Source: Tetraselmis striata (Eukaryota; Chlorophyta; Chlorodendrophyceae; Chlorodendrales; Chlorodendraceae). From it: a stretch of 64,000 bases of DNA. The position numbers and the translations under genes are program-made. Positions 1 through 64,000 of this stretch are shown here, piece after piece (position 1 is the first letter of the stretch; each line of letters starts with the position of its first letter). Under the pieces are notes generated by a model. The model saw only the letters and a list, made by a program, of their open reading frames with translations, did no database searches and had not been told where the DNA came from. The stretch lies in NCBI GenBank assembly GCA_006384855.1, contig VCJN01000931.1:1-64000 (forward strand). Reading direction: 5' to 3'.

Positions 1-647
1 TGTTGCCGGGAATGTCACAAGACCCTTTAAACCCTGCAACAGCTGATGCTTCTGTCGCGGGGAGGAATGTGAGACGATGACCAAACCCTACATAACCTAA
101 TATACCTTTTAGCCCTTTTATACCTTAGCCCTTTTAGCCCTTTCAGACCTAGTATTACCGTGTATAAGTAATCTACAATCTTTAATATCAATGACCCCGA
201 TACAATAAATACTAGCATGACAAGTGACGCTTCCCATTGATTCACCTTCTGCTAGCAAACTCATAGACATGTCTCCCCCGAAGCACAACTCACTGGTAAT
301 CATTCTTGAACTCTCCTCAAACATTTCACGACTCAACCCAGAGAATCTCTCTAGTTTCCCTGAACCCTGATGCTGCCTCTCACACACCGTCTGCCCACAG
401 CTAAGGAGCAATATGTTATTGTTTACATCGGGGCGCGTTGTTTATGTAGCAGTATATGTACGACTTTTATCCGGCGCGCGCTCTTCGTAAAATATATTCG
501 CTACTCCGCCCGCGTATCGTGCTCTTGTTTTTTTTACATAAGTGCTTTAACATATGCGCACTACAAACAGAACTAAAAGCAACTATGAAAGGTTGCCAGC
601 AAAAGAGAGACATAAGCCTGAAACCAAGGTCAAGCAGGAGGCCATGG

Positions 648-695
648 AGCCAAGAACCAAGAGCCAAGAGCCAAGAGCCAAGAGCCAAGAGCAAA
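648..695. repeat. 7-bp GCCAAGA tandem repeat
   Basis: About six imperfect head-to-tail copies of GCCAAGA/GAGCCAA are visible by eye. It is a short minisatellite-like tract with no coding context. Confidence 0.85.
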
Positions 696-895
696 CAGCC
701 AAGGGACGCGGAGTCGCCGATCGTGCTCTTATTGATATTATTAAGGATTATTCTCTTCAGGACTCTTCAGCATCAGCATTCGTAGCGACTATCGCGCGCT
801 CTTATTCAGTAGTAATGTCTCCTACTCGTATCCTCGTACTCTCGCACCAGTACTCTTATGCTCGTAAACAGTGCAGACGACGGATAGTCCTCGAT

Positions 896-932
896 TGCCA
901 GTAGTCCTGCCCTGCCCGGGAGCGAAAAAAAA
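896..932 (+). repeat. SINE-like tail, copy 1 (short, diverged)
   Basis: The segment reads GCCAGT...CCTG...CCCGGGAGCG followed by eight A. It matches only the 3' end of the dispersed family seen in fuller form at 36374-36533 and 46990-47149. It is the most diverged of the five copies and could be chance similarity. Confidence 0.4.
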
Positions 933-1174
933 GTAACCGATTTAGCGATTACCGTACGGGTGCGTACCCTACAACAAATTGAGTGCGAGTACTCAGCATG
1001 GGCAGCATAGCACACTTCGGGGTCCCAAGACCGTGAGAAGCTCAGCACGGGATGACCCACATAAAGGCCAGGAGATGCAGGCGACTAGCACCTCAACTGC
1101 CTAGTCGAGCAGGACCGCCGTGCATTCCCCAGCCGGTCACCTGAAACGGTGCCAGCCTGCGACAGCAGTAGTAC

Positions 1175-3346
1175 TTGCCTACTCTCCACGGCCGCCCGGC
1201 AAATACAAAGAATATGCCTGTCGAGGGGCTAGATGGACTCACCCAGTTCGGGCTGATGGGCAAGATTTCGACCGGCTACAGCGGGCTCGACGTCCTGTTA
1301 TGCCTGTGCCTCCCCGCGCTGCTGCAGTGCGTCACACGGCTACTCAATGACCGGCTGTTCGTGGACGGGTTCAACTGGCGGGGTGTCTTGAGAGTGTCGG
1401 GGCGGAAGTGCGAGCGACGCGTACTGCACGAGAAGATGCACACGTGGTGGAGCAGCGACGGCTGCGACGGCGTGCACAACCACCTCCTGCAGCGGGCGAT
1501 CCTGTTCTACATCAACAGCCTGCAGAGCGTGACGCAACAATTCGAGGACGGCAACCTGCTCCTGCACGAGCCCGTCACCGGCGATGATGGACCATCTTTC
1601 TATGACGATTCGGACTATGGTGACAGGTAAATTTGACATTTCATATAATGGGGACTGTCCTTCTAAATCTTTTTGTATTAACACTGTATTTTAAAATACC
1701 TCTCCCTTTATGATATCAAATTCTTAGCAAACACTTCTCTATATGTTTTCATAATTTTTCTACTCTGTTCTGATTGCTTCGTTAATGTAGCGACTAGCGA
1801 ATACTGTGTATGAATCCATTTATTCGTAGGGATTAATAACGCCGACTACTCTAACATTTTTTGCATTTCGCGGTGCAGTGGAGACGGTGGCGGCGGCGAC
1901 GACGAGGAAATCTGCGACACGGCGAAGCGGCTGCAGTCGTACTCCGTCATCGCGTCGCCGCCGAAGAACCAATGGGTCACTATAAGCAAGCACTCAAACG
2001 GCGACCTCCTGGAGTTTATGCGTGATGAGAGCAAAGACGATAGTGGCGGCGATCGTAACTCTTCGCCCGCGAAGACGACCATCGAGTTTGTTATCCGGGC
2101 CAAGTCGCGCGGGGACCCGGAGCGTCTGGTGCAGGAGTTCGTGGACAGGGCGTTCGACTTCTATAAGGAGAAGGCCAGGAAGCGGGGCTCCAGCAAAGTC
2201 CGGTACCTCTACTCCCCCTACACGGCCGCGCGTAGTGGCCGGTCTACCGGGGAGGAGGCGGATAGCGGCGGGAGCGGCAGCGGTCTGCAGCTGTATAAGT
2301 GCTACCCGCTCAGCGAGGCGAAAACGTTCGACAACGGCTTCTTTCACCCCGACAAGCGCGCCATCATGTCGCTGATCGACCACTTCCGCAACGGCACCGG
2401 CAAGTTTGCGATCTCCGGCTACCCGCGAAAGCTGGGCTTACTGCTGCACGGGCCGCCCGGCACTGGGAAGACGTCCCTCATTAAGGCGTTGGCGCAGTAC
2501 ACAGGCCGCCACATCGTGTCGGTGCCACTCAATCGGGTGGAGACAAACCAGGAGCTGATGGACATCATGTTCGATCGCGAGTACCGGGTTGTCGGGCAGG
2601 ACCTGCCAGTGAAGCTCCCCTTTTCGAAGACCATATTTGTCATGGAGGACGTGGACGCCGCGTGCAACGTGGTGCAGCGCCGCGACGACGCTGACAAGGG
2701 CGGCGGCGCCAGAGGCAGCCCCTGCAGCGGCAGCGCTACTTCTCTCAGCTGCGAGGGCATCCCCACTGTCGAGAAGAAGGGGTCGTCCCTGATGAAGGGA
2801 TGGGAACTGGAGAAGGACAAGCTCAACCTTGCAGGCCTGCTCAACGTGCTCGACGGCGTGCTGGACTGCCCCGACCGCATTGTCGTGATGACCACCAACC
2901 ACCCGGAGAAGCTGGACCCCGCGCTCATCCGGCCCGGGCGTGTCAACAAGAAGGTGTACATGGGCTACCTGCAGCCGGAGCAGGCGCTGCAGATGGTGGC
3001 GCACTATTTCGGGGAGGTGTCCGCCGACCAGGAGACGGTGCTGCGGCGCGTCATATCCAGCGGTGAGACGACACCCGCTACTCTCGAGATGCTATGCGGC
3101 GAGCACGACACCGTAGCTGAGCTCTGTACAGCGATGCAGTGTCCCGACGATGACAACGCCCGTGGTGGGAGCGCGCTAGAGGGCCATGCCACTACCTCGC
3201 CATACGCGAATATCAATACACTCGTAGGCTCGTCGCTTCTCAACGCGGCCAAGGGGCCGCTGCCCCAGGTCGTGCCCACTCGAGCGTTCTCGTCCCCAAT
3301 ACTAGACTGCGGCATTGCTAGAAATCGCGCGGCGCCTGCGTCCTGA
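1175..3346 (+). CDS. BCS1-like AAA+ ATPase
   Basis: Exons are 1175-1626 and 1879-3346, joined by a 252-bp phase-2 GT-AG intron; the product is about 639 residues. The AAA core is clear: Walker A GPPGTGKT near residue 342, Walker B IFVMEDVDA near 405, and sensor/arginine-finger region TTNHPEKLDPALIRPGR near 490. Residues about 25-60 contain a hydrophobic segment (LLCLCLPALLQC), as expected for the N-terminal membrane helix of BCS1-type ATPases; these act on folded substrates at the mitochondrial inner membrane, but the family also has many uncharacterised members in algae. Start is ATG 1175 or the in-frame ATG 1214. A roughly 40-residue low-complexity insert lies between Walker B and the sensor. 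It converges with the gene ending at 4008. Family membership is firm; a role in Rieske-protein assembly is not established. Confidence 0.82.
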
Positions 3347-4007
3347 CAACGCTGCTTATGTACCTACTCATGATCGTAATTTCATCCCGTATGCACTACC
3401 TTCCTTTAATTCATTTACGATGATGCACAGAGCAAGTGCCTCATCGCCTGAAGTGTCCCCATCCGGTGATGACCGAGCCCCTCCATCCCCGGTCCTCGTG
3501 TACCCTATTATGCACTGTCTATGTGATAAACTCCTGTGGCCACCCACACATACTCACATGATGTCCCCGGCAGAGAACTCTCATGCTAGTCGGAGAACAA
3601 AGCTTAATGAGTACTATACATAACGGGCGCCGTACAATCTGAGGAAGGCATGGTACCAACCTCGTATCGCATTGCCACCACGCATGGACGTGTGATACGC
3701 ACCGCAGTGATGAAGGGGCACTGGTACGAGGTTATTTGGAACCCAGAGTGCCTTCGCCTAACGTGGCAAAGGCATGCCGCACCCAATTGAAAGGAGGGTT
3801 CAGCTCCAGGGATGGAAGGAATATTACAGGCGCTAGACACTCTATGGACATTTGCACGACTTGAATCTGAAAAATACGAACGTGCAGATTGCTCTGTTAT
3901 TTGCAGGGCAGTGGGCGCACGGGTTGAACTGCTGGGGAACGCAGCAAACGACGCAGCCGGGTCCAGGCGGCAGCCCGCCCGTCGCTCAAGACAGCGAGCA
4001 GGAAGGC
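3347..4007. other. Convergent intergenic region
   Basis: This lies between the 3' ends of the AAA ATPase gene (+) and the TSNAXIP1-like gene (-). It should hold both 3' UTRs. I see no further gene, structured RNA or repeat. Confidence 0.6.
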
Positions 4008-7000
4008 CTACGCGAGGTCGGGCTGCGCGCCCGCACTGGAGGCGCCGCGGTCCGCCTTGCCGTCCCGCAGCTCGGTGCACCACGCGAGCGCTCCCTCGCC
4101 GTCCCACAGCTTGGCGGGCCGCACCAGCATGCCGCGCAGCCGGGCCAGAAACACAGCGCTGTCGACCCGGCCGCCGCCTGCTTGCACGGCACCGGCACAT
4201 GGCGGCAGTCAGAAAATGGACATGCACAGCCAGCCGCACATGGTCGTGGGTGCCCACCTATGGGCAACAGTGTAATTCATTCCAAGAAAACACTTTAGAG
4301 AATATGCCTGTCCCTTCCCCACTAATAAACATCACACACAATAATACATCACAGTATAACGGAAGGAAGTAAGTAGTACGAATCCCCCGCCCCCCCCCCC
4401 CCCCCTCTCCAAGAGGAAAAAACAAATCACAAAAGATAAAACTTTTCAATTTGAATTCATCATAGGCGCGCTTCCATCTGTACTTGTACGTCCAAAGCCT
4501 CAGGGGATACACTTCGCAACCACTGCTTGTTATAGGTTATATAAGGAGGGTGAAGAGCGGAGAGGCAAGCGGTCGGTGGTAGTGGGCGCAGCCATCACCT
4601 GTTGCCACAGCGTCGGCCAGGTCGCCAAATGCCAGGCCCGCCCCGGCCGCGAGCAGGTTGGAGACGTCGCTGGGGGAGAAGCGGTCCACCGTGGCGAGCG
4701 CGCCCTGCAGCCCGCCGGGGCCCATCTCCACCTGAACGGCAGCGCTCCAGGTGATCAGAGCGGGGTTGCTTGGGACGCGCAGCGGTGCGTGCTTCCGCGC
4801 GACGATGACAGAAACTACCGAGGCCCGCGTTCCACTAGCACCCCCGGCTAGCATCAGGGTGACCAGTGTTTCCCCGCATCCGAGTACTTCTGTCATACGC
4901 CGCCACACGCGCTGCTCGGTGGCCGATCCCCATGGACAGATTCTGGCAAGGCGGTCAGGTATTTCTAGCCAGTGAGTAAGGGTTCATCATCGCTACAGTA
5001 ATTCCTACGACAGATGATGGAGTGGTACAAACAAATATACACGTTATGGATTAATATGTAACGACGGGAAAACGATATAATGAAAGAAAGCGCCACGACT
5101 TTGGCATATTACATATGAGATACGGAAAACGCAATGCAGAAGCATTGCCGATTACTTCGGATCAGTCAAAATCTCATGTGGACATTGACGTTGATACTAC
5201 AAAGTAAACAAATAAATGTATGTATATAAGTATATAATATAAATATATATATATAAATATATATAAATATGCACACACATTACATATAATGCGGAGAAGT
5301 CAAAGTGGCACTTGCAGCTGATGAAACTGCAAGATACATATCCCTCGGCCCGAGGCAGCCAAGATGTGGCAGGGCCATTGCCTCCCCTCCCCCTGCCAAC
5401 GAGTTGGCAATGGCCCCGCCGGCACCTGATGCTGCGCGCGGTCCTCCCCGGGCGGCCCCATCCCCTTGGGCGTGAGCGTCTTGACGGCCGCCTGCACTTG
5501 CGAGCAGTACGCGGAGACCTCCTGGATGTACTGCAGCTGCAGGGCGCGCAGGAAGTGGCTGCCGCTGCCGCCGGCGTCTGCGCGTGTCGGGCAGCGACGC
5601 GTACCGTGTCAGAGCGCCAGGTCAGCGCCAGATCAGCGCGGCAGGCAGGCGCAGGCAGGCGCAGGTCAGTAGGTCATCAGGGTCCACCAGCAACAGTCGC
5701 GGCGGCGCTACTCACCCAGAAGCTGCGCCACCTTCATGCGGTCGTCCCCGTCCTCTGCCGTGTGCTGGCAGTCCTTGTCCGCTGCCTCGAGCAGCTGCTT
5801 CACCTGCGACACGTGACGGCGGCGATGAGACTCGCGGCGTTCCGTAACATTGGATTGCATATACTATTGTGTATTGCGAGACTAGTGTCAACTGTTTTGC
5901 ACCATCGGCTCGGTGACCCCGCGCCACATTCTCTAGTATTTTGATCGAGTTCCGGGCAAATATAGCTTTGCCTGGTTCCACGAGAGAGAGCCAAGGTGGT
6001 ACTGTATAGTGAACCCAAAGCGTGTTTACGGTTCAGCGGATACACACGACACTGAATGTGTACGCACGAAACGCAAGGGGCAGGCGCACCTTGTCCGGCT
6101 GCTTGGTGGGGAAGAAGTTCTCGATGGCGGCCTCCAGGTCCTCCCGGAGCACCAGGTCTGCAGCACGGCAGGCACGTCAGCCACACGGGCCCGGTGCTTC
6201 GTGTTCAGAGACAGCGGGGATTGTCTGGGCCAAGGCCTGTAATTTAGCGTGGCCGTGTTTGGCAAATGGAGTCGCGGAGGGGCCTTGGGTCACACCTGTT
6301 GCCTCCTCAGTGAGCTCAAACGTTCCGCGACCGCGACCAAGACCCGCCAGCATGCGCAGCAGCTTGGCCACCCCCGCCACGCAGCCATGCATGTCCATCA
6401 CCGCAGCCTCGCCCACACGGCCGGCCAACACCTGCCGGGCAACAACAGGCGGGCCGGGTGGGTCAGCGCACGCGCGCAGCCATCCTTTTGGGCTGAGCCC
6501 AGTCACGCCTAGTACTCCGTCGGGCACCTGCTGATGCCGGGGGCAACGCTGTGGCCAATTGGAAACGCGACATTTAAATTGTGTGTTCCGATAATACCGG
6601 TTATGTCTGCGTGATAAACCGGCTGCGTGTTCGTATGTATACCTGTAAACATAATAGGAGTTTGCACATAATGAAAGTGACCCCCCCCCCCCCCCCCCCC
6701 AACCAATCATAGAAGCGAATGAAAATGATGTAATAGTCGAAACATAGGACATGACAGCGGACAGCTCGGCGCAATGTTGCATAACAATTAATTACTGTTT
6801 GGACCCGCAGAGGCAATTCAGTGGCACAGTAAGCTAGATGTGTGGCAAATTATAAATACATTGTTGAAATAAAAGGAATGAACGGCTTGCGCAGGGGCTG
6901 CACAGGGCACAGCAGCGGTGGCAGTGGCCACTTCTCCCTGGCCCTGTCCTTGCGCGTCACATGGGGAGGGGGGGGAGCTGCCAGTGACACATGCAGAGCG

Positions 7001-10000
7001 CGCTCACCTCCAGGAAAAGCGCAATCTGTGGGCTTGTGGCCGCGTGGTTGGTGCAGGACACAAGCAGCCTGTATGCCGCGTGCGCAATGCGGTCCATGTC
7101 GGGCTCGCCCGCCACACGGCGCGCCCAGTGGAACATGAAGTCACCCACGTGGTGCAGGCGGCCGGTGGCGGCGTCATTGTCGCGCTTGGCAGCCCACAGC
7201 GCGGCGACCTGCGCCTCCGCTTCGGCAACCGGCATCTCCGGGAAGGACATGCGCCCCTCGTAGCGCAAAAAGCGAGGGATCTGGTTGGGAGGAATAAGAG
7301 CAGCCAGGAGGTGTTAGCCTCATTAGCATCCTGGCGAGTATGCATATCATAACAATGAGAACTTCGTTGATATTGGCAAATGTATCGGCAATTAACGGTC
7401 TATACTTGCACCAATATGTACCAGTCTCAAGCAACGGATGGGCCACCGTGTATGTGGCTCCACAGAGAGGAAACAAAACGGGGCACCGCGGGGCCGTCGT
7501 GGCCGCATGGGAAAGCGGCCCCACCTCTGCGCCGAGCCCGAAGGCGGTGATGCTGATGACGGGCGGCGCGGCAGGGTCCTCCAGCGCGCGGTCGATGCCC
7601 TGCCAATTGAGCGCGATCATGGGCGGCTCCGGTGTGAGCAGCGCCAGTGCGTTCTCCGCGGTGGTTTGCGCATCGCTCAGCTGCGCCATTGCCTCTGTCA
7701 GCGCCTCCGCTTCCTGAAGGACGAGAAGGGAGTAAAAAGCAAGCGCGAAAAGGTATTAGAGGGGGGATTTTAGTGGTTGATAGTCAACATTTCGATAATC
7801 GCATATCCCCAAACACAAACGGCGGGTGCCTATGTCTAGGCAACAGCATGGCACCGAAACAGGCGACCCGAGACTGGCTGCTTGAACCTGTGGGACAGCT
7901 GTTTGCCACAATGGGATGCTAACAGCTGCTGAGATTCAGGATCGCCGTGGAGAGAGGGGGCAGCCCTACCTTCTTGCTGGGCCCAGCGTCGGCATCCTCT
8001 CGCCGCAGGCGCCGCACCATGCGCTTGATCATGTCCTTGGAGCTCGTGCCCGGCGGGGGCTCGCCCTCGCCAAAGGGGTCCAGAACCTTCCAGTTGACGC
8101 GCGGCGTCATCACCTCCTTGATGCGCTCCAGCCGCAGCTCATCCGCGCGCTCCTGCAGCCGGCGGCGACCGAAAAGTCAACGCCATGCGACAGCCCACAG
8201 CGGCGACAATGGCATGGAGGGCATCTGGTTGGGCTTCAGGCAACAGCAACCAATCGCACCTTGTACTTCTCCACATCCTCTGTGAGCTCCGCAATCCTCT
8301 TTTCTGCAGTCTGTGTACATATATCGTGATGACAGTGAGGATTGGCAGCCAGTGCATTACAGAAAATGGCAACAGAGAGGAGCGGGTTGGAAAAAGGGGG
8401 GGGGGGGGGGGTTGAACGCACCATCAAAGTCGTCGCGGGTACCAGCTTGGCCTTCTGCGCCTCCACCTCCTGCACGCGAGCCTCCGCGTCCGCCACCTGC
8501 CGCTTCATGTGTTGCATGCGCAGCCGCAGCGCGTTTTCCTGGTCCTCTGCCTCCTCCCGGGCGGACGTGCTGTCCGCCTCCAGCCGCCTGTGGTCATCCC
8601 GCAGCCGCAGCAGATCCTGCACCAAAGAGAGGTGGGTAGAGGAAACACCCGCCCCATAGCTGCTCAGCATCCGCTCAGTGCACCCGCCCAGTCTCCCAGT
8701 CTCCCAGGCTTCATCTGCTGCGCCGCGGATGCGCGATACCTGCATGTCACCGCTTCGTGGAGTCGCGGAGAATATACCATCAGACTACTTCCTATAACAT
8801 TTCATTTGGTTCTTTATGTTAAAAAAAGGAACTGCTTTGGGGCGTGGAGGCGGAGTGTGCGTTGTATCCCCGTGGCATGGTGTAATGATTTAGAGATTGA
8901 CGTTCTCTGTCCTTCCCAAGGGCGCATATTAAAGTGGCAACATACATCGAATCCAAAGCGAGGATATGGTAATGATAATAATTAATTTCTAGACACTTCT
9001 CACAGGCAGAGTGCGCCACCACGCGATAGATTGAACCAATCAACGGCATTGCCAGTTCAGGGTTTTTGTGTGTGTTGAGGTCATGCATGAGCAGAAGGGG
9101 TGGGGGCGCCCGGGAAAGGGGGGGGAGGCACTCAGGGGCGGGAGAGGGGCAGAGAGGGGCAGAAAGCCGCTGACCTTGCGCGCCCGCTTCAGCTCCTCCT
9201 TGGCGCCGGTGGACTCCATCTGCATGTCTCGCTCCCTCTCCTGCAGAGCCTCCACCTGCAAGAGGGGCTCACTATCAGCCTCTTTGCAGCAACCTTTCAC
9301 AGCCGAAAGCAGGTAAGAGCAGCTTTGGGGTGGGCGGGGGGAGGCGCACCTCAGCACGAAGCGTGGCGTTGGCTTCCTCCGACTCGGCCACCTTTTCTTG
9401 CAGCATGGCCAGGTGCCCCTCGACCTTTACCATTGCGCTCTGTGCAGCAGTAGAGGCAGGAAGGGGGGGTTGAGGTGCACAGAAGGTTAGGGGTCAACGA
9501 TGCATCCATATCATGGCATATGGCCCGGCTGTGCGTGCATTACATAGAGGATTCACTTTCGACCGACCCGCTGTTCAGGCAACATAGTGGTACATCCTTT
9601 ATACAAGGATAAGTGCCAACTATCCTGGCGGCAGCGTTTCAGATGCTTATCCACTATCTGAGGAGATGCAGCCACCGATCTCCAACTTGTCTTGCGGAAT
9701 TATGGCGTATACTTGAAGACTGCAACAAAGCTGTTGCCTACACGGGGCAATCCGTCACTGGGCTGCGACACAGCAAAGGCCGTCATGGAGTGTTGACTGT
9801 TGCCAGTCATGTCCCGGGGATGAGAGAAGGTTCTGCGCGCCGGCTGATTGGGATCCGGTACGCACGCGGCTGTTTGCGGCATTCGAGTTTAGCGTGGGGA
9901 TTGCCGCACAAGCGCGGTCAAAGCTGAATCATTCTGTTTATTCTGTATACAAGCGCGTATTACCCGCATGGCCATGAGCGGACTGGCTGTGCGTGAAGCG

Positions 10001-11478
10001 TCAGCCTTGTCGGCCAGCAGATGCACGTGAGCGGAATAGCGCATGATATAGGAGATGTGCTATAGGGCGGGGCGGAGCTGGCGGCGGGGCGGACCTGGTG
10101 CTCCATGAGCGCCGCAGTGAAGCGCTCCCGGTCCGCCAGCAGCTGCTTTTTCTCCGCCTCCAGGCGCTCCGCCACCACAAACCATGGGATCTGGTCAAAC
10201 GCCAGGTTACCACCCTCCGAGCTGTAGTACTCGCTGTAGATAGAAAGCGCCTGCCAGCCAGGGCCAACCCGGGGCACAGCATCACTCTCGTGTCAGACGG
10301 ATGGAGGCGGGGCTACAGGCGGGCAGGTGGCTGCTCGCTGGGCGACTTCACAGCTCCACATGCGGCGCGGCGGCCCTCACCAGCTCCTCCTTGATGCGGC
10401 GCAGCGTGTGCTCAAAGGGGCCGACGAAGGCGCAGAGCTCGTTCAGGAGCTGTTGCGCGAGAAAAGAGTGCGGAGGGGGGGGGGGGGGGGGGGGGCGGGG
10501 GGGTTCAGTTAGTGGCGGAGATGACGCACGATGCATCATGACACATGCTGCATGCTGCCAGTGGTCAGATCCCGGGCGAGCCATGCCCTGTGGCGCCACG
10601 CGCAATGCCATGTCACCACCCGGGGGGGCGGCATGTCGGCGCGTCCAGCAAAGCATGGAGAGGGCAGGGAGATGGCCCCCCACCTGGAGGCAGCAGGCAG
10701 CGCGGAAGCGGTCGGGCGCGCCCTCCGTGCGCGCGTGCGCAGGCGTGATGTCGTTGCACTTGTCTAGCGCCTCCTGCAGCTTGATGTCCGCATAGACAGC
10801 GAGGGAGCGGAAGCGCTCCGTGGTGCTGGCGTCCGCCATCACCTCGCTCGCCTGCGCGTCCCAGTTGCGCGTCTTCACGGGCGGGTTGAAGCTCTCGTCC
10901 GGCTCGAACTTGAGCTGCGCGGGCGAGGAGCGCGTCCCGTCGCCGCGGCCCCGCAAGCTGCCCTTCCTGCGCAGCCCCAGCCACACCACAGGGCGCTCAG
11001 GCAGTGGAGCAGCGCAGAAGCTATGCGCCTGAGCTGCCGCCAAGCCTGCCCCCCCTCCACATGACCCTGAGCAACTCACTGCACGCCGCACCACCCCTCC
11101 TGGTTCGCCATCCAGCGCCAGCTTGCAGAGCGTGAGTATATAGTTATACATGCCATCAACAGTAACGCCTGGACATACACACCGGCCGTATGATGGCCTG
11201 CACCATCCGAGAATGCACCCATGCATGTCTCCGCAGATGTGCTATCTGCACTACGTCATGCGTGCGCCTCCGCGCTTTTGTTTGGACAGCGCCAGACGGC
11301 GGCATGCATCGTCTGGGGGCACTGGTGGTGGGGCGTATTGTCAAGAGGCGCGGGGTGGCTCTGACCTGCTGGGGCTCCCGCTGAACTCATCGGAGGCGGT
11401 CAGCGTGGGCGCCAGCCGGCTGCGCGCCTCGCGCCCCTCCTCCCCGCCGTACGGCTTCAGCGCGGGCAGCTTGAACAT
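4008..11478 (-). CDS. Coiled-coil protein, TSNAXIP1-like (putative ciliary)
   Basis: Eighteen exons read in frame with matching phases: 11478-11366, 10966-10684, 10449-10381, 10250-10095, 10059-9964, 9439-9350, 9255-9175, 8616-8422, 8310-8260, 8152-7970, 7713-7525, 7280-7008, 6431-6296, 6157-6090, 5803-5716, 5577-5426, 4731-4599 and 4177-4008. The product is about 841 residues. It starts MFKLPALKPYGG and ends at a TAG. The N-terminal third (LLNELCAFVGPFEHTLRRIKEEL and following) resembles the TSNAXIP1_N helical region. Residues about 240-400 are a long Glu/Arg/Ala-rich coiled coil. A later block (IPRFLRYEGR...) resembles the C-terminal region of TSNAXIP1-type proteins. Such proteins are linked to cilia and sperm in animals, which would imply a flagellum here. 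The exon structure is strong; the family name is my recollection of motif patterns. One intron (10094-10060) would be only 35 nt. Confidence 0.7.
6679..6700. repeat. Poly(C) run inside an intron
   Basis: An uninterrupted run of about 22 C lies on the plus strand in the intron between exons 7280-7008 and 6431-6296 of the coiled-coil gene. It is G-rich in the transcript, the opposite of most homopolymers in this window. Confidence 0.9.
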
Positions 11479-11814
11479 GCTGCCGGGGGGCGCCTGCGCG
11501 CGCCGCCCGCCTCACCACCTCCACGCCCCGCACACCTTCTACCCTTGATTCGGGGGCGCTGCTGCAGCTGGATGTTGTACCTCCTGCACCTAGCACGCGG
11601 GGGCCGACCACGCGGGTGCTGCTGATTATCAGGCGCCGCCCGCTGAGAAATCCCCCCCTCCCCCCCCCCCCCCCCCCCCCCGGCCCCCACCGGTCGCCGA
11701 GCGCCCTCTTGCTTGAACCGGTACTACGAATCAGTGATTCATCGAGGGTAGTCCAATCTAGCATAGCTCTCACAAGAAATCAGCTGCCCGGCAGGGCGCC
11801 CCCTCTGCGGCATG

Positions 11815-11849
<35 letters not shown>

Positions 11850-12220
11850 TCCAGTTGGGCTCCAGTCAGCAGTACTACTCAAAGTACTGCTTAGACTGTG
11901 TGAGGTTCGCCGCCTGCAGCACTCACCTCGTCAGATGCGCTAAAACGCAGGGTCGCCACTTGTGTCCTGGGCTACGTCCCGCTGCGACGACCTGGTAGTT
12001 CTGTCTGTCTGTGACCCTCGCACCGTCCGATGCGCCTGTGCGGCGTCTATTGGCTAGGGCTAGTGGCTGCGCTGAGATGCGCGACATGCTACCACCATGC
12101 CTGCTGCAGTTCGGCGCATGCCAACCTGACGCCTGCTGCAATATTTAGCGCTTTCCTCCCCCAGTACTTTGCGTGCATTCTCCGGACGCTCTCCCTGTAA
12201 CCAAAAAGTTCAATATTTAG
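11479..12220. other. Intergenic region with long C runs
   Basis: This lies upstream of the coiled-coil gene start (promoter/5' UTR side) and upstream of the RT ORF. It contains two C homopolymers, about 11661-11680 and 11817-11838. No coding segment is recognised. A 14-nt sequence at 11880-11893 recurs exactly at 15958-15971 on the other side of the RT ORF. Confidence 0.55.
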
Positions 12221-15061
12221 AGCTACACTGATGGTACTGCGTTTAGGGTTCAACTCAAGCAGCACGTGGCGGCGGGGCCCTCAGGCATGCGCAACGAGTA
12301 TCTCCGCTGCTTGGTGGGCGAATACGCCCCGGCGTCCGGGCCCGCGGCAATCCGCGCCATGTCGGAGGTTGCCTCCATGTATCTCCAAGGTCGCCTACCC
12401 GGGTGGTTCAACCGGCTCTTCGCCTCTGCTAGGCTCGTGGCACCTGTCAAGAAGCTAGGTGAGGGGAGGGCCCCGGACGTGCGGCCCGTGGCAGTCGGGG
12501 AGGCGGAGCGGCGCGCAGCGGAGCGGGCAGTGGTTGACAACATGAAGGAGGCATACGTGTCGGTGCTCGCTCCATCTCAGCTCGGCGTTGGCATTCCCGC
12601 GGGCGACTCTGTGCTCATCCACGGCGTCCGGCTCATCGCCGAGAAGCTTGGCCCACGTGCCGTCATCGTCCACACAGACCTTCGCAACGCTTACAACGAA
12701 GCATGGCGCCGCACCACCATCCAGCGCCACATCGATTGCTCTCCACTACACCCTGTCATCCCTGCGCTCCTAGCCTCCCTCTCCACGGACTCGTATCTGG
12801 TCGTGGACGACCGGTCCGCCCCTCTGCGGTCGGAGGACGGCGTGCAACAGGGCGCACCTTTGGCCACGACTTCCTTTTGCGTCGCGATTCACCCCGAGGT
12901 GCAACAGTGTGATACCACGTTGGAGGTCAATGACGGGGCAGCGCGCTTCAACGCCGACGATGGAATTTTGGTGGGCCTTCCGGAGCACGTTTGGCCGGCT
13001 CTTCACGCCTTCCGCACGTCCATCAAGGCGTCCGTGGGGCTTGAGGTGCGCTTCGACAAGATGCAGGCGTACAGCGCAGACATGGAGGCGGCGCGGCGTG
13101 AGGCTCCGGCCGACATCGAGTGGCCAGAGCTAGATGGCCATCACGGCATCGCGGTCCTCAACGTGCCGCTCGGATCGCCAGAGTATGTGCATGCGTACAT
13201 GCGCGGCAAGGCGGAGGAGCTACGAGAGGAGGTGGACGCTAGCCTGAGCAAGCTTCTGTCTGCCAAGCCCAGCCGTCGGTACACCCACGCCTTGCATCAC
13301 CACGCATGGGCCCTGCTCAAGCATTGCATGCAACACAAGGCGGGGTATTGGCTCCGCAATTGTCTTCCGTCCGAGGTGGAGGCCTTTGCGGAGGCGGTGG
13401 ATGCCACCATCCTCGCGGCGGTCGAACGGGTGCTAGGGGTCTCTTTTGATCCCTCCACGTACGGCACCGACACCAATCCGGTGGTCACCGATTTCTTGGC
13501 GGAGCTTCTGCACGACCCCGACCCCATGGCAGCGGAGGTGGCTACCTTGAGCGAGGATGCAGTGGCCAGGGCGCGCAGCAGGCTTCACCTCCCCACTCGA
13601 TTGAAGGGAGCTGGCATCCGCCGCATGGCTGCCGTTCGTGATGCCGCCTTCATCGGCTGCATGAATGCCATCCTCCCAAGGTTCCCGACTAGGAACTCCG
13701 GCACCAACACCCCCACCCCTGGTTTCTTCGACCCACAGCTCGGGTCCGTACTTGGCCGAGGCAGCTTCAACGCAAATTCTTCCGCCCGCCAGTATGACCA
13801 CTTCCTCAACGATGCTCATGGGTCGGACAGCTACGCCGCGGAGATGCGCGAGGCGTGGGGCCGCCTCCAAGCGGCTACTGCTGGCCATCTCGGCGACACA
13901 GATGCACGCCAGATGGAGCGGGAAGTGGAGGCTGCGTCGGGCTCGCAAAAGGACCTGACGGCATTTCTAGACCAGGCCAACAACTCTCGGCTTCGAAATG
14001 AGGTGTGCGCTCTCCCTGCCACATGTAGGGAACGGATCTTGTTCAACCAGCTCGACGCGGCGTCAGGCATGTGGACAGTGGCCATCCCCACCGCGCGGAC
14101 AGCCATGACTCCGCATGAGCTGCGGGAGGTCGCTGCCGGGTACTTCTTTCTGCCTAGCCCATGCTTGGCCCCGGTGGTTGGGTGCCAGATTATTCTGCCC
14201 TCGACGGAGCACAACCCCGTGATTGTTGATCTATACGGCGACGCGCTCATGAACCTCCCGGCGCCTGGAGACGCTCACTGGCGTGTACAGCACGACGCTA
14301 TCGCAGATGCCTTCCGCGATCACTGTGTTCACGACCTAGGTATCGCGGTACGGCGGGAGGTGGATGACTTGTTCCAGCAGGCAGTGCCTCTCGGCAACAC
14401 CGTACCCCGGGATGAACTCAAGGACCTAGTGCCGGACGCAGAGCTCTCCCTTCCGGCGTTCAACGTCGTGACCGGGAGCTATGATCCCCGGAGCTTGAAG
14501 TCCACGCTGCTAGAGTTCAAGACTATGCGGTACGGGGTCAAGTACACTTCAGTGCCCCGGGCCACAGCTGTGGATCGGTTTGAGCGCTCCCTGTTGGGCG
14601 ACATACAACGGGGGTTGGCTGCGCGGGACGCGGCGTGGCACAACACAGAGCCCGGACAGAAGGGTCCTCTTCGAGACATCCTGGATATGTCGGAGTACAC
14701 GGGCATGGTCTTCGGCACAGTGGGTGAGGTGAGCAAGGGGGTGCACCGCACAGTGCGTGGTATCGCATGCTTGGCTGCGGACCGGGGTGCCCTCTCATCG
14801 CGGGGCACTCGGTGCATCACCCGGGCTCACCAGGAGGCCTTGCTCGCAAGAGATTTCCTCGGGGTCCTGAGCTTGGTGGCCGCTCGAGAGCGTGCTCGCT
14901 GCCTCATCAGACGGCGCAGATTCGTCTGCCATCCCGTTGCTGAAGCTGCACAGCACGTCCGAGGATCACCCACACACACACGTGCTCGCGTGGCCCGGAC
15001 TCTGAACCGTGTGCGCATCACTCATCCATCCCGCCTTATGCGGGATGCGGGCCGCTTTTAG
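12221..15061 (+). CDS. Reverse transcriptase of a non-LTR-type retroelement, 5'-truncated
   Basis: One uninterrupted frame opens just after a stop at 12218-12220; the first ATG is 12287 (about 925 residues). RT signatures are in order: GPSGMRNEYLR (fingers), DLRNAYNEAWR (motif A, with the catalytic Asp), GVQQGAPLATTSF (motif B, QG.PL) and FNADDGILVG (motif C, the usual F/YADD). No endonuclease, RNase H or gag-like domain is visible, and the frame begins almost directly at the RT domain, as expected for a 5'-truncated insertion. About 600 residues of unrecognised C-terminal sequence follow. All catalytic Asp residues are kept and there is no internal stop, so the copy looks young or selected. 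The 3' region has TGTAA near 15105, a green-algal-type polyadenylation signal. The exact clade cannot be assigned by eye. Confidence 0.85.
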   Translation, partial: SYTDGTAFRVQLKQHVAAGPSGMRNEYLRCLVGEYAPASGPAAIRAMSEVASMYLQGRLPGWFNRLFASARLVAPVKKLGEGRAPDVRPVAVGEAERRAAERAVVDNMKEAYVSVLAPSQLGVGIPAGDSVLIHGVRLIAEKLGPRAVIVHTDLRNAYNEAWRRTTIQRHIDCSPLHPVIPALLASLSTDSYLVVDDRSAPLRSEDGVQQGAPLATTSFCVAIHPEVQQCDTTLEVNDGAARFNADDGILVGLPEHVWPALHAFRTSIKASVGLEVRFDKMQAYSADMEAARREAPADIEWPELDGHHGIAVLNVPLGSPEYVHAYMRGKAEELREEVDASLSKLLSAKPSRRYTHALHHHAWALLKHCMQHKAGYWLRNCLPSEVEAFAEAVDATILAAVERVLGVSFDPSTYGTDTNPVVTDFLAELLHDPDPMAAEVATLSEDAVARARSRLHLPTRLKGAGIRRMAAVRDAAFIGCMNAILPRFPTRNSGTNTPTPGFFDPQLGSVLGRGSFNANSSARQYDHFLNDAHGSDSYAAEMREAWGRLQAATAGHLGDTDARQMEREVEAASGSQKDLTAFLDQANNSRLRNEVCALPATCRERILFNQLDAASGMWTVAIPTARTAMTPHELREVAAGYFFLPSPCLAPVVGCQIILPSTEHNPVIVDLYGDALMNLPAPGDAHWRVQHDAIADAFRDHCVHDLGIAVRREVDDLFQQAVPLGNTVPRDELKDLVPDAELSLPAFNVVTGSYDPRSLKSTLLEFKTMRYGVKYTSVPRATAVDRFERSLLGDIQRGLAARDAAWHNTEPGQKGPLRDILDMSEYTGMVFGTVGEVSKGVHRTVRGIACLAADRGALSSRGTRCITRAHQEALLARDFLGVLSLVAARERARCLIRRRRFVCHPVAEAAQHVRGSPTHTRARVARTLNRVRITHPSRLMRDAGRF

Positions 15062-16794
15062 GCGGCTTGCTGCGTTGATTTTCTAATTCTGGGGAACTGC
15101 CCTTTTTGTAATTCACACCAGTAGGTCGCTATCTACCGCCGCGCGCGCCGCTCACTTCACGAGCTGCGCCGTGCCGCTTTATATTATTCACATGAGCGTG
15201 CGTGAGCAGCAGAAGGCGATATATATCAGGAAATCACCAAAAAAGGGGACAATCAGAAAGGTCCTCTACAGCGACTCCGAGGTGGAAGCAGTAACATATG
15301 AGAAGACGCCGAACGGGCACGAGCCCACGCATCAGACTTGCCGCTTAATATTAATCTTTAATATTTCAACAATAATATTTCTGTGTGAATTTCTTGAATG
15401 TTGCGTCTAGCTCATGTAATCATCATATTTCAACAATAGCATATGTATTAGTCGCCACATATTTATATTTTAATATTTTTAATTATACGTTTTAGAACCC
15501 CCCCCCCCTCTGTCCCCCCCCCCCCCTCTATTTTAATTATGTTGATCTCACAGTACTTAGTAGAACATGCCCAAAGTTGCATAATAACCACTATTGGCAT
15601 GACTTTTCTTTATGGTTTCAATGCATGGCTGTGTGCAGATTGAATGGTGTTCTCTGCTTGCATAAAATGGGCTAATGAAGAGGGGGTGGGGTACTTTAAT
15701 TTTGGAACCATCCCCATATTACAGTCAACATCATGACAAACCAAAGATACGGTGGCCTATCCACCCCTCCATGTAGTGCTATGATGCTGCTAAGCTGATG
15801 TATGCCTGGCATGGATGTCAAAGACTTTCCGCGTGCGTTCTCTACGTACGTTCTCTACGTGTGTTTTCCGCGTGCGTTATCCACATAACCAACACAGTAT
15901 ATTCACGGCGGCGGTGCGGGGCTGAGCCCCCAGCCGCTGATGCACCGCTCCCAGCCGCAAAGTACTGCTTAAGTACGGGTACGTGAACATTAAGTTGAGG
16001 CCACTTACAAAGTGAATCCCCCCCCCCCCCCCCCTTTGTTTCCCCCTTTGTTATGCCGTCTTAACCCCGGCATCATCTGGAGCAAGCACGAGCCTCATAC
16101 GCCCGGGGTGCGGCGTACCGTCATGAACACTAGCTAGTATTGGAGGTCCGCCCAGAGGCGGGCCTGGCTGCCGCGGACATGTGTGGCTTGCTCCAGGTTA
16201 TTTCGCGCCCCGAGCGCCGTTGGCCTCGGGCCAACGAGAAGCGAAGACGTCCACCTCGGTAAAAGAAAATGCAACCACGCTTATCGCAGACCGGCCAGGG
16301 AACACGCGGGGGGGGGGGGGGGGGGGGGGGGCGGAGGGGGGCAGGTGAGGGTGCAAGACGCCGACGCGAAGGCCGATACTACAAGTATGTTGGGCCTGAA
16401 GATAACATCACATCGTCGGACCTGCCGTGACATTATTAGACGACTCAGATTGTATCCTTTTTTTGGGTGGCGGGTATTCTGGGGACAACAGGGGGGTACT
16501 AATTAGGGGGGGGGCGGGGGGGAGGGGGGGGGGGGGGGCGTAAAACATATAGCACTGTAACATTTTATATTTGGAACTGCCCTAAGGATTATATCATGAT
16601 GTGGTCGCTGCGCGCGCGGCGCCGGCGCGCTGTGGGGGCGCGGGCCGCCTCGCGCGCTGGGGCAAACTATGGTCAACGCATCACCGCCGTCTAGGACCAG
16701 GCACTCCAGACAGGCCAGCAGCCATCCAGGCTGACAACGGAGTGCCCTGCGATTACCGCATACCCCCCCTGTACGCGAGCTGCCCGATAATAAG
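15062..16794. other. Gene-poor stretch with C and G runs
   Basis: No coding region is recognised. It holds AT-rich DNA around 15340-15560, C runs near 15497-15527 and 16018-16034, and G runs near 16310-16330 and 16506-16540. It is the spacer between the retroelement and the DUF7918-like gene. Confidence 0.5.
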
Positions 16795-18378
16795 ATGAGG
16801 TCGGGAAACCTCGAGGTGCAGGTCATAAAGCAGGATGGGACGCCGTTCGGCGAGGTACGGCGGCTTCCCCTGCTGGGCGCAGGCTGTGTGTGATTCCGTA
16901 CCGACAGCGCAGTCACAGCGTCATTCCGCCTGCTGTGAAGAGCTGGCTGCCTATTGGCGACCACTCCGCACCCTCCGAGTACAAACACACCCCAGCACCC
17001 CTTGCTGCCCCCTGCCCACTTGCATCGATCCAGCAGTCTCTCGCTGGCGATTTCGTCTCGCCCGCGGGCGCCCGTGGCTGAACAAGCCAGTTCTCGGCCA
17101 GTTCTCTCAAGGTTTTATTCTAATTGGGTAATCCTTAAATATTAAAATATTCAAATTTTAAAGTATTCTGTCGAGCATTGTGCCGCAGTCTGATGGCTCG
17201 CTGCGCGCGTTTGGTCGCAGGTGCAGTCCCAGGGGCGGTGCTACATAGTGGCGCGTCCGAACGAGACGTTCAGCGTACACATCACCCTGCACGGCGTTCC
17301 CGAGGCGAACCGGCTGTGCCCCGGCCTCGACGCGCACTACTTTGCCACGTGCGAGATCGACGGCCGCTCCGTGGGACACATCACTCAAATGAGAGCCCGG
17401 GCGGCGGCATCTGGCGCCCAGCTGCCCAAGAAGCTGCGCACCGAAGAGTACACGTACGATTGCGACTTCTCCTATACCCTTCTTGGGGTGCGTCGCGACT
17501 GAACCCTCACGCTTCCACCTCTCCCCTTCTGTCGATCTCTTGTCAAACATGAGTTAGAATAAAGTTCGTGCTGCCTGTCTTGCTGCCTTCCACTGTGTGG
17601 CTGCCGCTAAGTCCTATACCCGCCCTCTCCCCCGCCATCTCACACCCTTCCCTCCCTCTCTCTCTCCTCTGTGGCTGTGGGGCCACTGCAGGAAGGCGAG
17701 GCGGTAGAGTACAAGTTTGCGGACGTGGCCGTCGACGAGGCGGCGGCGTGCGTTCAGGAATCTCCCGGCGATGCCAGCCAGGTCGGCACCATCAGCGTGT
17801 CCGTGGACCTGGGCTACGACGAGGGTGGCGAGCAGGCCGGCCGTGTCAACTACGAAGGCGCGCTGCCGCAGGCAGGCGCCGCGTGCGGCAAGGGCGGGAA
17901 GGGCAAGAAGGCGTTCCTGGCGCCCACGCTGTCTACGGCTGCGGGCGCGCGACTGACCGGATCCGAGTATTACTTGTCCGATCGGATCACCCACTTTGTG
18001 CCCAACACCCGCGTGGGCCCCATCGCCGTCACCTACCAGACCGAGAGCGTCCTGCTGCTGCGCCGGATCCTTGACCCCACCGTCCCGGAGCACCTGGCGC
18101 TCACCTCGTATGCCAACTTGCCCGCCGATGACAGCGAGGAGGAGGAGGAGCGCGCCCCCGCCGCCACGCCCGGCAACCCCTCGGTGGCAGGGGTGCCGCT
18201 GTCGCCGTCGACCACAGCGCGCAGTACCGCCGGCGCCAGCACCAGCCTGGCGGCGCAGTTTCAGAGCGCTGCTGGCGGGCAGCCGGTGAAGCAGGAGCGC
18301 GCCCGGAACCTCACCCCCGCGGCCGCCATGCCGGAGGTCATTGACCTCACGGAGGTCATTGACCTCACAGACCTCTGA
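16795..18378 (+). CDS. DUF7918-like protein with tandem SUMO-interaction-like tail
   Basis: Three exons, 16795-16854, 17221-17487 and 17692-18378, join at phase-0 GT-AG introns to give about 337 residues. The N-terminal half (LEVQVIKQDGTPFGE, CYIVARPNETFSVHI, ATCEIDGRSVGHI, and later GTISVSVDLGY) matches the beta-rich DUF7918 pattern familiar from fungal proteins of unknown function. The C-terminal 110 residues are acidic and disordered (DDSEEEEE, Ser/Thr/Ala-rich). The protein ends EVIDLTEVIDLTDL, two adjacent V-I-D-L-T cores of the classical SUMO-interaction motif. This suggests a nuclear or SUMO-linked role, by inference only. It converges with the NOT4 gene. An additional upstream exon cannot be excluded; the start is the first plausible ATG before the domain. 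Confidence 0.7.
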
Positions 18379-20418
18379 ACCCGTCTCTGCGCACCAGCGC
18401 TGGCCCATTGGGCGTATCCTCATCTATGGCTGGCCAGGCAGGTCATGCATGGTGCCCGCGTAAAAATGCGCGCCTCGGGGTTGGCATCCCACGCGCCGAG
18501 GCGGGCCAGCGCGCCTCCAGGGCAGTGTGAGGTGTCCCCTTAGTCACTCGCTAGGATTTGATTGCTCGGATGTCTTTTTCGCTGCTGGACCCCCCTCCCC
18601 CCCCCCCCGGGCCCCGGGCCCCCAGCGCCCTGCCTTCCCCCCATACTATACTACTCCCCAAAGTGTAATCCTATGACTACCACTGCTGCTATCACAGTCG
18701 GCCATATACCTGTTACTATTGTGGTAGACCGCGTGTGCATCGGCCCCAGCTGGCTGGCACGGCCACTGGTGGCCCGGATGAGCGAGCCTCATCCACGTCG
18801 CTGCGAAACCCGCACGCAGCCGACAGCTGCCTCGACAGCGGTTGCTCACCCGCATGCACCGCGGCATCAAGCCTGTCATCACGTCCGAGGCGCCACCTCT
18901 GACAATATTTGAGGCTATTAGCTACCCCCTTTTTTCCTGCAATAGTACAACTTTTATAATAGTCTTGATCATTGTGACTTGTTATTTCATGGTATATTAT
19001 CCCTTTCGTAGGTTGAAGAGTCTCCGGCTGACAATGGGAAAGGGTGAGGCTAGTCCGCTGGAAGATGAATTCCGCGAAAATCCTGAGACCGATTGACCTG
19101 GGGAGACAAGCGCGATAGAGTAGCCGCATACAGCAGCGCGAGATCACCCGTCACGACCTTGACATCGGGACTGCTTGCACACACGTACACAAAACCTTTG
19201 CTACGTTGTACGCTGTGTCATGTGCAACCTCCCCACAAATGCTGCTCCATGTCGCACGTCCCGGCATGAGCCGGGTTGGGAGGCGGAAGCCCATAGCCGG
19301 GAGAGTGTCTGGTTACAGAGAAGTGAGCAGACTCGGAGCGCCCAACGCCTACATGGCTGGCGCGATGCGGTGCCCGCGGCGCGTGCGTAGCGCGGTGCTC
19401 TTACCACTCAGATATGTGCTTGAGTACTAATACGCATACCCTAGCTACATTGTCTGGTGTACAGCAGTGGCAGCAGCACTGGTGTCAACACGCTGTATTG
19501 ATGGACAAATGTGTGGCGCCGATAAATGCTGCATGTGCTGGAAGCGAATGAGAGACGAACGTCGAGCAGCCAGCAGTTTGGTGCATTTGCCCCGGAGGCG
19601 CAACTCCCCAAACACCACCACCTTTGGACTTTCCCTCATGGCACAGCAACACGGTGTGCGAAACAGTGCATGCGCAGTGGCAGTCTCCGCCAGAGTGAGA
19701 AGGCACGCAAGGGGCACTGCGTTTCAGGTTTGTTTGGCTATTGGACAGGTGGGCGGCTCTGGCCGCGGGGGGTGGCTATGGCAGCGGCGCCCGCCCTGGT
19801 CGAGACATACCCCCCCCCCCCCCCCTCCGCCATGGGCTCTCGGCTCCACTGCAGCGGGGGCGCTTTATTCCAAGCCGGGGCATCCCAGCCTGGCGGGACG
19901 GCGCGTTGGCGGTTCCCCCTAAGCTATCGGATCGGGCGCCGCCGCGGCGCGGCGGTCCAGTTGCGCTGCCAGGCCGCTGCCTGATCAGCACCAGGGGGGT
20001 GCGGGATTACCTCCCCTCCCAGCGGCTGCTCTGTGTGCTATCGCCCGATACCGCGTCTATGCCCCGTCCAGCGAACATCGGCTGCTGCGGGCCGCCCCCG
20101 AAGCCGGGCGGCGGCCGCACTGCGCCGCTGCCGGGGCGCGAGAGCTGCTGCCCGGGAGCCGTACCGGCGCGGGAAACAATGGCGGGGTCGAAAAATCCGG
20201 GTGGGAGACCTGGTCCTGCGTGGGGGGGGGGGGGGGGGGGGGGGGCATATCAGCACCCCCAAACATCCCACACGGTACCCAGCAAACCACGGACTGGCAT
20301 GGTACTTAACCCAAGAGGGAGCCAGTCATACGCCTATTCCATAACACTCGCTCAACAGGCGACGGTGCTTGGCCAATTCCATGCAAAATTCGTATGTATA
20401 TCGGCCTGATGTTGCGAT
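18379..20418. other. Convergent intergenic region, no gene recognised
   Basis: This is about 2 kb between the 3' ends of the DUF7918-like gene (+) and the NOT4 gene (-). It holds C/G homopolymers near 18597, 19810 and 20221. A small frame at 18842-19096 (84 residues, one hydrophobic stretch) has no other support. Nothing else is recognised. Confidence 0.5.
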
Positions 20419-23400
20419 TTATTGGTGGCAGCGTGGATGCGGTAGGTGGTTGCGCGCACCGCTCTGCCCGCCTGCGGCGCTCGCCCCCATCTGCAGACGC
20501 TGCAGCAGCGCCATGCCGGGCGGCACGGCGCCCTCGGCCGGGCCGCCGCCAAAGCCCGGCGGCGCACCCTTTACAGCCGCGCCCCCGCCGGCGTTGCCCT
20601 GCCGCAGCAGCTGGAACACGTCCGCGGCTGCGGGGATGCCCTCGCCGGACGCGCCCTGCCTGTGATACGCAGACCGCCCAGGGGCAGGCATGAGGGATCA
20701 GCTCCAGTCCCCATATCATAAACCATCCCAACGGTACGAGAGAAGGGCAGGCAACAGCAGCGCTCAACCTCTTGTATGGTAAAGTGCATAACATGTAAGG
20801 CCATCACATTGCGACTTTGATGGAGTCTCAACGGATGGACCTCCTATGAATCACAGCCTTATGACTTTCAAAGCACTATGAATGTACACCTGAAGTCCCA
20901 ATCCAGGACTGGGGACCATAAACAATTATTGGTTTAAATGACGGAGGTAAACATGAGGTAAACGACCGAATACAACAAAAAAGTAAATAGAGAGTGAGGC
21001 AAATGGCTTAGTCAGAAACAACAAAAGAAAAAAAATGCGGCTACTTGGGGCTGGGCTGGGCTGCACATACCACAATGGGTCAGACACCCCCTCCTTGCTG
21101 TCCTCCTGCGCAAACTGGAAGCGCGACCGCGACCGAGACGACCCGGAGCTGGCCACCGAGTCGGACTGATCCACGGCTGCCGGGCCGCCAGTGCCCCGCG
21201 GCGGACCGCTTCCAGCAGCGGCGCCGCTGGCGCCGCCGCCGCCCACAGAGCCGGCGGCGGGCGGGTTGCGCAGCAGGTAGCGCGCGGAGGGATCGCCCTG
21301 CGAGGCCAGCCCCATGGGGTTGTACGCAGCGGTGGCCAGGCCCGCGTACGCAGGTGGCACGTCGGCCGACCACACGTCAAAGCCCGGCGGCAGCGATGGC
21401 ATCGCATGCCGGCCAGGTGGCTGCCCATTGGCGCCGCTGCCCGTCCGGCCGCTGAGCCCCTCGCCCATCATCTCCAGCCCTTGCAGCGCCTGCGCAAGGC
21501 CAGAGTCCGAGGCGCCGGGCGCGGCTACGGGCGCTTTGCTGGGCGGAGGCAGATCCGCTTTGAGGCTCTCCACGAGGCTGCTGCTCGCCGGGACACAGCA
21601 ACAGGGGGGTCAGAGGGAGGTCCACTCATCCCATAGGCCACGGAAGCAACCCAGCCGGGCATCCATGTGCCAATACATGTATGTGCACCGGACTTTACGT
21701 ACACCACTTGTTCGAGTACTGATGCAGCGCCTGGTCGTATACGTGCAGCGTTACAAGAAAGAGATATGTACGGCAGCAAAATTGCGCGTGCTGTATAGAA
21801 ACCCATGATATGTATCTATTAAAATGATGTTGCAATATGTGTATTTATCATATACAAAAACACTCACTCACATACTGAAAGGGGGGGGGGGGGGGGGCAC
21901 TCACTTGAGGATGTCGTTATCATTGGTGTCGTTGCCGAGGGCTGCAGCGCCTCCCGCAACAGGGCCGGAGAAGCCGGGCGGGGGCCCGCGAAGCGGGCCG
22001 GAGCCAGAGGGCGGGCCGAACCCAGGCGGCGCCCCCTTGCCTGCGACCTTGCCAGAGCCAGGCTTGGGCGCACCAGAGTTCTCTCGGCCCGTCGGTAGCG
22101 TCATCGTCAGCATGCCGCTGTTTGCCTTCAGCTGCGGAGGCGCCTGAAGCCCAACACAAGCGGGGATTTTGAGTGGCGAGAGGCAGCTATGGAGCACACA
22201 AGTGCACAAATAAACAAAAGGACAATGGCCTCAGAACAACACCTATCGTAAATACACTTTGGCTACTTACGCTATACATTGTGTTTGACCCCCTCATGGA
22301 AAAGGGAAACCTGAAGCTATATGAAAATATACATCATGAATGTACGACGGAATCATGGAGGCGATTGTGCAAAGCAATGCATTATCTTTGCGACATGCCG
22401 GCCCAATTCAATAATGTGGGTATTTGAATGGTAAAAGGGGGCTCGCGGGGAGTTGGGGGGGGGGGGGGGGGGGGGTACCTGTGGGCCAGCAGCCGTGAGG
22501 AAGGGCGAGGAGAGGTTGCCGCCGGGCGCAGGCGAGGCCCCGGGAGGGCCAGGCGCCTTGGCACGGCCTGCTGGCGGCTTGGACACCATGACGCCGCCCA
22601 GGGTCTCCATCGACGCCTCCGTGCTGCTGCGACCGTTGAGCATCGCGCCCAGCTCACTCTTGGCTTTGGGCCCGCCGGGCGTCAGATTCAAGCCAGAGCC
22701 AGTCTGCGGCAGCAAAGACATACACGTATGAGAGATGGGTGAGAGGGCGTTGGAGTCAGTACGAGTACAGCACACCTTCTAGCAAGCAGGACGCCCCTTC
22801 CCCGTGCCCTTACTCTGCAGTTACTGAAAGGGGTGGAGGTACTAGCGGTGGTGGTGTTTGCGACAGGGGGCCAGAGGGGTGGGGGGGGTGGGGGGGCACC
22901 TTGAATATGGGGAACTTGCCCGAGCCAGAGGCCTCCTTGACCATCGAGGGCCCGCCAGGAGGCCCCTTGGGGCCGGCACCAAGCTCGGGCCACTCCTCCT
23001 GTGCGGCGGGCTGGGTGGGTGGTGGCGGCGGCGGCTTGCTCGAGTTCCCGGCGGCCGCGACCTGGCCCCAGGAGGGGCCGTCAAAGCCGCCGCTGCCTGC
23101 GGAGGCCATGCCGCTGCCTGCGGAGGCCATGCCGCCGCCGGAGGACTGGCGCCGGTGGCCGCTCACGCCCATGCCCATGCCCGCCCCCACCCCCATCCCC
23201 ATGCTCATACCCATACCAGGCGGCATGCCCATGCCCATGCCGGGCGGCGCTCCCATGCCACGTGGGGGCGGGGGCGGCGGCGGGGAGCCCCAGGCGCCGC
23301 CTAGAAGCAGAGCCATCTATGCGTCAGTTCCAACCTGCCATGCACCTCCCCTGCTCCCCCCTTCTTTAAGCCACAGACTGCAAGCGGGTCAGTGGGGCAG

Positions 23401-25368
23401 CCGGGAAAAGCGGCGCACCTTGGGCACCCCAGGAACCATCATTGCTGCTGTACTGCCCCGACATCCGCGCTTGCTGCACAGCCGGGCGGCCAGTTCTCCA
23501 GTCAGTGGCGGCCGCAAGAGGGGGATTGCTGGAAGGAAGAGGGGAGGAGGGCGAGGGGGCGATCTATCGAGTGGGCAGGAAAGTTTACCATGCCACCCGG
23601 AATGTTCTGTGGCGCAGACCGCATGTTATCCGACTCCCGCATCTCCATCTCCCGCATCTCCATCATAGATGACCCGGCGTCCTGCGCACCGACAGCCGAG
23701 GCACGTAAATGAGCGGGGCTGCATGCAGCGGGGGAACGGAGAGAGACCTGGTTCGACAGATGGCTCAGCATAAGGAGGGTTGGGGGAGTACAGATGGGCA
23801 GTGGGCGGAGAGGGGCTACTCACCGCTGTCTGCGGATGTGTGAGGTCAAAGAAGTTGGAGCTCTTCTGGTTGCCATATCTCGACAACATTTGTTCCTTGG
23901 TGAAGCTGTCGTTCTCCTCCGGGGCTACTGGGCGGCCATGGAGGGGCGGGTCAGCAAGGCAGCCAAAGGCGTTGGCAAAGGTTGGGGGAGTAGGGAACAT
24001 ACGCGAGCAGGGGGCGGGCGCGCACCAATGTCGTGCAGGTAAAGGCAGTCGGGATTGGTGCAGTGTATACCCTTCAAGAAGGAGTTGCAGTATTTGGTGG
24101 TGCCAAAGCAGGCGCGCACGGTGTGACCTGCAAACGCCCAGGACAGGTGGGCTGAAGTCAGCTGAGGCGCAGAGGAGCAATTTACTGCGGGTGGGGAAGC
24201 GGGGCAGAGGGGGTGAAGCAGAAGGGCACACCGTCCCAAGTGCAGCCGTCGATGTGTTCAATGCACCGCAGCGAGTCTTGGTTGCGCACAAACGTGACAT
24301 ATGCGCTGCCCGTGGGGCTCGACTTGGCGCTCGACGTGCTGTATGGCCCCGCCCTATTTACAGAGATCTTCACGATGCGCCCAAACTGGCCAAAGTAATC
24401 GTGCTTGCGCAGCGCCTGGCACATTCAACAGGGTGGCAGTGAGGCAGAGCAGGCGGATGTCGCCGGCCAGGTAGTGCAGGCTGCTCTTTCCCTGTACCCT
24501 CTGTCCCATTTGCTAGCCCACAGGGATTTCCAGGCAGGCCGTTTGGGGTGGTTGAGGCGCTCACATCTTCCCGGCAGATGTGCATCGAAAGGCCGACAAC
24601 GTAAACCAGGTTGCGCTGGATGACGCGCACGTTGGCCAGCGCTTTACGGTCCGTGATCACCTTGCTCTTCTTCTTCTCCTCCTTCTTTTTCTGCATGGCG
24701 GCCTTCACCCTGCACATAGGTGGAACGGAGGTAGGTGTGAGCCCCCCCCCCCCAAAACACACACCCACACCCACACCCACACACAACGCATGCCCCCCCC
24801 CCCCTCCTCCTCCTCCTCCCTGCCTGCCTGCGCACACGCGACTGGCTCCCATTGGTCTGCTCTATTGCGAAGTATCCGTCAGAGCTGCGCTATCCATGCC
24901 TAGCTGCTAAGGAGGCCATGCAACGGGATGTGCCTACGCATTATGTAACTGGGTCCTATTCATACACATCCAACTCCAGCCGGAGGTCCAGGTCCAAGAT
25001 AGGTTAAGGTTGGCGAAGGGGGGTTGGAAAGGCGGTGGCTGGCTGCCAAATGGGGGGTGGGGGCTGCACAGGCAGTTGCCGCCTGGTGCCAAAATTGGAT
25101 TGTTTTAGAACATGCCCAGAAAGAGTGGGATGCGCGCGGGGGCGCACTTTTCAGGGTCCACCGTTGCGTTGGTGATGCGCTCCTTGTCGTACTCGGAGCG
25201 GCAATTGGGGCAGCGCGCCTTCAGGCTGTCCTTAGCGGCATTTTCCACGATCTGGTGCCAGCACCACAGGCACATGCTGTACCCGCAGTCGCACAGGCTG
25301 GCCGCCTGATCCGTCACGTCCATCGGCTCCATGCACAGCGGGCATGTCTCCTCCTCCTCGTCCTCCAT
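20419..25368 (-). CDS. CNOT4: NOT4/CNOT4 RING-RRM-zinc-finger E3 ubiquitin ligase
   Basis: Twelve exons in consistent phase: 25368-25148, 24709-24565, 24415-24232, 24127-24026, 23927-23824, 23681-23589, 23473-23419, 23300-22900, 22703-22479, 22143-21905, about 21580-21071 and 20659-20419; about 839 residues. The C4C4 RING has Cys 9, 12, 26, 28, 33, 36, 53 and 56. A Lys-rich linker leads to an RRM (RNLVYVVGL onward, about 107-183), then a C-x8-C-x4-C-x3-H finger (Cys197, 206, 211, His215) followed by NDSFTKEQM, the order and motifs of CNOT4/Not4. NOT4 is the CCR4-NOT-associated ubiquitin ligase acting in co-translational quality control. Residues about 290-839 are low-complexity and carry seven PPG[F/M] motifs (about 320, 328, 549, 565, 654, 792, 805). 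ATG 25368 directly precedes the RING. The exon-11 acceptor has three equally good AG choices. Confidence 0.92.
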
Positions 25369-26901
25369 CCTGGCGGCAGGTCTGAGTGTCTGCGCGGGGT
25401 TCCGAGGTTTCGGGAGAAAAAGGGGGGGGGGGGGGGGGGGGAGGGGGGGTCGAAGCCAGAGGCGAATTTAGAAGGTACAGGAGTCCGATACGATGTCGTT
25501 GAGTTTCTCTAATAGTCTCTCGTGCATTCCGCACCGGGCACAGCCGCCGCCGGCCGCTCCGTCACCTCTGGATCGGTGCCGAGCTCGGTGTCAAGGCTGA
25601 GGTGACCGAGCGTGCGCAATGCGGCCGGCGCGAAGGAAGCTGAGGCTGCTAAGATGCGCGAGGCTGTGATGCTCGGGCGCTGGAGGATCGGGCGGGCTGG
25701 TGGAGGGCGGTGCGAGCAAGCAGCGCAGGCGCCAGAGGGCGCAGGCGGCTATGAGGGGAACAGAGTACGGCAAAAGGCAGCCCTACTGGTAGAAATGGTA
25801 GCGAGTGTACGTTAATAAGAGGGATGCCCAGAGACAATAAAATAGGGCCTGTCGGCGAAATCCCGTAGTTTCCGCTGTGCCTGTAGATAGCTGCGGTGCA
25901 GGGGGCGGGGGGGGGGGGGGGGGGTCGTGCGAGCCGCCTGCGGATGCCACTGCGCCGCTCTGCTGCTGCTGCTGCTGCCGAGCACCCGCCCAAAGAGAGC
26001 AGACGAGCAGGAGCGACGAAGAAAGTGTGGCACACCTGCAGGTGTGGAGGTCGGCGAAGCCGGTGGGCACACAGAGAGGCACCGGGAGCTTGAGCGGGCT
26101 GTGAAGGGGTATCGCAATCTGTGCCACCCGCTGCCGGAACTGACCGCCGGCGCGGCCCGCAGACCGTCAAGACCGCTGCTGCTGCTGCTGCTGCTGGGCG
26201 CCACGACGACGAAGACGCTGCGCGCCACACGCATATCATCCGCTGGAATTTTTCAAATTCAAGCGAGCGTGCGGAACCGCCGCGCGCGGCGAGCCGCATT
26301 TCCGGATCGCATCCGGATTGTAACTGCCACACTTCCGCGCTCCGCCATGCTGTCCCAGGATTTATCCCGGATTAGTCACACTCGGCCGACGACACCGGTT
26401 TTTTTTTAATGTATACGGGCGAGCTTGTATATTTTAATATTTTAGCGGCTTCGCCGCTTTGAGAAAGTAGGGAGGCTGGGCCCCGCCTGTAGTCGCTAGT
26501 CGCTATGTGCTGGAAGGATTATACGGTTCATCGCGATTATTCACATCGTCTGCTGTTGGGATACGAGTACCGACTGGTCGTATATTGATTTCGCACATTG
26601 TTCTGTATTAATTTTATTCGAATACGTGTGATATTATAAATTGATAGGGAACTTGTACGACGAACAAGTATAGGCGGCATACCTCCACATCCACCCGCTG
26701 CCTGCTGGGTGGACCCGACGACCTTACTTCCTCGGCCCTCTAAATCGCGAGCCCTCCGTCCGCCTCCACCCCCGGATGGGGATGGGGCCGGGGCTCGTGC
26801 ACGGGTGGCACCTTGCTAGCCTTGGACCCGCCCGTGCTGTCACTGCCGCGGAGGAGCAGTGCGAACTGGACACCGGCGTCCTATGTCGTTGCTGGCTCGG
26901 T
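25369..26901. other. Upstream region of the NOT4 gene with CTG repeats
   Basis: No gene is firmly recognised. There is a 19-nt G run at about 25420-25440 just upstream of the NOT4 ATG, a G run near 25908-25924, and two CTG/CAG microsatellites near 25960-25979 and 26176-26198. A minus-strand segment at about 26145-26035 reads as plausible protein (PLHSPLKLPVPLC) and ends at a donor-like site, but no partner exon was found. Confidence 0.4.
25960..26198. repeat. Two short CTG/CAG trinucleotide tracts
   Basis: About six and about eight uninterrupted CTG units are seen at 25961-25979 and 26175-26198. They lie 600-830 bp upstream of the NOT4 start codon. In the possible minus-strand frames they would encode Gln, Ser or Ala runs; no gene could be confirmed there. 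Confidence 0.8.
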
Positions 26902-27258
26902 AAACTTCTCGATCGCTCGTCGTCGAGCAACCTCTCCCTTCCTGTCCTGTCGGCGCCTCCACATCACATTCGGCCTAGTCCCGCTATTGGAGTGGCCCGG
27001 GATGTTGTATGTGCTGGCTGGGGAGGGAGTTCTACATTCGGCGGAAGGGGACGCGACCGAGCTGGCGGCGGATCTGGCGCAGGGAGGCCCGCGTTGGGTA
27101 TCCGCCAGTGGCGCCCCGTTCTGGGTTGAACACCCCCCCCCCCCCCCACTTCCGCTCGTTGCTGCGAGACCTCTTCGAAGCTCCTTGCCTGTCTTCGCCT
27201 CCACATCACATTCGGCCTAGTGTTGCTATTGGAGTGGCCCGGGATTGTGTGCTGGGGA
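26902..27258 (+). repeat. Pair of about 110-bp direct repeats
   Basis: The segment at about 26902-27013 recurs, diverged, at about 27146-27258. Both share GCCTCCACATCACATTCGGC and then CTATTGGAGTGGCCCGGGAT. Both copies can be read in the same frame as LHITFGLV.LLEWPG, but no complete gene model joins them. The spacer contains a C homopolymer (27132-27147). Confidence 0.75.
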
Positions 27259-27906
27259 GAGCGTCTCTACTGCGTGGAGCGGCGGCTGGCGGGTGGCGAT
27301 GCCTGGTCGGTGGCTGCCATGGCGGTTCCCGCCTCTATCTGTTGGCCCGTAGCTGGAATTGTGGATTTCTGTACGGATTTCTTGAATGTGGGGGTGAGTG
27401 ACTAGTTGACCAGTCCCTTTATTTGTGCGCGCGCTGCTGGTCAGCGCCGACATCGCGGGTCAGCGCGATGTCGCTACTCGCGAGTCAACAACTTGACGCA
27501 CGTACCCGTGACGAGTCGGTCGTAGGCGGAGAAAGTAAGGGTCGGGACGGGCTAAGACTCGGCGCTAGGTAGGTGAGCGGCATGGGATAGGGGTGGTCCG
27601 TACCTGACGTGGCGAGGCTGGGCGCTGTTGGACCGGAGCGGCCGGAAGGCCGTGCAGTCAACCAATCCCATCAGCGCGAGCCGCGATGCATCGCGCGTCT
27701 GGCCAGCGATGTCGCCCGCGCGCCATCTCCACGGACCCCGCCGCGACTTGGCACTGACGTGCCACTGCTGCCTCGCACGGCTCAGGACGGATCGGCAGCA
27801 GGGCGTGAGACACGCGGTGGTAGGCCCTGACGGGCGGGCGTGGGCCGTAGTGCGCGGTCACGGCCGCGCTGCGCTGTGTTACTTGGCAGCGCGAGACGGA
27901 GGCATA
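27259..27906. other. No feature recognised
   Basis: GC-rich spacer between two repeat pairs. Short frames exist but none shows motifs, a credible start or splice partners. Confidence 0.4.
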
Positions 27907-28451
27907 CCGGCACGGAATGTCCGGTTTTCACACATTTGTGTGAGAATATAGTGTGAATATTACTCGTCTTTTATGCCGGGTGGATGGGCATCCGGCGTCC
28001 GATGCACCCCAATTATTTGCAGCACGCTAGTCTGTGCACCGCCAGTGCGCTCCGCAAGCCCCGCCTCCATCCGCATCGGAACCGGTAGTAAGTGTTGTTG
28101 TGTGCCCACATCGTGACAACATTACACGGTGGCAATTACAATTAGCGGTGGATAATGTGAAGGCGTTTTCGAAATCGACAGAGAATGAGGCGGTGCTGGC
28201 GGAGCGCATTGGCGGTGCATAGAATAGCTTGTTGCTGGGGTTTTGGCTGCATCGGACGCCGTATTCCCATCCATCCGGCACGGAATGTCCGGTTTTCACA
28301 CATTTGCGTGTGAATATAGTGTGAATATTACGTACGCGTCTTTTACGCCGGGTGGATGGGCATCCGGCGTCCGATGCATCCCGAATCTCACCAACACGCT
28401 ACTAACTCTACGCACCCCCAATGCACTCCGCCAGCCCCGCCTCTTTCCGCG
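27907..28451 (+). repeat. Pair of about 170-bp direct repeats
   Basis: The block at 27907-28072 is repeated at 28275-28451 with small indels. Shared landmarks are CGGAATGTCCGGTTTTCACA, ATATAGTGTGAATATTAC and GGGTGGATGGGCATCCGGCG. The second copy lies inside a pair of 30-nt inverted arms (see 28249-28377). Confidence 0.9.
28249..28377. mobile_element. MITE-like 129-bp element with 30-nt inverted arms
   Basis: Left arm 28249-28278 and right arm 28348-28377 are inverted repeats with about 27 of 30 matching positions. They enclose about 69 bp of AT-richer DNA. The element has no coding capacity. The related copy at 27907 keeps the right arm but has a diverged left arm. This is consistent with a small non-autonomous DNA transposon; no target-site duplication was identified. 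Confidence 0.55.
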
Positions 28452-28539
28452 CAAGTCCGACGTTCCATTGTATGTATATACATACGTACATGTACTGCTC
28501 CGAAACCATCCCAAACTTAATGAGTGCACAAGTGTAAAT

Positions 28540-28570
<31 letters not shown>
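28540..28570. repeat. Poly(G) run of 31 nt
   Basis: An uninterrupted G homopolymer. A second run of about 22 G follows at about 28655-28676. True length may differ, since such runs are sequenced poorly. Confidence 0.9.
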
Positions 28571-28571
<1 letters not shown>

Positions 28572-28805
28572 GCGGGGCATCCACTCACACATACCCCGGC
28601 GATGCATGACAGATATTACATGCCGTGGCGGGTCGGCGGGCCGACCCGGCGGTGGGGGGGGGGGGGGGGGGGGGGGTTCTATTCAACTACACGTGCGACA
28701 GTGTCGTTTCGTGGAGCAGTATATGTGCCCGGCCTCATTTATACCGCCCCCTACCTGCGCTGCATGGTCCACCCCTACGAATTACTTAGCACAAACCGCC
28801 ATTAC

Positions 28806-31271
28806 TTAATAGGAACCTAGCACAGCCAGGCTTATATGCCCGCTTTGCCGATCAACTTCTACGCACTTCCCGTCCCTCAGGCGCCGGACATGGGGGTTAA
28901 GCCGCCAGCGTCGGCAGTTGCTTAGCCACACTTGGCATCCCGTACCGTGTCCATGGCTTCGCAGCTTTGCCGCCGGCACACGCCGAGTCCGGCGCCTGCC
29001 GCCGCCGGGTTGCGCACGCATGCACGCACGGTAACACGCCGCCGACACCGCCACACTTACTTCCACCACCTTCGCCAACCGCAGCTTCGCACGCCGTTCC
29101 GCCGACATACGAAACGCACGAATCCCCCCCCCCCCCCCCCCCCCCGTCCCCGCGTCATGTATAATATATTCGAGGCGACTATGCGGGGCGCAGCATACGC
29201 CGCGGCGTGGGTCGGCGGAGCGGCGGGCGGCGGGAGCCCTAATGGCCGGGCAGTATCCACACCCACACCGGCACCGCCGCTCACCTCCGACGCGGATGAA
29301 CCGCCTCCCAAAGGAAACATGCCGGTTGGTGGTAAGCGCAGCAGCCGTGGGGTGCCGGTGCCGGTACCTGCTCGACGGAGCTGTCGCGTCAGGAACCGCA
29401 CCGCAACCGCAACCGCACCGCATGTGGAGCAACACATGGCGGTGTCGGCCCCACCTATGTCTAGGGCCACCTCCTCACAGCACCCCGCCACGACGGCGTC
29501 GGCCACCGCCGACGGCGCCGTTGCGGGGGGGGACGCCCTGCCAGGCGACGATGATGCGCCTGATGCGCCGCGTCAGGAGGCGGAGGAGAAGCTCGGGGGC
29601 GTCGACGCCCAAGTCGGCAGCATTCGCGGAGGACATGTGGGCAGGGGCCATGAGAACAGCCACCTTGCGGATGCCCGGACCGTCTAGGAGGACAAGGGCC
29701 TCCTCCCCGCCGGAACCACCGCCACCGCCCGGCACTCTCCACAAGTCCAAGCCCACGGCAGTGTGGGCTCGTTTCAGCGTACACACCGTACACAATGCAG
29801 CCCTTTGGGCCGCGCGCTGGCATGGCTGTCGTCCGAGTCAGCCCCCGGCGGGGGCGGCGGCGTGGCAAGGTAGAAGTGTTGAGCTCGCGCGACCATGATG
29901 GTGTACTTGGCGTCTTCGCGCTCCGCCAGCAGGCATGCGGATAAACCTGCCGGCATTGCACTCCGGGCAGTGTTGGTCGGGGAGATTCGCCCATCCGCCA
30001 GCCTTCCCGGGCGCCCCGCTGAACGCCACGCACCCCTTGGGGCACATGTGCCGGACATATCTGGATGTATCATGCACCTGCATGCATCGGGAGGCGAGGA
30101 GCGTGAGGGGCCTGACACCCCAAGACGCGCCGCGTCAAGCATCCACCCAGGCAGACATCCCGGCCGTACCCGCATGAACTTCCGCATCGCCTTGTGGTTG
30201 CGTGGCACGGCCATCCCACCCCAGGTGAAGCCGGCGGGCATGATGTCATGCAGGTCGATGCGCCGATGATGTCATGCTGCCAGTCGCTGTCAGCGGAGTT
30301 GTTAAAGTTCTTGGTCTTCACATGGGCCGAGCACTTCATGACTGCAAACGTGAGGGCATTCGTGTCGGACCCCGGCACAGGAGCAGACTCTCACGCCCGG
30401 AGGTGCGCCGCCTCCTCCTCCTCCTCCTCATCGCTCGTCCACCCGGCGCCAGCCGCGTCCCCCCCCCTCCCCCTTCCCAGCCCTCCTCTTCGGATTCACT
30501 GGACTGGTCATCGCCTTCACGGACGGTTGCCAAGCGAGCCTCCCCGTCCGCATCCACAGGGGAATGCTCATGGGCAGCCGCCATAGCCTCCACAACCTGC
30601 CACGCCGACCGGGCGGGTGCGTGTGATTCCATACAACCGCAGGTGAATGGTGCCACCAGCACACATGCCGGGCCCACTCACCTCTGAACGCAGAAGGTCC
30701 ACAGTGTCACCGTCCTCGAAAACAGCGCGCCACTGGGTCGCCCCGCCGTAGATCTCCAACACCCACTCGGTAACGACGCTGGTTATCACGCCGTAGTGCC
30801 ATACTCCCCGGAACTTCTTGGCGATGACCTTCATGTAGAAGTCACCGGGATCGCCTTCCCGTATCACGCCCTCATTGCGGGTTCCACGCCCGCCGGCGGC
30901 CACGCAGGCGCGTCGATGTCCATACCGTCTTCGCCAACGGGGTCCTCCCCCACGCCCATCACATCGTCCACCTTCGAGCCGCCGTCGTCCGAGACCGGCG
31001 CCGGCGGGCCGTTTCCGACGGCTGCAGCTACTCCTGTTGCCGCCCCTGTTGCTGCTGCTGCTGCTGCCGCCCCTGCTGTTGCTGCTTGTGATAAGGCGGC
31101 CTTGCGGCGCAACTTAGCCGCACGCTTCAACGACTGGCTACAATTTGGGAATTTTAGGAAGTGCCGCTCTCGCGCCATCTTATCACATGTGCCCGTCACG
31201 TTGCCCCGGCAGTGCTTGCATGAGTACACGCCATCCTTCGACACACTCGCTATCCATCCCTTTGCCGGCAT
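28806..31271 (-). mobile_element. Relic of a DNA transposon with BED finger and Tudor-like domain
   Basis: Reading 31271 downward, three modules follow. First, MPAKGWIASVSKDGVYSC..C...RHFLKFPNC, a BED-type finger (C-x2-C ... H-x6-C). Second, after an Ala-rich and acidic linker, a Tudor/SAWADEE-like stretch (KKFRGVWHYGVITS...VFEDGDTVDLL) spliced at 30682/30596 by an 85-nt GT-AG intron. Third, a Cys-rich segment with HMCPKGCVAFSG and CPEC near 30060-29960, like zinc ribbons preceding transposases of CACTA- or KDZ-type elements. Frames change several times downstream and no intact transposase core with catalytic acidic residues is visible, so this is probably a decayed element, or one with introns I could not resolve. 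Element ends are unknown. Confidence 0.5.
30864..31271 (-). pseudogene. BED-finger/Tudor N-terminal exon of the transposon
   Basis: This frame starts at ATG 31271 and ends at a stop overlapping the Tudor-like frame (30903-30683), which lies in a different phase. Joining them needs either a frameshift or a small unseen intron near 30880. The finger ligands are C-x2-C and H-x6-C; the linker has a run of seven Ala. BED fingers are typical of DNA-transposon proteins and their domesticated descendants. Whether it is still expressed is unknown. Confidence 0.45.
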
Positions 31272-31585
31272 GCCTGCTGCCGCGCGCGGGGGGCGGGGGG
31301 GGGGGGGGGGGTGAGAGTGGGGGTGGATGTAACCCACCACCGGCAGGCAACACAGATGCGAGTGCGCGGCTGTCCGCGCTTGATTCAGCGGTGAGCGGCG
31401 GTGACCGTGAGGCGACCCCGTACTTCATGCGCGTGCTGGGGCCTTACACAATCATCAGCAGTTAGGGCGGCTACATTAAAACGCGCACCTACGAACACCA
31501 CCTACCGCCTACCACCTACCGTACCACCTACATCCGCCCACACCTCCGCCCGTCGTGCCGCACATCGTTGCACACCGCGGGGTCA

Positions 31586-32212
31586 GCGATGTGCAGCGAT
31601 GTGCAGCGAGTACGTGCAGCCGCCTGTACTTAGCCCGGGTGCTCCGCGTCGGCGCGCGACACGCGAGCCCGCGTGCGCACATCAATTTGATGAAATTATG
31701 GAAACGAGAAATTCATATAGTACTTTACAGGTCGCGCGAGATAGTCGTCGCTACTCGGTATGAAATCTCACAGCAGCGATGTGCAGCGATGTGCAGCGAT
31801 GTGCAGCGATGTATGTGCGGCGATGTGCAGCGGGTACGTGCAGCCGCCTGTACTTAGCCCGGGTGCTCCGCGTCGGCGCGCGGCACGCGAGCCCGCGTGC
31901 GCATATCAATTTGATGAAATTATGGAAACGAGAAATTCATATAGTACTTTACAGGTCGCGCGAGATAGTCGTCGCTACTCGGTATGAAATCTCACAGCAG
32001 CGATGTGCAGCGATGTGCAGCGATGTGCAGCGATGTATGTGCGGCGATGTGCAGCGGGTACGTGCAGCCGCCTGTACTTAGCCCGGGTGCTCCGCGTCGG
32101 CGCGCGGCACGCGAGCCCGCGTGCGCATATCAATTTGATGAAATTATGGAAACGAGAAATTCATATAGTACTTTACACGTCGCGCGCGATAGTCGTCGCT
32201 ACTCGGTAGGAA
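31586..32212 (+). repeat. Satellite: about 2.8 copies of a 224-bp unit
   Basis: Landmarks repeat at exactly 224-bp spacing: GTACGTGCAGCCGCC at about 31610, 31834 and 32058, and TGAAATCTCACAGCAG at 31760 and 31984. Each unit contains a nested short tandem repeat (GCAGCGATGT) and a conserved AT-rich half (ATTTGATGAAATTATGG). Copies are nearly identical, implying recent amplification or gene conversion. Confidence 0.95.
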
Positions 32213-32299
32213 ATCCACGTCCCTCGTCCGTCCCGTATCGTCCCCGTATGTCGTCGTTCGTCACTAATAGGGCACATTTACGTCACATCTGAATCTCAC

Positions 32300-33135
32300 A
32301 GTGGCGTCCGCGGCGACCCGGCGACCCGGGGCCCGGCGTCGGTCGACGAACAAACGACGGCGTCCGGCGTCCGGGTCCCGTCCACGCGGCGGGCTCGGCG
32401 CCTCGCGCGATGCCTGCCCCATAGACCTGACAAACGGCGGCGACCGGCCGGACTACCGGCGGCGGCAGGGCGACCGGTACCCGTACCGGTACCGGTAGTC
32501 AGCAGGTAAGCGCGGCGATTATTTTGGCATGCGCGGAATTATGACGGAAGCTACAACGGATACATTTTCGATCTATCAAATAATCTATGCGAAACCGTTC
32601 CGAATATCGGCGACTGACAGACAGACTCACTCACGCACGCACAGACTCACCTCGCAATAATCTTAAATATGGTAGAATACAAGTAGACCCGTTGCAGGAG
32701 TGAAATCCATAGAGCCGCCAGGATCAATTGTAATAGTCGCTACATTGTACAACCCCGCGTCCGCCGACCCGCCGATCCGGGGCCCGGCGTCCGTCGACGG
32801 ACGGGCCGCGAGGCGGACGGGGGAAGGTCGTTCGGCCTCCGGCGACGGACGAACGACGGCGTCCGGTGTCCGGGGCTGGTCCACGCGGCGGGCTCGGCGC
32901 TTCGCGCCATGCCCGCCCCGTAGACCTGACGAACGGCGACGACCGACCCAACAAGGAAACGCGACGGCTATTTTGGCCAGCGCGGAATTGTGACAGAATC
33001 TAAGACAGATGCATTTTTTGATCTATCTAATAATATATGCAAAATCGTTCCGAAAGTCGGCGACATACATACTCACAGACAGACTCACTGACACAAACAG
33101 ACAAACTCACCTCGTTATTAATATGGTAGGGTATA
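32300..33135 (+). repeat. Diverged tandem duplication, unit about 400 bp
   Basis: The block at about 32300-32690 is repeated at about 32755-33135 with indels. Both have a GC-rich half (GGCGTCCGG..., CCACGCGGCGGGCTCGGCGC, TAGACCTGAC.AACGGCG) followed by an AT-rich half (TTTTGGC.., GATCTATC.AATAAT.TATGC, TCACCTCG). It is non-coding as far as I can tell. Confidence 0.85.
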
Positions 33136-33770
33136 GGATTGACACGATAATTTGCAATATATGTACTGACGGTGGAAAACGATTTGAATTCGTATATTAA
33201 CATGTTATGTTGATGGGTATTCGTAGAATAATATGTTATGATGTAATGTTATGATGGGTTTTGCATATATTATCCTTGGCGCTACCCGTAGCTATTGACC
33301 ATGCTTCTATGCTGGCGGCTGCCGGAAGGCTTGATGCTGGAAGGAGAACCGCAACGCACATCACATACTGCCACACCACTATCGCCTCACCAAACCATAC
33401 ACTCTTCCCTCACGATACCAACGAGTGTGGACGCTGCGGAGCCAGCCGCGGATCCTGCATTGAACGACGGCGAGGGTGGCGTTCCGGTGCCATCGGGAGG
33501 GGCTCAGCAGAGCGACGACCGCAAGCAGCGCGGCGGAGGCATCACTCTGCGGCGGCGGCATCACCCCGCGGCCGTGCCGCTACTCGCCCCCTGCTAACCA
33601 ACGTGTCGCGCTGGTGACTCGTCCCAGTTCCCTACCGATCCTATTCAGTCCGTGTCCCATACCGGCGGTCCCGCGATGGGTGCCGCACATGTATTAGCAA
33701 TCTGTTCAAACGCACAATTTTTTCGCGGCTCTGCGCCGTTGTTTGGGGAGGTGGGTGTCTTCATGCCTGA
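33136..33770. other. No gene recognised
   Basis: AT-rich then GC-rich DNA. A 100-residue frame at 33295-33597 has ordinary composition for chance GC-rich frames and no motif. Nothing else is seen. Confidence 0.4.
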
Positions 33771-33925
33771 ATTCCGTCTGAATATCCGCATAACCTGAAC
33801 TGAACGGACTTCATGCTGAGTTCAGGTCATGAATTCAGCGCCTAGATTCAGGCTGAAGTCTGTTCAGCTGAATTCAGTTCAACTTGAACTGAATACCTCC
33901 AGGAGGTACTTCAGCGCAACCCTGG
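33771..33925. repeat. Palindrome cluster built from TTCAG/CTGAA
   Basis: The region is dense in TTCAG and its complement. A perfect 11-bp inverted repeat with a 1-nt loop lies at 33872-33894 (ATTCAGTTCAA / TTGAACTGAAT), followed at once by a 7-bp palindrome at 33894-33908 (TACCTCC / GGAGGTA). CCTGAACT near 33796 pairs with AGTTCAGG near 33821. A SINE-like tail begins right after it. Confidence 0.85.
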
Positions 33926-33983
33926 TAGGGGCGCTGCAAGGATTTTACTGGTGCCAGTCCTGTCCCGGGGGCGGAAAAAAAAA
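33926..33983 (+). repeat. SINE-like tail, copy 2
   Basis: It contains GCGCTGCAAGGATTTTACTG and CTGGTGCCAGTCCTGTCCC, then GGGGGCGG and ten A. It is nearly identical to the 3' third of the longer copies, but its 5' side is a palindrome cluster instead of the family's 5' sequence, so it is truncated. Confidence 0.85.
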
Positions 33984-34105
33984 CACGATTCGGAGCCTAG
34001 TGCTTGCAACATTCCGCCTATTTATATAACATGTGCTAGACGCAACATCCCCCCACCCCCCTGCCTCCCCCCCCCCCCCGCCCCCCGTCACCCCCCCGCC
34101 CTATG

Positions 34106-34441
34106 TCACCTTTCTTGGGATACTATGGCCGAGCCACATGCGCCATTGTTGGGGGTATGGTTTTTAGGATATATCCGGTTAATTAAGGCCAGCAATGCCT
34201 TGGCAAAATCGCTATTCGGGGCGTATATCGCAAATTTTAAAGCCTCCGCAGTATTCCCATGATGCCCCTGGGCCTTACTGTTTTTTAAACGCCTAATAGT
34301 CTTGACAAGGTCCTCCCATGCTATAGGCCAATTAATCCCTTTTAGCGCGGGGCCAATGGGTAGCGATGTACCGTGGCGGTGTTCCCACGCCGCACGGTAT
34401 ATCGCAACCCGTTGTGCTAGGGGGTGGGGGTTCCCCGTCAC
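34106..34441 (-). pseudogene. Non-LTR reverse transcriptase fragment
   Basis: The minus strand reads WEDLVKTIRRLKNSKAQGHH...EALKFAIY...FAKALLALINRIYPKNHTP. This is the classic start of a non-LTR RT domain (I.KLKN.KAPGPDG, then L..L.N.I). Only about 110 residues survive; the rest of the domain does not continue in any frame. It is a different family from the RT at 12.2-15.1 kb, judged by the fingers motif. Confidence 0.7.
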
Positions 34442-36373
34442 GCAGCAGCTTCCGACAGTGCGCGCCCGCCATCACGCCTTGGTGTCGCCCGGCTCGGCAT
34501 GAATTACCCCCAATACCGGATCGCGTATTGGTTGGTCGCTCGCGCCGTGCTCGAACGAACCCTGCCCCTTACGGAGAGCGCGCCCATTTCCAGAACTCCC
34601 GTCTCCCACCACCCTTCTTAAAATCCTAAACCGCTTTCCGCACGGCCCGCCTTCTCGGGCAGCGGCGGTTATTTCGTACTAGTGTCCGATCCCTATGCCG
34701 TGCAGCAACTTAATGTGCCAACGCTAGAGCGTCATCCCGAGGGCCCCTAGTCCCCCGGAACGCCATGAAAGCCTGCGCCGACGATTAATCGCCCCTAGGC
34801 TAGACCGTTGCAGCGGCAGTCCTAGGCCACGACGCTTGGGCTTGGGTACAACCCGCCGAACATATTGCCTGGATAACGTGCTCGGCACCGGTGTCTAGGG
34901 GACCCCCCCCCCCCCCCCCCTCCCGAGGGCCCGCCGTTTGCATGTGGGTGATCTATAGAGGAGCGAGCACCGCGAACGGATTAGCGGCGACGAAATCGTG
35001 GAACGGCTTCGGCCATTCAGAAGGCGGAGAGTCACCGTAGGCCGGTTTGGGGAAAGGACCTTGCAGACAAACGTTCATGCATGGGAGGCGGACGGGGATC
35101 CTCACGGATCGCGCCCACGGAGAAAGAGGACATGACATGGAAGTGATCGGAGGTGTCCCAAGCGTAGTCCACCCATATGCCGAGGGCGAGAGAGGGGGGG
35201 CGGGGGGCGGGGGCTACGGTGGGGGGGGGAGGGGGGGGGGGGGGGGGCACGCCATGAAGTGGTCGAGAACGCGGCAGCTACCCCTCCAACAAGTGCCGCG
35301 TTCCCGCGCCGATACGTCCCGCGGTGACATGGGTTTACCGCCGAGAAGGCACCGCCGACGCCAGAGTTGAGCCGCCAACTCCCTTTCATCCATGTTCCAA
35401 TCCCCCCCCCCCCCCCCCCCTCACACACACACACGATCAAATCCCTCGGATAGCTCGTATGAAGCCACGCCAAATCTTTGCGTTGGCGGTACCGATAAGG
35501 CTCCCCCATGTGAGCTGATGGGCAAATAGGCCGAGATAAAAATTGGGGCCAATTTAACATCCCCCCACCCGGACACATGTCCAACATGGGTGGGGCGCGC
35601 CGACTGCCCTCGCCCGATACAACGACCGGACTAGCACACAACACCCACGTTCCGATGCAGCGCGGTCACCGAACGAATATTGTCGGAGTCCCATTATAAA
35701 AACGCACTCGCATATATCGGTCGCAATAATGTGGTCTCCTAAACGATCAGAACATCTACGGAGCGCTCGATCAGCATCGCGCCAGCCAACATCCTCCACC
35801 TTGGAGGACAACCAATCACATCAAGCGTCGCAACGCACAAATGGGCGGGCATGGGAGGGAAGGGAAAAGGGAAAAAGGGTGGAGAGGAGGTGGAGGGCGG
35901 GCGGCGTGGCGTTCCCAGCACGAGCGATATCCATGAAAGTACCATCCCCATCGGCATGCAAAACGTTGTAAACGCTCACGGACATGCGCACCCTGCCCTT
36001 GGGTATAATGCACATCAAAGCGCACTAGCCCATCAGACACGCTGCAACACGGGTGCCCAGCCGTCCAGGGGTGAACCTCCGTCACTACGACGACTGCACC
36101 CGGTGGCGCGCGGCTGCCCATATCATGGCCAACCTTGCGTAGCGGGGCCGGTGTGTACCGTCGTACCGTGTCACCCCGGGCCAACAACGGCAAACACAAA
36201 CATAACGCTTAAAAAAAGTAGCAATGTCTCGCACTACCGGTATGGTACCGTCGCAATTTTTAAAATATGATATGCCTTTTCGGGTGGTTTCCTGATCGCC
36301 TATTGCAGCTCATGTGAACATATTATATATATTATGTATATTCAGTAAGAAAACACAGATTTTATGAATATCA
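34442..36373. other. Repeat-rich stretch, probable decayed mobile DNA
   Basis: Long minus-strand frames exist (34953-35138, 35554-35811, 35816-36199), but frames break into each other and no domain is recognised. C or G runs lie at about 34904-34920, 35221-35247 and 35403-35420. The setting suggests remnants of retroelements; this is inference from the neighbours. Confidence 0.35.
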
Positions 36374-36533
36374 GATTAGTCTTGCGAAATGCTTCGGCAA
36401 TTTGCTTGGTGACTATAACGCAGCGTCGCCTACCCAGGGCTTTCCGTAACTGGATTGCTGCCTAAACGGCCGTCGTAGAGACGCTGCAAGGGTTTCACTG
36501 GTGCCAGTCCTGTCCCGGGGGCGAAAAAAAAAA
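36374..36533 (+). mobile_element. SINE-like element, copy 3 (long copy)
   Basis: A block of about 160 bp ending in ten A. It aligns by eye along its whole length with the copy at 46990-47149: GGCAAT.TGCTTG.TGACTA, GC.GCCTACCC, CGGCCGTCGTAGAGA, GGGTTTCACTGGTGCCAGTC, then CCCG..GGCG and the A-run. It has no coding capacity. The length, the shared 5' end with copy 4 and the A-rich 3' end fit a SINE or the 3' end of a LINE. It lies about 420 bp upstream of the DUF1295 gene, same strand. Confidence 0.8.
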
Positions 36534-36958
36534 CAATCTAGTAACGTTAAGAATAAATATCCTGAATGTCGTCGAAACTAGGAGATATATAATTTGATGT
36601 TACTTACAGGTATCACAGGTATGGAGATATTCATCCTCAGGATAGGCTCGCGTAGTGGCGTCGTTACCGTCACCCGGCGCCGGCGGCCCGATGACGGGCG
36701 ATGACGAATTCCGCCCGGCGGGTGAAATTGTTGGAAGTTCACACTGTGCCAACTTCAGCGCACCGCCACAACTACCGGTGGCCCAGCACTAACGGGGTCG
36801 GAACACAGCCGGCGAGTCCACCGAGGGCCTGCTGCCAAAACCCCTGGAAGCAGCTACCGGGGCATAATTGAGCCGGAACACTCCTTCCCTGCAAGCATCG
36901 TTTGCTTCGGCGCACACCGCCCTCCGCGCCGCTTCGGGCCGGGCTTATTGTCTCCACC
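36534..36958. other. Upstream region of the DUF1295 gene
   Basis: Holds the presumed promoter and 5' UTR of the gene starting at 36959. The reading frame stays open upstream to 36902, so an earlier start is possible. No TATA-like or other element can be assigned with confidence. Confidence 0.4.
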
Positions 36959-37357
36959 ATGGCGGGCGCCGACGGCAGCGGCGCGCCGGCGCCATTCGAA
37001 GCATACGCCGACCCCTACCTTCTTGGCGTCACCGCCGCCGGGACAATCGCCTACCAAGCGATCTTCTTCGTCGTCACCGCCGTCTGCCGGACCGACAGAA
37101 TCACTGATCCCGCGGGCGGAACGAATTTCGTGCTTCTGGCGGGCCTCACGCTGGGCTTGGGCGCGCGCCCGCCCAGCGTGCGGCAGGCCGTGCTTACCGG
37201 CATGGTAGCCGCCTGGGGGCTGCGTCTTTCGGGATTCCTCTTCCTGCGGATTCTGCAATGGGGGCAGGACCGCCGCTTCGACGCGCAGCGCCGAAGCCTG
37301 CCGCGGCTGGCAGTCTTCTGGAGCCTGCAGGTTTACAACCCCTCCCTCTCCCTACCA

Positions 37358-37403
<46 letters not shown>

Positions 37404-38305
37404 CGCGCGCGTGCGCAAAAACGCACCCCTTACAGCCTGGCTATGTGGGTACCGTCGCCGTCCCAGCTCGAAGACCTGGCTGAGACCCCCCCCCCCCCCC
37501 CCCCCGCTCTCTACCTGGGGCCTGCTCTATTCAGGCGCTGTGGGTGTGGACCGTCAGCCTGCCCCTAACGTTTGCGAACTCGCCGCCGGCGCTGCCCGCG
37601 CCGCTGGGTGCCCTGGACTACGTGGGCTGGGTGGCGTGGGCCGTGGGCGCAAGCCTGGAGGCGGTAGCAGACCAGCAGAAGCTGGCGTTCAAGAAGGCGC
37701 AGGAGAATCGCGGGCGATGGTGCGATGCCGGCGTGTGGGGCTGGAGCAGGCGTGAGTGTCCCAATTGTCTGCCCCGCCGTTGCAGACAGGCATGCCATGA
37801 TGTGGTTTCTGGCGGCTGGCGGCCATCCTTGTGCGTCCATGTCCGCGTGGATATTTGTCAGGTGAGAATGAGAGGGGGGGGGTCGCAACTAGCTGATGTG
37901 TCCCGCTGCTGTGCAGATCCCAACTATTGTGGGGAGATCGTGCTATGGTGGGGCGTCTACCTCTCCGCCCTGCCCTCCCTGGTTGGGCCAATGCACTCCG
38001 CAGTGCTGGGGCCGCTGCTCATCACGGCTCTGCTGCTCTTTCTGTCGGGCATCCCGCTGCTGGAAGCCAGCGCGGACGGCCGTCACGGCGACGATCGCGG
38101 ATACCGTGACTACAAGGCCTCCACCAGCCCGCTGCTCCCGCTGCCGCCGGCGTGCTGGGCGCCGCTGCCGCGATGGGTCAAGGCCGCGCTGTTCGAGTAT
38201 CCCATGTACAGCAAGCTGAGCAACTCCACCATCGACGTCAGCTTGTCGGCCGATGAAGAGGAGAGCCAACCCGGCAGCAGCCCAGCCGGCAGCAGCTCTG
38301 CTTAG
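36959..38305 (+). CDS. DUF1295 / steroid 5-alpha-reductase-like membrane protein
   Basis: Three exons, 36959-37330, 37535-37751 and 37917-38305, in consistent phases (0, then 1), encode about 325 residues. Several membrane segments are evident (GTIAYQAIFFVVTAV, FVLLAGLTLGLG, ALWVWTVSLPLTF, LGALDYVGWVAWAVG, GPLLITALLLFLSGIPLL). The DUF1295 core includes LRLSGFLFLRILQWGQDRRF, GWVAWAVGASLEAVADQQK, HPNYCGEIVLWWGVY and SGIPLLE, the pattern of the 3-oxo-5-alpha-steroid 4-dehydrogenase superfamily, which reduces steroid or lipid double bonds with NADPH at the ER. The true substrate is unknown. The first intron carries an (AC)n microsatellite and an 18-nt C run near its acceptor. The Kozak-like context at ATG 36959 (CCACCATGG) favours this start over the upstream in-frame ATG at 36902. 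Confidence 0.88.
37359..37401. repeat. (AC)n microsatellite in an intron
   Basis: About 21 perfect AC units lie in the first intron of the DUF1295 gene, about 30 nt after its 5' splice site. Confidence 0.95.
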
Positions 38306-40731
38306 TCGCCCACTCCCCTCCTGGCAGGCTGAACGCATTCCGCTCCCAGGGGCAGATGTGCTAGGTGGAATATTTATATGTATATATATAGTACGTTCAC
38401 GCCAGGGCGTAGTAGTACCTTGGCAACGCGCATAGCAGCAGGACATCAGTTCCCTCCCCTGCCCAGGTGCTGGTGTTTCCCCTGCTCGGAGTGAAGAGAG
38501 CACCGCAGCAGGCTGTTTGGGGTGGATGTGTTTCACTTGCTATAGCAATCACACCGCAGGTTCGTAGTGCCCGCCCATTGTCCCAGGGAAGCAGGCGGGC
38601 TGCCCGCGATTTTCGATGCCTATCTGGCTGCCTGCGTCTCTGGCGTGTCGTTGAGGTACTATGCCAGGGGCTAAAGCCAGGGGGGTATCAGCAGCGTGCG
38701 CAGCGCCATATCTAACGGTTTGTAACTGACTATTATCCACGCGCCGTCTTGTGCAAGCGGATAAAGCCGCTGTGCCGATGAGCGAGGCGCTGTGATACGG
38801 TGTGATGTCTGCATGTAAGGAGTTTGCCACGGTGGCCGATGTCTTTGCTCACGTATTTGCAACTGGCTCATCCGCAATCACCAGCCCCTCCAGCTTTGCC
38901 ATGCAGTACTGGAAGGCCTCCTTGGCGCCTGGCCCCGCTCAAAGCAGGGCACGATTTCCACCCTTAAAACCCTCTGGCAGCCGCAGCCGCAGAGCGGTAC
39001 CTCTTGTCTCCTCGTGTGGCTAGGACGGCACGCAGTGGAACGGCCTGTCAACCTCCACTAGCATGCCCTCTGCTTCCACCCTGACAGTCACATCCGCCAC
39101 GAAATGCCAATCATCAGACACCCACCCTGCCTTGCACGCCCTGCGCAGTTGCTGTAGCTAGGTGATTACCGCGTCCCAACGCAGCCACGCGGATTGGCGG
39201 CGAGCTGCGGTCTTCTTGCATGCTACATGAGCCTAGCTAAGTAAATGGATCTTGTAAGGCAGCCTCTCGGGCAGCTGGCGAGCGCAGACCCAGCCACGTG
39301 TAACCCTAGTAACCCTAGCTAGCACATCTAGTCCTCATTGAAGGCGGTGCCCGTCCTTCAAACGTGTTTGCCCCTGCAATTCTTTCTTAAATGAGGCTGC
39401 TGTGGTCAGCTGGCATTTCCGCGCCCATATCTTCAAGGACTCCAGTCTTGCAAGTTGTACTTTATAAGCATTGAATTTTTTGGGAGCTAGCGGAGCTCTC
39501 CTGAGAGGCTGTGGCGGAAGAGCTAAAACTGAAAGAGGTGGCCAACCAAAGCGCACGCCGTGAGGATGTTGCCGAGGCGGCAGAGCGCTCTGGCTGACGG
39601 AATTCGCTATGAAGTACTTTGTCGCAGATCAAAAAGTCTTATCATCACTTGGCTGTGCTGTGAGCCCACACTGTGACGGCCCGGTCCTGGAGGTTGAAGA
39701 TCCCCTCCTACCTAGTCCAGTGCAAGAGGCAAAGCTCCAGCAAAGAGCGATGTATATCATATCAAGGTGCCCCCCTGAGCTGTGTGCCGCGACAGTAACA
39801 GACTGTAGTTACGACGAAAACCTTGGTATTAGAGCTGCTCAAGCCGGAAGGCCGAGCAGGCAACAACAGTTGGCAACGGCCAGGGAATTGATGCCTGTGT
39901 GATGAGATCCCGTTGGATCATAGCCATGGCAAGCGTCACGGGTAGGCACATGCCCCAACTGGCGCCACACCTCCCAAAGCCCCTGCCCATCGCCCAGAGG
40001 GCGCACATGTCCGGTGTGAAATCCATGTGCCGCGTACCGCTCTTGGGCGAGTGTCAGCCCTTTGCTGTCGCTGCTGCGCTCCCGTGTGGGACTCCACGAC
40101 TACTTCCAAGCTGTGCTGCCAATCCGTTACTGCCTAAGTGGGCTCCTCCGGTGTAGTGGGCTATTGTGCCACGAGATCACACAATGGCAGGACACAGATA
40201 GAGCGGTACTGAGGAGGAGGTCCGGCCAAGTATACTGGGGACTCCCCGATTTGGAGCATGGCCGGGTGTCTCTAGGGATGGGGAAGCATACACCCCGCCA
40301 AAGGAGGCAGCGCTATCCCAGGAGCACAGGCAGGCGCCGCTCCTGCACTGGTGTGGATCTCTGGCTGGCGCCCCGGGCTGAGTGCCCCCAGGGCGCCCTG
40401 GCTCCGCAGGCCGAGGTGACATTTCGTGCCTGGACTGACTGGCACGCGGCGCTGTGGCCGTTGCACGCGGAGAGCCAATCGCAAGCAGGGCGAACAGCGG
40501 CCGCACAACCTGTGACGGGTGGTGGCGTGGGTGCCGTCCGGCCGTGGGAGCGGGGTTTCTCCAATCCAGACATGTCTGAGACGTGTCTCCGCTGAAATCA
40601 CTGCTGCTACGCGGTGCGCTTAGATGTTGGATGTACGTGTCAGTATTAATCCAGTAGTGCAGGACTTTGTCCATTGTAGGTAGGGATGGAAAGATGGGGG
40701 GGTGGGGGGTGAAAGGGGGCTTTATTGTTTG
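38306..40731. other. Convergent intergenic region with degenerate frames
   Basis: This lies between the DUF1295 gene (+) and the A2M gene (-). The minus strand at about 39110-38860 reads as protein-like sequence broken by two in-frame stops, and 39556-39335 has a 73-residue Lys/Leu-rich frame. Neither matches a family I recognise; both may be pseudogene debris. No RNA gene or long repeat is seen. Confidence 0.4.
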
Positions 40732-42813
40732 CTAGCAGCTGCTGCCGACAGACAGCGGGGCCGCGGCGCTGGCGCCCATGATTGAGGGGTCATTCACGGC
40801 GGTGGCCACCACGGGCGGCGACACAAACTGGCCGAGGTACGCGGCGGCGGCATCCACCTCGACGGTGGTGGTGCCGCGCGGCAGCGTGGCGTAGTGCACC
40901 AGCACCAGCGTGGGCCGCTGCACGAAGGAGGGGCAGGCGTAGATGTTGGAGAGCGGCCGGAAGTTGGAGGGGCCGCAGGTGCTGCGAGCCCCGCCGCGCG
41001 ACCGGCCCGGCTGAGCCGCCGCCGCCGATGCCGACGCTGATGGCGCTACGCTGGCATCGCTGGCCAGCATGCCGCCCGGCATGGGGACGACCACCTGCCG
41101 GCACAAAGTGGCGCAAGTCAGTGGCAGCCGGCGCTACCCATCACCTCCTTTCCGATGATTCTAGTGGTACAGGGATGCGATGCATGAATCTGGATACACC
41201 TACCATGGTAGACCATGTATAGAGCCGGCAGTGTACAGCATACCATATGTAGAGAGAGGTGGACGTATGAGGCTGTTTTATGCACCGGCACGACGTGGCT
41301 CAGAAGCATCGCTGCAGGCGCACACGCACATGCGTGCTGCGCGCCCCGCATGTGGGAGGGAACGACTCCGCTGCCGCCCGGGAGGGGGGGGGGGGGGGAG
41401 GGGGCGCAAACCTCCACCGCCTCCAGCGGGTCCGCGACCGACAGCGTCACCACCAGCTTGGCGACCTCCCCCAGGCACAGCCGCCCCGCTGGCGCGCCGG
41501 TGGTGGCGTTGAGCCACGCGGCGGTGACGAGGACCCCACGGCGGAGTGGCCCTGGCGGCGGCGCCACCGGCTGCAGGCGCAGGCTGAGCGCCACCGCCGC
41601 GCGCGCGGGGCCGCTCATCCGGAAGGACAGCGGCGCGCCGGCGAGGCCGCCCACCGCCACGGACACCTCCGCCAGGCCGCCGCCGCCGCTTTCCCACAGC
41701 GTGAGGACTTGGTCGGCGGCGCCCAGGTGAAGGGTAAGTCGGGACGGCGCGCGTGGGAGGCCGCTGCCCGGCCCCACCCGCCCCGCCAACACGCCGTCGT
41801 ACGCCGCCAGGCTCAGCAGCATGGCGGCCAGCGCGCGCGGCGGCGGCGCGGAGGACGGCAGCAGAAAGGCGTCGCCATCCGCAGCGCCGCCGCCGCGCTG
41901 CGCCACCGCCTCGCCCAGCCACTCCAGCAGCTGCTCTGCGTCCGCCAGTGGCGAGCGCGGGCCGCCGCCGCGGTGGCTGCGCTGCAGCTGCGCCGTCAGG
42001 TACAGCGCAAGCGCCGCGGCCTCGTCGTCCAGGTGGCTGCTGCTGCCGTCTGCGTCGGAGCGGCGGCGGCGTGAGCGTCAGTGGCAAAGGGTGAGTGAGA
42101 GAGAGGGGGGAGGGGCATGGGCAGCAAGGGCGCATCTGCACTAAAATATCATAATATACAAGCACGTAGATGGCAAAAATTCAAACGGCGGCGGCTGGCC
42201 GTGTTTTCCCAACCTTTTAGCGCTGTTTTCTATTTCTATTCTATTGTGATGTACTGTGTATTGTGATATACCATCGTCCTATTGTTCGAAGTGTTCCATT
42301 GTAACAGACTGTTTGGACACAGTAGTAAGGATTACATAATCCTTCATGTCTGCGATCCTTAGCATATGCGCTATGTTATTCCTACCAATACATACACGCG
42401 TTTACGTGTACAAAACCGTGTAAGGAGTACCTGACGCGTCAAAGTACAACGCGTGATGCTTCCAGTATGATTTTTATGAAAACATTATGTTTAGGGGCAT
42501 CGGTGCGCATTTCTGCATCGCTGTCGAATTTCAAACAATGCACGTTTTCCTTCATCAACATCCAAACTGCCAACCCATTTTCTTTGTATTATATTGTATT
42601 GCATTGTTTTATGATATTATAATATCCTTATTTCCCTATTATATTCTATTATATTCTATTTTTCTATTCTATTCTGTTCTATTGTATCGAATTCCAATGT
42701 ATTCTATTCTAATATATTCTGTTCTGCTCCAATAGATTCTATTCTGTTCTATTTCTAATCGCCAAATTTCTATCCTAATAGACTGTTCATGTCCTGTCAT
42801 GTCATGTCGTGGA

Positions 42814-42851
<38 letters not shown>

Positions 42852-43152
42852 TGCGCGGCAGAGGCTTTCTATTTGAACCTCATTTATCGATGGTAATCGA
42901 GTCGGTTTCGTTTGGTGCATATCATTGTCCACCGAATGGGGCGCGGTTACGCCTTCACACGGTTACTACCTTCACACTCATCGTCAGCTAACGCACTACA
43001 AGGCCTGGCCGCGCTGTTGTCAAGGGTCCCTCCTCTCTTATTGCCTCCCTGCTCTCGAAGACCAAAGAGCCACACCCACTAACACAGTGCCCTGCGCTGT
43101 CCCAAGACCCTCCCATTGGTGTGTTTGGGAAGGCGGTGGGTGGGTGGATTGG

Positions 43153-43184
<32 letters not shown>

Positions 43185-45138
43185 AGAAGGGCTTGCCTTG
43201 GTCGGCCAGGAAGCCGCCCGTGGCGGAGGAGCGCAGCCGAACGCTGTCGCCCAGCTCCCCCAGCACGCGCGACAGCAGCGCCCCGTCCGCCGGCTGCGGC
43301 CCGTCCAGCGCCGCCAGCCCTGCGTGCAGAACGCCCAGCAGGCCGAGGCTGCCCACGGGGTCCGCGGTCCTCGCCGAGCCGCGCACAGCGGCGGCGGTGG
43401 CGGCGCTCACGCACTCCGCGCCGCCGCCGCTGCCGCCGTGCCCAGCCTCTGCACCCCGCACACACGGAGCTCTGTCAATCTGCCGACTTTTAGGGTTCAG
43501 GGCTTTTGAGGGTAGGTTTCAATAAAATGGGGTACAGTCTAGGGTTTATAAAACATGTTTAAAAACCCTTAAACCCAACATGGGAGCGCGCAGGGCAACT
43601 GACTCCCCGCCGCGCTGGACCGATGAGAGGGGGTGGGGGGTGGAGGAGCTTGCGCTTGTTGGCAACACGTGTTGGCGCAAGTGGAGCGGCATGGGCCTGC
43701 CGGAAATACTGCACAGTCGTATAGCCAGCATCAACCTTGGCATTGGCCTCTAGATGTCAGCAGTCTCAATCGATATTCACGTGGTACGATTTATGTCTGG
43801 ACTGAAAGGCACTGTTGAAACCGTTAAATCCTTATATATCCGTACAAACACAAATGTTCCGCGGGTAGATAACATTTTGCCCCCCATCCCCCCCCCCCCC
43901 CCCCCCCCGGGGGGAAGAGAAAAAACCTATTGAAACGGAGAATAGTTCAGAATGTAGCACGAATACAGAACAAAATATTTCGACGCAAAGGTGCAAAACT
44001 TTTCATTGTTTCGCGGACCCGCGGACCGTATTCAATTGTGCGGTAGTGCCAAGACCACACTAAAAGTCTAGCGCTCAACTATCGCCTCCATTCCTGTACT
44101 TGTGCCGTGTGATCACTGGTACCAGTGCGGCCGTGCGGGTACCGCCTAGCTCGGAGATCCATCGGGTTTAGATCTCAGGCCTCAGGCCTCCCCAGACAGC
44201 TCAAAGATGGTGCTGCGTGGGCGACGGGCAGGAACAGAGTCACGGAGGGGGCGGCCCTCACCGCTGGCGTCGCCCGCGCAGACAGGCAGCTCCCACGCGG
44301 GCGCCAGGCCCAGGCGCACCGCCAGCAGCACGTCCCGCGGCAACGCCGGCTCCGCGGCGCGCAGCTCGCGCACCGCGCCGCGTGTGAGCGCGCGCCGCCA
44401 GTTGTCTGTTGGCCGCGGTGTCAGGGTACACCACCGCATGATTGTCAGGAAACGAGGGGACGAGGTTGCCGGTAAGGCTGGCTTGGTGGGGGAGAGCCGC
44501 AGCCGCAGCCGCAGCCGCGGTGCCGCGCTTGCCATGTGTCGGCGGCAAAGGGCATTGAGGCTGTCCGGCGCAGAGCAGATGCTGCAAGTTGCGAGTAGCT
44601 CCGGTGGCGGGGCAATTGCCCCCCCATGGCATTAGAGCCGGAAAGAGGCGGAGAGGGAGCGGGAGAGGGAGAAAGAGAAGGAGAGGCAAAGATGTGGTGG
44701 CGCGCCTCACATAGGCCCCTGCTGCTGGTGTGGTGACACACGGAATGTAGTGGGCGAGTGGGCGACAACGGTGATGCATGGGATAAGCTGTGAATAGAGG
44801 GCATGCCGCAATGGGCAAACACCCCCCCGCCCCTCCCCTCTCTCTCTCTCTATCTCTCTCTCTGCTCACTTGGTGGAGCATATGGTGTAGCTACCACTAC
44901 ACAGCAAGAGAGGGGGAGAGCGGTTGCGCTGCGGGTAAATGTCTGGCGTATCTGGCTGCCGGTGTCGAGGTGACAGGTACAGCAGTGGGTCAACTAGCCG
45001 CAATGGCATTGGACATTGGGAAGCCAAAAATATGAACATGCTTTGATGGCTAAACCGGCAGCCAGGAAGATACAGTCACAGACAGACACACAGACACAGG
45101 CACAGACACATACACAGACAGACACAGACACACACACA

Positions 45139-45211
<73 letters not shown>

Positions 45212-48200
45212 CCTGCTGCAAAGGTGCGAGTACCAGCACGTTTATCGTAGCGGCATGATGTATATCAAAAGATGATTCACTGTAGTTGTTTGCCACATGT
45301 CACTCAGCGGGGCGGAGTGGATTCAAGAGGGAGTAGACGATTGGAGTAGCCGGCATGTCAGGGAGATTGGCGGGAGGCGGATCAGGCGCCCACCTGTCAC
45401 CCTGGCGGGCACCGTCTCGGCCCCCGTCAGCGCGCTCAGCTGCCGCACCAGCCACAGCGCCCAGGCGGTGAGGCGCAGGTCGGCCCGCAGCGGCGCGGAG
45501 CCGGAGGGCAGCAGCCCGCAGCAGTCTAGACGGGTGCAGCGGCACAGCAGAGCAGGCACAATCAGCACATAATCCTTTGGGGGGGGGGGGGGGGGGGGGG
45601 GAGGGCTTAGCGTTTGACACCCTGACCCCCCATTCCTCCAGCCATGCGCTGCATCCTACACTGCCCCCGCGGGGCACCCCTCCCCTGATGGGTACCGCTG
45701 CCACACCGATAAAGCGCCTGGCGCCGCAGCTTGACGTCAATGTGGAAAGCTGGCCAGAGACATCTACCGGACCAGCTGGAGAAACCGATGGCTCCAACGA
45801 ACCACGGCGGCGAGGCTATGCTGCCGGCTGCGCGCATTACCCACACCATTCATCTGCCTTGGCTGGCACCATCACGTTACCAGTTTGCAGCCTAGCGCAG
45901 ACCATTCCGAGCTGTGGTCGTGGAATGCTGTTAGGCCTTTTTATTGGTTCGTAGTATCCTCCTCTTCGCGGGGTTTGAAAACAGTTGAGTATGTGCACAG
46001 CGCCAAAGGGTGCACGGACAGGTGCGCTTTAAACGGTGGATATCCCGAGGAGGGGGGGGGGGGGGGGCGCACCCACGGTGCGCCGTTGGAGCTCCGACAC
46101 CGCCGCTGCCGCAGCGCCGCGGGCCGCACGGAGCGCCGCCTGCAGCCGCGCGCTATCGGGGCTGCTCTCCTGGTACGCGGGCAGCACGGCTGCCGGGACC
46201 AGCTGGGCCAGCAGGCGCTCGCTGCTGAGCAGCGCCGCGGGGGAGCTGCGGCCGTGGGGTGGGGTGGGGTGGCGGGGGGGGGGGGGGGGGGGACAGGGCG
46301 CTCATCGATGGGAGCCAGGGGCGAGCGCGAGCATCCGGGTGGCGGAACGCAGGATGGACGGCAACTGATGCCTGGAGGCGGGCCGCGACACGGGATGGGT
46401 GCGCTGGCTGTGTCGGGAATACATTGATGATCGGTAGTTTGCAGGCGAGGGTTCTCGGGGCGGGCAGGTGGGGAGACAGCCCGTGCATCTTGGAGGGATT
46501 AATGTCTAAGCACGAGGACGAGGCGCGGCGCAGCAGTTATTGTGATAAAGCTGCACCGCGGAGAGGGGGGGGGAGGGGGGGGGGGGGGAAGTGGCTAGTG
46601 AAGCCAGAGTGGTGGAGGAGGTACGGGGAGGGCACCTGGCTTGCTGAGTCTCGTGCGCAAGGCCAAGCAGCACCGGCAGGTGGTCGCCCGCCACGGCGAT
46701 GCTGAGGTTGCTGTCCGGGGCCGCCCAGCTGCTGCCCAGCTCCACCGCAGTCTCGCGCGTCGGGGTGGAGCCCTGCCCACCAGCAAAACATAATAAGCTC
46801 ACCCTCCAGCTTTTTGGTCTTTACCCTCGAGTAATAAAACGTCCAGCGAGGAATCAGCTTGAGCGCGAAGCGGTACCACAACTCTGTCCATGAAATCCTG
46901 CATCTACCACAAGCGTCCGTAACAGGAATGCATGATTTCGCGTAGCCGTCCCTCGATCCGCGAGCTGGGATGCTGATGTACGGCCTCCAGTTAGTCTCGC
47001 AGAAGGCTTTGGCAATCTGCTTGATGACTACAACGGAGCGCTGCCTACCCGGGGGCTTTCGTAACTGAATTGATGCCAAAACGGCCGTCGTAGAGATGCT
47101 GCAAGGGTTTCACTGGTGCCAGTCCCGTCCCGAAGGCGGCAAAAAGAAAGTATGCTGATGTTCTGAAGAGTGTAAAGTTTGCTTTCCACATGCGTGATAC
47201 CGATACTAAACCGCAATGACAACGGCATTTTATCATTGCAGGGCCGCAAGCTGCACCATTGTACCTGGGACTCGAGCAATGTGTGGACTTTAACGTGTTC
47301 CGCCAAACTTGCACATCCCCCCCTGGCACCCAAGGGCAGCGCCGCACAGGAAAGGGGAGCATGGCACAAGGGGATGCGCGGTTGGGGGGGGGGGGGGGGG
47401 GGGGGGCACCCCGATGTTGAAGGACTCGAACAGCTGCAGCGGCTTGCCCACCGGCTGGACCGGCACGCGGAGCAGCCGCGGCTCCGCACCGCTGGCGGCC
47501 AGCCGGAGGGTGCTGTCCCCGGGTGCGGTGGCCTTCAGGCGCATGCGCACCTCCCCGCCGCCGTCCTTGGGGTGTAGCAGCGCGGCGCCCGGCGTCAGCA
47601 GCTGCAGACCTCCCTCCAGGACGCTCACCTGCCGCCGGGCGCGGCCACCACGAGCTTAGGGGAGGCCACTGGGACGCGTTCAACAACGTCAACACGTCAA
47701 CATCCATTCCCTGCACTTTACATAACTCAGATACGTGCGTTGTTTTAGGGACTCATGACATTTGCAGATGCGCCGCCAGCGAGGGTAATTGTTCAATGTA
47801 CGCGGAGCGATTACAGGTGCCAGCGCACATGTACAACCCCGTAATACAAGCGTCGACCTTGGGGTTGTGTGCAAAGTATGGAACATCTGCAGTAAGGTTC
47901 GTCAGCATTTGAGCTCTGGCAAGCAGGGGAGGTTTCCAGTTGCAGTGTTTATACTACTGCACCAGCATCCATCAATGTCTTTATTTTAGGTAACCCTATG
48001 CTGCTTTGCCAGGCGACATTCAAGATGCCAAAGGCCAATACCGGAACATGTCATCCGGTTCGCGGGGTTGAAAGATAATGACTGGTTTTGCAGCACCCAC
48101 TCGGAAGATCCGTATCGTGTTTGTGTTGGCGGAAGGGGAGGGGGGATGGCACCTCGACCATTATGGGCTCGCTGGCGTTGCTGGCAGCCTGGACATGGAC

Positions 48201-51200
48201 CCGCAGCTGGAAGGCGTCCCCAGCGTGGACCACCTCCGGCATGACGGCGCTCAGCGACATGGCCGCCTGCACGCTGAGGTCGGCCGTTGCAAGCCCAAAG
48301 GCGCTGCCGCGGCCTATCGCCACCGCAATCACGCGGTACTCGCCTAAACGTCACATGTAACGGGGCCGGGGGGGGGGGGGGGGGGGGGATGAGGTGAGGG
48401 CATTCCTCCTGGCACACTGCACGCACGATCAAGCTGACTCAAGAGAGGGGAGCATGTGCAGGTCTCTGCCTCTGCCTGGTACGGTCAACATGTCAACATA
48501 TCGACGTCGAGGCAAGCACGGGAGCGTCTGGCGAGATTGGGAGGGGGGGGGGGGGGGGGGGGGGGCAAGGGAGTGCCTGGTGCGTCTGGGAGCGACAGCG
48601 GAATCGACGCATTGTGGCCACGAGATAGCCGCACGCTCTGGAACATCAACAAAGGCGGCGCGCCCGGGTCGCCCCCACTGCCAGGCGGCGGCGCGCCCTC
48701 ATGATGCCGCTTTGCTGGCTGCGTCTGCGAGTGACGCAACTATATGTGTCAGTGACCACGGCCGATGGCGTGCGCGGGTGACTTGCAGCATTAACACTGG
48801 AAATGAGGGCAATGTTTAACAGAAAGCAAAAAGTAATGCTAAAATTTATTGCTATATGTAATTCTATATTTCATACAAGTATATATGTATTATATATATA
48901 TGTGTATATACATGTATCTCCCTATATATTGCTATGTATTCCTCTCTACATATATTCGAATATACACAAGACATTTATGTTGTTCCTATATACATGTATA
49001 GCATAACAATCGACCGAAACAAAGTACATCACGTGCATCAAGCTGTTGTCATTGTCGTCGCTTTGGGTGGCAATTGACAGGCGATGGGACCTCTGGCATG
49101 GTTGGCTGGACATCGCAGGGGGAGGCGTGGGGCCGCACCGCCCCCGGGTGTCGCTTCCGTGGCAGATCCGTGTCCAAGGTGAAGGCAACACGCGGCTCGG
49201 CCTCAGCAGGGCCGCCGCTGCTCGCCCCGGTCTCGTGCCGCTGGCTTGCCGCCATCGCAATCGTGATGTTCTGCGCTAGGGTGCGCCCCGAGCTCAGCGG
49301 CACCGCGGCGTCGCGACCGCCTTGCCCGGCGCTCTGAGGCACGTGCGCCGTGGGCCGCTCGTCCGCCAGCAGGGGGCGCAGCGTGGAGCCGGGGCGCAGG
49401 CGGAGGGGCGGCGGCAGGCAGCTGCGCCCGGTGGCTGCCCTGCCGCTGTTCTCTCCCCCGTACATGATGGGGAAGAAGGTCAGGCAGTCGGTGTACTGCT
49501 GCAGAAAGTCCTCCCGCGCCATGTCCACCGCGGCGAGGAAGCGCTCGGACGACTCAGGCGCGTCCGTTGGCGGCCCTGGGAACAGGCTGGCGGCGCATGG
49601 CGATGTACAGGCGCAATCACGAGCCACGCCACGCCACGCCGGATACCATCCCAACATGGACCCCCCCCTTTCCTACTAACTGATTCGCGGTACGACGCTA
49701 CTGGTGCAAACGCACCTATTAAAACCCGTTTTATATAAGCCGCAGTATTATATCCAGGAAGTACTATATATGCCTTATTATAAAAGCCTAATAAGCATCG
49801 AATTAGGGGGCTTGCATGCAACCTGTAAGACCATTCGTTATAATTCCGGTATAGTTTCGTGTAATTTGTACTTGTGGCGGCCAGGGCAGGTTTCGATTCG
49901 CAGCGACCGCGCCGCCACCCGTACATTTGGCTCAGTTTGACCATCATGTGCGCATGGTAGCACCCCAGGCCATTGATGATGTCTGCCGCCATTCCGGTGA
50001 CAGTGCCACGGCATGTGCCCTCATCCGCATGGCACAGATTAGGGCGGCGAGCGTGCCACACCTGAGCAGGGAGAGCTTCACTTTGTCGCTGGTTGCAGCG
50101 GGGTCCAGCCACGGATCTATCCGCATGTACCGGAGCGCCGCGCGCAGCGCCGCGTCATCCGCGCCAGGGGCCACCAGGTGGCTATTGGAGGAGCGCATGC
50201 AGCTCTTTTGGGGGCACATGTTGGGCATCTCCGCGGGGGAACAGCTGCCCCAGGCCGGTGCGGAGCGCGCTCAGCGCCGCGGAGGACGGCGCCACGTTGG
50301 CCTCCACAACCATTATCACGACCTCCGCGCCGTCAGCAGCCTCAGCCTCCAGGCCGACCCAAACCTGCGCGCGCTCGCCGGTCCTGGCCACCCAGCCGCT
50401 GCCCGCGCCAGGCGGAGCGGCGCCCAGAAGGCGCAGCGATAGAGGCAGCGAGGCCGGCGGGCGCGGGGTGAAGGGCACGCGCAGCACCTGGCGCACGCTG
50501 TAGGGCGCCAGCGGGTCGAGCAGCTTGCTCAGCGGCAGCTGCGGCCCGGCCCAACCTCCAGCGCGAGGGTCCTGTCGCACCACCGGGGCAACAGGCAGCG
50601 GCGGCTCAGCGGCACGCGGAAACACCGCCTGCCCTCTGTCCCTATTGTCTCAGCCGGTCAACACGTACGGCAAGAGATATCAGGGCATTCAGCCTGAGCC
50701 GGGGTTACCTGTCGGGGGATGTGGATGGTGAGGTAAAACTCGCAGACGCCGAGGCTGCACTCCGGGCCCAGGCGGAACGGCACGAGCGAGAAACCCCGGC
50801 GGAGCGGCGCCATGACCGACTGCCAGCGGTGGCCGAAGCCCCAGCGGAGCAAGGCAGCTGCGCCCATGCTGGGCGTGTCAATTGAGATGGAGACCTGCGC
50901 CGTGAAGCACGGGAAGGAAGTTGACGGGGGGCGGGCGAGGTGGGCAGGGGTCAGCTCTCCTGACATATAGAGCGGGCACAGTGGATGACAATTCTGTTGG
51001 GCTGCTCATTCAATATTGCCCGATCAATGGACCGGAGAGGGGGGGGGGGGGGGGGGGGGATTCTTGAGGCATTGGCCGACAGTCGCGGGGCGGTACGGCC
51101 CCATGGGCAGCCCAAACACAGCCCAGCTCTAAAAGCATCGCAGCTTGGTCACTGGAGAGTGGCAAGTTCGCATGTTGAAAGTCAATTTCAGATCTCCAAT

Positions 51201-54200
51201 TGGACTAATTCAAGACATGCCACAGCATGCAGAGCCCATGAGAGGCCGCAACGCAGCGCTAGCGGCATCCGCTATAAGGGATGCCTTTCCTCTGGAGGAG
51301 GATAACGACTCGACAGGGTCACTCATAATCACAGAAACAGACTAGCAGCCGGTGTTCACAAAGCAGAAGGCCCCGGTGGATGGATGCACTCGCCACATCG
51401 GGGATTGTCCACACAGAGCGCGTCGCTCAAGTGTGAAGGAGCATACAAATGAGAGCATGCAAGGGGGTTGCGATCAAGGTGCTACATGGGCCAGTGTACA
51501 CGTCGAAGCCTCTCACCTCGTCGCCAAGAGCGTAGCCGCCCTCTTGCTGGATTACGCTCACCTCTGGTGAGGGCATCTCTGTGAGAGCCGACCTGCGCAA
51601 AAAACAAAGGTTGCCACCGCGGGAGAAATTGCCAGTCAGCTGTAGCACACAAGGAAGAAGGGGGATGCAGAGCGCAAGTTGTAACATTCCCTACAGCATA
51701 GAGGGCCGAGTTCACGACATGAGCGTCAAGGGATGACTCTGGAAGAACGCAATGCCTTAGCTGCGCTCCCCCCCCCCCCCCCCCCCCCCGTCCTCTCTCG
51801 CCCCTATGGACAACTTTCTCGCCTCCCCAAGCTCCTAGACAAACATAGTAAATGTGACCGAGAAGCGCTCTAAATACATCCATGTGCGAAGGTTTTGGGC
51901 AGCCCTGAGAGTGCGATGTGTCTGGGAGCCACACCCTGAGCGCCGCGGGAAGACAGTGAAGTACTCGCAATCCACGTCCAGGTCATGCCCAGCATCACCC
52001 ATCCGGAGCTTGCGGCCGACCGACGACATTCCCGGCCCCGCAGGGCAAGCCATGAGCGTGAGGCCTTGAGGCGACGCATCTGCGGGTACCATCAGCCGGC
52101 AGGCGTTGAACGCGGTCACCATGTCACCGCCCACTGGCAGCAGGCATGAGCCAAGTGGGTCGCCATCTTCCGACTCAAAGGTAACCACTGCCTGCAACGG
52201 CCGTGCCGGCTGGGCGCAGGCTAGCTGCGACTGGATGCGCCCGCCACTGTCCTCCAGCACACACACCGCCACGCCAAAGGACTGCCCCGGCAGAGGACGC
52301 TCCACCGACGTGCGGATGTCCAGCACCATGAAGTCGTCATGCAGCCCGCCGTGGTCTTTGTCTGTATTGGCGCGGCTCCCTCTACCTGCTGGCAGCGCAG
52401 TCATTTGGAGAGACAGGAAAGTAAGATCTGACACCATTTGACGTTTGATGACAATGTTAACCAAGTATCATTTTCTTGGAACAGTTTGGCCTCCGCAATG
52501 GATGTCAGCACAGGAAGTGCTCAGTGGATTTCCAGTTGTGGGTTGGTATCACAGGAGCACGACGGAGACTTGCGGAGTTCTGTTGCACAGATGCCAAGCG
52601 AAAGGCGGTGTGTGGACACAAATGCACTTACAGGTGCATAGCAATCAATCAAATGGAAAACACATAGCAATCAATCAGATGCATCGATGGACTGATTCGC
52701 TTGCGGTAGTACCGCCGCACAGGCTGGCGTCTCAGCCAATACGGCTCAGCGGGCGGCAGTGAGCACCATGTGGAGTAAATGTTGCTCGCAGAAGGAGGGC
52801 TGGTGAAAGAGGGCGGGACTAGGAGGGCGCGGAGTGGATGGTGATGGGTGGGTGGAGGTGGAGGTGGACCCACCGGCTACATCCGAGGGAGGTCGACGCA
52901 TGCCGTCGGGATCGTAGCCACCGTTCCGAGATTCTCTTGTCGCGGGCTCTGATGCCAGAGATGGCCACAGGATGGCCGCCGCCGGGGCGCCGTTCCCTGC
53001 GAGGCGCACCTGCTGCGCCACAGCGTCTTGCTGCAGCCACATCAGCCTGAAGGAGAAGCTCTTCACAGACACATCGATGTCCAGCGGCACCTCGACCGCT
53101 TCCTCAAACCCACCAAACTCAGGGTCCAGATCCAACGACAGCCGAGTGGGCGGGCCCATCTGGATAAAAAGCCACATTGGGCAGTCAGAGCAGGCACATT
53201 ACGATGGGAGCAGCGGCGCGTCGGCTGAAGCAGGCCAGTGTAGCAAGGAAGAGAGCAAGAGGCTTACTGGCGGCTGGAAGGTCATGACGGTACCAAACTG
53301 TGTCTCCACATCCAGCCACAGTTCGAATCTCCCCATTGTGGCTGGGCCCCATTGCGGCTCGCCGGTTCCCGGGTGACGTGGCTGCAGCTGGCGGGCAACC
53401 CCCTTGACGTGCAGCGTGTTGCCCGGTGCGATTGCAGAGCGGTCAAACAGCAATGCGCCGCTTGTGTAGACCTCTGCCGCAGGCGCAGGCGGCGGCACGT
53501 TGTCCAGTAGGAGCGTGTCGCCGCCGGAGGACAGCGCCACAGTGAGGAGGCCATGCCCGGGGCGGTGATACAGGTCGTCGTCGGGGGGGAACGAAAAGAT
53601 GGCGAGGCCGTCCTGGTCTGCAGAATGGGGACGGTGCAGAGCGGGTGAGCGAAAGCAGTATAATCGGAGACTGCTCTTGTCTATCGTTTGTCTAATTGGG
53701 GACAGTGTGTCAGGGCGCAGGAGTCAGAGGACACACACACAGGATGGGGGATGCATGCCTGCTGCGCCATGACAGCGGCAATTCAATATATTCAGCCGGT
53801 TCACGGAGAGCGGGAGGCAAGCTACGTGGCGGGGGACTGGTTCTAGATGGTTGGCAGCGGATTATCCCCATGTTTCTCTGAGATCAATTTGTTCCGGCGT
53901 TGCAAGCTCTGGCGGGGCGCACCAGTCGTTGCTGTCTTCACGGCTTCAGTCGGAGCAATCTCTGCCGCATCATCGTTGATCAGACGGTACAGCGTGACAT
54001 TTGCACCCGGTACGGGCGAGCCGTCGCGCAGGGTGGTCGCCCAGACTGCGAGCTCCTCTCCTGAGGTGATCGCACTGAGTGCCACGGTGGCGCGCTGGAC
54101 GACCGTCACATCCCCGCCGCCGTGCATTGGGCGCCACGAAGTGGTGAGGTCCATCTGGCCATACGAGTGGCGCTCCACGCTCTCCTGTCACGCCCGGCAG

Positions 54201-56416
54201 ACGCAGTGCATCGTTCAGCCCGCCAGCACGAGGTTCAGGTACTCATGAACGTCTTCCCAGTGTTTGTGGGAGGGAGGGGGTTGGGGGGGGGAGGGGGCAG
54301 GCATGGCACTCAGGGAGATGTCGCCTGGGCAAGACCGACCTTTTGTGAGAGGAAGAGGCCGCGGCCGTCCAAGAGGTGCTGTGCCTCGGTGTGAAGCCCG
54401 GCCGCCGTTGGCGACGGCGAATTGTGCGCTCCTGTTGCGGTGGCAAAACCAAGCAGCGGGCACTGCTCGTTGGCCGCCGCTTCCAGCGCCTGTGCGCTGT
54501 ACATTGACGCCACTGCCGCAGCCTCCTGGCAGCTCTCCCTTACTGGCCAGAGCTTGAACGCCCTGCAGAGCAGGGACATACCAGTCACACAGGGGCTGAG
54601 AAAACGCCACGGCGGTGGAAAGAGGATCTTCTACATGGACACAAGGTTTATGCAGCTGATAGCAGACACAAAGCATCTCATGTGAAGGAGATCGAAAGGA
54701 TTTGCTGCGCGCACTCAGGGGCTCCGCGTGAGATGATTGGCCAGGACGAGAGGCTCTCAAAGTTTGCCCTTTTGTCATAGCCCGCCTGCACAGGAAGTGG
54801 CCGAACCATTCAGGATTGCTCTTGCCCTGAGGTTTGCTTGTTGCTTGACAACATGGGATGTTTGGTGCGCAGATCAAGAGCGTGCGCAGTGCAGTGAACA
54901 GGGACAGCACGATGGAAGGGGAGGGGGGGGGGGGGGGGGCAACACCTGCAATGGCTCAAAGATTGCCGGCGCAGGCTGCGTCTGAAATCGCAGCACGAAG
55001 GCCTCCATTGGTAGCCCGAACATGTCCACCACCTCCTGGCTGCTGTCAATCTGCAGCTCATACCTGGCGCAAGGCAGATGCCAGACACACCGGACGGTAG
55101 TGAGGGTGCGTGTTGGGGAGGGCAAGAGGGTTGCAGCCATGATGGGCATGCGGCAGGGTGGCAGCATTGTGGGCAGGCGGAGAGACGGTGGCCAGCTGGA
55201 TGGATGGCGGCAGGCATGTACCAGGTGTCTGGGCGCAGATTTGTGGCCAGCCGCAGGACAGGCCCGGTGCTGCTGCTGGCCGCCTTACGCATAGGGAAGC
55301 TGATGTTCAATGCAAGGGCGCTTCCATGGATGGGCGCTGCAGTGTCCTCGCCAGCCAGGGAACGAAGGTGGATCAGGTCAATGAGGCGCGTTTCAGCAGT
55401 CGAGGCTTCCATGCCGTGCCGGAGGAACAGGTCCAGACGGTTGTACCTGAAGTACGCCATTGGCAGAAATTCAGCAAGAACGGTCTCGGTGTGTGAGACC
55501 GTCATTCAAGAAGTGCGACGCAACAGCTTCTACGCGCACAGGATGCACCACAGGCAAAGCAGGGTTATATTCACACCATCTGCGACTACCGCATACGCTG
55601 CGAACTTGGAAGTTGTCCGATGTCGGCAACATGGACAACGTGAGTTATCACACTACGTCAGAACGATAGAAGTGACTGATATTAGCTAGCCTTTGGATGG
55701 AAACAAAGCGACGGCAGACAGCGAACACCACGTGCATCTTGCGGCCCCAAAACTGACACCCACCCTTCTCGCAGCCTTCCTCTTCTGCTCACCTGGTAGC
55801 CTGCTCTTGCGGCGCCCAAAACTGGAATGGATGCAGCCCCGAGATGAGCACACCGATGTCACTCGCCAAGTGGGCGACGCTGCTGCCAAGTGTTGAGCCG
55901 GCAGCAATCCCAACGGCATAGCTGCAAGGGAAAAGGGGGTGGGGGTCGCATTCCTCTCAGAACAATCTGATAATCTGACAAGCGGTAATGCTCTTAGTCA
56001 ATGTCGTCTATTAGGGGGGGCGGGGGGGCTCACAGCTTGCCAACGTCTAGGCTTCCTTCCGCTAACGTCACAACAAAGCAATTACGCGCATCGCGCACAA
56101 AGTACCCAGCAGCAGGTTCAGCCTCGCCGCACTCTTCCGTTGTCATCGTGACACCTTCCGCCTGCTCGCCCACCTCGAGCGTCTCCGGGTTCACATGGAA
56201 CACCTGATGGCGAGAAGTCGCCACTCAGCACAATCCAACAGACCTCACAAAGCATCATGAAACTGTACACAGGGGAGCCTGTGTCCCAGGTGTGTTTCCA
56301 TGGCCGATCGCTGATGATGCACAGCAGGTCAGGCATAGTTGCTCCAATACAGCTACCCCAGCGCGGTTTCAATGATAATGTCGGCCCCGGTGTATTGACT
56401 GTTCACACAAAATGCT

Positions 56417-56448
<32 letters not shown>

Positions 56449-56611
56449 CAAAGCTTTTAATGGTTGTGTGGTTATGTGCGGTAGTAACACTCTCTTTTGT
56501 CACCATTTTCCTTCAGGGACACTAAGAGGAAACAAGACTGCCATGAGAGCGAGAAAGAGGATGTGAAGCAACGATCTGGAAAGACAGTAGAGACGGCCGC
56601 CGGTGTGTACG

Positions 56612-56653
<42 letters not shown>

Positions 56654-57930
56654 CATCAGCGCTTGCGCCGCAGCCTCTAGCTCAACGGGGCATGTCAGCT
56701 CAATCATCAGCTTGCCTGCGCGAAGTGGCCGCCAGGTATGGCGTGGGAGGCCGCAGTATGCGCAAAAATATGTATTATATATATGCAGGGCAACTGGTGA
56801 CAAGGAGGGGAATGGGGGGCACTGCGGCATTGCGGCACACGCACCATCCGGTGGGAACTCCAGCGCGCCCGCCTGCACCGGCGCCCAGTCCGCTGCCCAG
56901 AAGCTACCCGTAGCCGATGCTGCCGCATCCGACCTCATCTGCACGTCCAGTAGCTCGCATGCCTGCGTGATGAGCACCGCCTCTGCGCCGCCGCCAGCCG
57001 GCGGCGCCAGCGCCACATCTGCACAGAGCAATGTATGCCTGAGGCCCTGCATGCCTCTTGACATGCAGCATTGCATGCAGAGCCTCTGGACAAGGGAGAA
57101 ACGGCGACCCTGCGAGGGCAAGGAGGGCAGGGGAGCACTGACCGTCGAATGTGGTGAGGTATTCGTTCCAGCGTATCGTGAGCCGCTGGTTGAATGGCCA
57201 CGACTCCCCCGACACGTCCCAGCGCGCCTCATACGTGGACACCCATGTCCAGTTGCCCACAACAGAGGGGCTGAGGGAAAAGGGGGCCTGGGGTGGAGTA
57301 AGCAGCGGGTGTAGAGGGTGTCAGGTGGCAGGGAGGGAGAGGCGGGCATTTTATGAGCCACCGCCCGCCTGACAGCCAGCGTTTAGTGTGCGCCAACACT
57401 GCTGCCCCCACACCCACCTTGGCAGCCTGCGCGCCCGCTTCCGCCAGTGACGCGCCAAGCGGGAACACCGGTCGCGAGAAGACCACCTGGTCGAAGGGGG
57501 GTTTCCAGCCCCCGCAAGCCCTTGTTTAGGACGCCGACAGAAACGAGTGAACCCATAGGGCTATGCATTTGTTGTGGCCGCATCATTTTCTTGATAGTTT
57601 CTTATTACGCGCGTGCACAAATATGAAAGGCGGGGGAGGCGACGCCCAAGATGCAGCGGGGGGCCGACTCACGCCAGGCCCCGTGATGGGCCCTACCAGG
57701 AGGGGGTCGCTGCCCGCAACTGAGGCCGTGCCGCCGGCCGCGATCGCCGCCGGCACTGTGCGCACCACCGCCAAGGGTACCTCACGGTCGCCTGGTTGCT
57801 GGCTGTCCTCGCCGCGGTCGCTGGCGCGCAGCTCGCTGTATACGCCGACAGCCAGAAATGCAAGGACGGGCAGAATCAGCTGCAGCACGTCGCGTCGCCA
57901 CCGGGACGTCCGGCGACCGAGGGCTCCCAT
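40732..57930 (-). CDS. Alpha-2-macroglobulin-family protein, membrane-anchored, no thioester
   Basis: Twenty-nine exons, largest first: 57930-57673, 57486-57418, 57287-57143, 57018-56845, 56715-56654, 56203-56034, 55921-55793, 55446-55222, 55063-54946, 54562-54340, 54184-53923, 53617-53268, 53159-52874, 52385-51935, 51592-51517, 50894-50709, 50628-50243, 50181-50062, 49586-49091, 48724-48577, 48343-48153, 47628-47410, 46772-46636, 46245-46073, 45525-45394, 44405-44262, 43448-43197, 42049-41412, 41094-40732; about 2,194 residues. An N-terminal hydrophobic anchor (LQLILPVLAFLAVGVY) precedes MG-type domains: LAVWATTLRDGSPVPGANV, DQDGLAIFSFP, LLFDRSAIAPGNTLHVKG. These and GEYRVIAVAIGRG and LTAWALWLVRQL match bacterial-type A2M protease traps. 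The GCxEQ thioester is absent where expected (near 46640). The junction of exons 9 and 10 is off by two bases unless a GTTG donor is used. AATAAA lies just after the stop. Confidence 0.86.
42590..42770. repeat. ATTCT-rich degenerate pentanucleotide tract
   Basis: Many imperfect ATTCT/TTCTA units lie just upstream of the large A2M exon (42049-41412) in its preceding intron. AT-rich composition contrasts with the GC-rich exons. Confidence 0.8.
42816..42847. repeat. (GT)n microsatellite in an intron
   Basis: About 15 GT units in the same A2M intron as the ATTCT tract. Confidence 0.95.
43156..43184. repeat. Poly(G) run of 29 nt, poly(C) in the transcript
   Basis: It lies 12 nt downstream of the GC-type 5' splice site of A2M exon 43448-43197. 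This is one of many C homopolymers following donors in this window. Confidence 0.9.
45062..45200. repeat. CA-rich then (CT)30 microsatellite
   Basis: A degenerate ACACAG/ACAC tract is followed by 60 nt of perfect CT (45141-45200). It lies in the A2M intron between exons 45525-45394 and 44405-44262. Confidence 0.95.
46990..47149 (+). mobile_element. SINE-like element, copy 4 (in an A2M intron, antisense)
   Basis: It aligns over its whole length with copy 3 (36374-36533), including TTAGTCT at the left and an interrupted A-rich tail at the right. It sits inside the A2M intron between exons 47628-47410 and 46772-46636, in the orientation opposite to that gene. The left boundaries of copies 3 and 4 coincide, which argues that this is the true 5' end of the family unit or of a common truncation. 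Confidence 0.8.
56420..56448. repeat. (GA)n microsatellite in an A2M intron
   Basis: About 14 GA units in the intron between A2M exons 56715-56654 and 56203-56034. Confidence 0.95.
56613..56650. repeat. Poly(G) run of 38 nt, poly(C) in the transcript
   Basis: The longest homopolymer in the window. In the A2M transcript it is C38 starting 4 nt after the 5' splice site at 56653 (GTGCCC...). Real length is uncertain because such runs are error-prone. Confidence 0.9.
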
Positions 57931-59514
57931 GGTTCTTAGCTGGTCGGCCAAGTTCCTGTTGCGCTCGTGATATGCCCGTTCGACCAGACGAAAGACAGAT
58001 GTGAGGCAACTTATAGTATTTCGCGCCTCGCGGTAATCCTTGCTGGTCCTCCGCTCGACGAGCCCCTTGCGCGCGGTTTGCTGGCTGGATGTTCGCCTGC
58101 TCGCAATACCGTGCCGCGGCGAGCAGCAGCGCGCAGCCAGCGCGCGACGCGTGGCGGTCAGTGACTGTTCATCGTCCGTCGGCAAACAGAGGAAGGAGGG
58201 GAATTTCAATACTCGTACGGATTGCTTTACGACTCTTGTCACGCGACGGTCGACAGTCGATGAGGCATCTCCGCTATGCTATCGACTAAACCCTCGACGG
58301 CGTCCGAAGAAACGTCCGAAAAAACTCGACGGCCGTCCGAAGAAACGTCCGAAGAAACGTCGGCTCATCGCCGCCGCGCCGGTATTATGGACCGGTGTCA
58401 ATTAAATTAGTTCGCGTACCTCATGTAACCGGTGCTAGCGACGTGATTTTTTTCTGAATTGCCTTCTTAGACTTGAATGGGCAAGTAAAGTAGGTTTAAG
58501 GTCGTACAGGTAGTTCTGTAGTCGTCTGTGGTTTGGGGGAAGACATATATTCCCTGTTGGGTCTAGGATTAAATATTGCCTGCCAAACCGGTAGCCCGCT
58601 CAACCTACCCAATGATATGTTCATTACTTTTCCAGGCTTTGCATACCTTGATCCTCCTTTCCAGAAGCCTAAATGTTCTACGCTAAGCATTATATGTCTA
58701 ACTTGACTTCTCCCACGTGCCAGAAAATTTAAAACACTATTGGGCATATCATGCCAAGCAACTTGCATATGTTTGTTCACCTGTGCCAATGTATTAAACT
58801 CTATACAGCGTAGCAAATAAAACATAGCCTAGTAGGATAGCAGCCTCATGTAGTATTATAGCTCGTTTCACCACAATTAAGTATCAAGACCGCCGCTGTG
58901 TTTGCTCATAAATTGCGCTACTGCGACAAGCACTTGTACGAGGTATATCCGAGCATGTGACTTAGACTGAGAACTATACTGTGCTAGACTTGGCACCATA
59001 TCCTAGTATGCACATTGAGTGATGCGCTGTCTCCCGCTCCTGTGCCTAGATATATGTCCGTGCATCACAAGATAAACCTTGCAGGCGGCCAGTGCTGGTA
59101 CTCAAGGATACTCGTACTGACGTACTTGTACTACCGTCATTTACCACCATTTACTGTAGTCATAGATGCTGCTACACGTTCCCGTACATTGATTGTGGAG
59201 CATAGAAGTAACCATAAGTGTGGTTGGGGTGACGTCCAAATCCATGGGAATGCTACATGCCGAGCATGTCACCAGCGTGTCCAAACTTTTTCGCATGAAG
59301 TGCCTGCTGGTAGGAAGGTTTTGCTCCAGAGAGTGCACCCAGTTACTCGACGAAAACACCGCTTCTCTACATGTTGTCACAATGACACGCTGGCCGGATC
59401 TCAATCCGTGATCGTGCAGGAATCTGCTTGCAAAGCAGGGTCCATCTATGGCACATGACGCACCCACGTCCATTCTCAGTCCAGCGGGTCGCTGACTTGG
59501 TCTGCGCCTTCTGT
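57931..59514. other. A2M upstream region and unassigned DNA
   Basis: The A2M frame is open upstream of ATG 57930 to about 58242, but the ATG with AACCATGG context directly precedes the hydrophobic anchor. A 12-bp repeat (CGTCCGAAGAAA, four to five copies) lies at about 58297-58360. A minus-strand frame at 58825-58496 (109 residues) and overlapping plus and minus frames at 59015-59473 are unrecognised; none has splice partners. Confidence 0.4.
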
Positions 59515-61109
59515 CTACTGGGATCCCTTCTCAATAAAGCCAGGCAGCTTGGCAGAGATGTCCGCGCGAGAAACGTTGTTGTCCTTGGCATATATCATCA
59601 TCTACCGCAATGAGTTTGGGGAGAGGGGAGGCACGAACGCTCAAGATGGCGATGCTCATTTTCCTCATGCAGGCATGTTTGCACAGCAAAAGCTTGGCAG
59701 ATGCAGGGCTAAGCGCGGGAGATATTGGCACACCTCAGCGACGGCCTGGTCAGGGGACATCCCGTACTTCTTCACCTGCCATGCAGCAGCCCCAGCCGAT
59801 GCTACCCTCAGCAGCAGGCCTGCATACGTGCTACATGGGCGTGGCCTAAATATGTATCTGTTTGTATTGCTGGCAAACCTCGATTGCAGCATGGCAGCTG
59901 CCACGTACCAGCCACGATGCCAGAATGAGGCCGGTGCGACCCTGGCCGCCAGCGCAGTGGAGCACCACCTTCTCGCCAGCCGCATCCGCGGCTTCCAGGA
60001 AGTCCATCGCCTTGCTGTGGGCGCCGGGCGCCTTCATGTCGATCATCTGAGGGAGCACCGCGTGCCGTCCAAAGTGAGAGAGATGCGCTCCACAGTCACG
60101 GATGGCAGTAATCAATCAAACCAGCGCGTGATGCGCCAGAGACGGCCTAGCCCAGAGCACAAAGCACACAGGCCACGCACAATACTGTCGTTGAAGGCCT
60201 TGGCGTATTGGTCGGGCAGTGGAGAGGCATAGAACGTCAGCTCCTCTGGGGAGAGAAGGCTCATGGCGCGCGAAATGCCGTTGGCCTGCCACACAACACA
60301 GACAATGGCAGCATCCGCCTCATCATCAATCAACTTACACAACCACATCTCGCAAGCTTCACACCCAGACATGGCACACTGACAGAGGGCCACTACTACG
60401 CCAGCAATTTCCGCATTCCTCCATGGACCCAGGTCCTATCAGTAGTTTGTTGCTGTGCTGCGCTGAACGACAACCTTCCAGCGCATTGCATGAGAATTGC
60501 GAGCCCTGCGCCAAGACACCCCTCCAGCGTAGCCATACCTCGCCCTACTGCTTAGCTATGTGCAGCTAGCCAGGCCTACCAGCAGAGGCATTGGCAGCAA
60601 AGCGATTCTGCCAGATGTACCGCTGTTGGCCTCACCTTCATGTGTGCCACCCACTCATCCACGGCCGAGTCGGGGATAGCCGCCGGCGCATCCCACTCGC
60701 TCTTCATGCCGGGCCTCTCCGAGCCGTGAGCCACGCTGTCGCAAGCTGTGTAGGGGGGAGTGAGGGGCAGGGGAGGATCACCTGCAAACCCCACAAAACG
60801 TGCTGCGGTGCCACCATCGCGGCTGTGATCTGAACCGTTTTAAACGACGCGCGTACCTGCGGCGGCGACCGGGCCGTTGAACGGGGCTACGCCCTCGGCG
60901 GCCAGGTGCACCTCCTTGCCAGCCATCGCCACCACGGACTTGCGGGTAAAGGTAGCGTGCGTCTTGGGCCGATCAGCAGCGCGGGTCGATAGGTGGCGGC
61001 GGCGGCAGGCGGTAGGCGCGGCGGAGGTGTTGCGCCTGACAGTAGCGGTGGTGCCGGAACGGCTGGCGAGAGACGAAACCGTCCGGCAGGCGCCTGCGAT
61101 GGTCTGCAT
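59515..61109 (-). CDS. Tyrosine/dual-specificity protein phosphatase, cyanobacterial type, organelle presequence
   Basis: Exons are 61109-60857, 60781-60636, 60285-60181, about 60046-59909, 59775-59734 and 59601-59515, in consistent phases, about 256 residues. The active-site loop HCAGGQGRTG (Cys-x5-Arg) identifies a PTP/DSP fold. Preceding motifs GSERPG, VDEWVAHMKANGISRAMSLL and LTFYASPLPDQYAKAF resemble small phosphatases of cyanobacteria and haloarchaea (...ERPGY, V.EWI.FMK..GI..V..LL). Residues 1 to about 60 are Ser/Arg/Ala-rich with few acids (MQTIAGACRTVSSLASRSG), like a plastid or mitochondrial presequence. Substrate is unknown. The fourth exon may start further upstream (HFGRHAVLP at about 60083 fits the family), but no AG in the right phase was found there. 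The last exon (DISAKLPGFIEKG) is short and supported only by frame and splice site. Confidence 0.8.
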
Positions 61110-62706
61110 GGTTGCGTGAGAAGTCAGTGGGTGGAGAAACGGGGATATGGACTGACGAGGCGGGACTTGATTGACAATTGCACCAGCAGTGAGGGGCACA
61201 AGTGTTATTGCAAATCAACAGCTTCGATGATGCTCGAGGAATAAAGGAATATCACATGCTGTGCAATCGCTGGCTGAACGGTCTTCGTAGAGACGCTGCG
61301 CTAGGGTTTCACTGATGATGCCAGGCCTGTCCCCCGGGCGGGGAAAAAACAACATATGCTGTGCTGTGCTTCTCGCGCGGTATTCCGAGCTGGGTAGTCG
61401 CTGTACACAGTCTAGCACAGTATTTTTGAGCAGGTCATCACGGTAACGGTCGCTGTGTTTGTGTAGCCACCAAAGAAATACAATAACAGAAGGCATAGCC
61501 CCGCGCGCGGCGCTCACTTGGTTCAGTGCTTGGTCGAAACGCGATAATTCCCGTCTCATATCTACATTTCAATGTAGCCCTACATCTTCGTCTGTCACAC
61601 CACGTCAGTACCGTACTGCTGTTAGCCCGGTAATCCTGGTGTATGCTCACATCACGAACTTCTGCTACACTGCTGGCCACTAACCAATCGCTAGTACCGC
61701 CAATCGTCATCAGGATGATTGCAAATATAAATAGGTGTAGGTGCGATTTGCCTGCTGATGCTGGGAAACGCGGTTCTGACGGCAAGTTACCCCAGCATAA
61801 ATCATCCACACATACCACCGACGTTCACACTTAGAGAAAGGGTAAACTTATGCTATGTATATATTTATATATGCTGTACCGTACACACCATGCAGTATAT
61901 TGCCAACTGTGTGCGCTTGTGCAGTGCTGCTGCTGCTGCATGCTTGTGCGCGTATAGAATGATAAATCGAAACAACTGCTAGCTCAGGAATCCATCCGCA
62001 CCAGCCACATATATTTATTTTTGATCTCTGATGACACCGCCCTCTTTCCTGCTTATCCCCCCCCGCCCCATTGCGCGTAATGACAAGTCTTTGATGCTGG
62101 TGTGCCTGACTGAGCCCTGCAGTCTAGTTCAAGGCTAGCACTCCCCGCATCGGCTGTTTACGGCATGTGTGCGTGGATGTTGGCAGGACCGGGGGTTGCG
62201 GGCGCTGATGGCAGGAGTCAATTTAGCTGGGTGCATTTGCCAGAAAGGTGCCCAGCGGCCAATCCAATTGATGCGTGTTGCCATCTCCAGACCTCCCTGC
62301 CCCTACCACACAGTAGCGCCACCTTCCACATCCGTACTGTTGTGTGAGCACACCTCGTCACTGCCAATATGGTGAGTGCTTTTGTCTGCCTTCACTCTAT
62401 TGCACTTCTACGTCCTCCGGGCTCGCATTTGTTGCACATCTTCATTTCGAAAACACAAGGCATTTCAAAGTTTAAACACACCTGACATCCACGTGTCACA
62501 GGGTTTTTTTCAACCCACAGACAAGTGCTGCTCTACAGGTTGCTAGCCAAGCGCCTGTTGCTGACCCTTCGTCTGCGGAAGGCTCAGTCAGGCACCTGTA
62601 GTGTGTGCCATCACGGACACTGACTTTGGGCAACAGGGCACATCTTACCCCCTTCGGCAGTCTATAGCCCACATGCATGACATACCGCCCTACGCCGCCA
62701 GCCTTG
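61110..62706. other. Intergenic region with a SINE-like tail
   Basis: Upstream of the phosphatase gene (promoter/5' UTR) and downstream of the lipase gene (3' UTR). A SINE-like tail lies at about 61273-61350. No other gene is recognised. Confidence 0.5.
61273..61350 (+). repeat. SINE-like tail, copy 5
   Basis: The sequence reads CTGAACGGTCTTCGTAGAGA, then CGCTGCG, AGGGTTTCACTG, GCC.GGCCTGTCCCCCGGGCG and six A. It matches the right half of copies 3 and 4 with a few small insertions. It lies about 160 bp upstream of the phosphatase start codon, on the opposite strand. Confidence 0.75.
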
Positions 62707-64000
62707 CTAAGGCTCATCCGCAGGCTTGTCGTTTGGGCAATCCATATCTGCGCACTCTGTGATGTAAGCGCTGCGGGTGCTGTCAACGTAGCGGTACGCA
62801 TCGGATTCGCAGCAGCAGACCTTCAGAAAGGGCCGTCCCATCGAGCCGCAGGTGTGCTGCAGCTCGCAGATGCCTGACAGGATGTTGTGGCAAGAGATGG
62901 CATCGAAAGGGAATGCATCTGGGTTCACCCTGCAGAATATGTCAACGCTGCGGAGAGATGGGAGGTCGATTCGCGGCACAATATCGTGCCGGGGGATCAC
63001 GTTGATGGTGTAGTTGTCCAGCTTCTCAGCTGTGGTGCCAAACTTCTTGTGGGATAGCCTGGCGTTGGGGGCGTTGAAGGTAATGGCGGGGTGCCCCACA
63101 CGCGAGGCAGTAATTGCCGCAACTCCGCCTCCAAGGCTGTGACCGGTGAATACATAGCGTGAACTGTCTGCAGGACGAGCCAAATAACAAGTCAGCAGCG
63201 TCTCTATATCCCCACGAATGGGCAGATAGGTGCAGCGATTCACTTGCTCAATCGCTCGCGATGAGTCATGTCAAGTCATGCGCACCAACGGGAAACTTCT
63301 CGGTGATGTTTTTCCTCCAGTGGCTCTCCAGAGCAAGGTCAGGGCGCAGGGTATCCTGGAAGTAGAAGCAAAACAAGAACCTGCCCTCAGCCCCCCCCCC
63401 CCTCCCCTCCCCCATTGCCTTATCTGATAGACTGGCGTACACTTTTACAGCACACCCTACAACTCAGGTAATTGGCAGCGCCAATTTATCAAAGGTGGCA
63501 CTACCAAACACCGGGAAATATATCGCTTCTGCAATGCAAAGTTATTTATCATTTATGAAGTGGGTTTACTACAGGAATGCAAGGTTGTTTCCCTGCCACC
63601 CACCTTGCTCTGAAAATAGTTGATACCGCCAAGCGCATAGATCAAATCTGGGTAAGCAGCGTCCCACAAGCTGCCAAATGGCAGCACAAAGCGGAGTGAT
63701 TGGATGAGTGCGACCTAAATGGGCAACACATTGCAGTCAGTGACAAGATCATTCCTCGCCTTTAAACCACCGTGTGCTGCATGATCAAAAGTGCTAGGTA
63801 GATGGAAACAGCCCGCAAAGAGCTTGGCCGCATGTGAGGAACATATGAGGCCATTTGCAAGCATGCAAGGCCGGTGCTGGTCATTCCCCACCTCAATCCA
63901 CATATTGATGTTTGCAAGCCAATCAAATGTGTTCTTCGTCCCTCGCACAACTACCACCAGGGATGCGCCATCGCCCTTGTCCCCAGTGATATTTTGCGAC
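62707..64000 (-). CDS. Class 3 (fungal-type) lipase, 5' part outside the window
   Basis: Exons visible are 64000(beyond)-63892, 63714-63604, 63355-63286 and 63167-62707, in consistent phases, about 250 residues of the C-terminal part. The nucleophile elbow is GHSLGGG (YVFTGHSLGGGVAAI). A triad Asp is likely in RHDIVPRID and the His in CHNILSGICELQHTC. The upstream strand VVVVRGTKNTFDWLANIN matches the class 3 lipase pattern before the active site (RGT.S..DW..N). Such enzymes hydrolyse acylglycerols or other acyl lipids. Six Cys in the last 60 residues suggest disulphides and thus a secreted or luminal protein, by inference. The start codon and any signal peptide are beyond position 64000. Confidence 0.9.

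Follow-up and report, generated by a model that had tools for sequence, protein, structure and literature searches.

We suggest that the A-tailed repeats in the 64,000-nucleotide stretch of Tetraselmis striata DNA analysed here (the window) are, almost certainly, 5′-truncated copies of one LINE, a non-LTR retrotransposon that encodes an APE-type endonuclease and a reverse transcriptase (RT). The initial annotation had described them as a SINE-like family retroposed by a LINE machinery. The mode of movement is borne out, as the copies are truncated to graded extents at the 5′ side but constant at the 3′ end, with A-tails and target-site duplications. The SINE-like nature is not, since the copies start at no fixed point and carry no head of their own, and the LINE body lies upstream.

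The window was searched by BLAST with a 220-base query around 36374. The five copies annotated initially are all present at their places; however, a sixth, at 9612–9819, had been overlooked. All six lie on the plus strand. The A-run is at the right of five of them, as described; the sixth, which is decayed, lacks a clean A-run. The copy at 36374–36533 (+) comprises about 118 nt ahead of the TTTCACTGG motif, the 3′ end and an A10 tail. It is 98% identical to the copy of locus L043, and the longest direct repeat between its flanks is 6 nt. The copy at 46980–47151 (+) is older (85%) and is flanked by the 10-nt direct repeat ATGCTGATGT at 46970–46979 and 47152–47161. The query matches it at 46991–47148 (E 1e-45), so these two long copies are indeed alike over about 160 nt, at 84%, but the 160 nt are not the whole unit, as other copies continue more than 4 kb upstream. 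The 3′ end of an older copy is located at 33925–33983 (+). It runs from the tail site GTAGGGGC, whose consensus is GTAGAGAC, up to an A9 run, and BLAST matches it at 33925–33985 (92%, E 5e-20). An older 5′-truncated copy is found at 61266–61354 (+; 79%, E 4e-14), with the 9-nt direct repeat ATGCTGTGC at 61256–61264 and 61356–61364. The decayed 3′ copy at 9612–9819 (+; 66%, E 3e-6) is matched by the 220-base query at 9712–9819 (68%, E 2e-5). The shortest putative 3′ end, 896–932 (+), closes with A8; its match at 911–932 is weak by itself (E 0.011), it was not part of the flank tests, and it was excluded from the flank comparison since it gave no LINE match. One additional 18-base match has an E of 0.47.

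The genome search that had been proposed for the family gives a number of copies far above chance. The exact 18-mer TTTCACTGGTGCCAGTCC from the common 3′ end occurs at 2019 places in the genome (224 Mb, 2903 contigs), with 0 places for the reversed control. As 1022 of these are forward and 997 reverse, the shared orientation of the six window copies is probably due to chance. The genome also has 63 matches to the chlorophyll a/b-binding family PF00504, in keeping with a photosynthetic organism, although a cyanobacterial control genome gives matches to this family as well. The window also contains two candidate host sequences, a gene for an AAA ATPase at 2018–3346 (7e-18) and an exon of a DUF1295 protein gene at 36902–37483 (1e-17).

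The LINE is longer than 4.6 kb and has open frames of about 1350 aa. Its two longest copies, at L043 and L016, have 4 kb in common with 94% identity. The frames of L043 are broken, and its domains were therefore scored piecewise, with six pieces scanned against Pfam. The endonuclease is evidenced by Exo_endo_phos (26.7 bits, cut-off 24.5, E 6e-6), and both RT halves match RVT_1 over the Pfam cut-offs (44.0 and 42.3 bits, E 3e-11 and 9e-11). The zf-RVT score of 18.1 bits is under the cut-off of 27.5, and the two frames linking the endonuclease to the RT match no Pfam family. In the PDB one RT half finds the LINE-1 ORF2 protein (E 2e-10), the closest solved protein to this LINE by that half, followed more weakly by R2 proteins; for the second half nothing is matched there. 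A protein search of the genome with the RT yields at least 152 matches (149 of 960 first-look candidates scored), and among the matches listed eight have an unbroken frame of 1335–1368 aa with no stop, five of them of exactly 1352 aa. Copies up to 99% like L043 and open frames of about 1350 aa make the LINE look recently active, and we consider such activity probable. The most upstream 802 nt of the LINE have 40 matches, 34 of which start at the first base, so the 5′ end and any first ORF lie beyond the sequence reached. For these 802 nt there are 214 first-look candidates, against 2019 exact 3′ 18-mers, although the two numbers are different measures.

With the longer LINE as BLAST query, an internal or 5′ piece of it is found on the minus strand of the window at 34105–36134; this corresponds to L043 positions 303–384 (87%) and 517–2382 (82%). 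The piece is old and decayed, covers about 2 kb, by position from the endonuclease region to the RT start, is interrupted by poly-C/G runs and is flanked by two 3′ copies of the opposite strand. Twin priming that would join it to the plus-strand 36374 copy, 240 nt apart, was rejected with identities of 82% versus 98%. Elsewhere, at C1134:94812–108594, four RT matches follow each other on one strand with a spacing of about 4.34 kb and three TAG stops each, which points either to one LINE copy repeated in tandem or to an artefact of the assembly. A 931-aa frame at 12266–15061 of the window (+) scores 23.2 bits with RVT_1, under the cut-off of 29.6. It matches nothing in the PDB, is not meaningfully similar to the single RT piece of the LINE with which it was compared, and is possibly another retroelement.

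Truncation was followed in 49 copies read with their flanks in 48 loci. Eight loci are the best genomic matches, one of them being the window copy 36374, and the other 40, with 41 copies, come from the first 100 18-mer places listed, a sampling by exact 18-mer that favours younger copies. In these 41 copies the left edge is located from 2 to more than 4000 nt upstream of the 18-mer, with a median of 137 nt; it is within 200 nt in 24 copies and within 500 nt in 31. Two copies run past 4000 nt, to the end of the stretch or query, and that of L042 ends at a hAT-type element instead of a truncation. For the target-site duplications, 52 copies were used, namely the 49 from the loci and three more of the window, and in each the 5′ flank was compared with the sequence beginning at the A-run to obtain the longest direct repeat free of mismatches. 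A repeat of at least 9 nt occurs in 24/52 copies versus 0.5% of 2652 mismatched pairs, and one of at least 10 nt in 19/52 versus 0.2%. The remaining 28 copies, 36374 among them, lack a direct repeat of at least 9 nt, which counts against the LINE reading; the left edges of L016_5762, L020, L023 and L031 are misplaced in this test, and L005, L016_4042 and L043 reach the end of the sequence examined, or nearly so, where a duplication could not appear. Among the 22 copies from the loci with at least 9 nt, T stands directly ahead of the repeat in 15; the A with which the repeats begin is partly due to the A-tail.

The 5′ truncation, A-tails, direct repeats and T-preceded sites match the outcome of target-primed reverse transcription. 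By analogy with established LINE biology, the endonuclease would nick the DNA, here mostly after T (NT|A), and the RT would use the nick to prime on the A-tail of the RNA of the LINE. Copying from the RNA 3′ end would usually halt early, so that most inserts would comprise the last few hundred bases. With 5′-truncated LINE inserts, the missing tRNA-like head and pol III boxes are to be expected, as LINE sequence occupies the upstream place where such a head was looked for. The same features, namely an endonuclease together with an RT, an A-tail, variably placed 5′ truncation and target-site duplications, are those of APE-type LINEs.

A tRNA-derived SINE is present in the same genome as a different repeat of about 235 nt. 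It occurs in eight loci (L007, L014, L015, L016, L019, L027, L035 and L039; for example, L035 4760–4987), and its 20-base end has 1283 exact places in the genome (control 0), some of them within 80 bases of each other, so the copies may be slightly fewer. Its head appears tRNA-like, as, judged by reading, it contains A- and B-box-like forms of GCTCGGTAGAGCGG and GGTTCGATTCC. Of three loci compared with Rfam, L035 has a sub-threshold tRNA (25 bits versus 29) and L014 and L039 have no match; ARAGORN predicts no tRNA gene in the eight copies. The tail is of the CTTTA type. Direct repeats of 8–13 nt are found in 4/8 copies, with a null of 1/56 at 8 nt or more. No copy is found in the window at E 1e-5. 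The end of this SINE and that of the LINE have only TGTCCCGGGG(G)CGAA in common, about 14 terminal bases. The 15-mer TGTCCCGGGGGCGAA, with up to one edit, occurs at 44 places in the sampled sequence and at 0 in five single-base shuffles of one strand. By script, 12 of the 44 are LINE tails, seven belong to the tRNA-derived SINE and 25 are other; on reading, 24 of the latter are accompanied by the LINE flank GTGCCAGTC, and the last resembles a variant LINE tail. The loci were picked for LINE tails, so the LINE-tail places are expected, but the seven SINE ones are not. A stem-loop in the LINE end is no better than in shuffles (z 0.59), and the z for the end of the tRNA-derived SINE is -0.65.

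The left edge of the copy at 33926, treated initially as a truncation point, seems to be of another kind, since the window at 33640–33924 is the end of another repeat. This TTCAG-rich sequence (+), which we call X, ends with CAACCCTG, adjoins the LINE tail and continues leftward of 33640. Of 39 other scored genomic matches to it, 38 stop at query 283–291, that is, window 33922–33930, and one at 265. A scan of the window for the left end of X gives no plausible match. In L042 an element Y (about 69–2253) and X (about 2262–4361) are placed one after the other. Each starts with a form of CAGGGTTG and ends with a form of its inverse, which makes inverted terminal repeats. GTAGAGAC stands to the left of Y and between Y and X, and GGAGAGAC to the right of X, giving an 8-bp target-site duplication with 8/8 bases for Y and 7/8 for X. 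Y encodes a hAT dimerisation domain (Dimer_Tnp_hAT, PF05699, E 2.6e-13), whereas the scanned piece of X contains 0 domain families. In L049 an unlike element ends at the same LINE-tail junction. Hence, a hAT-type DNA transposon that ends here, and not a retroposition breakpoint, is the best reading of the left edge of the 33926 copy, whose left part would have been cut away by this element. Such elements seem to have landed at the LINE-tail site GTAGAGAC more than once. They are observed there at window 33640–33932, at L042 61–4369 and in L049 and L050, with similar ends and unlike insides. The inverted terminal repeat CAGGGTTG, the 8-bp direct repeat GTAGAGAC and the hAT domain in Y are as in hAT DNA transposons; different from these is the presence of several unlike elements at one 8-bp LINE-tail site, with most X-type ends elsewhere. 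An earlier idea, that X makes a TA or 6-base duplication, was replaced by the hAT reading with its 8-bp duplication on the basis of the L042 ends and the domain in Y.

The X end and the LINE tail also meet at 11 places in the genome with identical spacing, and in L042 and L050 X with the tail is followed by different downstream flanks, as if X and the tail formed a composite retroelement mobile as one unit, with 33925 as a SINE-like copy of it. This fits with the search for a left junction between the LINE tail and X that would mirror the right one, which gives 0 exact, 2 one-mismatch and 15 two-mismatch places (control 15) and counts against a simple insertion of X, and with L042, where inspection by eye of the 60 bases ahead of Y shows no LINE sequence. 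However, X and Y of L042 have their own inverted terminal repeats and flanking 8-mers, Y has the hAT domain, L049 shows the junction with an unlike element, most scored X copies have no LINE tail, and the X of the window and that of L042 are just 70–75% alike. We therefore find the composite improbable and regard hAT insertions that occurred independently at a single tail site as the better fit. The LINE tail is not the usual site of X-type elements, as of 27 X-type ends followed by TA the 11 junctions include only those of C735 (the window) and C2473. Nor is there support for GTAGAGA as a general target: CAACCCTGGTAGAGA has 16 exact places (control 1), seven of which are among the 11 X-tail junctions, and of the 27 ends only C2473 is among the 16.

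A separate, short non-autonomous SINE family with a LINE-derived 3′ tail would likewise have a constant 3′ end with an A-tail and many copies of just 50–250 nt, and a repeat common to L007 and L039 stops about 25 nt ahead of the LINE part. Nevertheless, that repeat is the separate tRNA-derived SINE, with the LINE inserted nearby, and the LINE of L007 has its own 14-nt direct repeat, which overlaps that of the SINE. The left edges are scattered, and their tightest clump, at 92–93 nt, comprises four copies with unlike flanks; what else is alike upstream consists of simple and scattered repeats and of the X junction that L042 and the window have in common. A SINE with a common head was rejected, as the all-versus-all flank comparison in the sample showed no shared head. 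Where a pol III-derived head (tRNA, 5S or 7SL) would stand, and where the initial annotation had suggested looking for a longer one with A and B boxes, there is the LINE body, and in place of a fixed 5′ end and a short unit there are left edges from 2 to more than 4000 nt. The target-site duplications that it had also suggested looking for are found, at 9 nt or more in 24/52 copies, and so is a LINE with the same 3′ end, through its endonuclease and RT body. We thus regard a separate SINE family as very improbable, while RT, endonuclease, graded truncation with a constant 3′ end and duplications of variable length are all features of a LINE. The copies do continue into a longer common unit, the observation named beforehand as speaking against the SINE reading, but this unit is the LINE and not a segmental duplication or a DNA element. 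Repetition alone would suit a segmental duplication or host DNA that spread in tandem; the flanks differ, which already refutes it, many copies have their own target-site duplications and the copies end at the A-run, so this origin is more improbable still.

The resemblance between the two ends is a lead that the tRNA-derived SINE may use this or a related LINE. As a whole, we doubt the broader proposal, that the LINE moves this SINE via about 14 bases and that unlike hAT-type elements used one 8-bp LINE-tail site and so mimicked a SINE, though we keep it as a tentative one. L1-clade LINEs are reported from green algae (PMC3747384), and Chlamydomonas has a pair in the same genome, SINEX-3_CR and L1-1_CR, in which the SINE 3′ end resembles the LINE 3′ end. 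According to PMC3747384, the pair has about 80 nucleotides in common and both members end in poly(A), whereas the Tetraselmis striata pair has about 14 bases in common and its SINE has a CTTTA-rich tail. A literature search at the level of listings gave nothing that could be linked with this genome.

A LINE family with 5′-truncated copies is of an ordinary, well-understood kind. Its identification keeps a false SINE family out of the repeat library, and the case shows how a window-sized view misleads. With its recent-looking activity, the insertions of the LINE could serve as markers. If the link with the tRNA-derived SINE is true, the two would offer a very short common end for testing the stringency of LINE RNA recognition.
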